IMG/VR virus record: IMGVR_UViG_3300024262_000047
Span: 1 to 49,655 of that record
Reading direction: 5' to 3' (one strand)
DNA from: a virus
DNA: 49,655 nucleotides
Shown: one piece after another, positions 1 through 49,655 of the stretch
Position numbering within the stretch: the first letter of the stretch is position 1
How the letters are laid out: each line of letters opens with the position of its first letter
Made by a program: the position numbers and the translations under genes
Notes under the pieces: generated by a model
The model's database searches: none
Told to the model about the DNA's origin: nothing
What the model saw: only the letters and a program-made list of their open reading frames with translations

Positions 1-131
1 ATCGTAGGAAGATGAAGGTGCAGAGACTAGTGGGTTTCACACGCTTGTGATGTAATACCACATTAGCGTCCGACATCTCAATTAGAGATGATGATATAGT
101 CCAAGCATTATGGAAACATAATGATTACGCG
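1..131 (+). ncRNA. Group I intron, 3' part (truncated by window edge)
   Basis: The 3' core of a self-splicing group I intron is visible. The 5' strand of P7 lies in CAGAGACTA (21-29) and pairs with ATATAGTCC (94-102). Between them are P7.1 (GTGG 30-33 with CCAC 58-61), P7.2 (TCAC 37-40 with GTGA 47-50) and P8 (CATCTC 74-79 with GAGATG 85-90). P9 is a 7-bp hairpin closed by a GAAA tetraloop (106-123). The P7.1/P7.2 insertion fits subgroup IA, as in T4 introns. The 3' splice site should be the G at 129 or 131. The host gene lies to the left; its last exon is short, with a TAG at 152-154 in one frame just before a terminator, but the frame and host gene cannot be identified here. Confidence 0.8.
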
Positions 132-148
132 AACCCCAGCACCTCCAC

Positions 149-724
149 TTATAGTAAACCATCCTGCTTTTCAGGGTGGTTTACTTTTTTATAGTTTTCA
201 TAAATCATTTTACACATCTCCCACACTTCTTCATCACTTTTATTTGATTTCATTAAATTAATACCTCTTGAGACCCATCTTATATTTCCTTTTACGTACC
301 CTTTAGATGAGTCAATCCTATCTAATGAAGCCGCGAAAAGTACACTGTCAACTATTTTGTTATATGCGTTTAAAGTTAGCTCTACTCCAGTAAAAGGACA
401 AACACCGTTCTGTAATTCCCAAACCTCTATCATATCATCCATAGTAATATCAATATCTTTATCTCTATTCTTTATATTTCTAAAATGATATCTAAATCTT
501 GTATATTCATCACGACAATTGTCTGAATGTTTTGAAATATTATAATAAACCGCATTAGGGTTGTACCAGTTAGTACTATGTTTTCCAACACAGGTTCTAG
601 AGCAAAAGTGTTTTCTTCCTTTTTTTTTACTTCTCTTTATTTCTGATAAGGTCTTATCAAATTCACAATTACATTGTTCACATACTACTTTACCGGTTTT
701 TCTTCCTTCATTTCTTTTTTTCAT
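149..724 (-). CDS. HNH endonuclease (homing type)
   Basis: A 191-aa protein with an N-terminal Cys pair cluster (C15, C18, C20 and the later HFCSRTC) that could bind zinc. The C-terminal half carries an HNH fold of the phage/intron-associated type: NGVCPFTGVEL, then SLDRIDSSKGYV and GNIRWVSRGIN. In this family the Asp/Arg/Ile and Asn residues form the beta-beta-alpha metal nuclease site. It is convergent with the intron-bearing gene, and its stop overlaps that gene's terminator, so it appears free-standing rather than inside the visible intron. A homing or group I intron-assisting role is an inference from this position. Confidence 0.85.
   Translation of the reverse strand: MKKRNEGRKTGKVVCEQCNCEFDKTLSEIKRSKKKGRKHFCSRTCVGKHSTNWYNPNAVYYNISKHSDNCRDEYTRFRYHFRNIKNRDKDIDITMDDMIEVWELQNGVCPFTGVELTLNAYNKIVDSVLFAASLDRIDSSKGYVKGNIRWVSRGINLMKSNKSDEEVWEMCKMIYENYKKVNHPEKQDGLL
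154..190 (+). terminator. Rho-independent terminator
   Basis: A 13-bp stem (154-166 with 172-184, one G-U pair), CTTTT loop and a T6 tail. It ends the intron-containing gene. The converging HNH gene reads into the same hairpin. Confidence 0.85.
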
Positions 725-767
725 AATGTTTACTTTATAAATAAATATGTGGAACTGACGGGAAACG

Positions 768-799
768 TTTGTGGAACTGTAAATTTTGTTGTATATTAG
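768..799 (+). promoter_or_regulatory. Host-type promoter (TTTG-N20-TATATTAG)
   Basis: The -33 box TTTG (768-771), a 20-nt spacer and a -7 box TATATTAG (792-799) sit 4 nt before the ATG at 804. One mismatch to TAnnTTTG. Confidence 0.6.
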
Positions 800-803
800 G
801 GGT

Positions 804-1367
804 ATGATTAATCCTGATATTCTGACTTTTTTGTCTTATAATGTGGTAGAAAAAGAAAAACACTTCTTAGTTCGTTATGAACTAATGAAAAAGAAAAAAC
901 GTTTTATTATTAAAAAAAATGATTATTTAAATAAAAATACAATTAATTGTGAAATTACTCTAAAATATTTTAATCTTAGTATTTTTAAATATACCCCTTT
1001 CACCATCATAACAGGTTATAATAAAGAAATTAGAGACTATATAATTACTTATAGAAGTCTTGATTTTTTATGTAAAGTATTTAAACATGACACAGGTAAC
1101 CAATATAATTTATATGACTATATAAGTGATAATAATATCTCAACAGAATGGGATGAAATGGTAAAACTAAAGAATGTATATTTTGATATATTCATATCTG
1201 ACTATAATCATTGGTTAAATAAATATATGAATCTTCAAGTTGAGAGTGTGGGGAAAAGTCAATTTTTATATAGGATAAAATCAATAGGTGATATGGATAA
1301 AAGTAAATATATGCTAAAAAGGTGTAAGTCACACGGTATGTGCGGAGGGGCAGATATATCATGGTGA
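804..1367 (+). CDS. Unknown protein, 187 aa
   Basis: Not recognised. Lys/Ile/Tyr-rich protein with a basic stretch near residues 27-40 and a Cys-containing tail (KRCKSHGMCGGADISW). I chose the ATG at 804 over an upstream TTG because a promoter -7 box ends exactly 4 nt before it, the same spacing seen at several other starts in the window. No signal peptide or membrane segment. It heads a run of small + strand genes (1429-2053) that ends in a strong terminator. Confidence 0.7.
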   Translation: MINPDILTFLSYNVVEKEKHFLVRYELMKKKKRFIIKKNDYLNKNTINCEITLKYFNLSIFKYTPFTIITGYNKEIRDYIITYRSLDFLCKVFKHDTGNQYNLYDYISDNNISTEWDEMVKLKNVYFDIFISDYNHWLNKYMNLQVESVGKSQFLYRIKSIGDMDKSKYMLKRCKSHGMCGGADISW

Positions 1368-1428
1368 GAAAATTAGTATATTTTAAAAAATGAGCGGAAG
1401 GGTAGAAAATCACTACAGGTAGGTATGA

Positions 1429-1581
1429 ATGGGATTACAATTAAATTTAACTGATAAAATGGAAGAAAAAGAAACGACATGGACTGAGTCCGATTACGAA
1501 CTAAACCAATACCTCAATGGGGATGGTGATGTGGTTCATTTGTATAATTATTATAATATCATAAACAATTTAAAATTTTAA
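1429..1581 (+). CDS. Small unknown protein, 50 aa
   Basis: An acidic, Asn/Tyr-rich 50-aa frame starting MGLQLNLTDKMEEK. The stop lies 4 nt before the next gene, so it is probably co-transcribed with 804-1367 and 1586-1906. The amino-acid composition matches the neighbouring genes. Function unknown; it could be spurious because of its size. Confidence 0.5.
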   Translation: MGLQLNLTDKMEEKETTWTESDYELNQYLNGDGDVVHLYNYYNIINNLKF

Positions 1582-1585
1582 AAAA

Positions 1586-1906
1586 ATGAAAGTAGAAGTA
1601 AAAGGTACTAATCCAGCAAAAGAGAGGATAACGCAAGAAGTGTTAGAAATGCACGATAAGTACGAAAGTTTAGTAAAGTACGCTAGAGTTAAACCTGAAC
1701 ACATTTTGGAACACAAGAGGGTTGAGGAGTTTATGATTAAAACGGAATCAAACTACCCAAAAGAGGTTGAGGAAATCGTTAGTGAATCCGGTGATTGGCA
1801 CCACGGATTTAATTCGGGTATGTTAGCAGCTGTCAGATATATTATGACATCTAATAGTATTGACAGAGATACGGCTACTGAGTGGTTTCCTGAATTACAC
1901 ACATAA
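1586..1906 (+). CDS. Conserved phage-type hypothetical protein, 106 aa
   Basis: A mostly helical, charged protein. Its C-terminal segment GDWHHGFNSGMLAAVRYI followed by an acidic tail ending WFPELHT resembles a small protein family I associate with large phages, without known function. There is no membrane segment. It starts 4 nt after the preceding small gene, which supports an operon. Confidence 0.7.
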   Translation: MKVEVKGTNPAKERITQEVLEMHDKYESLVKYARVKPEHILEHKRVEEFMIKTESNYPKEVEEIVSESGDWHHGFNSGMLAAVRYIMTSNSIDRDTATEWFPELHT

Positions 1907-1910
1907 TCCA

Positions 1911-2053
1911 ATGGGCGGCACTAAAAGATTATACGAACGTTTAGACAGTATCCAAATCCTAATGTCTCACGTAAAGAGTATAACGAATTAAAAAAAAGAG
2001 TTATACAACTCGAATCATTTGTACAAAGTTTATCAATGGCAGACTTACTTTAA
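1911..2053 (+). pseudogene. Small gene split by a frameshift
   Basis: Translation begins MGGTKRLYERL at 1911. A plausible continuation, RQYPNPNVSRKEYNELKKRV to the TAA at 2051-2053, lies in a different frame; the two frames meet around the TTTA at 1939-1942. Unshifted, the first frame gives only 26 residues. It is either a decayed gene, a sequencing error or a programmed shift. A terminator follows directly. Confidence 0.4.
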
Positions 2054-2055
2054 AT

Positions 2056-2089
2056 AAATCCCCTATTGTTTTGGCAGTAGGGGATTTTT
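2056..2089 (+). terminator. Rho-independent terminator
   Basis: Stem AAATCCCCTA / TAGGGGATTT with a 12-nt loop and T tail. The loop holds the TTTG -33 box of the next promoter. Confidence 0.9.
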
Positions 2090-2101
2090 GACTTATATTT
2101 G
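2070..2101 (+). promoter_or_regulatory. Host-type promoter (TTTG-N20-TATATTTG)
   Basis: TTTG at 2070-2073, a 20-nt spacer and TATATTTG at 2094-2101. It overlaps the preceding terminator and lies 30 nt before the start at 2132. Confidence 0.75.
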
Positions 2102-2131
2102 TATCACAATCACCACATAAACAGTACCACC

Positions 2132-2710
2132 ATGACAAATGAGCAAGTAATCGAAACAGTAAAGACTTATAAAGGAAACAATAAATTCTTGAACTCACTC
2201 CAAAAGTCGTTGAAGGGGTATGGTTCTCTTACTGAAAGACAAATGGCAGGTGCTGTTAGTACTATCGAAGGAAGTAAGCGTCATGAGCAGTCACAGAAGG
2301 AACTCAATATCAAATTGGTGGGGGACACTATTAAAATTGGTCGAACGATTGCTTTGGGTATTAAAAAGGAGTATGAGTTGGAGTTTCACCCAATGTTGAT
2401 TGACGTAACGTCAGTTACAGGTATGACTGACAAGGCTCTTCGGATTAAAGGAAACTTGACAAAAGAAAATGGTGGAATCTGTCGTTGTTGTGGTAAGACC
2501 CTTACAGATGAAATTTCAAAAGTCACAGGTATCGGGCCAGTTTGTTCTAAGTATGTTGGTGTCCCTCACCCCGTTAGTACTACCATGTTGAAAGATTATA
2601 ACTCTGAGATGTCTAAGAAAATTGATGAGATTGGTGAGTTTGAGTTTTGGGTTCCGAAGAAGGCAATTGTTAAGTGGAATGGTATGGGTGGTGTGATGGT
2701 GAAGATGTAA
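2132..2710 (+). CDS. Zinc-finger protein, DUF6011-like
   Basis: A 192-aa protein. Residues about 117-150 carry a four-Cys zinc knuckle, GGICRCCGKTL then GIGPVCSKYVG, the signature of DUF6011-type zinc-binding domains common in phage and plasmid proteins. The N-terminal part is Lys-rich and helical (MTNEQVIETVKTYKG) and contains no recognised catalytic motif. I chose the ATG at 2132 because it lies 30 nt downstream of a well-formed promoter; the upstream TTG frame would overlap that promoter. A nucleic-acid role is an inference. It is transcribed alone and followed by a G/C-tract terminator. Confidence 0.75.
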   Translation: MTNEQVIETVKTYKGNNKFLNSLQKSLKGYGSLTERQMAGAVSTIEGSKRHEQSQKELNIKLVGDTIKIGRTIALGIKKEYELEFHPMLIDVTSVTGMTDKALRIKGNLTKENGGICRCCGKTLTDEISKVTGIGPVCSKYVGVPHPVSTTMLKDYNSEMSKKIDEIGEFEFWVPKKAIVKWNGMGGVMVKM

Positions 2711-2711
2711 G

Positions 2712-2737
2712 AAGGGGGGGGGTAACCCCCCCTTTTT
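2712..2737 (+). terminator. Rho-independent terminator with G/C homopolymer stem
   Basis: A run of nine G, a short TAA loop, seven C and T5. Very stable and immediately after the stop codon. Confidence 0.85.
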
Positions 2738-2792
2738 AGTTTTTCATAGTTTTATAGATATTTATTACAATAAACTATAAAATTTTATTAAA

Positions 2793-3029
2793 ATGGATTC
2801 AGCACAAATTAAAAGCTTAATTAGACACGCATTAACCGCAATTGGTACTTTATTAGTATTAACCGGACTAAACAAATGGTTACCTTTGGTAGACTTATTG
2901 ACAGCTAATTTAGACTCTGTAGTACTAGCGTTTGAAGTTATTATTGGTTTAGTAGTCGCATTATTTGGGTTCTTCCGAAATAAAGAAAGATTCCAGCTCG
3001 TAGAAGAGGCCGAAACAAAACAAGTGTAA
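2793..3029 (+). CDS. Two-TM membrane protein, candidate holin
   Basis: A 78-aa protein with an amphipathic N-terminus (MDSAQIKSLIRHALT), hydrophobic segments at about 10-32 and 43-62, and a charged tail (RNKERFQLVEEAETKQV). Size, topology and the IRHALT start resemble phage holin-like proteins, which form the membrane hole that releases endolysin. It lies far from the amidase (20055-20900), so the assignment rests on topology only. A late-type motif, ATATTTAT, lies about 27 nt upstream of the ATG. It is flanked by terminators and so is transcribed alone. Confidence 0.6.
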   Translation: MDSAQIKSLIRHALTAIGTLLVLTGLNKWLPLVDLLTANLDSVVLAFEVIIGLVVALFGFFRNKERFQLVEEAETKQV

Positions 3030-3038
3030 AAGTATTTT

Positions 3039-3072
3039 AAAAAAACCCCGACTAAAAATCGGGGTTTTTTTT
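3039..3072 (+). terminator. Rho-independent terminator
   Basis: AAAAACCCCGA / TCGGGGTTTTT with a 6-nt loop and a long T run. Confidence 0.9.
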
Positions 3073-3101
3073 GACTAATAAATTCTTATAGTTTATATTA
3101 T
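3070..3101 (+). promoter_or_regulatory. Possible weak host-type promoter
   Basis: TTTG (3070-3073) in the terminator tail, 20-nt spacer, TATATTAT (3094-3101). The -7 box has two mismatches, but spacing matches the other promoters; it would serve the HNH gene at 3116. Confidence 0.35.
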
Positions 3102-3115
3102 AAAAAAAAGATAAA

Positions 3116-3607
3116 ATGAGTAATGTACTTGTTCTAAACTCCGATTTCTCTCCTTTGAATATAACTACGTTACGTAGAGGGTTTATATTAGTGAATAAAG
3201 GTAAAGCGGAGATTGTTAAGAAAGGAGATAAAGATATTGTAACTACGGTAGGTAATTTTGTGCGACCTGTAATTATAAGGTTATTAAATTATATCCGTTA
3301 TAGAAGAACATCACTAAAGGTTAATAGAAAACGAATCTTTAAGAGAGATAAGTCTACTTGTCAATATTGCGGTTCTCATAAAAACCTTACTATTGACCAT
3401 ATAATACCTCGTTCTCGTGGAGGTAAAAATACTTGGAAAAACTTGGTTACTTGTTGTTCTCGTTGTAACGTTACAAAAGGCGATAAAACCCCTAAGGAAT
3501 GGGGTACAACATTATTAAATCGTCCATATGAACCTTCGGTATTTTCCTCTATATTATATGAAGATGCTGAAAAAATATGGAAAGATTTCAGTAGGTCATT
3601 TAGTTGA
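3116..3607 (+). CDS. HNH endonuclease
   Basis: A 163-aa protein of the stand-alone HNH family. The N-terminus VLVLNSDFSPLN and the following RRGFILVNKGKAEIV are typical of this family. The nuclease core is CQYCG, then LTIDHIIPRSRGGKNTW and the second pair CCSRCN, giving the zinc-binding Cys pairs and the catalytic His within DH. Such proteins occur as free homing endonucleases or defence-associated nucleases; which applies here is not visible. Confidence 0.9.
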   Translation: MSNVLVLNSDFSPLNITTLRRGFILVNKGKAEIVKKGDKDIVTTVGNFVRPVIIRLLNYIRYRRTSLKVNRKRIFKRDKSTCQYCGSHKNLTIDHIIPRSRGGKNTWKNLVTCCSRCNVTKGDKTPKEWGTTLLNRPYEPSVFSSILYEDAEKIWKDFSRSFS

Positions 3608-3671
3608 TTGCTAGTATATTAAGATATTTATAGGTGGTAGTTCTTCAATAAACTAGTAAACCTATAAGCAA

Positions 3672-5747
3672 ATGTTTTTTAAAAATTCATGCGGGGTTTT
3701 CGCAACCCTGCTTTTACCTGTCCTAGTATTTTTTACAGGATATTTAAATGCGCAGTGTGAGGTACATATTGTCCCAAACTCTGTAATTGTGATAGACCAT
3801 AATCCAGGAATATCCTTCGTATTTGAAATTCAAAATGACGATGTGGTTTCATATACGGGCGGTCCATTATATATGGATTGGGCACTTTCAAGTTTTATAT
3901 CTGGACCTATTTGGGAGTTTAATCTTAATCCTATACCCATTCTTCCGGGAGAGAGTAGGTATATCTCCACCCCTTCTTTTGATATCCCCCTACCTGAGAA
4001 TGTTCCAGGTAATTGGTCTCCTTATGCGGGGTGGACTGGTAGTGAATATACATCATTTAAAATTGGTTTAGACCCCATATACAGTACAAATTGTTACCAA
4101 TGGATTTTTAATGAGGATGGTACTCTTTGGACTGAACTATTAAGTGATGGATGTGACAACCCCGATGGGGATAACTTCTGTAATGACCAATGTCATGTAG
4201 AGTTAGTTGATTATAATTTAGAAACCGAAGAGTTAACTATAATCCCATATTCAACTTATTGTCCTAATATAGGAACACCAGCATGGTTTAATCAATACCC
4301 CTATGATGACCCTTATATTTTTGGATTTACTTTAACTTTTATATCAGATGCTGGAACTATAAATGTAAATTTAGGGGGACAAAATATCTATGCTTCTGAT
4401 ACCCCTATTACGGTAGATTTAGGCAATGGTATTTTAAGTATAATTTTAGCACCCATTTTAGAAGGTATTAATAATGGAGACTTCTGCGAACTTACACTAG
4501 TCCTTTATAACTTAAATAATACGGGTCAAAATATAGATGATGTACTACCCTACCAAGTAATAGAACTAATCAATTTATGTCCCATTCAAATAGGAGGGTG
4601 TACAGACCCCGAAGCTGAGAACTATAACCCCGAAGCAACAGAAGATGACGGAAGTTGTTTATATGACCTAAATTTGACTTTAGGAGGTGATATCATATGG
4701 ACCACACAAGGCACATGCGTTAATCCTTCATATAATCAAACATTCATAGTAAACAATACAGGTGAAGGTGTTATCGATAACTTTACACTAGAAGTTATTG
4801 TGGAGACGTGGGACGGAGACATAATATATCAGAGTACAGACGATTATAACGTCTCTATAGACCCTAACGATAGTTATATGGTAGATGACCAACCTGACAT
4901 CTTTACAGGCGATTTAAACCACGTTACTGCAACTATTACTTGGATAAACGAATTAGGTGAGACAGAAGAGTATAGTCAATCATTTAATATAATATTGTAT
5001 TGCTGGGGTTGTACTGACCCAACAGCAAATAACTATACAGAGAGTGATTATATTTTCGATTCACTACCTGAACACTGGTTAGAAGCGTTTCCTAATACTA
5101 TACCACCAACACCTGAACAGGTCGAATGTACTTACGACATTCTTGGATGTACAGATTTAGAAGCTAATAATTATAATCCTTTATCTAATGTAGATGATGG
5201 GAGTTGTACTTATGACGTTCTTGGATGTACAAACTTAGAAGCTAACAATTATAACCCTTTAGCTAATATAGATGACGGTAGTTGTACTTACGATATATTT
5301 GGGTGTACAGATTCATTCGCATCAAATTACAACCCTATAGCAACTGTGGATGATGGTTCATGTGTTATTTATCTAGGTGGATGTGTAGATACCACAGCAC
5401 TTAATTATAACCCTCAAGCAACCGAAGATGATGGTTCTTGTGTTTACGATTCATGTGACGGGGGATACTTCGCACCAAATACATTTACACCAAATAATGA
5501 TGGGTTAAATGATGGATGGTCTATAGTTACAGACTCAGAGTGTTGGTTACAGTGGGAAATTTTAATTTTCGACAGGTGGGGTAAGTTAGTTTGGAAGTCT
5601 GACATTCCTGGTGAAGTGTGGGAAGGTTCAAATTCTAACGGCAATCATTATGTTTCGGATGGGATTTATGTTTATACAATAAAAGGTGTTGGGTACAATC
5701 CTTCACATACTTTTCAAAAATCAGGACATATAACAATATTTAGATAA
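3672..5747 (+). CDS. Secreted repeat protein with type IX secretion (gliding-motility) C-terminal domain
   Basis: A 691-aa protein. Residues 1-28 form a signal peptide (hydrophobic core, then YLNAQ). Residues 30-300 are beta-rich and acidic. From about 308 there are six copies of a Cys-flanked repeat of the form GCTDPxAxNYNPxAxxDDGSC (near 308, 445, 491, 517, 543 and 569). The last ~95 residues (FTPNNDGLNDGW, then IFDRWGKLVW and the terminal GHITIFR) match the gliding-motility-associated C-terminal domain used for type IX secretion in Bacteroidota. I infer export across the host outer membrane or a host-derived adhesin. It is followed by a strong terminator, and a late-type motif (GATATTTATA) lies about 40 nt upstream. 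Unusual cargo for a phage. Confidence 0.85.
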   Translation: MFFKNSCGVFATLLLPVLVFFTGYLNAQCEVHIVPNSVIVIDHNPGISFVFEIQNDDVVSYTGGPLYMDWALSSFISGPIWEFNLNPIPILPGESRYISTPSFDIPLPENVPGNWSPYAGWTGSEYTSFKIGLDPIYSTNCYQWIFNEDGTLWTELLSDGCDNPDGDNFCNDQCHVELVDYNLETEELTIIPYSTYCPNIGTPAWFNQYPYDDPYIFGFTLTFISDAGTINVNLGGQNIYASDTPITVDLGNGILSIILAPILEGINNGDFCELTLVLYNLNNTGQNIDDVLPYQVIELINLCPIQIGGCTDPEAENYNPEATEDDGSCLYDLNLTLGGDIIWTTQGTCVNPSYNQTFIVNNTGEGVIDNFTLEVIVETWDGDIIYQSTDDYNVSIDPNDSYMVDDQPDIFTGDLNHVTATITWINELGETEEYSQSFNIILYCWGCTDPTANNYTESDYIFDSLPEHWLEAFPNTIPPTPEQVECTYDILGCTDLEANNYNPLSNVDDGSCTYDVLGCTNLEANNYNPLANIDDGSCTYDIFGCTDSFASNYNPIATVDDGSCVIYLGGCVDTTALNYNPQATEDDGSCVYDSCDGGYFAPNTFTPNNDGLNDGWSIVTDSECWLQWEILIFDRWGKLVWKSDIPGEVWEGSNSNGNHYVSDGIYVYTIKGVGYNPSHTFQKSGHITIFR
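5136..5291 (+). repeat. Tandem 78-bp coding duplication
   Basis: Two adjacent 26-codon units (starting TTCTTGGATGTAC near 5140 and 5218) are nearly identical in DNA and encode GCTD/GCTN repeat modules. The high identity indicates recent duplication inside the adhesin gene. Confidence 0.8.
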
Positions 5748-5762
5748 AATATTAATTATTTC

Positions 5763-5795
5763 TAAAAAAGGTAATCTTCGGGTTACCTTTTTTTA
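5763..5795 (+). terminator. Rho-independent terminator
   Basis: AAAAAAGGTAA / TTACCTTTTTT around a UUCG-containing loop. Confidence 0.9.
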
Positions 5796-5801
5796 TGCAA
5801 T

Positions 5802-5832
5802 AAAAAAGGACCGACATCGTCAGTCCTTTTCG
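5802..5832 (-). terminator. Rho-independent terminator of the leftward block
   Basis: AAAAGGAC / GTCCTTTT with an inner GAC/GTC pair. Read leftward it ends in a T run, closing the block that ends at 5864. Confidence 0.85.
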
Positions 5833-5863
5833 TAGATTTAATTTACCCCCTTTTTTTAAAAGT

Positions 5864-6499
5864 TTATGAGAAGACCTTATCTCTAATGCCTCTCAATTTC
5901 GAGTCCATATTTGACTCAATGGAATCCAACAAGGACTCCAACGCCGTTGTAAACTTATCCTCTATTTCTCTTTTAAATGTATCAGTATCGATTTGTTTCA
6001 TCACAATCTCTTTTGTGGTGTCAGTAAGACCTTCTAAATATTTTTCTCCGAATTCTCTTGTGAATACATCTGCTATGTTTCTTGACAAGAATCTCTTATC
6101 GGTAAAAATCTTAGGGAATTCATCCTCATCGATTTCTAAAATAGTTTGTGTTAATACCTCTTTTTCAAACCCGTCCATATTGAGTTTACTCTCTAAGTAG
6201 TATAGTAGACTCTTTTTAAGTTCACTAGTTACGTTAGCTTTCTCATTACCCATAAGACCTTTAAGTACCATAATTAAATCTTCATTTATTATGGTTTTAT
6301 TAATACCCATACTAACCAAATTGTTAGTTTCGGTAAATAACTTATTAAAAAACTTTGTGGTTTGAATTTTAGAATTGAAGTTGACTGATTCAGATATAAT
6401 CCCTAATCTCCCTCTAGTGATTTTTGACTCAGTTATGGATGTTAATTTCTTAACTCCTAACTCGTTTAGATTTTTTTTAACTATCTTTTCTAAATTCAT
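5864..6499 (-). CDS. Unknown helical protein, possible tagged virion protein
   Basis: A 211-aa, mainly alpha-helical charged protein without recognised domain. Its N-terminus (MNLEKIVKKNLNELG, later LGIISES) contains an I-S-E site near residue 36, which may be a processing site like that in the tagged proteins of this phage. Its ATG overlaps the stop of the upstream gene by 4 nt (ATGA), so the two are translationally coupled. It is the last gene of a leftward operon starting at 9029 and is followed by a terminator. Confidence 0.8.
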   Translation of the reverse strand: MNLEKIVKKNLNELGVKKLTSITESKITRGRLGIISESVNFNSKIQTTKFFNKLFTETNNLVSMGINKTIINEDLIMVLKGLMGNEKANVTSELKKSLLYYLESKLNMDGFEKEVLTQTILEIDEDEFPKIFTDKRFLSRNIADVFTREFGEKYLEGLTDTTKEIVMKQIDTDTFKREIEDKFTTALESLLDSIESNMDSKLRGIRDKVFS

Positions 6500-7842
6500 T
6501 TTCCTTTAGGTTTCCAAGCATTTATGGATTCTGTGAACTCTTTACTACTCACCCTAACTCTTTCATAAATATCTCCATTTTCTGGTTTCTTAAATTTAAA
6601 TCCTTTTTTTTTTAAATTTTCTAAAACTTCTTTTTGTCTTTTAGATAACTCATTGGTTATCTCTTCGTTATTTAATAATTGCTCTAAACCCTTCTTCTCT
6701 TTGTTCTTCATAACCCTTTCGAAGGGCTCTTCCTTCGACATTTCTTGGTTATGAAGATTTTTATAGTTATTTAAAGATATATCCTTCTTATCTTTATCTT
6801 GAAACTCCACCTCAGGTATCTTATCACCACCAACTATCTTAAAGTCTCTATAATCAGGTCCCTCGTTGTTTAAAATACTAAAGTAGGTTATCCCACCATC
6901 TAACAACTTTCCTAAACCATTCATTTCTGAATTAAACGGAAGTTCAATGTTTGCATTGTTATAATATGAACCTAACCTAACTATGGGTTCTCCTGATTTT
7001 TTATCTTCACCTTTAGCAATAACTACCGCACGAATAAATGCGATATCTTCAGGGTACTTTTTAATTAAATCATCAAATTCCTTAGTTATCCCTTCCCTAT
7101 CGCCATCAGTAAACACTACCTTTTGTTTACCCTTATCATTTGCACTGTAAAAGTTAAATTCTCTAAATTTATCATCTATCATTTGCGATAATGAGGTATT
7201 GTCTTTTTCTTCCATATCATTTTCATTTAAAACTTTAGCCAATCCTATCGACTCGTCTAATTTATTGTATGCGTCGAAAGGGTACCAATCATCACTTCTG
7301 TCATGATTTATCCATCCCCATTCACCTTTTTCATTTTTTTCCACTGCGAACCTCTCATTTCTACCTACATGGTCCCTACCAAACAGAACAATTCTTTCGG
7401 AGACTTTATCAGGGTTTGGTTCATTTTGTATTCTTAATAATTTAGCCACTAATACGTTAGAGACTCTTAGTTCTTGATATAATTCCTCAAACTCTTCCTG
7501 TAATTCTTTGCCGTCCGCACGTAAACTTAAATTAAGTTTATTATATTTAGACTCCCTTGTTGTCGGTTTAGGTGGTGTTGAGCCTCCACCCCCTGATGAA
7601 CCTGAACTCCCTGATGTTCCTCCTGTTGGTGGTGGTGTTGGTGGTGGTGTTGTTGGTGGTGTGCAAGTACCTATTGATTTACAAAAGGTTCTTCCGTTAC
7701 CATTATCTGTAATTAGACATTCAAAACATTCTGTACTATCCATTTGTGTTTGTACAATACTCAAAGGTATATTATACCCCTCAGTTTTTGCCTTTATACT
7801 GTCAAAAGTACTCTTTGTTGTTTTTGTAATCGTACCTGACAT
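6496..7842 (-). CDS. Unknown protein with Pro/Gly/Ser linker, 448 aa
   Basis: N-terminal ~60 residues with a Cys cluster (CFECLITDNGNGRTFC, then GTC), followed by a low-complexity Pro/Thr and Gly/Ser linker at about 60-98, then a charged alpha/beta region to the end. The linker suggests two independently folding parts, as in many structural or ejected proteins. No catalytic motif recognised. It sits 2 nt after the stop of 7845-9029 and overlaps 5864-6499, in the same leftward operon, so a virion-associated role is an inference from context. Confidence 0.8.
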   Translation of the reverse strand: MSGTITKTTKSTFDSIKAKTEGYNIPLSIVQTQMDSTECFECLITDNGNGRTFCKSIGTCTPPTTPPPTPPPTGGTSGSSGSSGGGGSTPPKPTTRESKYNKLNLSLRADGKELQEEFEELYQELRVSNVLVAKLLRIQNEPNPDKVSERIVLFGRDHVGRNERFAVEKNEKGEWGWINHDRSDDWYPFDAYNKLDESIGLAKVLNENDMEEKDNTSLSQMIDDKFREFNFYSANDKGKQKVVFTDGDREGITKEFDDLIKKYPEDIAFIRAVVIAKGEDKKSGEPIVRLGSYYNNANIELPFNSEMNGLGKLLDGGITYFSILNNEGPDYRDFKIVGGDKIPEVEFQDKDKKDISLNNYKNLHNQEMSKEEPFERVMKNKEKKGLEQLLNNEEITNELSKRQKEVLENLKKKGFKFKKPENGDIYERVRVSSKEFTESINAWKPKGK

Positions 7843-7844
7843 AA

Positions 7845-9029
7845 TTATATTTTATTTAAAGATTCGTTAATTTTATTTCTATTATACGTAACTAAAGTAT
7901 CGTATGGTGGGGTTAAAGAAACTACACTGACTGACTGACCGTCCTCTGAGTAATCTAAGGTAAATTTAGAATCATCGAACGCACCTGATTTATTATAATC
8001 TTCATTAATATTGGCAATTGCCAATTTAATTTCTGATTCATTACTACTATTTAATGAATTTAATCCCCCACTTACTTGACTCGCTAAATCATCAAGTTTT
8101 TCTGTAACATTAAATATGTTATATCCTGTTATTCTCTTATAGAATAACCAATATATGACTTGAATAACTTCAACACCTATACCAAGAGCGCCCGCAATAA
8201 ACAAGCCTTTAGCCCAAGCGGGTTTTCTTTTCCACCAATTTGGGTTGTTTTTAGCCGCCATTTCTATCCATCTCACCGCATCTTTATCTGCGGTTCTACC
8301 CATACTACTGACTTCGGCCATTTTTTCATCAAAAGTTTTTCTATCCCAATATCTCGCAGGGCTACCATTCTTTTTGGCGTCCTTAAGAAATAATTTGTAT
8401 TCGTCACGTTTAAGATTTAGTTTTTTATACCATGCTTTAGATACCTCATCATCAGGTAAATTAGGTGGAACCATATCGTCTAGACCCTCTATTAATTTAT
8501 CAATACTTTTACTTACTGAACCCGCACTTCGTTTAGTTGATATAGTTTCACTGAGGTCATCGATACTTTGTTTTAGATAAGTTATAACTTCTTCCGATTC
8601 ATTAGGAAAATCTTGTCTTACTAAATTATCTATTATGGTATCAAGTTCATTCTCAGGAATATTACCTATCCTCTCTTCAATGGCATTTTTTATAACTTTT
8701 AACCTTTTTTGTGTTGCTACAGGTAGTTGTATAAACGTATCTCTTCTTAAAGTTTTAGCGACTGCTTCATCAATTGAGTTAATCATATATAATGATTCAA
8801 AATAATCGTCAGTACTATCCGTTTTAGACATAAAGATTAATAATTCATCTAACTTATCATTACCTAATTTAGCAATATCATCTACACTATTTGTTGCCAA
8901 TGATTTAAGGCGTGTAATTACTTTACCTAAACCAGCCTGCTCATTAATACTTTCATTACCTTTTTGGTGATTCATTAACACCTTAATCCTGCTGACCTCA
9001 GTTAGTAAATTTTTAATATTATTATTCAT
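7845..9029 (-). CDS. Tagged virion protein with one TM segment
   Basis: 394 aa from the ATG at 9029. I chose this start over one 16 codons upstream because it begins directly with the shared tag: NLLTEVSRIKVLM, then ESINEQ. The tag ends in I-N-E followed by Q, a T4-like prohead-protease site. The body is helical and charged. A single hydrophobic segment (about 272-295, GLFIAGALGIGVEVIQVIYW) lies after the Trp-rich NWWKRKPAW. A late-type motif, ATATTTAT, lies 17 nt upstream. I infer a capsid-internal protein that may insert in a membrane on ejection; the function itself is unknown. Confidence 0.75.
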   Translation of the reverse strand: MNNNIKNLLTEVSRIKVLMNHQKGNESINEQAGLGKVITRLKSLATNSVDDIAKLGNDKLDELLIFMSKTDSTDDYFESLYMINSIDEAVAKTLRRDTFIQLPVATQKRLKVIKNAIEERIGNIPENELDTIIDNLVRQDFPNESEEVITYLKQSIDDLSETISTKRSAGSVSKSIDKLIEGLDDMVPPNLPDDEVSKAWYKKLNLKRDEYKLFLKDAKKNGSPARYWDRKTFDEKMAEVSSMGRTADKDAVRWIEMAAKNNPNWWKRKPAWAKGLFIAGALGIGVEVIQVIYWLFYKRITGYNIFNVTEKLDDLASQVSGGLNSLNSSNESEIKLAIANINEDYNKSGAFDDSKFTLDYSEDGQSVSVVSLTPPYDTLVTYNRNKINESLNKI

Positions 9030-9046
9030 ATCTAAATATTTTATAT

Positions 9047-9054
9047 ATAAATAT
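9047..9054 (-). promoter_or_regulatory. Late-type promoter motif ATATTTAT
   Basis: Reads ATATTTAT leftward, 17 nt before the start at 9029. The same motif precedes most tagged virion genes. Confidence 0.5.
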
Positions 9055-9085
9055 TTGTATTTTAGGAAAATTACCATTATCTTTA
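9054..9085 (+). promoter_or_regulatory. Host-type promoter (TTTG-N20-TATCTTTA)
   Basis: TTTG 9054-9057, 20-nt spacer, TATCTTTA 9078-9085, then 4 nt to the ATG at 9090, so a leaderless transcript is expected. Confidence 0.65.
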
Positions 9086-9089
9086 TATT

Positions 9090-9470
9090 ATGAGTAAATT
9101 TAAAGAACAGTCAGAGGTTATCGATATTAGAGACGGGAAACAATACGTCATTATCGACAGTGAGGTTTTTGATGAGATGACTCTCTATTATACCAAAAAC
9201 TCTAAGTCAATTCCTGAACATTTTTTGGTTTCACCTGAAATTACCCTTTTATCGGCCTATTTTGACAGAAAAATTAACGGTGGTGTAATTACAGAGTGGT
9301 TAAAGAATAATACAGAGTTATCAAGTATTGTCCCTAGTGGTGACGGTTCGGATTTAGAAAAACATATAGACGATTTATTGAAAAAATATTCTAACAAAAA
9401 TCCTAAAAAATTTTTAGTTGAGTCTTTGTTTGTCCGTATTCGTGATTTTATTTGTCGGACTTTTCGTTAA
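9090..9470 (+). CDS. Unknown accessory protein, 126 aa
   Basis: Soluble protein with no recognised domain (starts MSKFKEQSEVIDIRDGKQYV, ends FVRIRDFICRTFR). It is a single + strand gene inside the leftward virion block, driven by its own host-type promoter 4 nt upstream. Its last 23 bases overlap the 3' end of the gene on the other strand. This arrangement suggests early expression independent of the late genes around it. Function not recognised. Confidence 0.75.
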   Translation: MSKFKEQSEVIDIRDGKQYVIIDSEVFDEMTLYYTKNSKSIPEHFLVSPEITLLSAYFDRKINGGVITEWLKNNTELSSIVPSGDGSDLEKHIDDLLKKYSNKNPKKFLVESLFVRIRDFICRTFR

Positions 9471-10377
9471 TTTCTGCTAGTATTTTATCTAATTCCGATA
9501 ACACATCATCAGTACGGGATGGGTTGATATTCTCAAATTTACTTTCGTCAACTTCACCTATATTTTTAACATCTTCTTCTGTTAACTGAGCAACAACCCA
9601 TTTTATAATAGTATACGCTAGTGCTAATTGTTCCGTTGGACTTTTAAATAAATCGATAATAGGTTTAAACTGTGATTTCTCACGTTGTTGTTGTGCTGTT
9701 AACTTATTATCATCTGTCATTGCTAATGTGAATAAATAATATAGTGTGTCTATCGCAATTGGAAAACCTATAATACTCAAATAAATTTTAATAGGTGTCG
9801 GTGTTTTACTATTTATAAATGATGCGTATTGTAATGTTTTTTTCAATCCTTTTGATTCCGCAAATTCATTAAGGGACTCTCTAAATGTTTTTTTCCAATT
9901 TTTCTTTACACCTTGCTCAATTACTTCTCTACCCGCCTTGTTTAAAACTAATTTCCCCCCTTCTTCTACAAGTCCGTCTGCCTTTTTAATTTGTTTTAAC
10001 AGTCTCACAGTTTCACCACCTGGTATCATAGCGAAAGCTAACGCTATTGATGCGTCATACATTTCACCCTCATAAGCATAAACACCTGCGTTCGCTAAAC
10101 CAAAACCCATTGACGCTAGATTGGCGACCACTGTTAAGGGAGGAAATGGAATAATACCTATAAGACCTGTAACTAACTCTGCGGTTTCTAATACTCCATG
10201 TACGGTCCAATTCTCGAAATCCATAGAATCTACATGTTTTCGGGCGGTTTCAGGGTCACTATAGATTCTATCAAAATTAAGACTAAGACTTCCGTCTTGC
10301 TCCAATAAAGTCTTAGACCTATTGTAACTCATAAGTCTATTAATCTCATTTAACTGTATGTCGATATTTTTACTCAT
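9448..10377 (-). CDS. Tagged membrane protein with pre-toxin-like hydrophobic module
   Basis: 309 aa. The tag at residues 8-28 (LNEINRLMSYNRSKTLLEQ) ends in L-L-E/Q. Residues about 60-125 contain LVTGLIGIIPFPPL, then LANAGVYAYEGEMYDASIAL and FAMIPGGETVRLL. This order (hydrophobic IPG, 'NAGxYxxEGxxxDAxxxL', IPGxGE) resembles the hydrophobic pre-toxin module that precedes toxin domains in bacterial polymorphic toxins. A second hydrophobic hairpin lies near 200-222. A late-type motif lies 5 nt before the ATG. I infer a capsid-packaged protein that enters membranes; toxin activity is not shown. Confidence 0.75.
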   Translation of the reverse strand: MSKNIDIQLNEINRLMSYNRSKTLLEQDGSLSLNFDRIYSDPETARKHVDSMDFENWTVHGVLETAELVTGLIGIIPFPPLTVVANLASMGFGLANAGVYAYEGEMYDASIALAFAMIPGGETVRLLKQIKKADGLVEEGGKLVLNKAGREVIEQGVKKNWKKTFRESLNEFAESKGLKKTLQYASFINSKTPTPIKIYLSIIGFPIAIDTLYYLFTLAMTDDNKLTAQQQREKSQFKPIIDLFKSPTEQLALAYTIIKWVVAQLTEEDVKNIGEVDESKFENINPSRTDDVLSELDKILAEINEKSDK

Positions 10378-10382
10378 ATCTT

Positions 10383-10390
10383 ATAAATAT
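10383..10390 (-). promoter_or_regulatory. Late-type promoter motif ATATTTAT
   Basis: Reads ATATTTAT leftward, ending 5 nt before the ATG at 10377. Confidence 0.5.
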
Positions 10391-10391
10391 A

Positions 10392-11078
10392 TTAATTTAG
10401 ATTGTTAGCCTTTCCTCTAGTTATTCCCGATTCCCATTTACTGTTTTGGTCGGTCATATTTGCCTTACCTCTGTTTACGTCTGACCCCCATACAGTAACC
10501 GTTAATTGATTCGATGGACCTCTTGTTATTCCCGTTTCCCATTTTGTTACATTACTGTTGGCTGAGCTTGAGTCTCCTCCAGAACTTGAAGTATCTCCTC
10601 CTCCATCTTCTTGTTCGGACATCTCTTCTTCATCCCCTCCATATATTTCAGGATTTTCAATACCGTATATCTTAAGTAATTCTCCAGCAACTGCATTGGC
10701 TTCGTCTTCTATATGTCCCCCCACATTTTGAGTTTCCCCTTCTAACTCCCCGTCTTCGTTTTGTTTGTGATGTACGAGTTCATGTGCTACAGACCTCATA
10801 ATATCTTGTAAAGCACGTTCTTTAGTATAAACCCTTACCTCAGAGTTATCAAATTCTTCATCTTCTCCATCCTGATATTTATAAACCGCAGTTGTCGTAA
10901 TACCATCCTTATCGTCCTGATACTTTATCTCTATGTCATTATCAATAGACAATTCCTTTTTAACCAACTCCACAAATCTTTCCAAATGGTTCTTATCTTC
11001 TGAAGGGAATGACGATTCACCCTCAGTGATACGCATCAAAGACTTTATACGCTCTATATTTTCAATTAAAACTGACAT
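10392..11078 (-). CDS. Tagged zinc metallopeptidase with C-terminal repeats
   Basis: 228 aa from the ATG at 11078, chosen because it begins with the tag (MSVLIENIERIKSLMRITEG, I-T-E site). Residues about 85-130 carry the zincin motif VAHELVHHKQN with a downstream acidic GGHIEDEANAVAGELL, matching HExxH...E peptidases. After an acidic and Ser/Gly-rich linker the C-terminus has three repeats of the form xWxxxxxRGxxNxx (KWETGITRGPSN, VWGSDVNRGKAN, KWESGITRGKAN). A late-type motif is 6 nt upstream. I infer a capsid-carried peptidase; its target is unknown. Confidence 0.85.
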   Translation of the reverse strand: MSVLIENIERIKSLMRITEGESSFPSEDKNHLERFVELVKKELSIDNDIEIKYQDDKDGITTTAVYKYQDGEDEEFDNSEVRVYTKERALQDIMRSVAHELVHHKQNEDGELEGETQNVGGHIEDEANAVAGELLKIYGIENPEIYGGDEEEMSEQEDGGGDTSSSGGDSSSANSNVTKWETGITRGPSNQLTVTVWGSDVNRGKANMTDQNSKWESGITRGKANNLN

Positions 11079-11084
11079 CACTAA

Positions 11085-11092
11085 ATAAATAT
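11085..11092 (-). promoter_or_regulatory. Late-type promoter motif ATATTTAT
   Basis: Leftward ATATTTAT, 6 nt before the start at 11078. Confidence 0.5.
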
Positions 11093-11101
11093 TACGATAT
11101 T

Positions 11102-11133
11102 TTTGTTTATTTAAACAATTATATTTATATTTG
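11102..11133 (+). promoter_or_regulatory. Host-type promoter (TTTG-N20-TATATTTG)
   Basis: TTTG 11102-11105, 20-nt spacer, TATATTTG 11126-11133, then TAAT and the ATG at 11138. A perfect match to the Bacteroidota consensus, positioned for a leaderless mRNA. Confidence 0.8.
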
Positions 11134-11137
11134 TAAT

Positions 11138-11656
11138 ATGAAATACCCAATAATCCTTTTATCCTTAATCTTATCTCTTTCAAGTTGTTACCAATACGCG
11201 GAACAAACTTACCCTACTTTGGATGGAACTTATATTCTAAGAAGTGTCACTGTTAACGGTACCGATGTTTTAAACTCAGAAATTACTAATGAAACATATG
11301 ATGACCCAATGACCTTTATATATCCAAATCCTATCGGTCCCTTGGATACCATGAAAGTAAATAAGAGTCGAATCAGTATTAGTGGTGACCGTCTATTTGC
11401 GGGTTATTACTTGGAGAATGGTGGAGACCATTGGCGTAATGAATATCATGTGAATATCACCCAAGACTTTGTGACGGGTCGATGGGTAAATTTAAATGTT
11501 TCATATAACACCCCACAACTTAACACCTACCGTCATTATGTTATTATTGAAGATGGTTTGGAGTATCTCACTTTGGAGTGTCCCAAACAATACCCCGATG
11601 GGGTAGAGGGTAACGAATATAATTATTCGTTGACGTTTTATCGAGAAGGTCCTTAA
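11138..11656 (+). CDS. Phage-encoded lipoprotein, 172 aa
   Basis: Signal peptide of a lipoprotein (MKYPIILLSLILSLSSC): hydrophobic core and LSSC lipobox, so Cys17 would be lipidated. The rest is beta-rich (LDGTYILRSVTVNG, SRISISGD) and resembles lipocalin-like small surface lipoproteins of Bacteroidota, without a firm family match. It lies between leftward virion genes under its own host-type promoter, ATG 4 nt from the -7 box. Envelope modification or superinfection exclusion would fit such an early lipoprotein, as inference. Confidence 0.8.
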   Translation: MKYPIILLSLILSLSSCYQYAEQTYPTLDGTYILRSVTVNGTDVLNSEITNETYDDPMTFIYPNPIGPLDTMKVNKSRISISGDRLFAGYYLENGGDHWRNEYHVNITQDFVTGRWVNLNVSYNTPQLNTYRHYVIIEDGLEYLTLECPKQYPDGVEGNEYNYSLTFYREGP

Positions 11657-11683
11657 CCTAACAACCGTTTAACTTGTTGTCTA

Positions 11684-11998
11684 TTACCTGTAATCCGCAT
11701 CGGGTAACTTATCTTCATATACTAAATAATATTCGTTTAAAAACGATATTAGATTTTCCTCATCAATATAGAAATCATCTTCATCCTCATCTTCAAATCC
11801 TAAACCCCAATCGTCATCAACATCGTTAAAAATATCAAACGATAATAAATTCTCCCCATAACCAAAACCCTTCAAATACTGGAATTCTATCGTGTCAGAC
11901 CTAAACAAATCGTCACCGTCAGAGTTTAATCTGAACTCAACTTCAATTACGTTGTTGTCTTTATTGATAAAATTTGATATTATTTCAATAACTTCCAT
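11684..11998 (-). CDS. Very acidic unknown protein, 104 aa
   Basis: Strongly acidic (FEDEDEDDFYIDEEN), no membrane segment, no recognised motif. The end (ISFLNEYYLVYEDKLPD) is weakly similar to the end of the divergent neighbour at 12047-12358 (LTFLYYYYQENKLPK), so the two may be distant paralogs. The acidic surface could indicate DNA mimicry or binding to a basic partner; nothing in the sequence decides this. Confidence 0.65.
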   Translation of the reverse strand: MEVIEIISNFINKDNNVIEVEFRLNSDGDDLFRSDTIEFQYLKGFGYGENLLSFDIFNDVDDDWGLGFEDEDEDDFYIDEENLISFLNEYYLVYEDKLPDADYR

Positions 11999-12046
11999 CT
12001 TACTAATTTAAATAAACTTTATTTTTATACAAATATCTAAGAAAAC

Positions 12047-12358
12047 GTGAAAAGACAAATACTATTAGAAGAATATGATTTCCATAATGGCACATTAAAT
12101 GTGTTGTTCTTAGATAAAGATAATAATTATCGAGAAGATAAGATAGATGAAAATAATTTTGAAGAGTTTATTTCAGAGTCTGGAAGATTAGAATCTTTCG
12201 AAGATAAATGGGACGGTTATACTGAATCTCATTATACAAAAGATTATATAATGAATTATTCACATTGGTTAGATGAATATTGTGAAAAGGATGACATTTT
12301 AACTTTTCTTTATTATTATTACCAAGAAAATAAACTGCCGAAAATAATGGAAGAATGA
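12047..12358 (+). CDS. Unknown acidic protein, 103 aa
   Basis: Starts with GTG at 12047 (no ATG nearby in frame). Acidic, Tyr-rich protein with a C-terminal Tyr tract and ENKLP ending that resembles 11684-11998. Its stop overlaps the ATG of the epimerase gene (ATGA), so they form a coupled cassette with 12355-12996 and 12989-13165. Function unknown. Confidence 0.65.
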   Translation: MKRQILLEEYDFHNGTLNVLFLDKDNNYREDKIDENNFEEFISESGRLESFEDKWDGYTESHYTKDYIMNYSHWLDEYCEKDDILTFLYYYYQENKLPKIMEE

Positions 12359-12996
12359 AATTAAATTCAACATCGTTCGATAACGTATACCTAATCGAAG
12401 AACCTGTACATACCGATGAAAGAGGTTTTTTCATGGAAACATGGAGCGAAATGGGATACTCAAATAAAAAACTACTTAATGATATCCCATCATTAAAAGC
12501 AATACAAAATGATAACTCATTATTCTCAACTCTTTTTGTTCAGGATAACCTATCAAGCTCAAAAAAAGGGGTATTTAGAGGACTTCACTACCAAACAGGT
12601 AACTTTGCTCAATCAAAACTTGTAAGAGTATTAAAGGGGTCTGTAATCGATTTTATAGTGGATTTAAGAGAGGATTCAAAAACTTATGGTAAGTTTGAGT
12701 TCTTTGAATTAAATGATAAAAATAACCTGTCGTTGTTTGTTCCTCCTTACTTCGCACATGGATTCCTATCTTTAGAAGATGATACTTTACTTTCTTATAA
12801 GTGTGGTAATTACTATCATAAAGAAAGTGAAGGTAGTGTGAACTATAGTGACCCAATCATAAGACACGTTATAAATAATAAAGAAAGTATTTTAGACGTA
12901 ATCAAAATTTATTTACCTTACGAGAGTGAAGAAGATATATTAATCTCTAAAAAAGACAAGGATGCCCCAAAATTCTTACACCGAAGACATGACTGA
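12355..12996 (+). CDS. rfbC: dTDP-4-dehydrorhamnose 3,5-epimerase (RmlC/RfbC family)
   Basis: A 213-aa cupin epimerase. Family signatures are present in order: HTDERGFFMETW near residue 19, VQDNLSSSKKGVFRGLHYQ near 61 with the catalytic His in RGLHxQ, the KLVRVLKGSVIDFIVDLR strand near 88, and LFVPPYFAHGFLSL near 124, followed by the Tyr-containing YKCGNYY and DP. The enzyme epimerises C3 and C5 of dTDP-4-keto-6-deoxyglucose in dTDP-L-rhamnose or related sugar synthesis. No other rhamnose genes are in the window, so it may supply or alter host surface glycans or virion glycosylation. Coupled to 12047-12358 by a 4-nt overlap. Confidence 0.9.
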   Translation: MKLNSTSFDNVYLIEEPVHTDERGFFMETWSEMGYSNKKLLNDIPSLKAIQNDNSLFSTLFVQDNLSSSKKGVFRGLHYQTGNFAQSKLVRVLKGSVIDFIVDLREDSKTYGKFEFFELNDKNNLSLFVPPYFAHGFLSLEDDTLLSYKCGNYYHKESEGSVNYSDPIIRHVINNKESILDVIKIYLPYESEEDILISKKDKDAPKFLHRRHD

Positions 12997-13165
12997 ATAT
13001 GAACTATACGACTATTCAATTAAAGTTGTAGACTCAATGGATAGTCCGATTCAATACGAATCAACTTTACGATATGTGGAGCTTTATTATAAAAAAACAG
13101 AAAATTTTGTATTATATAATAGTCTTTTAAGGAGGCTTAATAACAAAAAACCCCTCTTAGACTGA
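12989..13165 (+). CDS. Small unknown protein, 58 aa
   Basis: Helical, acidic/Tyr-rich protein (MTEYELYDYSIKVVDSM). I chose the ATG at 12989, which overlaps the stop of the epimerase (ATGACTGA), over one nine codons upstream. Its own TGA lies inside the following terminator stem. Third gene of the 12047-13165 cassette. Function unknown. Confidence 0.65.
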   Translation: MTEYELYDYSIKVVDSMDSPIQYESTLRYVELYYKKTENFVLYNSLLRRLNNKKPLLD

Positions 13166-13175
13166 GGGGTTTTTT
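13145..13175 (+). terminator. Bidirectional terminator
   Basis: AAAAAACCCCTC / GAGGGGTTTTTT, 7-nt loop, between convergent genes. Confidence 0.9.
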
Positions 13176-13177
13176 AT

Positions 13178-14209
13178 TTAAAGGTATTTTTTAAATCTAT
13201 CAAACATTTCTGTTATTCGCTCTTTATCTTTAATTAGAGACTCTCTTAGGTCCTCATCAACATCTTCATACATAGAACTACATTCTCCCTCGTGTTTTTC
13301 ACCACCACAAGATTCGCAGGTTTCACCATAACCTTCTTGGACTTCGTAATTTTGGTCATTTCCTTTAAGTGAATATATTTTACCTGTTGGTTTATCCATA
13401 GGCATTACGGAAACTAAACTTTCGTCAGTTTCACCACACTCATCACATCCTTCCTCTTCGGAGTAAACACCTACGTCACCACCTTCTGAATCAAAATTAT
13501 AAGCTCTCATCTCTCCCGAATCTTTCTCTTTACCGTCTAAGTCTGAATTCATCATATCTTCCATATCTCCATAGTCAGCGGCTGACATATCACCTCCGAA
13601 CATTTTCATAATAGAATCAATATCTAAGGACATAGATTCATCAGAATATGAATCGTCAAACTGTTCTGGCCCTCCTGAGTCATAATCATAAGCCGCGTCC
13701 ACATCTGACACGTCCATATCATCTGCAGTTGATTCTTGTAAGGAACTACATTTATCACTATTCATATTCAAATATAATTGAGCTTGTTTTGCTGGTTTAC
13801 CTCCTTCTTTTTGAGCTTTCTCCACGCACTCACATGTTACATTACCACCACAATATTTAGTAAATGAACCTTCTTTCATATCAATATCCTGAATCCACTT
13901 ATCATCTTTTTCATTAATGTCGAGATTATGGAACGCATTTAAATCTTGTTCGAGCTCGGGCGACATCTGAGTTCTTAAGTTTCTTTCTGTTGATGAAATC
14001 GTAGTTTCATTAACCCTATGATTTTTATACTGACCCACTTCACCCCTATTATTAATGGTTACTCCACCTGTATCGCTAGGACCTGGGTCCTGTCTTAATC
14101 GTTGCGGACCTGAGGGTACATTACCTGTTGTATACCCATCATAAAATGATGAGTGTTGTTGAAGGATTGAGTTTTTCTCTTCGTTTGATATCGTGGCGTA
14201 TCCTTTCAT
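13178..14209 (-). CDS. Tagged acidic protein with zinc-finger-like Cys pairs
   Basis: 343 aa. The N-terminus ATISNEEKNSILQQH closely matches that of 41290-41865 (ISEEEKNSIREQH), a third subtype of the shared tag, although here the processing residue is Q rather than E. A CGGNVTCECVEK motif lies near residue 118. The middle is very acidic, with many Asp-rich stretches. The C-terminal part has two CxxC units (CDECG, CESCG) and ends in a basic helix (ERITEMFDRFKKYL). A late-type motif is 16 nt upstream. Probably a capsid-internal or scaffold-like protein; inferred. Confidence 0.75.
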   Translation of the reverse strand: MKGYATISNEEKNSILQQHSSFYDGYTTGNVPSGPQRLRQDPGPSDTGGVTINNRGEVGQYKNHRVNETTISSTERNLRTQMSPELEQDLNAFHNLDINEKDDKWIQDIDMKEGSFTKYCGGNVTCECVEKAQKEGGKPAKQAQLYLNMNSDKCSSLQESTADDMDVSDVDAAYDYDSGGPEQFDDSYSDESMSLDIDSIMKMFGGDMSAADYGDMEDMMNSDLDGKEKDSGEMRAYNFDSEGGDVGVYSEEEGCDECGETDESLVSVMPMDKPTGKIYSLKGNDQNYEVQEGYGETCESCGGEKHEGECSSMYEDVDEDLRESLIKDKERITEMFDRFKKYL

Positions 14210-14225
14210 ATCTATTAGTTTTTAT

Positions 14226-14233
14226 ATAAATAT
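14226..14233 (-). promoter_or_regulatory. Late-type promoter motif ATATTTAT
   Basis: Leftward ATATTTAT, 16 nt before the start at 14209. Confidence 0.5.
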
Positions 14234-14291
14234 CTTTTTGTTTACGAATATTTTTGACTTGATAAATAAAAATTGTTATTATTAAAATAAA

Positions 14292-14540
14292 ATGAATAAT
14301 AGTAAATACTTTGAATTAGCTGAGGGAGCTGTAATGTTAGATGGTTTTGATGAGTGTGTGATTGGGGTATCAGAATCTTTTGGAGAAGAACCTCGTCTTA
14401 TATACTCCAAAAAACAAATAATTAATAAACTTATGAGAGATATGACTGAAGACGACGCAATCGAATATTACTACTATAATATCGTTGGTGGATATTTTGG
14501 GGTACAGAACCCAATTTTTATTCAAGATATTTTGGATTAA
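14292..14540 (+). CDS. Conserved phage hypothetical protein, 82 aa
   Basis: Starts with an ATG in an A-rich leader. The pattern MLDGFDECVIGVSESFG, a central helix, then EYYYYNIVGGYFGVQNPIF matches a small protein family I recognise as widespread in phages and without known function ('LDGFDxAxIG...YxxYNIxGxxxGxxxPxF'). Soluble, acidic. A single + strand gene between leftward virion genes, followed by the promoter of 14575. Confidence 0.75.
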   Translation: MNNSKYFELAEGAVMLDGFDECVIGVSESFGEEPRLIYSKKQIINKLMRDMTEDDAIEYYYYNIVGGYFGVQNPIFIQDILD

Positions 14541-14562
14541 GTAAGTTTTTTCATTATCTTTA
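14531..14562 (+). promoter_or_regulatory. Host-type promoter (TTTG-N20-TATCTTTA)
   Basis: TTTG 14531-14534, 20-nt spacer, TATCTTTA 14555-14562, 12 nt before the ATG at 14575. It overlaps the end of the preceding gene. Confidence 0.65.
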
Positions 14563-14574
14563 TACTCTACAATT

Positions 14575-15030
14575 ATGAGAGACTTAAAATACCATAAAGA
14601 CCCTTACGAATACTTTAACGATTTTGTTAATATGTATCGCAATGATAAAAACTTTAACCAGGTAGTTCGAAGTAAAGTTCTCTCAACTAAAACTCGTTTT
14701 ATGGATATAAGATATAAGGTAACTTATATTAAATCATACGAAAATGAGTTGGTTATTAATATAAAGGTGTGTGGGTTATATAATATACGAACTAAACCTA
14801 TTAACATAGGTGATAAACCTAAAAAAATAACGGGTAAATCACATGTTACGTTTAATGAAAAAGGTTTTAAAAGTCGTCCAGAATATTGTAATATTAATAA
14901 TCGTTCATTAAATGAAGATATCCGAAACTCTGTAATTAAAGATGTGTTTTCTTATGTTCGTCTTTTTGGTGTCCAACATGAACATAATATTAGGATAGGT
15001 AAAATAAAAGCCTGTAAGTCTGTAGATTGA
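14575..15030 (+). CDS. Unknown protein, 151 aa
   Basis: Basic soluble protein without recognised motif (starts MRDLKYHKDPYEYFNDF). Predicted mixed alpha/beta with a beta-rich middle (DIRYKVTYIKSYENELVINI). It has its own host-type promoter and ends in a bidirectional terminator shared with the converging 741-aa gene. Confidence 0.7.
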   Translation: MRDLKYHKDPYEYFNDFVNMYRNDKNFNQVVRSKVLSTKTRFMDIRYKVTYIKSYENELVINIKVCGLYNIRTKPINIGDKPKKITGKSHVTFNEKGFKSRPEYCNINNRSLNEDIRNSVIKDVFSYVRLFGVQHEHNIRIGKIKACKSVD

Positions 15031-15042
15031 CTTACAGGTTTT
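15006..15042 (+). terminator. Bidirectional terminator
   Basis: CCTGTAAGTC / GACTTACAGG stem with A4 and T4 flanks; it overlaps both convergent stop regions. Confidence 0.85.
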
Positions 15043-17266
15043 AAAGTTTAAACGTAAAATATTTAAAAGCTTTCATCCCTAAAAATCTTAATTCTTTATT
15101 AATATTGTTCGTACTTAACTCTTCACTTTTAGCCTGTAAGTTACTAAAAGCTGCTTGTATCATAACTTGTTGACTCTTACTTGCAAGGTCTAGCAAGTTT
15201 TCTTTTTCATCCTCATCTTCTATCTGTTGGTAACTACCCTGTAGTTCCTGTATCTTAAGATATTTTTCTAAAAAGTCTCTTCCACCCCATGTGAATTCGG
15301 GTGACTGCATCATATTTACAATTCCACTATCTCTTAAATCTTTTAGAAAAGTAAAAACGTAATTATCTTTATCCGCATTAATTATCGGTAATAACGGTTT
15401 CATGTCGTCAATAAAACCTTCATTAATTGCGTCGATTTCTTCAGTAGAATCGTTATTTTCTAAATCGTTAGGAATTTCAACATCGTCAAAGGACTCCATA
15501 TTTTTTGGACCTAAAGGTGGGTCAAGTAGAAATCTACGGTTCACCCATTCCCTTAATTCATTCTCAACAAAAAATTCAGGGACTGCCTCATCGTCAGGTT
15601 TTAACGACGCGACTTCTGAAATATGATAAGCAAATTTTAATTTACTTTCATCATTCATTAAATTCATTAACCCATCACCTATAAAGAATATTTTACTAAA
15701 TGGGTCTATTGGGTTAATGTCACCCTCAGCAAAACTAAATAGTCTCATAATCGCTTTCGCCCACCATGACTTATAAGACGGAGTCTCTTTTAGAGTCGGA
15801 CCTAAAATTTTATTAAGTGCCCTAACACCTGAGCTAAACATTCCAGCAACTGCAATTTGAGGGATAAACCAAGGCATTAAACGAATAAAAGCTTTAAACC
15901 CACCTTCACCGATATTTTTCGCCAATCTTTTATTTTTGGCAGCTCCGACAATACTTCTTAATTGACCAAAAGTAATCGGTCCTTGGGAACTACAGAATTT
16001 TTTGGAGTCACAGATGTTTTTTATCACTTTACTCGAAGGTTTTACTATTTTATCACCATCGTCTTCTAAAATATTTATTACGGATTCATCCATTTCACCT
16101 GGTAAGTCGATTAAACCTTTTTCTTTCATAATTTTAGAAACTCGGTCCCCATATAAATCAACCACTCTTTTTAGAAATAAATCAGGATTCTTTCTGATAT
16201 ATTGAAGTATATCAAACCTTATATTTTTAGAGTACTTACCAAATAAGTCAGCTATTTTATCATCTTTACGAGGTGAACCCTTCTTATGTAATAAGTTTTT
16301 TATTTGTTGATTAGTTACTTTAGGGAATCTAATTTGTTTACAGACCCCACCAACTTTGTCTTGGGGTATTGAAATACTAGATTTACCCTTTCCACTTTTG
16401 AAATTATCAATAACTAAATCTATTAAACTATCGGTGTCAGTCACACAATATGAAATGTGGTCATCGTTTAAGATAGAAAAAATCCACTTAAGTGATTCTG
16501 ATGGATTCTCACCCACAACAAAAGAGGTTTTCATCATTAGACTTTTATACACATTAAACTCATCACCCCTACTCATCAAATCAATAGGTCTTTTTAAGTC
16601 ATCCACTTCATATCCATCTTCAATTAACTCTATTTTTGCCGCTTGAAATCCGCTAGAGAGTGAACCTAAGTCAAACCTTTCCCCTGGTTGGGTTAATTTG
16701 ACTGAGTAGTACTCATCACCTATTTTAATGTCTTCTTTCCTTTGTGATATAATAGGTTTACCTCCTGTGAGACCGGCTAATAGACCTTCATAATTAAATC
16801 CTCTTCCGTCTTTATCTTTTTTAAAGGATAAGAAGTATTCGTAAAACCTAATTTTATCGACTAATCTTTTTAATGTGTTTTCTAAATCAATATCATCATT
16901 TATATTAAAAAACGGGATATCTTCACTATAAAGTATTTTCTTAATTACCTCACTTGATGACATTTTTGTTTTTGGAATAGGTCCTAAGGTTGACATAATC
17001 TTACTTAATGTTGTCGGGGAAGCGTTAACTTGTTCTTTAATTACGTCTGACATCTCTTTAATCCATACATCCTCATCTCCAATTAAATTTAAATTACTCC
17101 CATTATCCCATTGCACATAGTATAACGGCTCTTTACTCCATGGGTCGGTACCAATACCTACTACAGTCCCTTTAGTACCCACAGTGACGGGAGAATAGGG
17201 GTCACCCATAACAATTAGAATAACTCTATCCCTTACTTTTAATTTTGGATTTATTTCCATACTCAT
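15041..17266 (-). CDS. Large virion-associated protein, 741 aa
   Basis: Residues 8-65 look like an SH3/KOW-type small beta barrel (VRDRVILIVMGDPYSP, GTKGTVVGIGTDPW, PLYYVQWDNGS). It is followed by MSDVIKEQVNAS, an I-K-E/Q site like those closing the tags of other proteins here, but near residue 78 instead of 25. The middle is helical. Residues about 465-545 include hydrophobic, Trp-rich segments (FIRLMPWFIPQIAVAGMFSSG) that may be membrane-active. A late-type motif lies 16 nt upstream. No enzyme motif found; probably a structural or ejected protein. Confidence 0.8.
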   Translation of the reverse strand: MSMEINPKLKVRDRVILIVMGDPYSPVTVGTKGTVVGIGTDPWSKEPLYYVQWDNGSNLNLIGDEDVWIKEMSDVIKEQVNASPTTLSKIMSTLGPIPKTKMSSSEVIKKILYSEDIPFFNINDDIDLENTLKRLVDKIRFYEYFLSFKKDKDGRGFNYEGLLAGLTGGKPIISQRKEDIKIGDEYYSVKLTQPGERFDLGSLSSGFQAAKIELIEDGYEVDDLKRPIDLMSRGDEFNVYKSLMMKTSFVVGENPSESLKWIFSILNDDHISYCVTDTDSLIDLVIDNFKSGKGKSSISIPQDKVGGVCKQIRFPKVTNQQIKNLLHKKGSPRKDDKIADLFGKYSKNIRFDILQYIRKNPDLFLKRVVDLYGDRVSKIMKEKGLIDLPGEMDESVINILEDDGDKIVKPSSKVIKNICDSKKFCSSQGPITFGQLRSIVGAAKNKRLAKNIGEGGFKAFIRLMPWFIPQIAVAGMFSSGVRALNKILGPTLKETPSYKSWWAKAIMRLFSFAEGDINPIDPFSKIFFIGDGLMNLMNDESKLKFAYHISEVASLKPDDEAVPEFFVENELREWVNRRFLLDPPLGPKNMESFDDVEIPNDLENNDSTEEIDAINEGFIDDMKPLLPIINADKDNYVFTFLKDLRDSGIVNMMQSPEFTWGGRDFLEKYLKIQELQGSYQQIEDEDEKENLLDLASKSQQVMIQAAFSNLQAKSEELSTNNINKELRFLGMKAFKYFTFKL

Positions 17267-17282
17267 AAAAATGCCTTTAATG

Positions 17283-17290
17283 ATAAATAT
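17283..17290 (-). promoter_or_regulatory. Late-type promoter motif ATATTTAT
   Basis: Leftward ATATTTAT, 16 nt before the start at 17266. Confidence 0.45.
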
Positions 17291-17338
17291 ACAGAAGACA
17301 ATTATAATTACTGTTATATTTATTTGTATAATATAATT

Positions 17339-17977
17339 ATGAAGGTAGTTTTAACAGAGTCCCAATTTAATAACCTACTTAAAGAACAATTTACAGATAA
17401 AGTGAATAAATCTTTAAGTAATATGAGTCAATTCTCAAATAAAGTAATTAAAGACGCCGCATCACAACTTAAGTTTGATTTTAGATTTTTAGTTAGTTAT
17501 GGTGCAGGTATCGGGGCAATACTACAATCCGTATTTGAGTACTTACAAGGTAACTTTACAGGTTTAAATGACACTCAAATAGCTGGATTAACAGTTATGG
17601 CTGTCGGTGTTGTGTTTTTTGAGAATAAAGACTTAAAAGAACAGATACAAAAAATTAATGATATGGGTTTAGGTTCGGAACTAAACAAAGTTATTAGTTT
17701 TACTGAGAAATTAAAAGATAAGTTTTCATATCTTTTAAAACTTTTAGGATTGTCAATCCAAAGGACCTCAAACATTATTTCGTATAGTTTTTTAATACCC
17801 TTACTTACTATAGTAATTGATTTGGTAACAAAACATGGTGTAGATTCTAGTCAATATAGTATGTTTATAGAGTCTTTACTTACTTCAGGTTTTATCGCAA
17901 TAAGTGGGGTGTCGTTAAGGGATGTCTTAGTTAGGGCTGGTGAAATGATAGAAAATAAGGGTATCAATCAAACGTAA
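17339..17977 (+). CDS. Tagged multi-TM protein, 212 aa
   Basis: Begins with the canonical tag MKVVLTESQFNNLLKEQ (L-K-E/Q); the ATG at 17339 is preferred over an upstream TTG because of this. Four hydrophobic segments follow (about 45-65, 75-95, 145-165, 178-198), split by an amphipathic Lys-rich stretch. A late-type ATATTTAT lies 15 nt upstream, although the gene is on the + strand, so the late signal follows the tag rather than the strand. Its 3' end overlaps the converging SAP-domain gene by 14 nt. Probably a capsid-packaged membrane protein. Confidence 0.75.
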   Translation: MKVVLTESQFNNLLKEQFTDKVNKSLSNMSQFSNKVIKDAASQLKFDFRFLVSYGAGIGAILQSVFEYLQGNFTGLNDTQIAGLTVMAVGVVFFENKDLKEQIQKINDMGLGSELNKVISFTEKLKDKFSYLLKLLGLSIQRTSNIISYSFLIPLLTIVIDLVTKHGVDSSQYSMFIESLLTSGFIAISGVSLRDVLVRAGEMIENKGINQT

Positions 17978-18272
17978 AATCTTTATTTACCATATAATAG
18001 AATACACCCATCGACCAGTACATATTTTTTACTCCTCCCTTCTCCCTCTCTTTTCCAATTCTTTGTGATTTATCCTTTTCTCCACATTTAACCCCAACAA
18101 TTTTTTTATCTTTAGGTAAGTCAATATTTTTATGAGTATTAACTACGATAGGTTCTGGACTATCAAAATCATTAAGGATTTTGATTAATTTATTTTTATT
18201 ACCTCCGTATGGAAGGTTACGTTTCTTACAATAATTTTTAAGTTCGACCAAAGATAGTTTTTCGTATTCCAT
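17964..18272 (-). CDS. SAP-domain protein, 102 aa
   Basis: Residues 1-38 (LSLVELKNYCKKRNLPYGGNK followed by LIKILNDF) match the SAP helix-turn-helix, a small DNA-binding motif. The rest is Lys/Gly-rich with a terminal MYWSMGVFYYMVNKDFTFD. It lies in the leftward run below 18296-18670 and may be a DNA-associated virion or early protein. No catalytic domain. Confidence 0.75.
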   Translation of the reverse strand: MEYEKLSLVELKNYCKKRNLPYGGNKNKLIKILNDFDSPEPIVVNTHKNIDLPKDKKIVGVKCGEKDKSQRIGKEREKGGVKNMYWSMGVFYYMVNKDFTFD

Positions 18273-18295
18273 AGGTCTAATTTAATGACTTAATG

Positions 18296-18670
18296 TCACA
18301 ATTCCAAATCCTGTCTCAACTTTTCGATATCCATTTTTAACTTTTCATCTCTATCTATAGAATCTATCGCTGTCTCAAACTCTTTTTCTTTTTTATTACC
18401 AAAACTATAATCCCCACCAGTGGAGTATGCTTTATTATGGGAACCAGCAGTAGTTAATCCTTTTTCAATTCTTATTAGTCTTTTATGTATCTCTTTCAGA
18501 GATTTTTCTACGTCTGACCAATCATTTACTGATTGTAAAATTATAGTATCAGATAAAAATTCAGGTAAATCGTAATCTACAACGTCAGACTGGCTACCAT
18601 AGAGTCCTTGTTCATTAATAACTCTATTGATAACTTTATTTAGTTGATTCTCGGTTAATTTAATTTTCAT
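18296..18670 (-). CDS. Tagged virion protein, 124 aa
   Basis: The clearest tag of the set: MKIKLTENQLNKVINRVINEQ, ending I-N-E/Q at residue 20-21. The remainder is an acidic region and a C-terminal coiled coil (SLKEIHKRLIRIEKGL, later EKLRQDLEL). If the tag is removed the mature protein would start QGLYGSQ. A late-type motif lies 9 nt before the ATG. Function beyond probable packaging is unknown. Confidence 0.8.
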   Translation of the reverse strand: MKIKLTENQLNKVINRVINEQGLYGSQSDVVDYDLPEFLSDTIILQSVNDWSDVEKSLKEIHKRLIRIEKGLTTAGSHNKAYSTGGDYSFGNKKEKEFETAIDSIDRDEKLKMDIEKLRQDLEL

Positions 18671-18679
18671 CTTTTTATT

Positions 18680-18687
18680 ATAAATAT
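18680..18687 (-). promoter_or_regulatory. Late-type promoter motif ATATTTAT
   Basis: Leftward ATATTTAT, 9 nt before the start at 18670. Confidence 0.5.
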
Positions 18688-18700
18688 GTTCAATTCTATT

Positions 18701-19558
18701 CTAAATTAATTTATTACCGTACTTTTCGTAATATTTTTGAATAAGGAATTGTGTTAGCTCCTCAACATCCGCTTTATTTAGATTGTGATTACTTTTGTTT
18801 CTTTCGAACCAATCTTTTATTGTTTTTTCTATAGGTTCTTTCCTTAATTTATTAACTCTCTTAAATCCTTTTAATTCTGCAGGTATCTCATGAGGTTGTT
18901 TGTAGTATTCCTTATCATTTGGTCTTTCATCCTCCCTATCAACATATGGGTCCATTTCACTTTTAGGTCTCTTCCATGCTTCTTGATATATATGTTCAAT
19001 TTCATGGGCTACAATATCATTTAACTCACCAATAATGTTGTACAATGAATTAGGTAGAGAAGAAGGGTTAATAACTATAATTATTTCTATAGTATATCCG
19101 TCATCTACAGTTCTACCCACAATAGTATAATCCTGATTAAGTGAAGGGTCTAAGTCATAATTAAATTCAATACTGAACCTCGGTATATTTTTAAACTCAT
19201 ATTCGAATTCTTCCCCGTCACTTAACTCTTCAGGTAAGTAATGAGTCCTAGTGTCTTTAGACTTAATTATATTCACTAAACTCCTAACAATACCCCTTAT
19301 AGGTCCATCAGTAAACTTACTCTCAACGACCAAACCTTCAAGAATTACCGTTCCCCTTTCCTTAAGGTGTTCTTTTATCTCAAATACCAATTCTTCAACA
19401 ATCCTATTTGGATTTTCATCTTCATAGAATCCTGTTTTAATCCTAAAGTAGTTTTTACTTACTAATGATTCTGCGTATGGTATATTGTTTGTCTTTACGA
19501 CAACCATTTCCATAATACCGTCATAATAATCTTTAAATTCGTCACTCATCATATTCAA
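18701..19558 (-). CDS. Putative zinc metallopeptidase, 285 aa
   Basis: A zincin-type motif NDIVAHEIEHIYQEAW lies near residues 182-197, with an acidic/Pro stretch (PYVDREDERP) and a KQPHEIPAEL segment downstream that could supply the third ligand. The N-terminal half is beta-rich. No tag and no signal peptide. Its start overlaps the 3' end of 19542-20042 by 17 nt, so the two are co-translated in the operon that starts with the amidase region. Substrate unknown; a virion maturation or cell-entry role is possible. Confidence 0.75.
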   Translation of the reverse strand: MNMMSDEFKDYYDGIMEMVVVKTNNIPYAESLVSKNYFRIKTGFYEDENPNRIVEELVFEIKEHLKERGTVILEGLVVESKFTDGPIRGIVRSLVNIIKSKDTRTHYLPEELSDGEEFEYEFKNIPRFSIEFNYDLDPSLNQDYTIVGRTVDDGYTIEIIIVINPSSLPNSLYNIIGELNDIVAHEIEHIYQEAWKRPKSEMDPYVDREDERPNDKEYYKQPHEIPAELKGFKRVNKLRKEPIEKTIKDWFERNKSNHNLNKADVEELTQFLIQKYYEKYGNKLI

Positions 19559-20042
19559 ATATTATACTATCGATTCTTAATTCATAGTCATCCATACCAA
19601 TTAATACAGCAATTTTTTTAAATTCTTCATCCCATACACCCATACTAGATTTTAATTGTTTTTCAAATACTGTTTTAAGTTCTTGAGTATCAGGATTATT
19701 AAAAAACTCTTTCCATAATTTTACATCATCTTTTCCCATCAATATTAAATTTTTGAAAATAATGTCACATGTTAGTGCTTTATATAGCTCACCTTGAATA
19801 TCAATTACTGAGAATTTTTTTGGTACAAATTTTATTTCCCCCTTTATAGGTGAGTTAGTAGAAAACATATAAACTTTATCAGTATTAAGAGGTTTAAAAC
19901 GAGAAAAATAATCTAATCTGTTTTTAAAACTCGACGCATCACTCTTTAAACCATTAATGATTTCATCCCGATTTTTAATTACATTGTCGGCGTAATAACC
20001 ATCTGGTTTATTATAAAGATATTTTGGTATTTCAACTTCCAT
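19542..20042 (-). CDS. Unknown protein, 166 aa
   Basis: Alpha/beta soluble protein with no recognised motif (starts MEVEIPKYLYNKPDGYYADN). It overlaps the metallopeptidase gene by 17 nt, so the pair may function together. A late-type motif lies 5 nt before the ATG. Confidence 0.75.
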   Translation of the reverse strand: MEVEIPKYLYNKPDGYYADNVIKNRDEIINGLKSDASSFKNRLDYFSRFKPLNTDKVYMFSTNSPIKGEIKFVPKKFSVIDIQGELYKALTCDIIFKNLILMGKDDVKLWKEFFNNPDTQELKTVFEKQLKSSMGVWDEEFKKIAVLIGMDDYELRIDSIIFEYDE

Positions 20043-20047
20043 AACTT

Positions 20048-20055
20048 ATAAATAT
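20048..20055 (-). promoter_or_regulatory. Late-type promoter motif ATATTTAT
   Basis: Leftward ATATTTAT, 5 nt before the ATG at 20042, right after the amidase stop. Confidence 0.5.
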
Positions 20056-20900
20056 TATAAACTTTGTAACATTTCAATTAATTTTGGGTGAGGGTATATG
20101 TCAAACTTATCTTTTCTAAAATTTGTATGTGACCATATACCTCCCCCTCCTTCATTCGCTAATTGTTGATATTCAAAGGGATTCCATTTATTTCTTTTCG
20201 AGTCTGCATATAACCGAAAGGCGTAATTTGTATTTCTACCTAACACCCCATCTTCACTAAGGGGTTTACCGTTCATACCGATATAACCTTTACTGTTTAA
20301 GAATATTTGTTGTTCAATAACACTTTTATTCTGAATTGATGTGTCATAATCTTCAAATAATTCATTTATACCCTTACAGACATCTATATGATATTTTTCT
20401 GAACATAACTCTATAACATATTTTAGTGACTCAATTTGTTTATCAGTGTAATTATGATAATACCTGTAACCTCTCCAATTCTTTCCTAAATCTATAACGT
20501 CTTCTTCAGGTACTTTTGATTGGACGTATGTGAAGTACTCACCCTTTTGTGTTTTTGTTAATGGACCGTAATTACATATTTCAATTCCGATTGATTGTTT
20601 ATTTAAGTCGGAGTTATTGGTATTTTTGGTCCCTAAATGGTGTGCCCAGTATTTTAAATCTAACGCCTCCACCATTACACCATCCCAAGTAAAATCTTGA
20701 GAGGATAAAGATTTTCCACCAATAACATAATGTGTTGCAACCCTCAAAGATTTCCCTCCCTTAGTTTTATCTCTATCCCACGAAGACACTACCCAATCAG
20801 GTCTATGACTTCCCGCTGTGTGATGTAATATTATAGATTTCTTATTAGTCTCTTCGGGAAAGTATTCATCATCTGGTAGATGTAATTTCTTTATTTCCAT
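20055..20900 (-). CDS. N-acetylmuramoyl-L-alanine amidase (endolysin)
   Basis: A 281-aa amidase_2-fold enzyme that cuts the bond between N-acetylmuramic acid and the peptide stem. Zinc-site residues are visible in SIILHHTAGSHRPDWV (His26/His27) and the later YWAHHLGTKN and SIGIEICNYGPL segments. The C-terminal part (GVLGRNTNYAFRLY, then GIWSHTNFRKDKFDIYPHP) resembles the tail of Bacteroidota phage amidases, where the final motif is often 'THTxxRKDKxDxxPxP'. No signal peptide, so it would need the holin to reach the wall. A late-type motif lies 16 nt upstream. Confidence 0.92.
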   Translation of the reverse strand: MEIKKLHLPDDEYFPEETNKKSIILHHTAGSHRPDWVVSSWDRDKTKGGKSLRVATHYVIGGKSLSSQDFTWDGVMVEALDLKYWAHHLGTKNTNNSDLNKQSIGIEICNYGPLTKTQKGEYFTYVQSKVPEEDVIDLGKNWRGYRYYHNYTDKQIESLKYVIELCSEKYHIDVCKGINELFEDYDTSIQNKSVIEQQIFLNSKGYIGMNGKPLSEDGVLGRNTNYAFRLYADSKRNKWNPFEYQQLANEGGGGIWSHTNFRKDKFDIYPHPKLIEMLQSL

Positions 20901-20916
20901 ACTTATATTATATTAT

Positions 20917-20924
20917 ATAAATAT
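20917..20924 (-). promoter_or_regulatory. Late-type promoter motif ATATTTAT
   Basis: Leftward ATATTTAT 16 nt before the amidase ATG; it abuts the ATG of the divergent nuclease gene. Confidence 0.45.
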
Positions 20925-21510
20925 GAGAAATATAAATTTAACATTATTATCTTTTGTTTTTGTAAATATATTATTGTCACAACCTAATGTTGGTATTGAC
21001 ACTGATATATTTTCGGTTAGGTACTCTTCTAAGTTGGAGCAACCGTTGTGTTTAACTTATACAGTATTATGTCCTAACGGTGACGCTTCTAGGTCGGGTT
21101 TAGATTTTAGGTTATACGAAGGAGTACATACTTCGGATAATGAAGATTACAAAAATAATGAGTGGGATAAAGGTCACTTAGCACCTGCAGCCGCTTTTAA
21201 TTGTGATAGAGATATGTTAAAAGAGACTTTCACATATATTAATTGTGTTTTACAACATGAAGGATTAAATCGTGGTCCATGGAAAGAGTTAGAAAAATTT
21301 GAAAGGAATTTAGCTAAAATATACAATGAAGTTTATGTGACAGTAGAATGTCACTTTTCGGAAAACTCAATAGCATTACCTACAGGAGCAACTGTACCTG
21401 ATGGATTTACGAAGACAATAAAATGGGAAAATAAAGAAGAGAGTTTTTACTTCCCCAACGAAGACGTAAAAGGTATTAATTGGATAGAATTTAGAGTTGT
21501 AAACAAATAA
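20923..21510 (+). CDS. Secreted non-specific DNA/RNA endonuclease
   Basis: 195 aa with a signal peptide (residues 1-19, ending ILLSQ). The His-Me finger active site of the NUC1/Serratia nuclease family appears as EWDKGHLAPAAAF (Lys replaces the usual Arg of DRGH), followed by YINCVLQHEGLNRGPWKELE with the metal-binding Asn in LNRGxW. These enzymes degrade DNA and RNA without sequence preference. With the signal peptide it would act in the periplasm or outside, for example against incoming or released DNA. Start chosen at the ATG directly before the signal peptide; the leader is very short. Confidence 0.88.
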   Translation: MRNINLTLLSFVFVNILLSQPNVGIDTDIFSVRYSSKLEQPLCLTYTVLCPNGDASRSGLDFRLYEGVHTSDNEDYKNNEWDKGHLAPAAAFNCDRDMLKETFTYINCVLQHEGLNRGPWKELEKFERNLAKIYNEVYVTVECHFSENSIALPTGATVPDGFTKTIKWENKEESFYFPNEDVKGINWIEFRVVNK

Positions 21511-21597
21511 ATTTACCAACCCCCTTGAAAATTCACATAAAAGTTATTACACTTAATGGTACATCAATAAAATTAAAATAAATTATATTAATTAAAA

Positions 21598-23463
21598 ATG
21601 GGAAAAGTCATTGGAATCGATTTGGGGACTACTAATTCATGTGTCTCAGTTGTTGAAGCTGGAACACCAATCGTTATTGTTAATTCAGAGGGTAAAAGAA
21701 CTACCCCTTCTATCGTATCATTTAAGGATGGTGAAAGAGTAGTGGGAGATGCCGCTAAACGACAATCAATCACAAATCCAAAAAATACGATTTATTCGGT
21801 AAAACGTTTTATAGGTAGTAACTATAAGGAAGTATCAAAAGAGGCTAAAAAAATGCCATATAAAGTCACTAAAGGTAAAAATGATAATATCTTTATTAAC
21901 GTTAATGATAAAAATTATATACCTCAGGAAATTTCAGCAATTGTCTTACAAAACCTTAAAAAGACCGCTGAAGAATATTTAGGGGAGAAAGTAACACAAG
22001 CGGTAATTACAGTACCAGCATATTTTAACGATTCACAAAGAAACGCAACAAAAGAAGCAGGTGAAATCGCGGGATTAGAAGTATTAAGGATTATTAATGA
22101 ACCCACAGCAGCAGCTCTTGCATATGGTTTAGATAAAGAAGGCGATAAAAAAGTTGCGGTATATGACTTAGGGGGTGGAACGTTTGACGTTTCTATATTA
22201 GATATGGGAGATGGAGTATTTGAGGTTCTCTCAACTAATGGAGATACTCATCTTGGTGGTGATAATTTTGACGAGGTTTTAATTGAGTGGATGATTAATA
22301 AATTTAAAGAGGATACAGGTATTGACGTATCATCCGATTCTATGGCAATTCAAAGACTACGAGATTCGGCAGAAAAAGCTAAAATTGAACTTTCTTCATC
22401 TAGTAATACTGAAATTAATCTACCCTACCTATCTGCAGGTTCTGAAGGTCCAAAACATTTTGTAACTAAATTATCTCGTTCAGAATTTGAACGTATGGTG
22501 GAAGATTTAGTTAATCGTACGATTTCACCCTGTCGTAAAGCAGTTAAAGATTCAGGTTTAAGTATCAACGACATTGATGAGGTTATATTAGTGGGAGGTT
22601 CTACCAGAATACCTTGTATTCAACAGGCAGTTGAGAAATACTTTAAGAAAACTCCCTCAAAAGGAGTTAATCCTGATGAGGTAGTCGCCATGGGAGCATC
22701 AATTCAAGGAGGCGTATTAGCCGGAGATGTAAATGATGTATTATTATTAGATGTTACACCTCTTTCATTAGGAATTGAAACTATGGGAGGTGTTATGACT
22801 ATACTAATCGAGGCTAATACGACCATACCTACCTCTAAGTCTCAAGTATTCTCTACTGCGTCTGATAATCAACCATCTGTTGATATTCACGTATTACAAG
22901 GAGAAAGACCGATGGCAAATGATAATAGAACTTTGGGTAGGTTTCAGTTGACCGACTTACCTCCCTCACCAAGGGGAGTACCTCAGATTGAAGTTACTTT
23001 TGATATAGATTCTGATGGTATAATAAATGTAACTGCCAAAGATAAAGCAACAGATAAAGTACAAAACATTCGTATTGAATCAGGTAATGGTCTTACCGAT
23101 GACGATATTGAAAGAATGAAACGTGAAGCTTCTGAAAATGAAGATTTAGATAATCAGAAGAAAAAAGAAATTGATAAATTAAATGAGGTTGACGGTATGA
23201 TTTTTCAAACCGAAAAACAAATTAAGGAGTTTGACGATAAATTAAGTGAGGAAGATAAAACATTACTAAACGAGAATTTATCATCATTAAAATTTTCTTA
23301 TGAAAATAAAGATGTTAAGGGTATGGATGATAACTTAACATCAATTAATGAACTGTGGGCGTCAATAACTACTAAAATGTATAACAATACTGAGTCGGAA
23401 GAAAAAAATACAGACGTTAATGATGTTGAGGTCAATGATGTTGAGTTTGAAGAAGTTAAATAA
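21598..23463 (+). CDS. dnaK: Chaperone DnaK (Hsp70)
   Basis: 621 aa, full length (bacterial DnaK is about 640). The three Hsp70 signatures are present: [12 protein letters not shown] at 6, [14 protein letters not shown] near 190 and [17 protein letters not shown] near 330, plus [12 protein letters not shown]. The substrate-binding domain ([35 protein letters not shown]) and helical lid are intact, and the C-terminus ends in EVEFEEVK. Intact motifs argue for a working ATP-dependent chaperone. It is followed 18 nt later by an FKBP gene. No GrpE or J-domain protein was seen, so host partners would be needed. Confidence 0.97.
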
Positions 23464-23481
23464 TATATAAAACTAAATAAA

Positions 23482-23910
23482 ATGAAAGTTAAAAACGGGG
23501 ACAGTGTCAAAGTCCATTATATCGGCACTTTAAAAGATGGTAATGAGTTTGATAACTCATATAAAAGAGGTTCAACGCTGGACTTCAAAGTTGGTAGTGG
23601 TCAAATGATTAAAGGATTTGATGACGCAGTTACTGAGATGGAAGTTGGAGGTAAAAAGTCAGTCACTTTGGCTCCAGAGCAAGCTTATGGTCCTCGTAGA
23701 GAGGAAGCTATTACTGCAATTTCTAAAGAGAACTTTCCACCGGAGTTTGAACCTAAAGAAGGTGAGATGGTACAAGGTTCCACAGAAAATGGTCAACCAA
23801 TTACTGCATTAATAGTAGAAGTTCAAGACGCTGATATCATTTTAGATATGAATCACCCTTTAGCCGGTGAAGAGTTGACGTTCAATATCGAGTTAGTTGA
23901 AATTTCTTAA
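23482..23910 (+). CDS. FKBP-type peptidyl-prolyl isomerase, SlyD-like
   Basis: 142 aa. FKBP core at both ends (VKVHYIGTLKDGNEFDNSY, LDFKVGSGQMIKGFDDAV, and the terminal LTFNIELVEIS), with an inserted flap domain in the middle (about residues 70-125, PREEAITAISKENFP to DMNHPLAGE), the arrangement of SlyD/FkpA-like chaperone-isomerases. The metal-binding His-rich tail of SlyD is absent. Cytoplasmic. Directly downstream of dnaK and probably co-transcribed, which suggests a phage protein-folding unit. Confidence 0.93.
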   Translation: MKVKNGDSVKVHYIGTLKDGNEFDNSYKRGSTLDFKVGSGQMIKGFDDAVTEMEVGGKKSVTLAPEQAYGPRREEAITAISKENFPPEFEPKEGEMVQGSTENGQPITALIVEVQDADIILDMNHPLAGEELTFNIELVEIS

Positions 23911-23969
23911 TTAGGTTTTTTAAAAAATTAAACCTATATTTACCATAAAGGTTTTAATTTATATTAAAA

Positions 23970-24182
23970 ATGAGTAAAGTTAGTTACGACGATTTTTTAG
24001 AGGACGACCCGTTTTTTACACCATGTATTCATTGTGGATGTCTTGACTTCACTATGGATTGGGAAGATAAAATTTACAAGTGTAATGATTGTAATAGTAT
24101 CATCGATAGTAAGTCAACTGGAGGTATCAAACGTAAAAAAACCAAGGATAAGGTTAGGAAGTTTAAGGATTACGAAGTATAG
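23970..24182 (+). CDS. Zinc-ribbon protein, 70 aa
   Basis: Two CxxC pairs (CIHCGCLDF and CNDCNSII) spaced 18 residues apart form a classical zinc ribbon, followed by a Lys-rich tail (KRKKTKDKVRKF) that could bind nucleic acid. It follows the FKBP gene. A long perfect hairpin closes the transcript. A regulator or replication accessory role is possible but not shown. Confidence 0.75.
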   Translation: MSKVSYDDFLEDDPFFTPCIHCGCLDFTMDWEDKIYKCNDCNSIIDSKSTGGIKRKKTKDKVRKFKDYEV

Positions 24183-24188
24183 TGTTAC

Positions 24189-24224
24189 AGTAAAATAAAG
24201 ATTACTATTAGTCTTTATTTTACT
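24189..24224 (+). terminator. Perfect 13-bp hairpin, probable bidirectional terminator
   Basis: AGTAAAATAAAGA and its exact complement TCTTTATTTTACT separated by 10 nt. AT-rich, no separate T run. Confidence 0.6.
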
Positions 24225-24270
24225 ACGCTTAAGAGTTTTATGTTATTAATAATCTATATATAAAGTAAAT

Positions 24271-24762
24271 ATGGTTAAGTTTTTTATGTTAATATTACTC
24301 ATAGTGTTTTTACCGTGTAAATTATGTTTGAGTGACTCTACTTTGTCATCATCAGAGGTCACTACGGTTATAAATAAGGTCGAAAGTATTAAACCAATTA
24401 AAGTAAAAGTTATTGAGTCAGATATAGTATTAGCGCTCATAGACGTAGAAAGTGCGGGTAACGACAGTGCTTATAATTCTTCTGAAGATGCTGTAGGGTG
24501 TTTACAGATTAGACCTATCATGATTAGGGAAGTTAATAGAGTACTTAAAAAATTAGATGAGGATAGAAGGTTTGAAATGAAGGATAGGTGGGATAGAAGT
24601 AAATCTATTGAGATATTTACTATTTGGAGAACTTATCATCACCCCGACAGTGACAATGAAACTATATCTAGAAATTGGAATGGTGGTCCCGATGGTTATA
24701 AAAAAGAATCTACAGTAAAGTATTGGAAAAAAGTTAAAGGTCGTTTGGATGTAAGTAAATAA
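24271..24762 (+). CDS. Secreted lysozyme-like (SLT-type) protein
   Basis: 163 aa with a signal peptide (MVKFFMLILLIVFLPCKLCLS). The core ALIDVESAGNDSAYN holds the probable catalytic Glu of lytic transglycosylases, followed by AVGCLQIRPIMI, a DRWDRSKSIEIF helix and SRNWNGGPDGY, the order found in goose-type/SLT lysozyme-fold enzymes. Such enzymes cleave the glycan backbone of peptidoglycan. With a signal peptide it can act in the periplasm without the holin. The preceding hairpin separates it from the zinc-ribbon gene. No virion tag. Confidence 0.82.
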   Translation: MVKFFMLILLIVFLPCKLCLSDSTLSSSEVTTVINKVESIKPIKVKVIESDIVLALIDVESAGNDSAYNSSEDAVGCLQIRPIMIREVNRVLKKLDEDRRFEMKDRWDRSKSIEIFTIWRTYHHPDSDNETISRNWNGGPDGYKKESTVKYWKKVKGRLDVSK

Positions 24763-24775
24763 ATCTCTATATTTG
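24744..24775 (+). promoter_or_regulatory. Host-type promoter (TTTG-N20-TATATTTG)
   Basis: TTTG 24744-24747, 20-nt spacer, TATATTTG 24768-24775, 7 nt before the ATG at 24783. It overlaps the end of the lysozyme-like gene. Confidence 0.75.
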
Positions 24776-24782
24776 TTAAATA

Positions 24783-25118
24783 ATGATAGTAACTCAATTA
24801 ACAACATCTAAGTACGGTAAATTATTTAATAGTTTAGTTGGAGAAGTCAACACACCTGATGGCGATATAGTCGGAAAAATTAAGATAACTAGATTAAGGA
24901 AGTTTACCGATGACAGAGCCAATAATTATTACGATGGTGAAGTGGATATTCATTTCACTGGAAATATCATGTCAAGTGGAGGACAGTTATACTCACCATC
25001 ACAGTACAAACCGATTAAGATACGTTCATATATGAGAACAAAACTTAATAATCATATTAACATGTATACTCGACCCTTCGGTATTAATAGAGTAAATATT
25101 AAAAAAATCACTTTCTAA
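24783..25118 (+). CDS. Unknown protein, 111 aa
   Basis: Basic soluble protein, probably beta-rich (FNSLVGEVNTPDGDIVGKIK, later DGEVDIHFTGN), no recognised family. Its own host-type promoter ends 7 nt upstream, giving at most a very short leader. It precedes the first tRNA. Confidence 0.7.
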   Translation: MIVTQLTTSKYGKLFNSLVGEVNTPDGDIVGKIKITRLRKFTDDRANNYYDGEVDIHFTGNIMSSGGQLYSPSQYKPIKIRSYMRTKLNNHINMYTRPFGINRVNIKKITF

Positions 25119-25165
25119 TGTTATTATTTGACAAGGTAATTTATTTCAATTATATTTAATCAACA

Positions 25166-25248
25166 GGAGGGATGCCAGAGTGGTTAATGGAGCAGTTTGC
25201 TAAACTGTCGTCGGTCTCGACGCGTGGGTTCGAATCCCACTCCCTCCG
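25166..25248 (+). tRNA. tRNA-Ser (GCT)
   Basis: Full cloverleaf: GGAGGGA / TCCCTCC acceptor, loop TTGCTAA giving anticodon GCT, long variable arm (GTCTCGAC), TTCGAAT T-loop. CCA is not fully encoded (GCA follows). Confidence 0.95.
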
Positions 25249-25262
25249 CAAAATTTAATAAC

Positions 25263-25379
25263 ATGGGATTCGATTATATTTTAGAAGTAAACACCACTCA
25301 TTTAGAGTATGAGATTTATTTAACTGAAGATGATATTACGTCAATTAATTTTGAAAACTACTCAACTACATTTGGTTAA
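25263..25379 (+). CDS. Small acidic unknown protein, 38 aa
   Basis: MGFDYILEVNTTHLEYEIYL start just 15 nt after the tRNA-Ser. Acidic; no motif. Its 3' end contains the -33 box of the next promoter. Composition fits its neighbours, but the size leaves doubt. Confidence 0.4.
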   Translation: MGFDYILEVNTTHLEYEIYLTEDDITSINFENYSTTFG

Positions 25380-25402
25380 ATATAAGTTTTACCTTATATT
25401 TG
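25371..25402 (+). promoter_or_regulatory. Host-type promoter (TTTG-N20-TATATTTG)
   Basis: TTTG 25371-25374, 20-nt spacer, TATATTTG 25395-25402; 32-nt leader to the ATG at 25435. Confidence 0.75.
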
Positions 25403-25434
25403 TATTATTAAGTAAAACATAAAAAATAAATCAA

Positions 25435-25689
25435 ATGTCAAAAGAAAAACTATATAGGTCTGCAAATGGTGACTATCTCTATTTGTTCAATTGGGTGTGT
25501 GGAGGGTTTAACGATGTGTGGGCACCTAATAAAAAAGAAGCTTATCGGATTGTTGTGAAGGAAAATAAAGCTCATGAAAGTGAGAATCCTGAATATGTTA
25601 AGTTACGACCAGACTATAAGTCTATGCGTCGATGTACATATAGTGAATATCAAGAACAGAATAAAATGGGTTGGTTGTTATCCATTTAA
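25435..25689 (+). CDS. Unknown protein, 84 aa
   Basis: Tyr/Trp-rich, basic soluble protein (LYRSANGDYLYLFNWVCGGF), no recognised family. A clear promoter lies 32 nt upstream. The tRNA-Lys follows 11 nt after the stop, so gene and tRNA are probably in one transcript. Confidence 0.7.
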   Translation: MSKEKLYRSANGDYLYLFNWVCGGFNDVWAPNKKEAYRIVVKENKAHESENPEYVKLRPDYKSMRRCTYSEYQEQNKMGWLLSI

Positions 25690-25699
25690 TATAATACAT

Positions 25700-25773
25700 G
25701 ACTTCGTAGCTCAGTTGGTTAGAGCATCTCACTTTTAATGAGAGGGTCCTGGGTTCGAGTCCCAGCGGGGTCA
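25700..25773 (+). tRNA. tRNA-Lys (TTT)
   Basis: Acceptor GACTTCG / CGGGGTC (two G-U pairs), anticodon loop CTTTTAA, TTCGAGT T-loop, discriminator A. Confidence 0.93.
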
Positions 25774-25904
25774 CTTCATCTACCTAAATTTATAACAACA
25801 TGAAATATTAGAAATAACAAACAAATCGGATTAAATTAAACTTATAATGTATAAAAAAAAATATTTCCTGAGTAGGGTAAGAGTAAAGGGAAGTACATAA
25901 TTAA

Positions 25905-26016
25905 AACGCTCCTTGTGTGAGTTGGTAAGGTAGCAGCACAAGACTCATCGGACGCTTACCAAGTCTTGGGTGGGAGGTGAAAGGACACAATACCGGGTAC
26001 CTATCAAAATCCCGAT
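25905..26016 (+). ncRNA. Structured GC-rich spacer, tRNA-like but not canonical
   Basis: About 50 percent GC in an AT-rich genome. CTTGTGT can pair with GCACAAG around a D-loop-like GAGTTGGTAAGG, and CAAGACT pairs perfectly with AGTCTTG. A further CCGGG/CCCG pairing lies at 25994-26014. No anticodon arm of standard form was found. It could be a decayed tRNA or a distinct small RNA processed with the tRNAs. Confidence 0.35.
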
Positions 26017-26018
26017 AT

Positions 26019-26099
26019 ACCGAAGTGGTGAAATGGTAGACACGAATGCCTTAGGAGCATTTACCATATGGTGTGTGGGTTCGAGTCCCTCCTTCGGTA
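26019..26099 (+). tRNA. tRNA-Leu (TAG)
   Basis: Acceptor ACCGAAG / CTTCGGT, loop CTTAGGA with anticodon TAG, long variable arm, discriminator A as expected for Leu. Confidence 0.93.
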
Positions 26100-26107
26100 C
26101 TAAATAA

Positions 26108-26177
26108 GGTCAGATGTCTGAATGGAAGGTATAGGACAGCAAATCCTATTACGGTGGTTCGAATCCACCTCTGACCT
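26108..26177 (+). tRNA. tRNA-Cys (GCA), A at position 33
   Basis: Acceptor GGTCAGA / TCTGACC, T-arm GGTGG-TTCGAAT-CCACC, anticodon loop CAGCAAA (GCA). Discriminator T matches Cys identity. The normally invariant U33 is A, and the molecule is short (70 nt). Confidence 0.8.
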
Positions 26178-26204
26178 CAATTGAATGAATAAAATAAAAA
26201 AACT

Positions 26205-26468
26205 ATGTATGACCCGAAAAAAGACCCTGCGTTTACAGATAATCCGTATTTAACTGATTACCAACTAATGAATGACCCGTGTGATAACCCTAACCCACCA
26301 TGATGGTGTACAGAAGGTGGTGGAGGGTGTAACAACCCAAATCACCCTGAATGGTGTGATGGGATTCATGAGTCAGTACCTATCGAACCAGTCATATTTA
26401 TGTTGTTTATTTCTTTAATGTTTGGTGTGGCTTTAATTAAGAAAAGATTTGTTTTTTCGAGAAAATAA
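26205..26468 (+). CDS. Membrane-anchored small protein interrupted by an in-frame TGA
   Basis: An 88-codon frame (including stop) starting MYDPKKDPAFTDNPYLT. Codon 33 (26301-26303) is TGA, immediately followed by TGG. Downstream, the same frame continues with coding character: WCTEGGGGCNNPNHPEWC, then PIEPVIFMLFISLMFGVALI, a C-terminal TM segment and basic tail KKRFVFSRK. The Asp/Asn/Pro-rich region with Cys pairs and C-terminal anchor resembles small surface proteins of Bacteroidota. Other genes here use TGA as a normal stop, so this is either readthrough, a nonsense mutation or a sequencing error. Confidence 0.5.
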
Positions 26469-26479
26469 CTATATATTTG
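26448..26479 (+). promoter_or_regulatory. Host-type promoter (TTTG-N20-TATATTTG)
   Basis: TTTG 26448-26451, 20-nt spacer, TATATTTG 26472-26479; followed by a boxA-like GTTCGTTGAA (26485-26494). First of three tRNA-operon promoters within 255 nt. Confidence 0.75.
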
Positions 26480-26528
26480 TAGTAGTTCGTTGAAGTAATA
26501 ATAAGTGGCAAAAACAAACAAAAAAAGA

Positions 26529-26560
26529 TTTGGACTATTAATAAAGGTTTCTTATCTTTG
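26529..26560 (+). promoter_or_regulatory. Host-type promoter for tRNA-Arg
   Basis: TTTG 26529-26532, 20-nt spacer, TATCTTTG 26553-26560, 19 nt before the tRNA. Confidence 0.8.
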
Positions 26561-26565
26561 TTTAA

Positions 26566-26576
26566 GTTCTTTAACA
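26566..26576 (+). promoter_or_regulatory. boxA-like antitermination element
   Basis: GTTCTTTAACA differs by one base from the rRNA boxA consensus GCTCTTTAACA. Similar copies lie at 26485-26494, 26708-26717, 26815-26824 and 28861-28871. Confidence 0.5.
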
Positions 26577-26579
26577 TAT

Positions 26580-26653
26580 GCACCCGTAGCTCAGTTGGAT
26601 AGAGCATCTGCCTTCTAAGCAGACGGTCACAGGTTCGAGTCCTGTCGGGTGTA
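26580..26653 (+). tRNA. tRNA-Arg (TCT)
   Basis: Acceptor GCACCCG / CGGGTGT, anticodon loop CTTCTAA, TTCGAGT T-loop, discriminator A. TCT reads AGA, a favoured Arg codon in AT-rich genes. Confidence 0.95.
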
Positions 26654-26671
26654 CAAAAAATCTACAAAAGA

Positions 26672-26703
26672 TTTGGTACTTTTAAAAATGTTACTTATCT
26701 TTG
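26672..26703 (+). promoter_or_regulatory. Host-type promoter for tRNA-Leu(TAA)
   Basis: TTTG 26672-26675, 20-nt spacer, TATCTTTG 26696-26703. Confidence 0.8.
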
Positions 26704-26721
26704 TAGTGTTCTTTACAAGAT

Positions 26722-26805
26722 GCTTGGATGGTGGAATAGGTAGACACGTCAGACTTAAAATCTGATTCCCCAACGGGAGTGCGGGTTCGATTCCCGCTCC
26801 GAGTA
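26722..26805 (+). tRNA. tRNA-Leu (TAA)
   Basis: Acceptor GCTTGGA / TCCGAGT, loop CTTAAAA, long variable arm (CCCCAACGGG), discriminator A. Confidence 0.95.
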
Positions 26806-26895
26806 CTAAAGAAAGTTCTTTGAAGTGATGGTATAGTTAATAAGTAAAAATTTCGCTGATGACCCCTCTGCGACAAAAAAAAAGGGAACCAATAC

Positions 26896-26969
26896 GGGGG
26901 CGTAGCTCAATTGGTTAGAGCATCAAGCTTATATCTTGAAGGTCGGAGGTTCGATTCCTCTCGTCCCTA
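26896..26969 (+). tRNA. tRNA-Ile (TAT), rare anticodon
   Basis: Acceptor GGGGGCG / CGTCCCT, stem TCAAG / CTTGA closing loop CTTATAT, so the anticodon is TAT (UAU), reading AUA. Most bacteria read AUA with a CAU anticodon modified to lysidine; a UAU tRNA avoids that modification. Confidence 0.9.
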
Positions 26970-27314
26970 CTAAAACTATAATAAAATGGGGGGTCGTCTC
27001 TTCGTCCTGATGATTGGCGACCTCCCGACATAAAAGCCGTGTAGTCGTGAAGGGAGTGGTGACCGGAAACGACCTGAGTACTAGAAAACTCAGACCTGGG
27101 TGGAAGCATATAGAGGGCATGATGCGCCGACTAAGTCTTATCTTTTGATGACTTTTCCATATTCTAGTTTGGAAGTATGTTCGGAGAGATGTGGGTTCGA
27201 CACCCTCCACTTTGGCTAAAAATGGTACTAACACTACCGAGTCCCGAACCTGTTGCGTGACTATAAAATATATATAGGGTATTTTCTTAGTGAGAGACTG
27301 AAAACACTAAAAAG
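26970..27314 (+). ncRNA. GC-rich structured spacer, 345 nt, between tRNA-Ile and tRNA-Gly
   Basis: No convincing protein frame. Visible pairings include GGTCG/CGACC (27002-27034), GTCGT/ACGAC (27047-27072) and CTGAGT/ACTCAG around an 8-nt loop (27074-27093). A tRNA-like 3' half (GTGGGTTCGACACCC, 27191-27205) follows a 5' GCCGA that can pair with TTGGC, but the anticodon stem TTCCA/TGGAA closes a 10-nt loop. This could be one or more decayed tRNAs or a separate structured RNA. Confidence 0.35.
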
Positions 27315-27387
27315 GCAGGAGTAGCTCAGTTGGTAGAGCATCAGCCTTCCAAGCTGATGGTCGCGGGTTCGAGTCTCGTCTCCTGCT
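27315..27387 (+). tRNA. tRNA-Gly (TCC)
   Basis: Acceptor GCAGGAG / CTCCTGC, loop CTTCCAA, TTCGAGT T-loop, discriminator T. Confidence 0.95.
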
Positions 27388-27489
27388 CATAGGTCGTAAG
27401 TCCTTCACCTACAGGATTGTTTGGTCCTTCCCCTTCTGTGAAAGGGGTTTTACTGAGCCCTTCCTGAGGTGTTGGACCCGACCTTTTTT
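27388..27489 (+). ncRNA. Structured spacer with closing stem and T run
   Basis: AGGTCG (27391-27396) can pair with CGACCT (27479-27484), which is followed by T6. Inside, CCCTT/AGGGG closes a 7-nt loop CTGTGAA that looks like a His (GTG) anticodon loop, but no D- or T-arm fits. Possible degenerate tRNA-His or a terminator-linked RNA. Confidence 0.3.
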
Positions 27490-27526
27490 CTCCCTTAGCT
27501 CAGTTGGTTCGAACCCAAAAGGGAGA
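27490..27526 (+). pseudogene. Mini-tRNA remnant lacking the anticodon arm
   Basis: The acceptor halves CTCCCTT (27490-27496) and AAGGGAG (27519-27525) are intact, but the D-loop sequence AGCTCAGTTGG runs straight into the T-arm sequence TTCGAACCC. The 37-nt product lacks D-stem 3' side, anticodon arm and variable loop, as if deleted by recombination between GGTT repeats. Confidence 0.7.
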
Positions 27527-27533
27527 GCGATAT

Positions 27534-27613
27534 GGGGGTATCGCATAGTGGCAATTGCGGCTGACTGTAAATCAGCTCCTTCGGGTTCGGAGGTTCGAGT
27601 CCTTCTACCCCCA
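27534..27613 (+). tRNA. tRNA-Tyr (GTA)
   Basis: Acceptor GGGGGTA / TACCCCC, loop CTGTAAA, long variable arm typical of bacterial Tyr, discriminator A. Confidence 0.95.
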
Positions 27614-27637
27614 CGCATCCTGAAGACTGTGATAAGT

Positions 27638-27669
27638 GGAGTGACTATTAATTTAGTCCTCCTCTTTTT
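27638..27669 (+). terminator. Rho-independent terminator of the tRNA cluster
   Basis: GGAGTGACTA / TAGTCCTCC with a bulged T, 6-nt loop and T5. Confidence 0.8.
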
Positions 27670-27692
27670 GTATTTATAAATAAAATAATAAA

Positions 27693-28631
27693 ATGAAAAT
27701 AGGATTATGGCACGAAGGACTTGTAGGGGAAGACTTACAAACCAATGAATCAAGTTTTAGTGTATATGCAAGTGAGTACGTTAAATTTGTTACTGACAAT
27801 AATATAGACAGGGCGTTTTTTATACTACATGACCCCAATAGTAAAGACGGTAAATACCTTAAAAACGGATGGTTTGAAAAGTATTGGTTAAATAAATTAC
27901 CTCAAAGTTGTGAGGTTGGGGTTTTAATTGATACTGAACCCGGTACACGATGGGTAAACTCTAACCCTATCTTAACTTCAGGTGATAGTATGGAAATCGC
28001 ATTTCAGTACATATCAAAATTAAATAAAACTTCGGGTAATAGACAAATAACTTGTGTGTCTTTTGATTCTGAGAATGTATCCGTTTCTGGTAAGTGGGGG
28101 GATGGATACTACAGCGTAGATGGTATTAAATGGATTAACTATATGGTGAGTAAGTATATATCCGACCCAAACTTTGATTGGGGGTTTGCTGGTCAATCTA
28201 CCGACCCTAACAAACTTAACAACTATAGGGAAGTTTATTGGGTTGGTGAATTGTTAGACTGTGGGTGTACTGGAATTTTAGCTCAAAAAGATAGTCCTAA
28301 ATGTCAGTGTCCAAACACCCCTTACTGTAAAAATAAAAATGACATAAATGGAATTTTAAATACCCCAATAGGTGAGTATCTTAAAAACCCTGAATTAACA
28401 GGCTCAACAATATGGTCTTTGTTTTCAGTAGAAAGTACCTCTAAAACTGATTGTGTATCATTACCTTACGCTAAAGACACTAAACACCCGTGTGGTATTA
28501 TGGATGCTTTTGGTGTGTGGGATAAATCGGACTTTATGTCTTTTTTAAATGAGGTTGAGTTAAAATATGGAATTAAACAAGTTATGATTTATGAATGGCA
28601 GTTTATTCCGAAAAAATGGTTAATACCATAA
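27693..28631 (+). CDS. Unknown protein, possible TIM-barrel glycosidase-like, 312 aa
   Basis: Alternating strands and helices (FFILHDPNSK, EVGVLIDTEPGTRW, ITCVSFDSENV, WGFAGQS, IYEWQFIPKKW) are laid out as in (beta/alpha)8 proteins, and the acidic ends of several strands (DTEPG, FDSEN) would suit a glycoside hydrolase, but no family signature is certain. A Cys-rich insertion (DCGCTG to CQCPNTPYC) lies near residues 189-212. A late-type motif, GTATTTAT, lies 15 nt before the ATG, which suggests a late, perhaps virion-associated, product. It follows the tRNA terminator. Confidence 0.7.
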   Translation: MKIGLWHEGLVGEDLQTNESSFSVYASEYVKFVTDNNIDRAFFILHDPNSKDGKYLKNGWFEKYWLNKLPQSCEVGVLIDTEPGTRWVNSNPILTSGDSMEIAFQYISKLNKTSGNRQITCVSFDSENVSVSGKWGDGYYSVDGIKWINYMVSKYISDPNFDWGFAGQSTDPNKLNNYREVYWVGELLDCGCTGILAQKDSPKCQCPNTPYCKNKNDINGILNTPIGEYLKNPELTGSTIWSLFSVESTSKTDCVSLPYAKDTKHPCGIMDAFGVWDKSDFMSFLNEVELKYGIKQVMIYEWQFIPKKWLIP

Positions 28632-28651
28632 AAATGTGTTAAAAAAATCCT

Positions 28652-28659
28652 TATATTTG
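28652..28659 (+). promoter_or_regulatory. -7 box TATATTTG
   Basis: Perfect -7 element 4 nt before the ATG at 28664. No clear TTTG -33 box at the usual distance. Confidence 0.5.
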
Positions 28660-28663
28660 TACT

Positions 28664-28801
28664 ATGAAATCTGAAGAAATATTAAGAGTAAAAGACAACA
28701 TATCAGAATACGGAAATAATGAGTATTATGAAAAATCAAAAGCAAAAAGTTATACACCCTTTAATCCCATGTCGTGTTTTTATAAACTCACAAGAGAATA
28801 A
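28664..28801 (+). CDS. Small unknown protein, 45 aa
   Basis: A polar peptide starting MKSEEILRVKDNISEYG. The start is supported by a TATATTTG box exactly 4 nt upstream, the same geometry as the leaderless genes elsewhere in the window. No TM segment. Function unknown. Confidence 0.55.
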   Translation: MKSEEILRVKDNISEYGNNEYYEKSKAKSYTPFNPMSCFYKLTRE

Positions 28802-28897
28802 AGTAGTTAGTAACTTTATTATTAAAAAATAATAACTATAATAAGTAATAGTGAGAAGGGGTTCTTTGACATAAACAAATATTAAAATTTAAAAATC

Positions 28898-29236
28898 ATG
28901 AATACAGAAATAATGTTTTTTGTAGGGGGTATTTTAGTGTCAGGTCTATTAGGTCTGGTATTTTGGGTATCTTCTAATAAAAAAGAAATCGTAAAGATTC
29001 AGGAAGAAGACACAGAGTTATTAGAACTCTTAAATAATTTAAAAGATGAAGTCAAAAACTTAGAAATACAAGTTTATAAATTTGTAGATGATATCTACCG
29101 TGATACAGACCAAAGATTCCAAAATGAAGAAAGGTCTTTAGATAGTAGATTAGATAAAATGGAAAGCCGCCTCCATAAATTATATGAAGACGGATGTAAA
29201 CCAGTTGATAAACTTAAAACCCAATTAAACGGGTAA
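28898..29236 (+). CDS. Single-TM coiled-coil membrane protein, 112 aa
   Basis: An N-terminal TM segment (FVGGILVSGLLGLVFWV) is followed by a long charged coiled coil (LLELLNNLKDEVKNLEIQV to RLDKMESRLHKL). This topology is seen in inner-membrane spanins and in lysis-inhibition or envelope-tether proteins. The upstream sequence GAAGGGGTTCTTTGAC (28855-28870) is nearly complementary to GTTAAAGAACCCCTT after the gene (29242-29256). A boxA-like sequence is part of that upstream element. Confidence 0.7.
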   Translation: MNTEIMFFVGGILVSGLLGLVFWVSSNKKEIVKIQEEDTELLELLNNLKDEVKNLEIQVYKFVDDIYRDTDQRFQNEERSLDSRLDKMESRLHKLYEDGCKPVDKLKTQLNG

Positions 29237-29259
29237 ATTAGTTAAAGAACCCCTTTTTT

Positions 29260-29619
29260 TTAACCTTGAGCTTCTGACCATGATATTCTAGATAGAATAT
29301 TTGATGTTGTATTCCCGTTATTTTTTGCAAAAATTGTTATCGTATCCGGACCGTCAGGAAATGAATTAGGTCCTCCAAGTACACTGTTACTTAAATTTCT
29401 AATATTAGATATATCTAATGTGGATGAATTTGACCTCGTTCCACCTTCATCAGTTAAGAATATACCAATAACGTCGCCACCAATTACCTCAGTAGCTCCC
29501 GTATGGTTTATATATTGGGATATACTTCCATTACCCGACGCTATCCAATTACTATTATCCTCAAATAATGTGGAATTCCTATTAATCTTTGCAGTTACAG
29601 TAAATTGACCGTCATCCAC
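29260..29619 (-). CDS. Virion tail/fibre-type C-terminal module, possibly a gene remnant
   Basis: 119 aa starting at GTG 29619, with no good upstream ATG in frame. The sequence is beta-rich; TLDISNIRNLSNSVLGGPNS, then FPDGPDTITIFAKN and the terminal SRISWSEAQG match a short module I associate with the ends of phage structural proteins ('LGGxGxFPDGPDxLTI...ISWTEAQA'). A stand-alone copy without promoter motif suggests the tail of a once longer gene or a domain available for recombination. Confidence 0.6.
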   Translation of the reverse strand: MDDGQFTVTAKINRNSTLFEDNSNWIASGNGSISQYINHTGATEVIGGDVIGIFLTDEGGTRSNSSTLDISNIRNLSNSVLGGPNSFPDGPDTITIFAKNNGNTTSNILSRISWSEAQG

Positions 29620-29713
29620 AACTCATAAACTATAAATTACTTGATATTTTGTTTTAAATTTATTATAATTTAATTGTCTTTGTATAGACATAAATTTTTT
29701 AATTAATTAAACT

Positions 29714-29932
29714 ATGAAAAACTTAATATATTTATCTACTATTCTTTTTATGGTATCATGTGGTACAGTAAATGAGGAAAATGAAAATCAAATTATAATT
29801 ACTCAACCTGTTATAAGTGAAGATGTTGTTGATACAACCATTAACACTTTTGACCCGTCAGGTATTAGTAATGTTCAAGATTTATTGGATACCTTATCTA
29901 AACTTCCTGAGGGAACTGTAATCGAAGAGTGA
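29714..29932 (+). CDS. Small lipoprotein, 72 aa
   Basis: Lipoprotein signal MKNLIYLSTILFMVSC with lipobox MVSC (Cys16). The mature part is acidic and Val/Thr-rich with no domain. It is followed 1 nt later by a small TM protein and then a P-loop kinase, a compact three-gene operon. Probably anchored at the outer membrane of the host. Confidence 0.75.
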   Translation: MKNLIYLSTILFMVSCGTVNEENENQIIITQPVISEDVVDTTINTFDPSGISNVQDLLDTLSKLPEGTVIEE

Positions 29933-29933
29933 A

Positions 29934-30050
29934 ATGAAAAATCAAGGAAAAAGAGAAAGTCAAGTTAGAGACTCGTATGCGCTATCTTTTTTTGGTATTA
30001 TATCAATCATCGTAATGGTAGCATGGTGGTTACTATTAAAATATAGTTAA
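29934..30050 (+). CDS. Small single-TM protein, 38 aa
   Basis: A basic start (MKNQGKRESQVRDSY) is followed by one hydrophobic helix, FFGIISIIVMVAWWLLLKY. The stop overlaps the next start (TAATG), so translation is coupled to both neighbours. Function unknown. Confidence 0.6.
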   Translation: MKNQGKRESQVRDSYALSFFGIISIIVMVAWWLLLKYS

Positions 30051-30595
30051 TGAGAGAGACTAAAATAATTAATTTATTTGCCGGTCCAGGTGCTGGTAAG
30101 TCAACAATTGCTTCGGGTATTTTTTATGAGATGAAAAAACGTCACATAAAATGCGATTCACCATATGAATTCCCAAAGGAACTAGCGTGGAATGAGTCAA
30201 ACAAAGTGATAAAGGACCAATTATATGTTATCGCTAATCAACATAGAGGTATAGTTAGGTCTTTTGGTATTGTGGATTATATTATTTTAGATTCTCCACT
30301 ATTACTATCTTTAGCTTATAAAGACAATTATACTTCGTCTTACCCCGCCAACCTTTATGGTGATAGTTTTGAGAAAATGATGATTGATATACATAACAAA
30401 TATGATAACATTAATATATTTTTAGAGAGACCTATTAAAACTCATGACGATGACGGTAGATTTCACGATGAGGAAATGTCAATTAAACTAGATAATAAAA
30501 TTATTTCTATACTTAACGATAATGGTGTTTCTTATACTAAGATTAAAGTTAATGATGATACTATAAATTTTATTTTAGATTTGGTATTACAGTAA
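30050..30595 (+). CDS. P-loop nucleoside/nucleotide kinase-like ATPase
   Basis: 181 aa. Walker A GPGAGKST near residue 13, a Walker B-type strand IVDYIILDSPL near 83, and an Arg in NIFLERPIK that resembles the lid region of small kinases. Overall length and order fit the thymidylate/NadR-like kinase superfamily found in large phages. The substrate cannot be read from the sequence. Start overlaps the upstream stop (TAATG). The tRNA-Met promoter begins inside its 3' end. Confidence 0.75.
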   Translation: MRETKIINLFAGPGAGKSTIASGIFYEMKKRHIKCDSPYEFPKELAWNESNKVIKDQLYVIANQHRGIVRSFGIVDYIILDSPLLLSLAYKDNYTSSYPANLYGDSFEKMMIDIHNKYDNINIFLERPIKTHDDDGRFHDEEMSIKLDNKIISILNDNGVSYTKIKVNDDTINFILDLVLQ

Positions 30596-30611
30596 AGATT
30601 TATTATCTTTG
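30580..30611 (+). promoter_or_regulatory. Host-type promoter for tRNA-Met
   Basis: TTTG 30580-30583, 20-nt spacer, TATCTTTG 30604-30611, 9 nt before the tRNA. Confidence 0.8.
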
Positions 30612-30620
30612 TATCTCATC

Positions 30621-30694
30621 GCACCTATAGCTCAGTTGGTTAGAGCATCCGACTCATAATCGGCAGGTCCTAGGTTCAAGTCCTAGTAGGTGCA
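30621..30694 (+). tRNA. tRNA-Met (CAT)
   Basis: Acceptor GCACCTA / TAGGTGC, loop CTCATAA, T-loop TTCAAGT, discriminator A. Elongator Met is likely; a lysidine-modified Ile is less likely because a tRNA-Ile(TAT) is present. Confidence 0.93.
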
Positions 30695-30727
30695 CAAATT
30701 AAATAATTAAAAAGTAAACGTATTTTT

Positions 30728-31096
30728 ATGAAACAGAAAGTTATAAATGTCACATATAGAAAAGATTCTATTTCATTCCCTAATTGGTTAAAATATGAAA
30801 TTACTATCCTTTATGAAGATGGTAGCGAAAGACTAATTCCAGCATATGGAAAGGATTTAGAAGACGCTCTTTCTCGTGTTAAACACGACAATCGTGTTAA
30901 GATTATCGACGAAACTGTTAGTAAAATTCCTGTATTTTTTTGGTTAGTAATGTGGATTCTTTATATGTCTGGAATAACAGCATTAAATTACGAACTCGAC
31001 GAACCGATGATAATAATTGTAGGGTTAGGATTGGCTGGATTATCAGTTATCTTTCTCCAATGGTGGTATCAGATTAGAAATGTAGATAAAAATTAA
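30728..31096 (+). CDS. Two-TM membrane protein, 122 aa
   Basis: A cytoplasmic N-terminal domain (about 1-68, beta-rich with YEDGSERLIPAYG) is followed by two TM helices (PVFFWLVMWILYMSGI and MIIIVGLGLAGLSVIFLQWW). No family recognised. First of three consecutive small membrane-protein genes after tRNA-Met, probably one transcript. Confidence 0.7.
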   Translation: MKQKVINVTYRKDSISFPNWLKYEITILYEDGSERLIPAYGKDLEDALSRVKHDNRVKIIDETVSKIPVFFWLVMWILYMSGITALNYELDEPMIIIVGLGLAGLSVIFLQWWYQIRNVDKN

Positions 31097-31099
31097 ATT

Positions 31100-31180
31100 A
31101 TGTTATATTTCGCATATATATTTACAACAGTTTGTGTTTTACTTATGATTTACTCATTAATTAAAGAACTATTAAAATGA
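31100..31180 (+). CDS. Tiny TM peptide, 26 aa
   Basis: MLYFAYIFTTVCVLLMIYSL is one hydrophobic helix with a basic end. Its TGA overlaps the ATG of the next gene (ATGA), supporting real translation. Confidence 0.5.
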   Translation: MLYFAYIFTTVCVLLMIYSLIKELLK

Positions 31181-31536
31181 AAAAATACTTTGAATTCTCA
31201 GGTACCATTAATGGTACAAACTATTTCTTAAGAAATCTGTTAGCAACTTTATTAGCTTATATTGGCGGATTCGCGATAGGGTTCGGATTAGGTTCTGAAA
31301 AACTATTTTTATTCGGCATCGGTTTGATTGTCATATCCCCTACTCTGTGGTTTAGTGTGTGTACAATATTCAAACGCTCACTAGCTTTGTTTCCATTACA
31401 AGCGTCTATTATTACGATAGGTTTGATATTATTTCAAGTTTTAGGTATGGTTAACGAAATTTTTTCGTTAGTACCTTTAATTATGGGGTTGATTCTTATA
31501 TTTAAAAACTCTAATATTGAATCACACGAAGGTTAA
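31177..31536 (+). CDS. DUF805-like four-TM protein
   Basis: 119 aa. The N-terminal [19 protein letters not shown] is the entry motif of DUF805-type inner-membrane proteins (usually 'FxGRxxRxxY'). Four hydrophobic segments follow (about 25-42, 45-62, 72-90, 93-108). Function of the family is unknown. Coupled to the upstream TM peptide by a 4-nt overlap; a tRNA-Ser follows 8 nt after its stop. Confidence 0.65.
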
Positions 31537-31543
31537 ACCTTTA

Positions 31544-31628
31544 GGAGAGATGGCAGAGTGGTCGAATGCGACGGTCTTGAAAACCGTTGTACCGAAAGGT
31601 ACCGGGGGTTCGAATCCCTCTCTCTCCA
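31544..31628 (+). tRNA. tRNA-Ser (TGA)
   Basis: Acceptor GGAGAGA / TCTCTCC, loop CTTGAAA, long variable arm (TACCGAAAGGTA), TTCGAAT T-loop, discriminator A. Confidence 0.95.
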
Positions 31629-31651
31629 CACAATTTAAAACTAAAATAAAA

Positions 31652-32026
31652 ATGTCAAAAAAAATTTACGTCCGTAAAATAGAGACATGGACAATCTCAT
31701 CTGCAAGTGAACCTCTTGAGGTTAATGTAGAAGCGTTAAGAAAATGTGTACCTCCGTATAAAGGTGATTCAGACCAGGAATTGGTAAACTATCTACAAAA
31801 TAATGTATGGAATGAATATGACTTTTTTGATGATGAGCATAATAAGAAAGTTTATGGTGAAGATGAATTATATAATTTAGGTATGGAAGAATGTTATACT
31901 GAAAATGAGTTCTCCGATTCTCGTACTAAGGGAGCCGATGAGTCAATTCAAGTAGGTGTACCAAATGAGGAATATATAAAACATGGCGGTTTTCAAGTAA
32001 CTGCTAATGGAGAATACGAATATTAA
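31652..32026 (+). CDS. Unknown acidic protein, 124 aa
   Basis: I chose the ATG at 31652 because the longer frame would run through the tRNA-Ser. Acidic, soluble ([16 protein letters not shown], later [18 protein letters not shown]), no family recognised. It lies between tRNA-Ser and clpP, 12 nt before the latter, and is probably co-transcribed with it. Confidence 0.7.
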
Positions 32027-32038
32027 TAAATAAAAAAT

Positions 32039-32710
32039 ATGGAATACGGAGAAGATTTTAAGAAGTACGCAATGAGTGAACATAATGTTTCATCACTCAA
32101 TATGGATTATCATGAAAAACAAATTAAAGGGTCGTTAACTCCTTATATCCTTGAGGAGAGGGAGATGAGGGTAACTCAGATGGATATCTTCTCTAGATTG
32201 ATGAGAGACCGTGTTCTGTGGGTTGCGGGAGGTGTTGATGACCGTATGTCCACTGTAGTCCAAGCTCAGCTTATGTATTTAGACTCTGTAGATAATTTAG
32301 ATATAACAATGCATATTGATTCTCCAGGAGGTTCTGTAAAATCGGGTTTATCAATGGTGGATGTTATGCAATATATTAAGTCTGACATTATAACAGTAAA
32401 TACAGGTATGGCTGCATCGATGGGTTCTGTACTTTTAGGTGCGGGTACTAAAGGTAAGAGGTCTTCTCTGAGATTTTCAAAAACAATGTTACACCAATCA
32501 AGTGGAGGTGCTTACGGTAATATTCAGGATGCCCGTATTAACTTTGAACAATGGGAAAAAGTTAATTCAATCCTCTTTGAGTTGTTGGGTGAGTTTTGTG
32601 GTAAAGACCCTAAACAAGTTACTGAAGACGCTAGTAGAGATTTTTGGATGGATTCAAAGGAAGCTCTTGAGTATGGAATTATTGATGAGATAATTAAAAG
32701 TAAGAAGTGA
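32039..32710 (+). CDS. clpP: ClpP-type serine protease
   Basis: 223 aa. Hallmarks of the Clp protease subunit: MHIDSPGGSVKSGLSMVDVM, the nucleophile Ser in GMAASMGSVLLGAG (near residue 126), the catalytic His in TMLHQSSGGAYG (near 151), and an Asp in the DASRDFWM segment. All three active-site regions look intact. The N-terminal ~55 residues are longer than usual. No Clp ATPase is present in the window, so it would use a host unfoldase or act as a phage maturation protease; both are inferences. It overlaps the DUF2061 gene by 4 nt. Confidence 0.93.
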   Translation: MEYGEDFKKYAMSEHNVSSLNMDYHEKQIKGSLTPYILEEREMRVTQMDIFSRLMRDRVLWVAGGVDDRMSTVVQAQLMYLDSVDNLDITMHIDSPGGSVKSGLSMVDVMQYIKSDIITVNTGMAASMGSVLLGAGTKGKRSSLRFSKTMLHQSSGGAYGNIQDARINFEQWEKVNSILFELLGEFCGKDPKQVTEDASRDFWMDSKEALEYGIIDEIIKSKK

Positions 32711-32928
32711 AAATAAAACCCAAAATTTCTTACATAAGACATTTATTAAAGTCATTGACTTGGAGGGTGATTGGAACTATAGATACTATAATTATAGGTT
32801 GGGTAATATCTGGAGAACCATTAATTGGTTTGAAAATAGGGGGTGTAGAGGTAATTACAAAAATGATTTTATATTTTATACATGAAAGAGTTTGGTATAA
32901 ATTTGATTTTGGTATAAAAAAAAGTTAG
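32707..32928 (+). CDS. DUF2061 membrane protein
   Basis: 73 aa. RHLLKSLTWRVIGTIDTIII, a second TM segment and the conserved end YFIHERVWYKF match DUF2061, a family of small two-TM proteins with unknown function. Overlaps clpP (ATGA) and so is translated with it. Confidence 0.85.
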   Translation: MKIKPKISYIRHLLKSLTWRVIGTIDTIIIGWVISGEPLIGLKIGGVEVITKMILYFIHERVWYKFDFGIKKS

Positions 32929-32988
32929 TTATAAAAATGTGGTAACCGGTGTTTTAATAATATTTATGGGTTATATAATGTAATTAGT

Positions 32989-33612
32989 ATGGACTTATTA
33001 AAAATGGTGGAGGTATTATTAACTTCAGTAACTTCAATTACTGTAGCTTTAGTGGGGGCGGGATTTTTTAAGAATTATCAAGATAAAAAAGATAAGTCAA
33101 AATCTAAGGGACTCTTATTAAATCAAATTAAAAAAGATGAGATTGTACATTTAGCGATAAAAGATTTAAAAAATCGTTATGGTGCCGATAGAATATATGT
33201 ATGGCAATTCCATAACGGAGGTTACTTTTATACCACATCTCCTATGCAAAAACTCTCTATCACATACGAAAGATGTTCTAAAGGTTTAGAAAAAAAGTCA
33301 GAAAAAAATCAAAATCACCTCATAGCTAGTTTTACTAGTTATATAACTGATACTATCGAAGGTAAAATGTTTTTTACTGACATAACAAAATTAGAAGATA
33401 TTGGGATGAGGTCTTTAGCTCAATCGAACGGAACTAAGTCCCATTGTTCCACTCCAATTTACGATAAAGAAGGACATCTTATCTCAATACTTTCTTTAGA
33501 TTGGGTTTGGAGTGATATCCCATCAAAATATTTAAAAAAAGATGGATTATTCACTCAAGACTTTATTGATGAGTTCAGTAAAGATGCCGACACACTAGAC
33601 CCATACTTATGA
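32989..33612 (+). CDS. Membrane-anchored GAF-like sensor protein
   Basis: 207 aa: one N-terminal TM segment (VLLTSVTSITVALVGAGFF), a Lys-rich linker, then a GAF/PAS-like domain (ADRIYVWQFHNGGYFY, a central helix, CSTPIYDKEGHLISILSLDW). No kinase, cyclase or output domain is attached. Similar single-domain membrane proteins occur in large phages with unknown ligand. Overlaps the next gene by 4 nt. Confidence 0.7.
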   Translation: MDLLKMVEVLLTSVTSITVALVGAGFFKNYQDKKDKSKSKGLLLNQIKKDEIVHLAIKDLKNRYGADRIYVWQFHNGGYFYTTSPMQKLSITYERCSKGLEKKSEKNQNHLIASFTSYITDTIEGKMFFTDITKLEDIGMRSLAQSNGTKSHCSTPIYDKEGHLISILSLDWVWSDIPSKYLKKDGLFTQDFIDEFSKDADTLDPYL

Positions 33613-33857
33613 ATAATTTAAAACTATATTATAGAAAGAACTACCAATTAATAAAATTTATATCTTTATTAATTATCGTATCAACACTTAATACCTTTCA
33701 AGGTTATTTAATCGCCAATTATGGGTTTAATAAATGTTTTATCGCTATTGAATCATTAACCTTCGGATTAACTTTAATTCTTTTATATAATATTTTTTGT
33801 AAGTTTAGTGAGCCAGAATGTACCACACATACTAATTCTATTAAGAAAGAAGAGTAA
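33609..33857 (+). CDS. Two-TM membrane protein, 82 aa
   Basis: Two hydrophobic segments (FISLLIIVSTLNTFQGYLI and LTFGLTLILLYNIF) and a polar tail with Cys. ATGA overlap with the GAF-like gene suggests a partner role. Its 3' end overlaps the converging Cys-rich gene by 17 nt. Confidence 0.7.
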   Translation: MNNLKLYYRKNYQLIKFISLLIIVSTLNTFQGYLIANYGFNKCFIAIESLTFGLTLILLYNIFCKFSEPECTTHTNSIKKEE

Positions 33858-34662
33858 GAACTCCTGAACTTTTAATTTTTAGATTCATTTCTTGGGACAT
33901 ACTAATACTCTCTAATTTATGTAGACTATCATCACCACCGCCCCATTCATCTTCAAAATCTATAGTATCAAATATTTTATCAACCACTATAAGTTCACCT
34001 ATATATTTTTTAACTAATAAGTCAAAGTCCGTAATATAATCAGTATCAGGGTTATGTCGCTTTCTTAAATCTTCTATGAATAACTCACTTTGAGTTATTA
34101 ATGTTACATACTCTATATTAATACTCTCAAACAAATCTGTAGTCTGACCAGACCCGTCACATTCCTCACAGTAACTAGTTCCCATTCCACTACAGACATC
34201 ACAAGTTTGCTCACCAGAAGATTCACACTCTGCACACTCAATATCATCACCATCACCATCCTTAACCTGCCCATCTCCACCACAGTCCCCGCACTTAGTC
34301 GTTTCTTCACCATCACATTCTGAGCAATTGACTTCTCCGCTCCCACCACATTCATCACAATCATTCTCCATATGATAAGACTGACCTTCAGGTTCTATAA
34401 TATCCACGACATAAGTTGTCTCAGATTTTTTAAGTGCATCCAAATCCGAGTCCCCATTTAGTAGATTGTAAGTCGTAAAAAATAATCTACCTAAATCTTT
34501 ACCCTTAAATTTCATGGCTAAACTTTTCGTTGGGGGGTAATCTAATACCGAACTAACAACATACGACGCTGTTGGTATCTTGTCCTTCAAACCCTTATGG
34601 GATTTATCTAAACCCACCCATTTTTCTAATATCTTAGATATTTTTAAGATTTTTTCTTCCAT
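33841..34662 (-). CDS. DnaJ-type Cys-rich zinc-finger protein without J domain
   Basis: 273 aa. Residues about 100-170 contain several CxxCxGxG-like repeats (CDECGGSG, CSECDG, CGDCGGDG, CAECESSG, CDVCSGMG, CEECDGSG), as in the zinc-binding region of DnaJ, but no HPD-bearing J domain is present. The flanks are acidic/helical. A late-type motif (CTATTTAT) lies 14 nt upstream. In DnaJ this region binds unfolded substrates; cooperation with the phage DnaK is a possible but untested idea. It may instead be a virion protein, as are many late genes here. Confidence 0.8.
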   Translation of the reverse strand: MEEKILKISKILEKWVGLDKSHKGLKDKIPTASYVVSSVLDYPPTKSLAMKFKGKDLGRLFFTTYNLLNGDSDLDALKKSETTYVVDIIEPEGQSYHMENDCDECGGSGEVNCSECDGEETTKCGDCGGDGQVKDGDGDDIECAECESSGEQTCDVCSGMGTSYCEECDGSGQTTDLFESINIEYVTLITQSELFIEDLRKRHNPDTDYITDFDLLVKKYIGELIVVDKIFDTIDFEDEWGGGDDSLHKLESISMSQEMNLKIKSSGVLTLLS

Positions 34663-34715
34663 AACTTAATAATACTATAAATAGTTAGTATTTATATAAT
34701 ATATATGATAGTAAT

Positions 34716-34955
34716 ATGGATAACGTTAGAAAAAATATTAAAAAAGTTTTAAAAGAATATGACGAAGAAGAGTTATATGATTATGAGTCCAACTTTTCCG
34801 CAGATGACCTTTTAAAGTATATTGCGTCAGAATGGGATACAGAGATGTTAGAAATTATTAACTCTAAAATTCAAGATAGGTTAAGTTATTTATATACAGT
34901 TTCAGACGCTACATCTAAAAAAGAAATCGAAGGTTTTAAACGTTACGATGAGTAA
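34716..34955 (+). CDS. Small tagged protein, 79 aa
   Basis: The start MDNVRKNIKKVLKEYDEEE resembles the shared tag with L-K-E before Y instead of Q. The rest is acidic and helical. A late-type motif (GTATTTAT) lies 20 nt upstream. It overlaps the next gene by 8 nt, so the two are co-translated. Confidence 0.65.
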   Translation: MDNVRKNIKKVLKEYDEEELYDYESNFSADDLLKYIASEWDTEMLEIINSKIQDRLSYLYTVSDATSKKEIEGFKRYDE

Positions 34956-35424
34956 TAAATTATTACATATTTTATCTAAAGAGGTGTTCGATAGAGTTGA
35001 TGAACAGTCTTCAGGAACTAAGGTTAGTTATGAACTTATTAAACGAGCGATTGGATATCAATGTCCCCCATCAAACAAATCCGATAACTCCTTATTAGAT
35101 GTAGGAAAATGGAAAGAATATTTCAACGACGACTTATTAAATTCCAAACATAATGATATTAAAACTATAGTTGATAAATTAAAGTCTGCTACTGGAACCA
35201 CTGAAATGTGGTTTAAGGATTTAGTGATACCAATAGAAATCACATCATCTCATTACGATATTGATACTCCAACCACAATAAAAATATCAGGTGGAATCGT
35301 TAATTTTGACTGGAATAAAAAAGACAGTCACCATGAAGATAGTGTCCCGTCAGTTGATAATATAAGTGTGATAATACCTTGTGATAAGATATCTAATCAC
35401 TCAACTACCTCTACGAGCGTCTAA
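34948..35424 (+). CDS. Unknown protein, possibly tagged, 158 aa
   Basis: Starts MSNKLLHILSKEVFDRVDEQ, an amphipathic helix ending V-D-E/Q, a relaxed version of the tag. The remainder is beta-rich and polar (DLVIPIEITSSHYD, IKISGGIVNFDW) with a Ser/Thr-rich end. Co-translated with 34716-34955. Function not recognised. Confidence 0.65.
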   Translation: MSNKLLHILSKEVFDRVDEQSSGTKVSYELIKRAIGYQCPPSNKSDNSLLDVGKWKEYFNDDLLNSKHNDIKTIVDKLKSATGTTEMWFKDLVIPIEITSSHYDIDTPTTIKISGGIVNFDWNKKDSHHEDSVPSVDNISVIIPCDKISNHSTTSTSV

Positions 35425-35632
35425 ACGACGATTATAATAATAAAATTGACATTTTTAAGATTTCTTATATATTTATATATAAATTCATAAACTTAAAAAG
35501 TATTATTGAACATTATAGACGATTTTCATTAAAGATAAATTTGTTTATAATATTTTTCCCCCTTATATTTACTTAACCCAATTACACAGTAGAAATACTT
35601 ATATATTTACTTTTTTTAAAAAATAAAAAATA

Positions 35633-35845
35633 ATGGAAAAGAGTGGTAGTATTAAATTTCTTAATCAAGAAATTAAAAAACTTGAGAAAATTAGAAATGA
35701 ACTTCAAGGAGAGTGTAAACACACGGAAACCAGTGTTAAGTTTATTAACTCAAATAACACCCCTAGAATTGTTTGTAATGAGTGTGACAAAGATATCGGG
35801 TACCCCGATAGAGAAAAATTAAGTTTATTCCTAACAGGAAGATAA
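35633..35845 (+). CDS. Coiled-coil protein with Cys/His zinc site, 70 aa
   Basis: N-terminal coiled coil (FLNQEIKKLEKIRNELQ), then a possible zinc site formed by GECKHTE and CNECDKDIGY. The 208-nt stretch upstream (35425-35632) is AT-rich with TATATTTA boxes but no well-spaced -33 element, and no gene was seen there. Confidence 0.6.
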   Translation: MEKSGSIKFLNQEIKKLEKIRNELQGECKHTETSVKFINSNNTPRIVCNECDKDIGYPDREKLSLFLTGR

Positions 35846-35864
35846 CATAACTATAAAAAATATT

Positions 35865-35987
35865 ATGATGAATGATTTGTTAAAGTCTAACAGTAAACCT
35901 ATAGAAGTGGAAGAACCTAATAACCTATCTGAGTTGATGGATGACCGTCAGATGTCGGAGTTTATAGATTTATTATTAAAAAAATAA
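35865..35987 (+). CDS. Small acidic protein, 40 aa
   Basis: MMNDLLKSNSKPIEVEEPNN then a predicted helix ending IDLLLKK. A terminator follows 14 nt after the stop. Function unknown. Confidence 0.5.
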   Translation: MMNDLLKSNSKPIEVEEPNNLSELMDDRQMSEFIDLLLKK

Positions 35988-36000
35988 TAGGTATAAATAA

Positions 36001-36029
36001 AAACCCCCCACCGAAGTGAGGGGTTTTTT
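36001..36029. terminator. Bidirectional terminator
   Basis: CCCC(C)CAC / GTG(A)GGGG with CGAA loop and A/T flanks. The same CCCCCCACCGAAGTGAGGGG core recurs at 43541-43560. Confidence 0.85.
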
Positions 36030-36032
36030 AGT

Positions 36033-36197
36033 TTAGATAATGATTCCCTTACCTAAGATTATGGGAGACTCATCTTTATTAGATTTGACTCGGAAGTGGT
36101 TATCTCGTTCCTCAACCATCAATTCTTTTTTTCCGTATCTGGTGGGATAGTTCTTGTATACGTAATCCTTAACCTGTTGCTCTACTGCTTTGTCCAT
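36033..36197 (-). CDS. Small unknown protein, 54 aa
   Basis: MDKAVEQQVKDYVYKNYPTR start, charged, ends PIILGKGIII. Supported by a perfect leftward host-type promoter 26 nt upstream and a terminator directly after the stop, so it is a complete single-gene unit. No known motif. Confidence 0.65.
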   Translation of the reverse strand: MDKAVEQQVKDYVYKNYPTRYGKKELMVEERDNHFRVKSNKDESPIILGKGIII

Positions 36198-36223
36198 TTT
36201 ATTTGTTTTTTACTTGTTCAGTA

Positions 36224-36255
36224 CAAATATAAGACAAAAACTATATTAAATCAAA
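36224..36255 (-). promoter_or_regulatory. Host-type promoter (leftward)
   Basis: Leftward TTTG (36252-36255), 20-nt spacer, TATATTTG (36224-36231), for 36033-36197. Confidence 0.75.
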
Positions 36256-36262
36256 ATCATTT

Positions 36263-37135
36263 TTAATCTTTCTGATATATACTGGAATAATTGCCAGATT
36301 CCACCCATCCATACTCATTTAATATTTTTTCAAATGAAGAATTAAATTCGTACTCTGAGAACGACTTACAAGGTGAGTTTCTTTTTTCTTCCCAATCCAT
36401 ATTATTAGTAGATTTAAATCTAGGTACTATTTGAATTAACGTATTATGGTATCGGTACCCGGTTCCTTTAGGTTGTCTAAAGATAATACTGTATACACAC
36501 CCGTTAGGGTCTAACTCTTTACTAACTCTTTCTTTAATTTCTTTCCTAAATACATTTTTTATGTAATTATCTAATCCAATGAAATTAGGGTTGGTGAAAT
36601 CTAAACTACTTTGTCTTTGAAAATATCTACTCCAAAACTTCTCTATTCGGTTAATTATTTTACTTATCAATATAGTCTTTCCTTTATCCTTTAAAAATTT
36701 CGTAAGGTCTACTGTTGGTTTTATTAATATCGACCCTGATGTTGTCACCTCACCAATGTCAAAAGACAACCATTCAGGGTATATTGACGGGTTTGACTTT
36801 TTATCCATAACAATAAATGCAATGACAAAATCTTTTACCGAGTGCGCCCTTTTTCGGGATAACGATTTGCTTATTTCATAACGCTCACTCCTATCAGATG
36901 CTTGTAATTTAGTTGCGTTTGTATAGTATTCCTGTCTCTTAAGTAAATTGCCAGTCTGTCTAGATTTAAAAAGATATCTAGGGGTATTATTATCTTTACG
37001 TCTATAATAAGCTGAATTATATACTTGCTTTACTTTATTAAATATTTTATCGTACTTAGCAAGGTTGTTTGTTAGAGTGTTTAATCTCTTTTTGAGTGCT
37101 TTCTCGCTAACTTTATCGTAATCTACGTTATCCAT
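36263..37135 (-). CDS. Unknown basic protein, 290 aa
   Basis: Lys/Arg-rich helical N-terminus (residues 1-110) and an alpha/beta C-terminal part (YPEWLSFDIGEVTTSGSIL, GCVYSIIFRQPKGTGYRYHN). No catalytic signature recognised. A late-type motif (ATATTTAT) lies upstream next to the stop of 37164-37559, suggesting expression with virion genes. Confidence 0.7.
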   Translation of the reverse strand: MDNVDYDKVSEKALKKRLNTLTNNLAKYDKIFNKVKQVYNSAYYRRKDNNTPRYLFKSRQTGNLLKRQEYYTNATKLQASDRSERYEISKSLSRKRAHSVKDFVIAFIVMDKKSNPSIYPEWLSFDIGEVTTSGSILIKPTVDLTKFLKDKGKTILISKIINRIEKFWSRYFQRQSSLDFTNPNFIGLDNYIKNVFRKEIKERVSKELDPNGCVYSIIFRQPKGTGYRYHNTLIQIVPRFKSTNNMDWEEKRNSPCKSFSEYEFNSSFEKILNEYGWVESGNYSSIYQKD

Positions 37136-37163
37136 GACTATATAAACATTATATTAATAAATA

Positions 37164-37559
37164 TCACCAACCCACTAAACGGTTAACAGGTAAATTAAAT
37201 GTTTTTTCAAACCATTTCCGATATAACGATTCAAATTTTTCACCTAACATACCTATTTCCACAGAAAAGTGTTTTTTTGAGTAGTATAGTAGTGGATAAT
37301 CACCTTCATTAAAATTATTTTCAGTAAATTTTACATTTTCTGTGTATTTTGCGTCATATAGGGCGAACCAATCATTCACTTCGGGTAATGCGTCGATTTC
37401 ATCATTAAAAAACTGTAAAGTATTCTTTTCACCGTCAATAAATTTGCTAAATTCTGCAACGTCACTCAAATCCCATACATTAGTATGTGGATTTTCGTGT
37501 TTTACCATTAATTTGTCAAATGCCGAGTCTAATTGTGACTGTTCTAATAATATTCTCAT
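37164..37559 (-). CDS. Unknown protein with tag-like start, 131 aa
   Basis: Starts MRILLEQSQLDSAFDKLM, which resembles MKVVLTESQFNNLLKE and contains L-L-E/Q very early (residues 4-7). The body is acidic alpha/beta with several aromatic residues. A late-type motif lies 4 nt before the ATG. Probably part of the tagged set, but the position of the processing site differs. Confidence 0.65.
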   Translation of the reverse strand: MRILLEQSQLDSAFDKLMVKHENPHTNVWDLSDVAEFSKFIDGEKNTLQFFNDEIDALPEVNDWFALYDAKYTENVKFTENNFNEGDYPLLYYSKKHFSVEIGMLGEKFESLYRKWFEKTFNLPVNRLVGW

Positions 37560-37563
37560 GTAT

Positions 37564-37571
37564 ATAAATAT
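37564..37571 (-). promoter_or_regulatory. Late-type promoter motif ATATTTAT
   Basis: Leftward ATATTTAT, 4 nt before the ATG at 37559. Confidence 0.5.
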
Positions 37572-37613
37572 GTTTTCTATTTAAATTTCAGTTATATTTA
37601 TAAAAAAAAACGA

Positions 37614-37781
37614 ATGGAAAAGATTTATGAATTTAGAGATGAGTTAATGTCCGCAAAGTTACGTGGATTTGTCAGTTTTGACATACATAACTCCAAAAAA
37701 TGGATTAATATCGATGAAATTATCAAAGAAATTGACGATTTAAGGGTATGTAGTTGTCCCCCAACTGTAATTAAGGACTGA
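37614..37781 (+). CDS. Small protein, 55 aa, paralog of 44024-44179
   Basis: MEKIYEFRDELMSAKLRGFV and later NIDEIIKEIDDL align with the 51-aa protein at 44024-44179 (KDNLYDMKSRGYRSF, INIDDLIKEIEDL). An ATATTTAT motif lies 12 nt upstream. The pattern is a short two-helix protein of unknown role. Confidence 0.6.
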   Translation: MEKIYEFRDELMSAKLRGFVSFDIHNSKKWINIDEIIKEIDDLRVCSCPPTVIKD

Positions 37782-37786
37782 TTACC

Positions 37787-37817
37787 TTTGTTTTATGTAT
37801 TAAATTTACTATATTTG
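37787..37817 (+). promoter_or_regulatory. Host-type promoter (TTTG-N19-TATATTTG)
   Basis: TTTG 37787-37790, 19-nt spacer, TATATTTG 37810-37817; 28-nt leader to 37846. Confidence 0.7.
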
Positions 37818-37845
37818 TAGTGTTAAACTAAAAAAAATACTTATT

Positions 37846-38280
37846 ATGAAAAAATACCTTTTTATTACCTTATCAATTATAATTTTATTCGGATGTACAA
37901 AAGAAACTTACCTCACCGAACCATTAATCACCCCACAAGTCGATAATTTAATCAATAATGAGGAAGAGTTGAGTAATATTGAACTTTTCAATAATATGAA
38001 CCGCGATGTCGAAGTTGAATTGACTTTCTATGGTAACTTAGGTGTTGCTGGTATGGTTATAGCTCCTACTTGGTCAGATACATTAATAACTCCTCTTTAC
38101 ACCATGGTAGTAGACACTACTGAAACTTATACTTTAGGGGTCGGTGAGAGCTTCACAATTATTGTACAGGCATACAACGCCTGTTACGTTCAACTGGATG
38201 TGACTTTAGATGATAACGAAACCTATTCACTATATGACGATAGTAATAGTGGTTCTATATACCACACCCTACAAAACTAA
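37846..38280 (+). CDS. Lipoprotein, 144 aa
   Basis: Lipoprotein signal MKKYLFITLSIIILFGC (lipobox LFGC, Cys17). The mature part is beta-rich and acidic (VEVELTFYGNLGVAGMV, ETYTLGVGESFTIIVQAYN), similar in pattern to Ig-like or jelly-roll surface domains. Own host-type promoter. It overlaps the converging gene by 12 nt. One of several phage-encoded lipoproteins that may remodel the host envelope. Confidence 0.78.
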   Translation: MKKYLFITLSIIILFGCTKETYLTEPLITPQVDNLINNEEELSNIELFNNMNRDVEVELTFYGNLGVAGMVIAPTWSDTLITPLYTMVVDTTETYTLGVGESFTIIVQAYNACYVQLDVTLDDNETYSLYDDSNSGSIYHTLQN

Positions 38281-38745
38281 TTTAAGACCCATAACCTCTT
38301 TTACCCGATTAATATCTTCGGTTATTTGTTCTATATCTGAAATATCCCATTCAATATTCTCAAAGTCCAAGATTTCATAATCAACCTCTTCACCCTCGTC
38401 ATAACATGGGTTACAGTCTGAAAGAGATGATTTTAGGTGTTCTTCATCATACGCATCTGTCCTATTACTATACGCTCTTCTAACATATTCGCTACCATTA
38501 GAGTTGGTGATATAGTCATAAGTTTGTAATTTAGGTATAATAACCTTATCCCCCATTTTACCCCATTCGTAAAAATCTTCGAGGTTATTTTTAATTAGAG
38601 ATATTATAAATTCATCCTCATAACCCAAACTCTTTATAGGTTGTGGTACCGACATAGTTGAGTAAAGATTATCGTACTCAACCGGAGGGTCTTTAAGTAT
38701 AATCTTTAACCAACCTAATACTTTATTGGCAATATTTTTATCCAT
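38269..38745 (-). CDS. Acidic protein with a tag-like motif at its C-terminus
   Basis: 158 aa, helical N-terminal half and acidic C-terminal half. The last residues (ITEDINRVKEVMGLKLVL) resemble the 'ExxRIKxLM' core found at the N-termini of the tagged proteins at 9029 and 11078, so this may be a C-terminal version of the targeting element. A late-type motif (GTATTTAT) lies 4 nt before the ATG. Confidence 0.65.
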   Translation of the reverse strand: MDKNIANKVLGWLKIILKDPPVEYDNLYSTMSVPQPIKSLGYEDEFIISLIKNNLEDFYEWGKMGDKVIIPKLQTYDYITNSNGSEYVRRAYSNRTDAYDEEHLKSSLSDCNPCYDEGEEVDYEILDFENIEWDISDIEQITEDINRVKEVMGLKLVL

Positions 38746-38767
38746 AGTTATAAATACCTTAATAAAT

Positions 38768-38799
38768 AAAAAACCCCTAACGTAATGAAAGGGGTTTTA
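38768..38799 (-). terminator. Rho-independent terminator
   Basis: AAAACCCCT / AAGGGGTTTT with a 10-nt loop, between the leftward genes 38821 and 38745. Confidence 0.8.
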
Positions 38800-38820
38800 A
38801 AAATAAGTTTAGATTTCAAA

Positions 38821-39069
38821 TTAATATTCCACTTCCACTTCATCCTCATCCTCGTCCTCGTCCTCTACTTCGTTACCACCGTTCAAATTTAATACCAGTC
38901 TCTCACCACCACATTCACACTCACCATCTGATAATAACATAGCTATTTGGTCAAGGGTAATTTCAATACCTGGCTGTTCAATGTTAATCTCTTCTTCTTG
39001 TTCTTGTAGAACTCTCTTCACGATATTCTCAATATCGGATTCTTTTAATTTTATAATTTTTTTGCTCAT
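38821..39069 (-). CDS. Small tagged acidic protein, 82 aa
   Basis: Tag IIKLKESDIENIVKRVLQEQ ends L-Q-E/Q at residue 21-22. The rest is a short helical stretch, one CxC pair (GECECGG) and an Asp/Glu repeat tail (EDEDEDEDEVEVEY). If cleaved, the mature form is an acidic ~60-aa peptide, similar in idea to T4 internal peptides. A late-type motif is 16 nt upstream. Confidence 0.75.
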   Translation of the reverse strand: MSKKIIKLKESDIENIVKRVLQEQEEEINIEQPGIEITLDQIAMLLSDGECECGGERLVLNLNGGNEVEDEDEDEDEVEVEY

Positions 39070-39085
39070 GTCTAATTAATTTACT

Positions 39086-39093
39086 ATAAATAT
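39086..39093 (-). promoter_or_regulatory. Late-type promoter motif ATATTTAT
   Basis: Leftward ATATTTAT, 16 nt before the ATG at 39069. Confidence 0.5.
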
Positions 39094-39124
39094 ATAAGAA
39101 TGTTAAAAAAATTATATATTATAA

Positions 39125-39892
39125 CTATTCATACTTTATAGTGATACATTTTTTATCGAAAGGAAATTTACTTAACATATGCTCAATCACTTTTTCGTCT
39201 ACTTCATCAGTGGCACTTCCGATTTCAGTCAGATGATGGAATATCATTTTCTTTTGTTTGACGAGGTGTTCTCTTTGACCGATTATCTCCAATTCTCGTT
39301 GTTTAACACTTATACCGTCTTTTGATGGTTTAGTATAAATTATAATTTTTAAATTACAGAGACCCTTTCCGATAGTTTTGTCTGATGAGTTTTGTGATAT
39401 AATTTCAACACCAAGTATCTCAAAATCCCCTTCTATTATTTCCAAATAAGATTTATTCTCACTATCCGTATATCTGCGGTTACTGTATATAACCTTATAA
39501 TCCATACTATCTAATGAATCTTTTATAACCGATTCTAATCTGGTAAAACTACTTCTATTCTCAATAATATTATTTTTACTGTCACTCAAGGGAGTTTCAT
39601 CGTCAATAATTTGCAATTTCTGTGTCAAATAATTTCTTACATCTTCAGGTAATTCATCGTCTTCCGATAAACCGTATTTATTGAGGGATGTATTCATTAT
39701 TCCCATTTCCACTTTTATATCTTCGAAAGACTTAAAAATTTCATAAGGGGCATGACTCACCGATTTTAAATCTTCCTGTGTAAATCCGTGTTTTTCTAAT
39801 AAACCCCTCATAACTCTATATTTAGATATTACATTTTTATCTAAATTCGTTTGAATTACAAATTTTAATGAGGGAGATAATTGTTTTTCCAT
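39125..39892 (-). CDS. Unknown protein, 255 aa
   Basis: Soluble alpha/beta protein. N-terminal helical half (KYRVMRGLLEKHGFTQEDL), C-terminal beta-rich half (YLEIIEGDFEILGVEIIS). No family recognised and no tag. It begins at the stop of the spanin-like gene (1-nt overlap), so it is in the lysis-type operon 40603 to 39125. Confidence 0.7.
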   Translation of the reverse strand: MEKQLSPSLKFVIQTNLDKNVISKYRVMRGLLEKHGFTQEDLKSVSHAPYEIFKSFEDIKVEMGIMNTSLNKYGLSEDDELPEDVRNYLTQKLQIIDDETPLSDSKNNIIENRSSFTRLESVIKDSLDSMDYKVIYSNRRYTDSENKSYLEIIEGDFEILGVEIISQNSSDKTIGKGLCNLKIIIYTKPSKDGISVKQRELEIIGQREHLVKQKKMIFHHLTEIGSATDEVDEKVIEHMLSKFPFDKKCITIKYE

Positions 39893-40302
39893 TAGTCTTT
39901 GTTTATAACTGCAGGTAATATCGCAGTTAATAGAGTAGTTAATATAGTTAAATTTCTAGTATTCCTTAATCTGGTTATTTTATCCTCCTTAGAAACCAAA
40001 TCTAAATTTAAAGTAGTTGCAGTTTCTATACAATCTTTATTAATTAACACCAAAGAATCTGTCGTATTTTTATACTGAGACAATAAAATAGAGTCCTGAT
40101 TTAAAATCGAATTTAGGTCCTCTATTTGACTTAATAAAGTGTCTCGTTCAATCTGACATAAATCATATTTGGTTAGTTCTATGACTACTTGTTTTGCTTG
40201 TGAAGTAGGTATACATACTAATTCCTCAGTATTTATATCTGTTTGAGAAAAAATCGGTGAGCTCATTATGAGACATACCATTAATATTAGATAATTCTTC
40301 AT
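39892..40302 (-). CDS. Periplasmic coiled-coil protein, candidate outer/second spanin
   Basis: 136 aa from the ATG at 40302, chosen because it begins a signal peptide (MKNYLILMVCLIMSSPIFSQ). Then comes CIPTSQAKQVVIELTKYDLC, a long coiled coil (RDTLLSQIEDLNSILNQDS) and a C-terminal hydrophobic segment (NLTILTTLLTAILPAVI). Its 5' part overlaps the 3' part of 40226-40603 by 77 nt in another frame, the nested arrangement typical of Rz/Rz1 spanins. I infer a Bacteroidota-type spanin partner that disrupts the outer membrane during lysis. Confidence 0.65.
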   Translation of the reverse strand: MKNYLILMVCLIMSSPIFSQTDINTEELVCIPTSQAKQVVIELTKYDLCQIERDTLLSQIEDLNSILNQDSILLSQYKNTTDSLVLINKDCIETATTLNLDLVSKEDKITRLRNTRNLTILTTLLTAILPAVINKD

Positions 40303-40603
40303 TGTATTTTTTTCGTATAATTCGAATTTGTTTATTTTTATTTTCAATTGACGTGTTTAGACTATCGACCCTTAACTCGGACTCCAATATAACATCATTA
40401 AGATTAGTTTCTAAAGATGTTATATCTTCAATTTTTTCTTTAACCTTTTCTTTTTCTTTTTCTAATAATTCTTCAAACCTAAGTTCGGATTTAACTACAG
40501 CTTTATCGATAAAATCTTTTGTAAAAGACCAAGTTATGAGTCCACCAGTGATTAAACCTAAAAAAATACCTAAGAAAATGGATGTTAAATTAGTTAATTT
40601 CAT
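40226..40603 (-). CDS. Inner-membrane spanin-like protein (Rz-type)
   Basis: 125 aa: N-terminal TM anchor (IFLGIFLGLITGGLITW), a long charged coiled coil (ELLEKEKEKVKEKIEDI), and the end MSHNELTDFFSNRYKY, which resembles the ends of i-spanins in Bacteroidota phages ('LSxxExxxFFSxRY'). Its gene overlaps the start of 39892-40302. A late-type motif (GTATTTAT) precedes it. Confidence 0.65.
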   Translation of the reverse strand: MKLTNLTSIFLGIFLGLITGGLITWSFTKDFIDKAVVKSELRFEELLEKEKEKVKEKIEDITSLETNLNDVILESELRVDSLNTSIENKNKQIRIIRKKYNEELSNINGMSHNELTDFFSNRYKY

Positions 40604-40674
40604 GATATCTATTTTTAGATAAATACTTAAAAATTTGTATTTTTCTTTTTAAATTTTATTTATACCTGATTTGA

Positions 40675-40706
40675 TTTGGAATAATGGATAATAAGTATTA
40701 TATTTG
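40675..40706 (+). promoter_or_regulatory. Host-type promoter (TTTG-N20-TATATTTG)
   Basis: TTTG 40675-40678, 20-nt spacer, TATATTTG 40699-40706, 4 nt before the ATG at 40711. Confidence 0.8.
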
Positions 40707-40710
40707 TTAC

Positions 40711-41235
40711 ATGAATAAATTAACACTCCTCCTCCTATCTATTTTATTTTCTAATCTTACATACTCTCAAGTTATTGAGGTTAGTTATCAAGAGCAACTT
40801 GCTTTTGCTTATGTCGAATCAGAATCATTAATTAAGCAATGGAAAAATGATGAGGTGATTTGGGATGAGTATAGTTACGGTTACCCTCCTGGTGAAGGTC
40901 GTATAGTATATACTTTTGACTTTAATAATATGACCATCACTTTAGCGGATACCATCAACGGAGAGTATAAATTTCGTAGTGAGTATGAGATTATTGATAT
41001 TATCAGTACATGGGATTCAGAAACTCAACATATGTCATGTGTTGCTGACACACCGATGGGAGATTACTTTTATGAGATTAATACTTTTGAAACAGAGGAA
41101 AGATGTCTTTTGATGAGCTATACAAACGTTTACAAAAAGAATATTAGGAAACTACCCCACTTGGATTGGGATGTATACAATGTCGGAGTTGTTAGTACTA
41201 ACCACGGAGAATTTAAAATCAAAGTTATTGAATAA
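40711..41235 (+). CDS. Secreted unknown protein, 174 aa
   Basis: The ATG at 40711 begins a signal peptide (MNKLTLLLLSILFSNLTYSQ); an ATG nine codons upstream lies inside the promoter and is rejected. The mature part is beta-rich and aromatic (VYTFDFNNMTITLADTING). No family recognised. Host-type promoter with 4-nt spacing implies an early leaderless mRNA; a strong terminator follows 1 nt after the stop. One of the window's set of exported host-modifying candidates. Confidence 0.75.
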   Translation: MNKLTLLLLSILFSNLTYSQVIEVSYQEQLAFAYVESESLIKQWKNDEVIWDEYSYGYPPGEGRIVYTFDFNNMTITLADTINGEYKFRSEYEIIDIISTWDSETQHMSCVADTPMGDYFYEINTFETEERCLLMSYTNVYKKNIRKLPHLDWDVYNVGVVSTNHGEFKIKVIE

Positions 41236-41236
41236 C

Positions 41237-41268
41237 AAAAAAGGACCCCTTAATTGGGGTCCTTTTTT
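41237..41268. terminator. Bidirectional terminator
   Basis: Perfect 13-bp stem AAAAAAGGACCCC / GGGGTCCTTTTTT, 6-nt loop. Confidence 0.92.
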
Positions 41269-41289
41269 AATTTATTTAAATAAATTATA

Positions 41290-41865
41290 TTAAGATTTAT
41301 TTAACATCATTATCCTATTCCTAACTTTCGTCGCTAAATCACCTTTAAATGATGTAAGGTAACCGGGTTTCTTTGGGTATATAACGAGTTCACTACTATT
41401 CTCAACTTTGTCATTTTCATTCTTCATTTTCTCAAAGAAGTTGTCCACTAAGTTAGAATACTTTACAGTATTATAACATTCTCCGTCATTATCACAAAAC
41501 ATAGCTATACGTTTTAGTAATTCCTGAAAAATATTTAAAGATTTAGCACCATACTTACTATTACTATCCATTTGCATACCTGTTAATGCTTTAGCTAATG
41601 AACCTACACTAATTGCATTTAATTCTAAAAACTTTTTTAAGTCTTCTTCAGATTTAATTGCCGGAAGTTTAATCCCTGAATTTTTTCTATATTCATTTTC
41701 ACCTGAATCCTCAGGTTGACTAGTCTGCTCATATAGATTCACATGCCCCAATTGTTTATTAACCATCTTTTGGAACTTTTCGTTCATGACTTTCATACCT
41801 CCTTTATGTTGTTCTCTGATAGAATTTTTCTCTTCTTCAGATATGTTATTTAATAAATGTTTCAT
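41290..41865 (-). CDS. Tagged protein, 191 aa
   Basis: Starts with NNISEEEKNSIREQHKGG, the third tag subtype, sharing EEKNSI and QH with 13178-14209 and ending I-R-E/Q. The body is helical (KFLELNAISVGSLAKALTG) with a short Cys-containing loop (FCDNDGECYN) and a basic end (RNRIMMLNKS). It follows 41887-42636 by 21 nt in a two-gene operon. Function unknown; capsid packaging inferred. Confidence 0.75.
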   Translation of the reverse strand: MKHLLNNISEEEKNSIREQHKGGMKVMNEKFQKMVNKQLGHVNLYEQTSQPEDSGENEYRKNSGIKLPAIKSEEDLKKFLELNAISVGSLAKALTGMQMDSNSKYGAKSLNIFQELLKRIAMFCDNDGECYNTVKYSNLVDNFFEKMKNENDKVENSSELVIYPKKPGYLTSFKGDLATKVRNRIMMLNKS

Positions 41866-41886
41866 TTTTTTTTATTTTAATTTAAT

Positions 41887-42636
41887 TTACTGAGCGATTT
41901 TAGAACAACCGTTGTCGATACATCTTTGCTCATCTTTGGTTAATTCCATAGGTCTATTTGGTCCGGGTTGTCTATTTATATATGCTCGACATCCCACACA
42001 TTTCGGCATATTAGGTTTTACTTCAGTGTCACTTGTAGACTTACAACCAACACAATTTATTAGGTCGTTAGCAAAATCCTTATAGTTAGTATAAATACTT
42101 TCATCACTTAATTTTTCATAACAATCCATTATTTTTTTACAGTCCGTTTTCTTTGAAACTCCAGGAACGTATCCAACGGTGTCTACAGGCATCATTACCT
42201 GTCCTCCCTGACTATTGCATTTACACTCACCACATCCTTTTAAACAGTTCTTTTCACATAACTTATTTGATGTCTCAGGACCTATAGCTCCATCGGTTAT
42301 GATACCTTCATTTTTCTGAAAGGTTAATACCGCATTTCTAGTTAAGTTTCCGAACCTACCATCGGTATCTAATTGAACTAATGGTGCTTTATTACATCTA
42401 TTTAACGCTTCTTGAAATAACTTTACTAAGTCACCTCTATCCGCCACTCTAACAGCAGCTCTACCACAAACGATATCACACAATACCGTTTCTAAGGTGA
42501 TAGAGGGTAATCTTCTTTTTTTAGGTGATTCAGGTTTTGGTTTAATCGGACTTGGGTCCAACTGTTCTGAAAGAACAGTTTTAATTAAAGATGTAAGTTC
42601 AGATTCAGATATATGTATTAACTTTTTCTTAGACAT
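41887..42636 (-). CDS. Tagged peptidoglycan-binding, Cys-rich protein
   Basis: 249 aa. Tag LIHISESELTSLIKTVLSEQ ends L-S-E/Q. Residues about 68-130 contain a peptidoglycan-binding domain 1 (LVKLFQEALNRC, DTDGRFGNLTRNAVLTFQKN, ITDGAIGPETSNKL). The C-terminal half has many Cys in pairs (CLKGCGECKC, CVGC, CVGCRAY) that could form zinc sites or disulfides. Wall binding plus packaging would fit a protein ejected to help the genome cross the cell wall; inferred. Late-type motif 17 nt upstream. Confidence 0.82.
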   Translation of the reverse strand: MSKKKLIHISESELTSLIKTVLSEQLDPSPIKPKPESPKKRRLPSITLETVLCDIVCGRAAVRVADRGDLVKLFQEALNRCNKAPLVQLDTDGRFGNLTRNAVLTFQKNEGIITDGAIGPETSNKLCEKNCLKGCGECKCNSQGGQVMMPVDTVGYVPGVSKKTDCKKIMDCYEKLSDESIYTNYKDFANDLINCVGCKSTSDTEVKPNMPKCVGCRAYINRQPGPNRPMELTKDEQRCIDNGCSKIAQ

Positions 42637-42653
42637 ATTAACAAATGTTTAAT

Positions 42654-42661
42654 ATAAATAT
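42654..42661 (-). promoter_or_regulatory. Late-type promoter motif ATATTTAT
   Basis: Leftward ATATTTAT, 17 nt before the ATG at 42636. Confidence 0.5.
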
Positions 42662-42688
42662 CAGGTAAATGAAAAAAAAATAATAATA

Positions 42689-43165
42689 TCATTCATTATC
42701 GTCCCATTCGGGTAGATATTTAGCTCTATCAACTATATTAGGGTTCTGTCTTATAGTTTGGATAGTAATAAGGTCTTTAATTTTAGTTGTAGACCAGTTA
42801 TGTGAACGAGTAGTATAAACAACTTCAATAGGTAAGTGGTCACCCGTAAAACGTTTACCGATATAATCATCACCCAATATACGAACGTCAGGTTTATAAA
42901 ACGACATCAAATCAAGAAGGTCCTCCTCGGTCTGATAGCAAATCACCTCGTCAACGTATTTTATAGACATAAGGGTCTTATATCTCTCATACAACGGTAC
43001 AACGGGTCTATACTTAGTGTTTCGTGTCTCAGAGGGGTCACGTTGCAAAAATACAATGAAATAATCACAATTTTCTTTAGCCGTTTCAAACGTATATATA
43101 TAACCTGGGTGTAACAAATCAAAATTACCCGCAGTAAATCCTACCCTTCCTTTTTTTATATCCAT
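42689..43165 (-). CDS. Cytidylyltransferase-like nucleotidyltransferase (TagD/RfaE type)
   Basis: 158 aa. The signature GFTAGNFDLLHPGYIYTF corresponds to the nucleotide-binding HxGH motif (here HPGY, a variant seen in phage members). YVDEVICYQTEEDLLDLM, DVRILGDDYIGKRFTG and the terminal TTRSHNWSTTKIKDLI match the RTxGxSTTxI region. Enzymes of this fold transfer CMP or AMP to a small phosphorylated substrate such as glycerol-3-phosphate or a sugar phosphate. With the RmlC epimerase it hints at surface-polymer modification. Confidence 0.88.
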   Translation of the reverse strand: MDIKKGRVGFTAGNFDLLHPGYIYTFETAKENCDYFIVFLQRDPSETRNTKYRPVVPLYERYKTLMSIKYVDEVICYQTEEDLLDLMSFYKPDVRILGDDYIGKRFTGDHLPIEVVYTTRSHNWSTTKIKDLITIQTIRQNPNIVDRAKYLPEWDDNE

Positions 43166-43336
43166 TTTAAAAATATTATAATTAAAAATATTAACTTAAT
43201 TATAAATAGTAAACCCCGTTTTACTTAAAAAACCTTATTTATTGACCCATTTTAAGGATTATTTATAGAGTTCCGGCATATGAACGACCTGAAAGGTCGG
43301 AAAAAAAAATTTCTGTATTCCGGCATCAGAAAGAAA

Positions 43337-43483
43337 TTACTTCTCATTCTTTAACTCGTCCCTAACATCCCAATAATACCCCCGAATTAGTCTACCTAAT
43401 TCCATATCGTTACTCTTTAATTCCACAATCCATTCATGCATTAAAGAAACGGGAAGGTGATGGTTAATTTTGTCGTTATTCAT
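43337..43483 (-). CDS. Small unknown protein, 48 aa
   Basis: ATG at 43483 gives MNNDKINHHLPVSLMHEWIV and a charged helical end (YYWDVRDELKNEK). The frame extends further upstream but would run through the terminator at 43534-43562, so the shorter start is preferred. No motif. Confidence 0.55.
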   Translation of the reverse strand: MNNDKINHHLPVSLMHEWIVELKSNDMELGRLIRGYYWDVRDELKNEK

Positions 43484-43533
43484 TTTATATATAATTAATA
43501 ACATAAAATATAATAACAAAAATAATATTATAA

Positions 43534-43562
43534 AGAAAAACCCCCCACCGAAGTGAGGGGCC
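43534..43562 (-). terminator. Rho-independent terminator
   Basis: Leftward CCCCTCAC / GTGGGGGG followed by T5, downstream of the DoxX-like gene. Same core as 36001-36029. Confidence 0.8.
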
Positions 43563-43587
43563 ATAAAATAAAAAGAAAAGAAGTTAC

Positions 43588-43953
43588 TTATGCAACTTCA
43601 CCCGAAGGTAACTCACGAAGCTGATGACCAGCAAACGCAAATAACCCCAACATAACAGGAGCAATAACTCCCGAACCCCCCATCATAGAGAGATGCATTA
43701 CAACGGCTCCAGTCATAATAGAACCCAAGAGGACAGAACCATACAAAGATGTACGAGGATAGACCAATAAGACCACACCAAGGACCTCAAGAACCCCAAC
43801 CATAGAAAGATAAGGGGTTAAGTTCATAAAGGTGAAGTTATTCACCATCTCTTCTGTTCCGATAATTTTAGAGAACCCTCCCATTCCCAACATAGCCGCC
43901 GCTACAGCCGTAAATAACCAACCCAAGTTGGCAAGCGTTAAATACTTTTTCAT
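43588..43953 (-). CDS. DoxX-like four-TM membrane protein
   Basis: 121 aa with four hydrophobic helices (LGWLFTAVAAAMLGMGGFSK, LSMVGVLEVLGVVLLVYP, VLLGSIMTGAVVMHLSMMG, VIAPVMLGLFAFAG). Order and the GGFSK / VLEVLGVVLL / MTGAVVMHL motifs fit the DoxX-like family of small inner-membrane proteins. Its GC content and codon choice look richer than the neighbours (many GCC, CTT, GGA codons), which may indicate acquisition from a bacterium. Confidence 0.75.
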   Translation of the reverse strand: MKKYLTLANLGWLFTAVAAAMLGMGGFSKIIGTEEMVNNFTFMNLTPYLSMVGVLEVLGVVLLVYPRTSLYGSVLLGSIMTGAVVMHLSMMGGSGVIAPVMLGLFAFAGHQLRELPSGEVA

Positions 43954-44023
43954 AATAATATAATTTTAGTTTTATATAAGATAAAAAATAATAAAATAAT
44001 TGTCAAGAGATATATGAAAACAC

Positions 44024-44179
44024 TTACTGATTACGGTAAATGAACTCCAAATCCTCAATCTCCTTAATCAGGTCGTCGATGTTAATATTAGGTCCACCTG
44101 TAGTAGGCATCTGAAAAGAACGGTATCCCCTACTCTTCATGTCATATAAATTATCTTTAATAGTTAAAAGGTTCTTCAT
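44024..44179 (-). CDS. Small protein, 51 aa, paralog of 37614-37781
   Basis: MKNLLTIKDNLYDMKSRGYR start and INIDDLIKEIEDLEF match the 55-aa protein at 37614-37781 over their whole length. Two genes of one small family in the same phage support real coding. Function unknown. Confidence 0.65.
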   Translation of the reverse strand: MKNLLTIKDNLYDMKSRGYRSFQMPTTGGPNINIDDLIKEIEDLEFIYRNQ

Positions 44180-44198
44180 TACTTTTTATATAAATTTA

Positions 44199-44591
44199 TT
44201 ATTTAGGAATACGTTTGATATGGGGAACGATAAAATTATTTCCAGAGGAAAACCAATTACTACGAGATATCTTACACTCATCATACTTAACCCTACCCCA
44301 TAACCCCGACTCAAATAAACGAATACCCCGTTGTGAAATAAAAAAATCGTTGATGTATCCCTTTAAAAAAACCCTGTAGTCAGAAGGGGAGGTGTTACCA
44401 CTATACTTACTGACTATAGTATCAAAGAATTTCTTGTTCCAATTAATATTAAAACCGTAAAGATAAAAACATATCTCACTATAATCATTACCTTTACTCA
44501 TAAAGACTAACTTAGGTTTCTCTTCGTCAACAAGAAACCAATCAAAGTCTTTACAAAAATGTTGGAATATTAAATCGTACCTGTCTTTCAT
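44199..44591 (-). CDS. Unknown protein, 130 aa
   Basis: Aromatic-rich basic protein (MKDRYDLIFQHFCKDFDWFL) ending SGNNFIVPHIKRIPK. No recognised domain. A leftward TATCTTTG box lies at 44614-44621, 22 nt upstream, without a good -33 element. Confidence 0.7.
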   Translation of the reverse strand: MKDRYDLIFQHFCKDFDWFLVDEEKPKLVFMSKGNDYSEICFYLYGFNINWNKKFFDTIVSKYSGNTSPSDYRVFLKGYINDFFISQRGIRLFESGLWGRVKYDECKISRSNWFSSGNNFIVPHIKRIPK

Positions 44592-44629
44592 ACGTTGGAG
44601 GTTGTTAATAATACAAAGATAAGTGAAAA

Positions 44630-45184
44630 TTACTTAACTCTAACAGTAATCTCCAAAGGAACTGTAATTGTTTTCTCATATGAAGGAGAAATAAAAGAAT
44701 CCTCATAGTCCCCATCGTAATCCACATAGGTAATCTCCACTTCCCCACCATTAACAAGAACCTCAGATATAGAGGGGTAAATTCTTTTGTAGTTATTCGT
44801 CGAAGAACCAATGAACCCATTCTCTACCAATTGATTGTTGTTCTGACTGTCCCCAACTAATAAACAACCCGATGTGTCCTCAGCAGTATTTCCAATATGA
44901 ATTAAGATATACTCAAACCCCGGTACGTCCCTAACCCATAACATCCCCTTATTGAAGTCCGAACCAAATCTCTCAGTGTAATCTTGATACATACCACCCT
45001 CAGTCCTAAGTGTAATATTATATGTTCCTGGGGGAACTCTTGTTTTACCCATAACCTTTTCTTCTCTATACTCATCTTCCAAAGTATATGATAGAAACTT
45101 ACGTTTATTATTGGTTACATCGAAAAGGATTCCATTTGTTGATGTTCCTTCACTTGATATTCTTAATACTTCTAGTTTCATCAT
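44630..45184 (-). CDS. DUF5675 family protein
   Basis: 184 aa. The core SYTLEDEYREEKVMGKTRVP, PGTYNITLRT, then GMLWVRDVPGFEYILIHIGN and DTSGCLLVGD matches DUF5675, which has a fold related to L,D-transpeptidase-type domains (conserved His and Cys in IHIGN...SGCLLVG). The C-terminal ~50 residues are an extra beta-rich tail. It may act on cell-wall peptides, but the activity of the family is not established. A GTATTTAT motif lies upstream. Confidence 0.8.
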   Translation of the reverse strand: MMKLEVLRISSEGTSTNGILFDVTNNKRKFLSYTLEDEYREEKVMGKTRVPPGTYNITLRTEGGMYQDYTERFGSDFNKGMLWVRDVPGFEYILIHIGNTAEDTSGCLLVGDSQNNNQLVENGFIGSSTNNYKRIYPSISEVLVNGGEVEITYVDYDGDYEDSFISPSYEKTITVPLEITVRVK

Positions 45185-45220
45185 TATCTTAATTTTATAT
45201 TACATAAATACAGATGCAAA

Positions 45221-45250
45221 CAAAAAACCCCTCCGAGTTGGAGAGGTTTT
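45221..45250 (-). terminator. Rho-independent terminator
   Basis: Leftward AAAACCTCTC / GAGGGGTTTTTT. The 30-bp sequence is repeated at 46334-46361. Confidence 0.85.
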
Positions 45251-45273
45251 CTAAATACAAAAAGGATTGTTGG

Positions 45274-45450
45274 TTATCCACAACAGGATATGTCACAACA
45301 ATTACCTTCACACTTGGTCTTATCACAATGGTCCATCTCACAACAAGTTGTTTCTGACACACATTCTGATTTTGATTCACAACATGACATTTCTGATGAT
45401 GTTGTACAACCAAATAATCCGATAGTTAAAATTACAAATAAATTTTTCAT
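45274..45450 (-). CDS. Cys-rich small lipoprotein, 58 aa
   Basis: MKNLFVILTIGLFGC is a lipoprotein signal with lipobox LFGC (Cys15). The 43-residue mature tail contains 11 more Cys, five as pairs or in close spacing (MSCCESKSEC, ETTCCEMDHC, KCEGNCCDISCCG), a composition like metallothionein or a disulfide-rich surface peptide. A GTATTTAT motif lies 14 nt upstream and a terminator follows the stop. Metal binding at the cell surface is an inference. Confidence 0.7.
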   Translation of the reverse strand: MKNLFVILTIGLFGCTTSSEMSCCESKSECVSETTCCEMDHCDKTKCEGNCCDISCCG

Positions 45451-45485
45451 TTTGTTTTTTTATTATAAATACAAATTTTATGCCG

Positions 45486-45575
45486 TTAAGACCCAAACAT
45501 AACATTTAGTATCCCCATAAAGAAAATTAATATAAAAAGTCTAATTAAATTTATTATAAGTTGATTGTCATTCAT
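45486..45575 (-). CDS. Tiny TM peptide, 29 aa
   Basis: MNDNQLIINLIRLFILIFFM and MGILNVMFGS: one hydrophobic helix. The start is supported by a perfect leftward host-type promoter whose -7 box ends 4 nt before the ATG. Function unknown; small membrane peptides of this kind can modulate host membrane proteins. Confidence 0.6.
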   Translation of the reverse strand: MNDNQLIINLIRLFILIFFMGILNVMFGS

Positions 45576-45579
45576 ATTA

Positions 45580-45611
45580 CAAAGATAAATAAAAGTTCGA
45601 TTTTCTCCAAA
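45580..45611 (-). promoter_or_regulatory. Host-type promoter (leftward, leaderless geometry)
   Basis: Leftward TTTG (45608-45611), 20-nt spacer, TATCTTTG (45580-45587), then 4 nt to the ATG at 45575. Confidence 0.8.
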
Positions 45612-45678
45612 TTTTTCCAGAAATTTCTATAGAGGTTTTTAGGTTATTGTAGAAACAAGGGTCCCTTTTCTGAAAAGG

Positions 45679-45864
45679 TTAAGCTCCAATCTCACTAACT
45701 CTACCCATAATATAAACCTTCTTTCTTTCCAATAAGGCAATATCTTCAGTTTCTTTAGCATTCAAATCAAACTTATTCATTTTGATAGCTTGAATTTGGT
45801 TATCCAATTTGTGATACTCTGATAGGAGTCGGTCATACATCTTAGCTTTAGAGTCGTTGTCCAT
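45679..45864 (-). CDS. Small coiled-coil protein, 61 aa
   Basis: MDNDSKAKMYDRLLSEYHKL and a second helix (TEDIALLERKKVYIMGRV) suggest an antiparallel helical hairpin. No motif. Single leftward gene, with a repeat-containing hairpin region upstream. Confidence 0.6.
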   Translation of the reverse strand: MDNDSKAKMYDRLLSEYHKLDNQIQAIKMNKFDLNAKETEDIALLERKKVYIMGRVSEIGA

Positions 45865-45931
45865 AATACATAATTATTAGTTTATAGTATAATACTAAAT
45901 ATATTATTGTATATAATAAAAAAACCCTCCG

Positions 45932-45982
45932 AGTGAATCAAATCACTAAATAGTATAACCATTAGTGAATCAAATCACTAAA
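45932..45982 (-). repeat. Two 19-nt direct repeats, each a hairpin, near a terminator
   Basis: AGTGAATCAAATCACTAAA occurs at 45932-45950 and 45964-45982 (32-nt period). Each contains AGTGA/TCACT. They lie between CGGAGGGTTTTTTT (leftward T run, 45916-45931) and GGACTCG, so they look inserted into a terminator of the 45221/46334 type. Confidence 0.6.
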
Positions 45983-46002
45983 CGGACTCGTTTGATACAA
46001 TT

Positions 46003-46311
46003 CTAATCGTTAACTGTAATATAATCAATAACTGCAACAATATTACTATCGGGAAAGTATAGTTCATTTAAATGTAGAACCTCCCCAAAGACTTCACCCC
46101 TCAATGCCAATTTGCCATTATAACCTTCATTACTCAAACAATCTGATTTAACATTGATTTTTATACGTGGTTCTAAAATAGGCAATAAACTAGAGTCACC
46201 TAATAGTTTAATCTGAACTAACTTTATTTCATCAAATGAATCAATACACTTATTAACTCTTGGTAGTAAGAACCCCATAAGTAAGTTATACTTTTCTTCT
46301 AACTCTTTCAT
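46003..46311 (-). CDS. Unknown protein, 102 aa
   Basis: Start at ATG 46311 (MKELEEKYNLLMGFLLPRVN), chosen because a GTATTTAT late-type motif lies 4 nt upstream; an earlier in-frame start would overlap it. Helical start, beta-rich remainder (IKINVKSDC, GKLALRGEVFGEVL). No family recognised. Confidence 0.6.
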   Translation of the reverse strand: MKELEEKYNLLMGFLLPRVNKCIDSFDEIKLVQIKLLGDSSLLPILEPRIKINVKSDCLSNEGYNGKLALRGEVFGEVLHLNELYFPDSNIVAVIDYITVND

Positions 46312-46333
46312 GATAATAAATACCACTATAAAC

Positions 46334-46361
46334 AAAAAACCCCTCCGAGTTGGAGAGGTTC
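46334..46361 (-). terminator. Rho-independent terminator
   Basis: Near-identical copy of 45221-45250 downstream of 46385-46648. Confidence 0.8.
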
Positions 46362-46384
46362 TTAAAGTTACACGGAATATTCAG

Positions 46385-46648
46385 TTATAGTTGAATAACA
46401 TATACGATTCCAATAATAATATTCACACATACGAGAATACCAAAAAAAGTAACCCAATTACGAATAGTTCTAATATCTTTTTCCATAGTATTAATTTGTT
46501 TTGTTTCAGTCCCTACTTTAGGTTCATTGTTTGTAGTATCATCTGGGTAGTAACTATCTGAAGGTTTTCCACCACTACTTAGTTTACCGAGGTAAACAAC
46601 TCCACCGAAAATAACGGCTAAAATTACAAGGTTTAATAGGACACTCAT
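46385..46648 (-). CDS. Two-TM membrane protein, 87 aa
   Basis: N-terminal TM (LLNLVILAVIFGGVVYLG), a polar loop with TETKQINTMEKDIRTIRNW, then a C-terminal TM (VTFFGILVCVNIIIGIVYVI). Perfect leftward host-type promoter 27 nt upstream and terminator downstream: a complete single-gene unit. Holin-like size, but there is no supporting context. Confidence 0.7.
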   Translation of the reverse strand: MSVLLNLVILAVIFGGVVYLGKLSSGGKPSDSYYPDDTTNNEPKVGTETKQINTMEKDIRTIRNWVTFFGILVCVNIIIGIVYVIQL

Positions 46649-46675
46649 TTTTTATATGTTTTTATTTGTTCATTA

Positions 46676-46707
46676 CAAAGATAGGGAATAGTTCCAATTT
46701 TTCCAAA
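46676..46707 (-). promoter_or_regulatory. Host-type promoter (leftward)
   Basis: Leftward TTTG (46704-46707), 20-nt spacer, TATCTTTG (46676-46683). Confidence 0.78.
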
Positions 46708-46749
46708 AATTTTATAAACATTTTTTTACAGAATCAATATAAATTTCAT

Positions 46750-46920
46750 TTATTGCATTGAACCCCCTTTTGGACCCCAAAACCCCCCAGGGGGAGGGGG
46801 GATACGGGACCCCCTACAGGAGGGGGGGACCCCATAGGGGGGTATAACGGGGGGGTTCTTAGGGAAAGTCCATATGGGTCCCCCCTTAGGGTATGTCCTT
46901 CTATGGGGGTTATGTCAGGA
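46750..46920. other. Noncoding G/C-run region
   Basis: No gene seen. Dense runs of 4-7 G or C (for example CCCCCCAGGGGGAGGGGGG near 46784) alternate, forming short palindromes and potential G-quadruplexes on both strands. Base composition is utterly unlike the surrounding DNA. Confidence 0.7.
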
Positions 46921-46998
46921 CAACTTAATATCCAAATATAATAGGGGGAAGTTATGAACAGACAATGTGTCAGGTGTTAATAACTATAGGGGGAATTG

Positions 46999-47030
46999 TT
47001 TGGTAGTCTCAGATTTATGTTGTATCTTTA
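46999..47030 (+). promoter_or_regulatory. Host-type promoter in noncoding region
   Basis: TTTG 46999-47002, 20-nt spacer, TATCTTTA 47023-47030. No gene directly follows. Confidence 0.65.
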
Positions 47031-47205
47031 TGTTGACGCTTCAGAATATATGGGGGGAAGAGTTATAAGCAGGTTGGAGTACACTTGCTCCCCTCTCGGT
47101 TAGTCACATAATATAAAGGTACGACAATAAAAGTTCATATACAATTTGTTTATTAATTATTTTCGCCGTATCTTTGAGTTGATGCTTCAGAATATATAAG
47201 GGGAA
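47021..47205 (+). repeat. 39-nt promoter-plus-leader repeat, two copies
   Basis: Copies at 47021-47059 and 47167-47205 share GTATCTTT, GTTGA(C/T)GCTTCAGAATATAT and GGGGAA; period 146 nt. Each copy holds a -7 box and the first ~25 transcribed bases. Confidence 0.75.
47145..47176 (+). promoter_or_regulatory. Host-type promoter in noncoding region
   Basis: TTTG 47145-47148, 20-nt spacer, TATCTTTG 47169-47176. Confidence 0.7.
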
Positions 47206-47222
47206 ACAATAGAGCGCCAACA

Positions 47223-47254
47223 TAAAGATACAACATATATTTTATATAACCAAA
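47223..47254 (-). promoter_or_regulatory. Leftward host-type promoter facing the rightward pair
   Basis: Leftward TTTG (47251-47254), 20-nt spacer, TATCTTTA (47223-47230). A transcript would run antisense to the one from 47145-47176. Confidence 0.6.
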
Positions 47255-47278
47255 TATTTATTGTTAAATATTAATACC

Positions 47279-47722
47279 ATGGATATATTTAATCAACATA
47301 TTGGAACAGGACCAAAAGATTTTGAGGTATTAGATAACTTACCCCCAAGTTATGAACAATATATTAATGGTCTTATTAGCAAGAGTAATGTTGTGGTCCA
47401 TTCAATTCCTTATACATCCCCCTACTATGACGATTCATTCCATATTAAAATATCCATAGGTGATAAACCTACCGATTTACTTATGGCAATGCAAGGGGGT
47501 TTGGATAGTAGTGCCCAACATCTATACTATAACTCACTCCTCTTTATGTTTACTATGATTCCCATGAGTAGAGAACAACAAATCATCTTTGTTAATAAGT
47601 TATTTAGAAAACACTTTGTGCCAATCATTGAAGATGAGATGGTACATTCATTACCTCTTTTCAAAACTAAATTTAATCTCTCTAAGAGACATATCGAAAC
47701 AAGACCAATATTAAACCTATAA
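47279..47722 (+). CDS. Unknown protein, 147 aa, in the repeat region
   Basis: ATG at 47279 (MDIFNQHIGTGPKDFEVL). Soluble alpha/beta protein with a possible central helix (LLMAMQGGLDSSAQHLYYNS) and basic end (KFNLSKRHIETRPILNL). No recognised family. An ATATTTAT motif lies 17 nt upstream. It is the only gene between the two repeat-rich noncoding stretches, so it could act on them (for example as a replication or packaging factor), which is inference. Confidence 0.65.
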   Translation: MDIFNQHIGTGPKDFEVLDNLPPSYEQYINGLISKSNVVVHSIPYTSPYYDDSFHIKISIGDKPTDLLMAMQGGLDSSAQHLYYNSLLFMFTMIPMSREQQIIFVNKLFRKHFVPIIEDEMVHSLPLFKTKFNLSKRHIETRPILNL

Positions 47723-48396
47723 TTAAGTTATCATAGGTTTTTAGTTTATAACTTGTTCATAACTAATTCCTCCTGTTGATAACTTTAGGGGGAATTGTTG
47801 ATAACTAAATATGTTAATTTATTAGGTTTTGTCAAAATGTCATGTGGACTTTGCTCACAGCACAATCCCTTTGGAGGGTTTTGTATTAGGTGTTACCCCC
47901 ATCTCTTTTCCTGCTAAAGTTAATTAATCGATGATTTCATCGGCAGAATCCCCATTTTTCTTTAGTTTCCCCTTTTCTAAATGTCTATTCTGAGTCTATA
48001 AAAAGGGGTATATAAATCCCAGATAAAAAGGTACGTTAATAAGTACTAGCGCGTGAGACGAAGTCCTATAATCCCCTCCAACGTTTCCCTATCCCCAATT
48101 CCTTTAGAAACCTGACAAAATGTCCATGTAAATAGACTTTCTTAAGTGGTAAAATGTGGTAGAAAGTGGTGTAAAAATCCGAAGGATTATGTATTACTTA
48201 TGTATACATTTTCGTATATGGTTTTGATTTTAGAAAACCCCTTACAGTATTAGTCTTTAAAGTCTCTGAGGGGGAAGACCTCTTCGGTTATTATGGGGGG
48301 AATGGAACTATGAACAATACATAACGACCCGTGTATACGGGGAGTGGTTCACGAAGTGAAATGTATAGTGAGTAGTTTCATTTACTCCATAATATA
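47723..48396. other. 674-nt noncoding region
   Basis: No convincing gene. It contains TGTTGATAAC twice (47774, 47797; DnaA-box-like TTATCAACA on the other strand), a CGATGATTTCATCG palindrome (47930s), several GGGGGAA boxes, and near the right end GTGTATACGGGGAGTGG and TTCACGAAGTGAA palindromes. A replication origin or regulatory region is possible. Confidence 0.45.
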
Positions 48397-48882
48397 TCAG
48401 TTAGTTCTTTTTAAACCTATAACGTGTGAGTAATCATAACATATGGAATCATACACCTTTAATATTTCATCTTTATATTTTATATCGTATAGTTCTCCTT
48501 TACCTGGCATTACTAAGTCATTTTCTTTTTTATATGGTACCACGTTTTCCTTTAGTGTGGTTTCGAAATCGAATGCCCCTTTTGCTTGATATTTAAGGTC
48601 TCTAAATGTTTCTATTATTACAGGTTTCTCCCCTTCATATCTCATTTCATCACATATCCTTTGTTTTACTGTATTCTTTGTGTAACCTACTTTTAGGAAC
48701 TCCATACCTTTTACACTAAAATGAACGTAATATACGGTATGTTCTCCGAAACAAGATTCTACTCTATTGATAATAGTGTTTATTATATTTGGGAATGTTT
48801 TCATTATGTCCACGAGTATTTTTATTTTGGTCTCCGTGGATTCATTTCTGATATTTAAAAATCTTTCGTATAGTTCTTTCAT
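48397..48882 (-). CDS. GIY-YIG-like endonuclease (T5orf172/MUG113 type), tentative
   Basis: 161 aa. After a helical N-terminus, TVYYVHFSVKGMEFLKVGYTKNTVKQRICDE resembles the GIY-YIG core of short homing-type nucleases (aromatic 'YYVHF' in place of GIY, then 'KVGYTKN' with R in RICDE). A later FETTLKE and GKGELYDI could supply the catalytic Glu. The match is partial; function as a nuclease is therefore tentative. Confidence 0.5.
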   Translation of the reverse strand: MKELYERFLNIRNESTETKIKILVDIMKTFPNIINTIINRVESCFGEHTVYYVHFSVKGMEFLKVGYTKNTVKQRICDEMRYEGEKPVIIETFRDLKYQAKGAFDFETTLKENVVPYKKENDLVMPGKGELYDIKYKDEILKVYDSICYDYSHVIGLKRTN

Positions 48883-48967
48883 ATTTTAAGTATAGTAAAA
48901 AAATTTGTTATTTCATTGATTGAATATTTTAATTTTCTATATTTGTTTTATAAATGAACTAAAAGTC

Positions 48968-49045
48968 ATGTTAAAGTATTTCATATTACTATTGAGTGTA
49001 TTTGTTTTTATAAACATTATTGATGAAATAAAATCTAAGGATTAA
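48968..49045 (+). CDS. Tiny TM peptide, 25 aa
   Basis: MLKYFILLLSVFVFINIIDE is one hydrophobic helix followed by a charged end. A TATATTTG box (48938-48945) with ATTG 19 nt further upstream gives a plausible promoter 22 nt before the ATG. Its stop lies 3 nt from the end of the converging gene. Confidence 0.5.
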   Translation: MLKYFILLLSVFVFINIIDEIKSKD

Positions 49046-49048
49046 TTA

Positions 49049-49655
49049 TTACATTTGATATAACTCCCCTATAGTATCACATAGTCTGTTATTGAATTGA
49101 AGTTTACCTAAATTATATTTTTTTAATATTTTATATATTACGTCCATCATTTCATCAAACTCCATTACTTCACAAAGATTTTCATTAGAGTAAAGACCTG
49201 TTACCATATCAGGGTCATGGTCTGTAATGTCAGGGTATACTTTGAAATTAAACTTGTTATATAACTCATCTTCTGTTACATCTTCCCCGTTGGATATAAA
49301 GGTTTGTACTATCTCTTCCGTTATCTTCCGAAAGGTTTCTTGTAATTTGGTGAGTTGTTCGTTATTCCATTCATAAACCACATCTACCACTAAGTTAGGT
49401 TGTCCTAAATATTTTTTTATATCATCGGTATTATTGGTCTTCTTTAAGGTCTCTACATACTTGGGGTCGTAACTCTCTGACATAGGATTAACTTTATCTA
49501 TATCAGCATCTATTTCGAACGTTACTATGGTGGCACGCTTGTTAGGTCTTAACGCGAAAAATGCGTCGTTATGAGTTATATACTTTTTGTATTCTAACCT
49601 TCCTTTTGCATATAATGCTTCGAAAACTTTCTCTACCGTCTCGTATAGTATTTTT
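49049..49655 (-). CDS. Unknown acidic protein, 5' end beyond the window
   Basis: The frame is open from the window edge: KILYETVEKVFEALYAKGRL and NDAFFALRPNKRATIVTFEI precede an internal Met at 49483, so the start is outside. At least 201 residues are visible, acidic and helical (EQLTKLQETFRKITEEIVQ, later FDEMMDVIYKILKKYNLGK). No family recognised. Confidence 0.7.
   Translation of the reverse strand, partial: KILYETVEKVFEALYAKGRLEYKKYITHNDAFFALRPNKRATIVTFEIDADIDKVNPMSESYDPKYVETLKKTNNTDDIKKYLGQPNLVVDVVYEWNNEQLTKLQETFRKITEEIVQTFISNGEDVTEDELYNKFNFKVYPDITDHDPDMVTGLYSNENLCEVMEFDEMMDVIYKILKKYNLGKLQFNNRLCDTIGELYQM

Follow-up and report, generated by a model that had tools for sequence, protein, structure and literature searches.

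A conserved non-coding locus in large phages of Bacteroidota-type bacteria, with convergent promoters, a predicted structured small RNA and a possible link to replication start

In ColE1-type plasmids the start of replication is controlled by the pair RNA I/RNA II. The origins of T4-like phages consist of a promoter and an unwinding element, and phages are further associated with the large RNAs GOLLD and ROOL that extend over several hundred nucleotides. RNA-based origins of prophages, situated next to parABS, are those of the cluster A mycobacteriophages Alma, LadyBird and RedRock (PMC7157519). How and where very large phages begin replication is mostly unknown, GC skew being clear in only part of the genomes of PMC7162821, and the conserved locus described here offers a defined stretch of DNA for the origin question. 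Its conservation, promoters, covarying RNA family, cluster of sites and usual single copy are all read from the sequence.

The locus and its distribution among large phages

The DNA under study, referred to as the window, is a viral record of 49,655 bp. Three of its genes give an indication of its source.

3672-5747: type IX secretion signal domain
13178-14209: gp23-like capsid protein
21598-23463: Hsp70

In a comparison with annotated phage records, the Hsp70 was most similar to those of uncultured phages 635-735 kb in size, and the promoters found throughout the window follow the Bacteroidota pattern TTTG-N-TAnnTTTG, in line with the flavobacterial sigma-A -7 box consensus TAnnTTTG (PMC9723704). 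The window would thus seem to be a piece of a large T4-like phage with a Bacteroidota host. Ten tRNA genes span 25166-31629, and several of them are located directly 3' of strong Bacteroidota-type promoters.

A non-coding locus at 46692-48400 is present in some 75 AT-rich viral contigs, mostly as one copy each. Its elements and immediate neighbours are the following.

46648-46385, minus strand: leftward gene, with a good leftward promoter at 46707-46676
46692-46757: AT-rich conserved left end, where nhmmer model B1 starts, candidate unwinding element
46763-46909: G/C-run block, CCCCCTT-N-GGGGATACGG, with GGGGATACGG at 46798-46807
46951-46960 and 46975-46984: two TTATNAACA-type sites flanking the conserved word GACAATGTGTCAGG (46961-46974)
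47279-47722, plus strand: fast-evolving small gene of 147 aa, 3' of promoter P2, with homologues in contigs L107 and L134
47736-48400: right-hand conserved non-coding element, with abundant short perfect hairpins
47743-47752, 47754-47763, 47774-47783 and 47796-47805: four GTTNATAAC sites in an array, with a spacing of about 21 bp between the last three
47830-47842: near-invariant core of the right-hand element, TGTCAAAATGTCA, a word of the class also found at phage chaperone and UVR-gene promoters

A first-pass annotation had described a compact locus at 46941-47261; the features within these limits are present, but the conserved unit reaches from about 46692 to 48400. Close DNA relatives of the window were found neither among INPHARED phages nor among plasmids, and IMG/VR yielded no relatives to queries with the small gene or with the right-hand neighbour. 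Relatives of the Hsp70 (dnaK) were mostly too distant to serve as a route to the locus; two of them have a similar G/C-run block and revealed the locus via its G/C runs, and their alignment to the window consists of shared pieces in largely the same order. The pattern CCCCCTTN{26,32}GGGGATACGG, taken from the G/C block, matched 84 stretches in IMG/VR. With the window counted, 75 of 85 sequences are low in GC, 53 of these 75 are distinct, and profile models of the left and right-hand blocks verify the low-GC sequences at the same loci. The word GGGGATACGG is present as a single copy in 31 of 34 large records and as two copies in the other three. To judge from such matches, the locus has been retained in dozens of very large viruses whose hosts are bacteria of the Bacteroidota type, and CCCCCTTN26-32GGGGATACGG provides a sequence handle that flags these phages in metagenomes.

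Model B1 matches the window and about 70 other loci; in the AT-rich left flank, the best 70-bp stretch is 83% AT, within the top 3.6% of the window. The neighbouring block is the densest G/C-run block in the window, and its pattern is single in most large contigs. Note that the G runs of the plus strand at 46785-46860 might form G-quadruplexes. With nhmmer the right-hand element was matched in 33 loci, mostly along almost all of its length. Among its hairpins of at least 6 bp, perfect Watson-Crick pairing is in excess (60 against 26) with no excess of G-U over A-C; the hairpin sequences vary among phages and the excess is equal on both strands. As only Watson-Crick pairs are enriched and G-U pairs are not, these hairpins resemble a DNA structure and not an RNA. 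RNAalifold obtained little on this element.

Convergent promoters and the predicted small RNA

The central part of the locus contains four predicted promoters, two kinds of repeat and a candidate RNA.

46999-47030, plus strand: promoter P1, TTTGG-N-TATCTTTA, position and spacer sequence conserved
47013-47059, plus strand: direct repeat, copy 1, the P1 -7 region and initial transcribed sequence
47016-47035, plus strand: left arm of a perfect 20-bp inverted repeat, holding the P1 -7 box
about 47113-47044, minus strand: window copy of the structured small RNA (short type B), core AAGUGUACUCCAACCUGCUUAUAA, ends approximate
47144-47114, minus strand: promoter PL1, TTG-N-TACCTTTA, preceding the small RNA and back to back with P2
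47145-47176, plus strand: promoter P2, TTTG-N-TATCTTTG, reading into the gene at 47279
47159-47205, plus strand: direct repeat, copy 2, P2 unit
47218-47237, minus strand: right arm of the perfect 20-bp inverted repeat, holding the PL2 -7 box
47254-47223, minus strand: promoter PL2, TTTGG-N-TATCTTTA, facing P2

The window promoters conform to the Bacteroidota sigma-A form, a TAnnTTTG -7 box with TTTG upstream at about 20 bp. P2 is a full match to TAnnTTTG, P1, PL1 and PL2 read TAnnTTTA, and the conserved forms in relatives mostly end in G. The -33 elements of PL1 and P2 touch, and the two halves of the region align as tandem convergent units, P1>...<PL1 (46999-47144) and P2>...<PL2 (47145-47254), the second of which is without about 35 central bases of the first. 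Over 47 nt the copies of the direct repeat are 81% identical. The 20-bp pair is the sole perfect inverted repeat of at least 16 bp with a spacing below 600 bp in all 49,655 bases, and because it is unique of its class in the whole window it cannot be attributed to chance. The first-pass annotation had correctly located P1, P2 and PL2, the shared first transcribed bases of the two rightward promoters and the inverted repeat with a -7 box in each arm, but had missed the fourth promoter, the leftward PL1.

The four-promoter layout is kept in the 169-kb contig L113, with positions 236+, 385+, 384- and 507- as compared to 236+, 382+, 382- and 492- in the window. Many loci have a rightward promoter about 235 nt from the start of the block with a conserved spacer, TTTGGTAGTGTCAA-TATTATTCGTAYCTTTG. 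Both P1 and P2 are kept in L134, and L107 has one promoter unit only. PL2 is variable: its -7 box has decayed to TAACTTAG in these two nearest relatives, and a good leftward promoter is found in a comparable place in L113/L166, L135, L057 and L066. Six contigs taken whole have a background of 0.08-0.22 promoters per kb, and the density of 0.74 per kb in 53 homologous loci is 3-9 times as high. As a probe, the 18-base start sequence TTGAYGCTTCAGAATATA was discarded, all its matches being promoterless and outside such loci.

Downstream of conserved promoters, many loci contain a predicted short RNA with the common 3' core GAGURKACUCCAACCUGCCUUAUA. Twelve long forms were aligned by sequence alone and the structure was then read from that alignment. 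In the four resulting helices, 9 of 14 pairs are altered on both sides and 88% of cells pair, with one helix occurring as CGAU/AUCG, CGACU/AGUCG, CAAUC/GAUUG, AGAUA/UAUCU and others. Double changes were counted in 26 cells compared to 8.2 in shuffles, and none of 500 shuffles reached the covariation score. In controls with slid strands pairing drops from 88% to 32-49%, a comparison that somewhat favours the RNA structure because the structure was read from the same alignment. The covariance model R1 of the long form matches about 30 loci, and of its 16 matches in 31 whole records (E 0.1 or better) all but one fall inside the locus. The orientation of the RNA is reversed in some loci. No Rfam 15 family matches window positions 44000-49655 at its gathering score, nor with relaxed E-values, and the same search on 12 homologous loci gave a single tRNA; U4atac, anti-hemB and further sub-threshold matches were judged to be chance. 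With its opposing promoters, the locus appears to encode one or more structured small RNAs, and the predicted RNA described here is a new phage RNA family, even should the origin reading discussed below fail.

In the window, the RNA copy lies directly 3' of PL1 and is antisense to the P1 leader. The sequence model R2, made from nine short forms with the window and its near relative L134 left out, has a single match in the window, at 47116-47057 on the minus strand (E 4.5e-8). The window RNA is a short and divergent form that yields 7.1 bits with the long-form main model, and its fold has no clear advantage over shuffled sequence (z -1.2). In view of the R2 match on the one hand and these weak values on the other, the putative RNA is a homologue by sequence and position, its own fold being without separate support.

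Overlapping sense and antisense short RNAs, as suggested previously, are the best reading of the region, with the convergent promoters conserved, one predicted product covarying and no Rfam match; the comparison with related phages that had been put forward as a check bore this out, both in the convergent layout and in the covarying RNA pairs. A start of the main leftward RNA at 47254 is not supported: the conserved RNA is found behind PL1, and the -7 box of PL2 has decayed in the nearest relatives. The assertion that no gene explains the region is wrong, because P2 reads into the real gene 47279-47722. Its product has 40% identity over 114 aa to an ORF of L107 at 8714 and 28% to one of L134 at 7850, with no match in Pfam or PHROG, and because of these relatives P2 has an ordinary target too. 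On the whole, the earlier reading is partly supported. The small, fast-evolving gene family is duplicated round the locus (47279-47722; L107:8315-8704 and 8714-9148; L134:7850-8236 and 9434-9120). A further neighbour of the locus, 48397-48882 on the minus strand, has weak similarity to T5orf172/GIY-YIG-type endonucleases, below the Pfam cut-off.

A possible role in replication and other explanations

Within the window, 8 of 12 copies of TTATNAACA fall within 1.5 kb at the locus. The corresponding count is 6 per 1.5 kb in contigs G020, G028 and G025 and 4 in G037, so that the locus is the top or joint-top 1.5-kb window for TTATNAACA in five of eight sequences, these four and the window. G040 has one copy and no enrichment, and copies in G036 and G013 are few and weakly enriched. 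Control words did not cluster at the locus. In some homologues (L122, L165), the DnaA-box form TGTGAATAAC is found within the TGTTGATAAC array. Near 98 kb, G020 has a second group of GGGGATACGG and TTATNAACA, which was left out of consideration; it overlaps a long open reading frame. The AT-rich flank, G/C tracts, clustered TTATNAACA sites and hairpins together look like a replication origin, and neither the site cluster nor the once-per-contig occurrence of the locus conflicts with a link to replication. GC skew, calculated for six possibly incomplete contigs, follows the direction of the genes, with no reversal at the locus; because it marks no origin there, origin function is put forward conditionally. 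Neither a replication gene adjoining the locus nor an initiator gene was found. Weighing the TTATNAACA cluster and the AT-rich flank against the unturned skew, we consider a replication origin the most likely role of the locus, albeit an unproven one.

We tentatively propose, with a confidence that falls somewhat short of even, that the region is the RNA-coding core of the conserved control locus 46692-48400 and that its convergent RNAs prime or restrain the start of phage replication; here we infer that the region is transcribed, that the antisense RNAs pair, and that the locus acts as an origin and is controlled in this role. The two tandem units would each consist of one rightward and one leftward promoter set face to face. 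From PL1, the first unit would produce the short structured RNA, the complement of the first part of the P1 transcript, and the second would have retained the same layout with the RNA core lost, P2 now driving the small gene. The surrounding AT-rich flank, G/C-run block, TTATNAACA sites and hairpins would constitute origin-like DNA, at which the sense and antisense RNAs might prime or restrain replication in the manner of RNA I/RNA II of ColE1-type plasmids.

Besides its occurrence in the locus, the word TGWCANNNTGWCA forms pairs with a spacing of about 31 bp next to a UVR-domain gene in five contigs (G020 at 128.4 kb, G040 at 153.0 kb, G037 at 218.2 kb, G028 at 67.9 kb and G025 at 157.6 kb). 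It also occurs upstream of dnaK in G013, G005 and G012. The UVR domain in G040 was assigned by Pfam; in this contig TGWCANNNTGWCA also adjoins a fragment that by our own reading begins a Clp ATPase but has no Pfam match. A single-gene regulon for these dyad words was rejected, as they stand beside the UVR-domain gene or upstream of dnaK depending on the contig. Because the words recur at both genes, the region carries transcription-factor-like sites, and this suggests one regulator acting on stress-type genes and on the locus. A separate Clp-ATPase-like frame, L238:12616-12906 on the minus strand, ends in GEPG-CVLEDTW and looks like an intein in the nucleotide-binding loop, without Pfam match. 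It is conceivable, but in our view unlikely, that a widespread group of large Bacteroidota phages has a common origin at which a new, conserved convergent pair of structured RNAs determines firing, with the shared TGWCANNNTGWCA operator tying it to the phage chaperone and protease genes.

Alternatively, the locus might be the gene of a regulatory small RNA acting in trans, made from PL1 here and as the long form in other phages, which would use its conserved ACUCCAACCUGC to bind a protein or messages of host or phage; the nearby DNA sites would then regulate only its transcription. Its own conserved promoter, the covarying fold and a nearly invariant stretch would suit such an RNA, as would the TGWCANNNTGWCA words that pair beside the UVR-domain gene and stand upstream of dnaK elsewhere. 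The near-complete confinement of the RNA matches to one elaborate DNA locus (15 of 16) argues against this explanation, as do G036, G040 and L057/L066, where the G/C block or right-hand elements are conserved without a detected RNA, and we regard it as rather unlikely. It is improbable that the locus is a site at which the phage genome is packaged, partitioned or recombined and that the RNAs are by-products. Such a site would account for the usual single copy per contig, the G/C runs and the perfect hairpins, whose strand-equal excess of Watson-Crick pairs alone is that of a DNA element; conserved promoters and a folded RNA are unexpected at such a site, and no link to terminase or partition genes was found.

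That the region is an ordinary promoter region of the gene at 47279 and the leftward gene at 46648, with the promoters duplicated as repeats and the antisense transcripts roleless, is very improbable. A real gene does begin some 100 nt downstream of P2, the good leftward promoter at 46707-46676 serves 46648-46385, and L107 manages with one promoter unit fewer. The non-coding DNA around the small gene is, however, more conserved than the gene inside it, and the locus persists where its neighbour genes differ; the covariation of the RNA and the position of 15 of 16 matches in the locus largely refute this possibility.

Relation to known systems

As with RNA I/RNA II of the ColE1-type plasmids, sense and antisense RNAs that overlap would, on the sequence prediction, arise at one site from promoters facing each other, here P1 and PL1 with complementary predicted products. 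The present RNA has no Rfam match, however, and the cluster of sites resembles protein-bound origins, a feature that ColE1 does not need. With DnaA-box and iteron origins the locus shares clustered sites (TTATNAACA, in some cases TTATNCACA) beside an AT-rich stretch, but most sites are one position off the DnaA consensus and no initiator gene accompanies them, and the strong G/C-run block and the RNAs come in addition. GOLLD and ROOL are likewise structured non-coding RNAs of phages; the RNA described here is only about 60-95 nt long and matches neither of their covariance models. T4-like origins also combine a promoter with an AT-rich element, and the window phage has a gp23-like capsid protein. 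To our knowledge, T4-like origins have neither convergent units in tandem nor a conserved structured RNA; the likeness is one of description.

The prophage origins of the mycobacteriophages are likewise phage non-coding regions that make RNA and may overlap small reading frames on the opposite strand (PMC7157519). They act in the prophage state beside parABS, whereas the present locus belongs to large phages of other hosts with no parABS near it, a distinction drawn by description. In contrast to those origins, it is characterised by conserved convergent promoter units, a G/C block and a covarying RNA.
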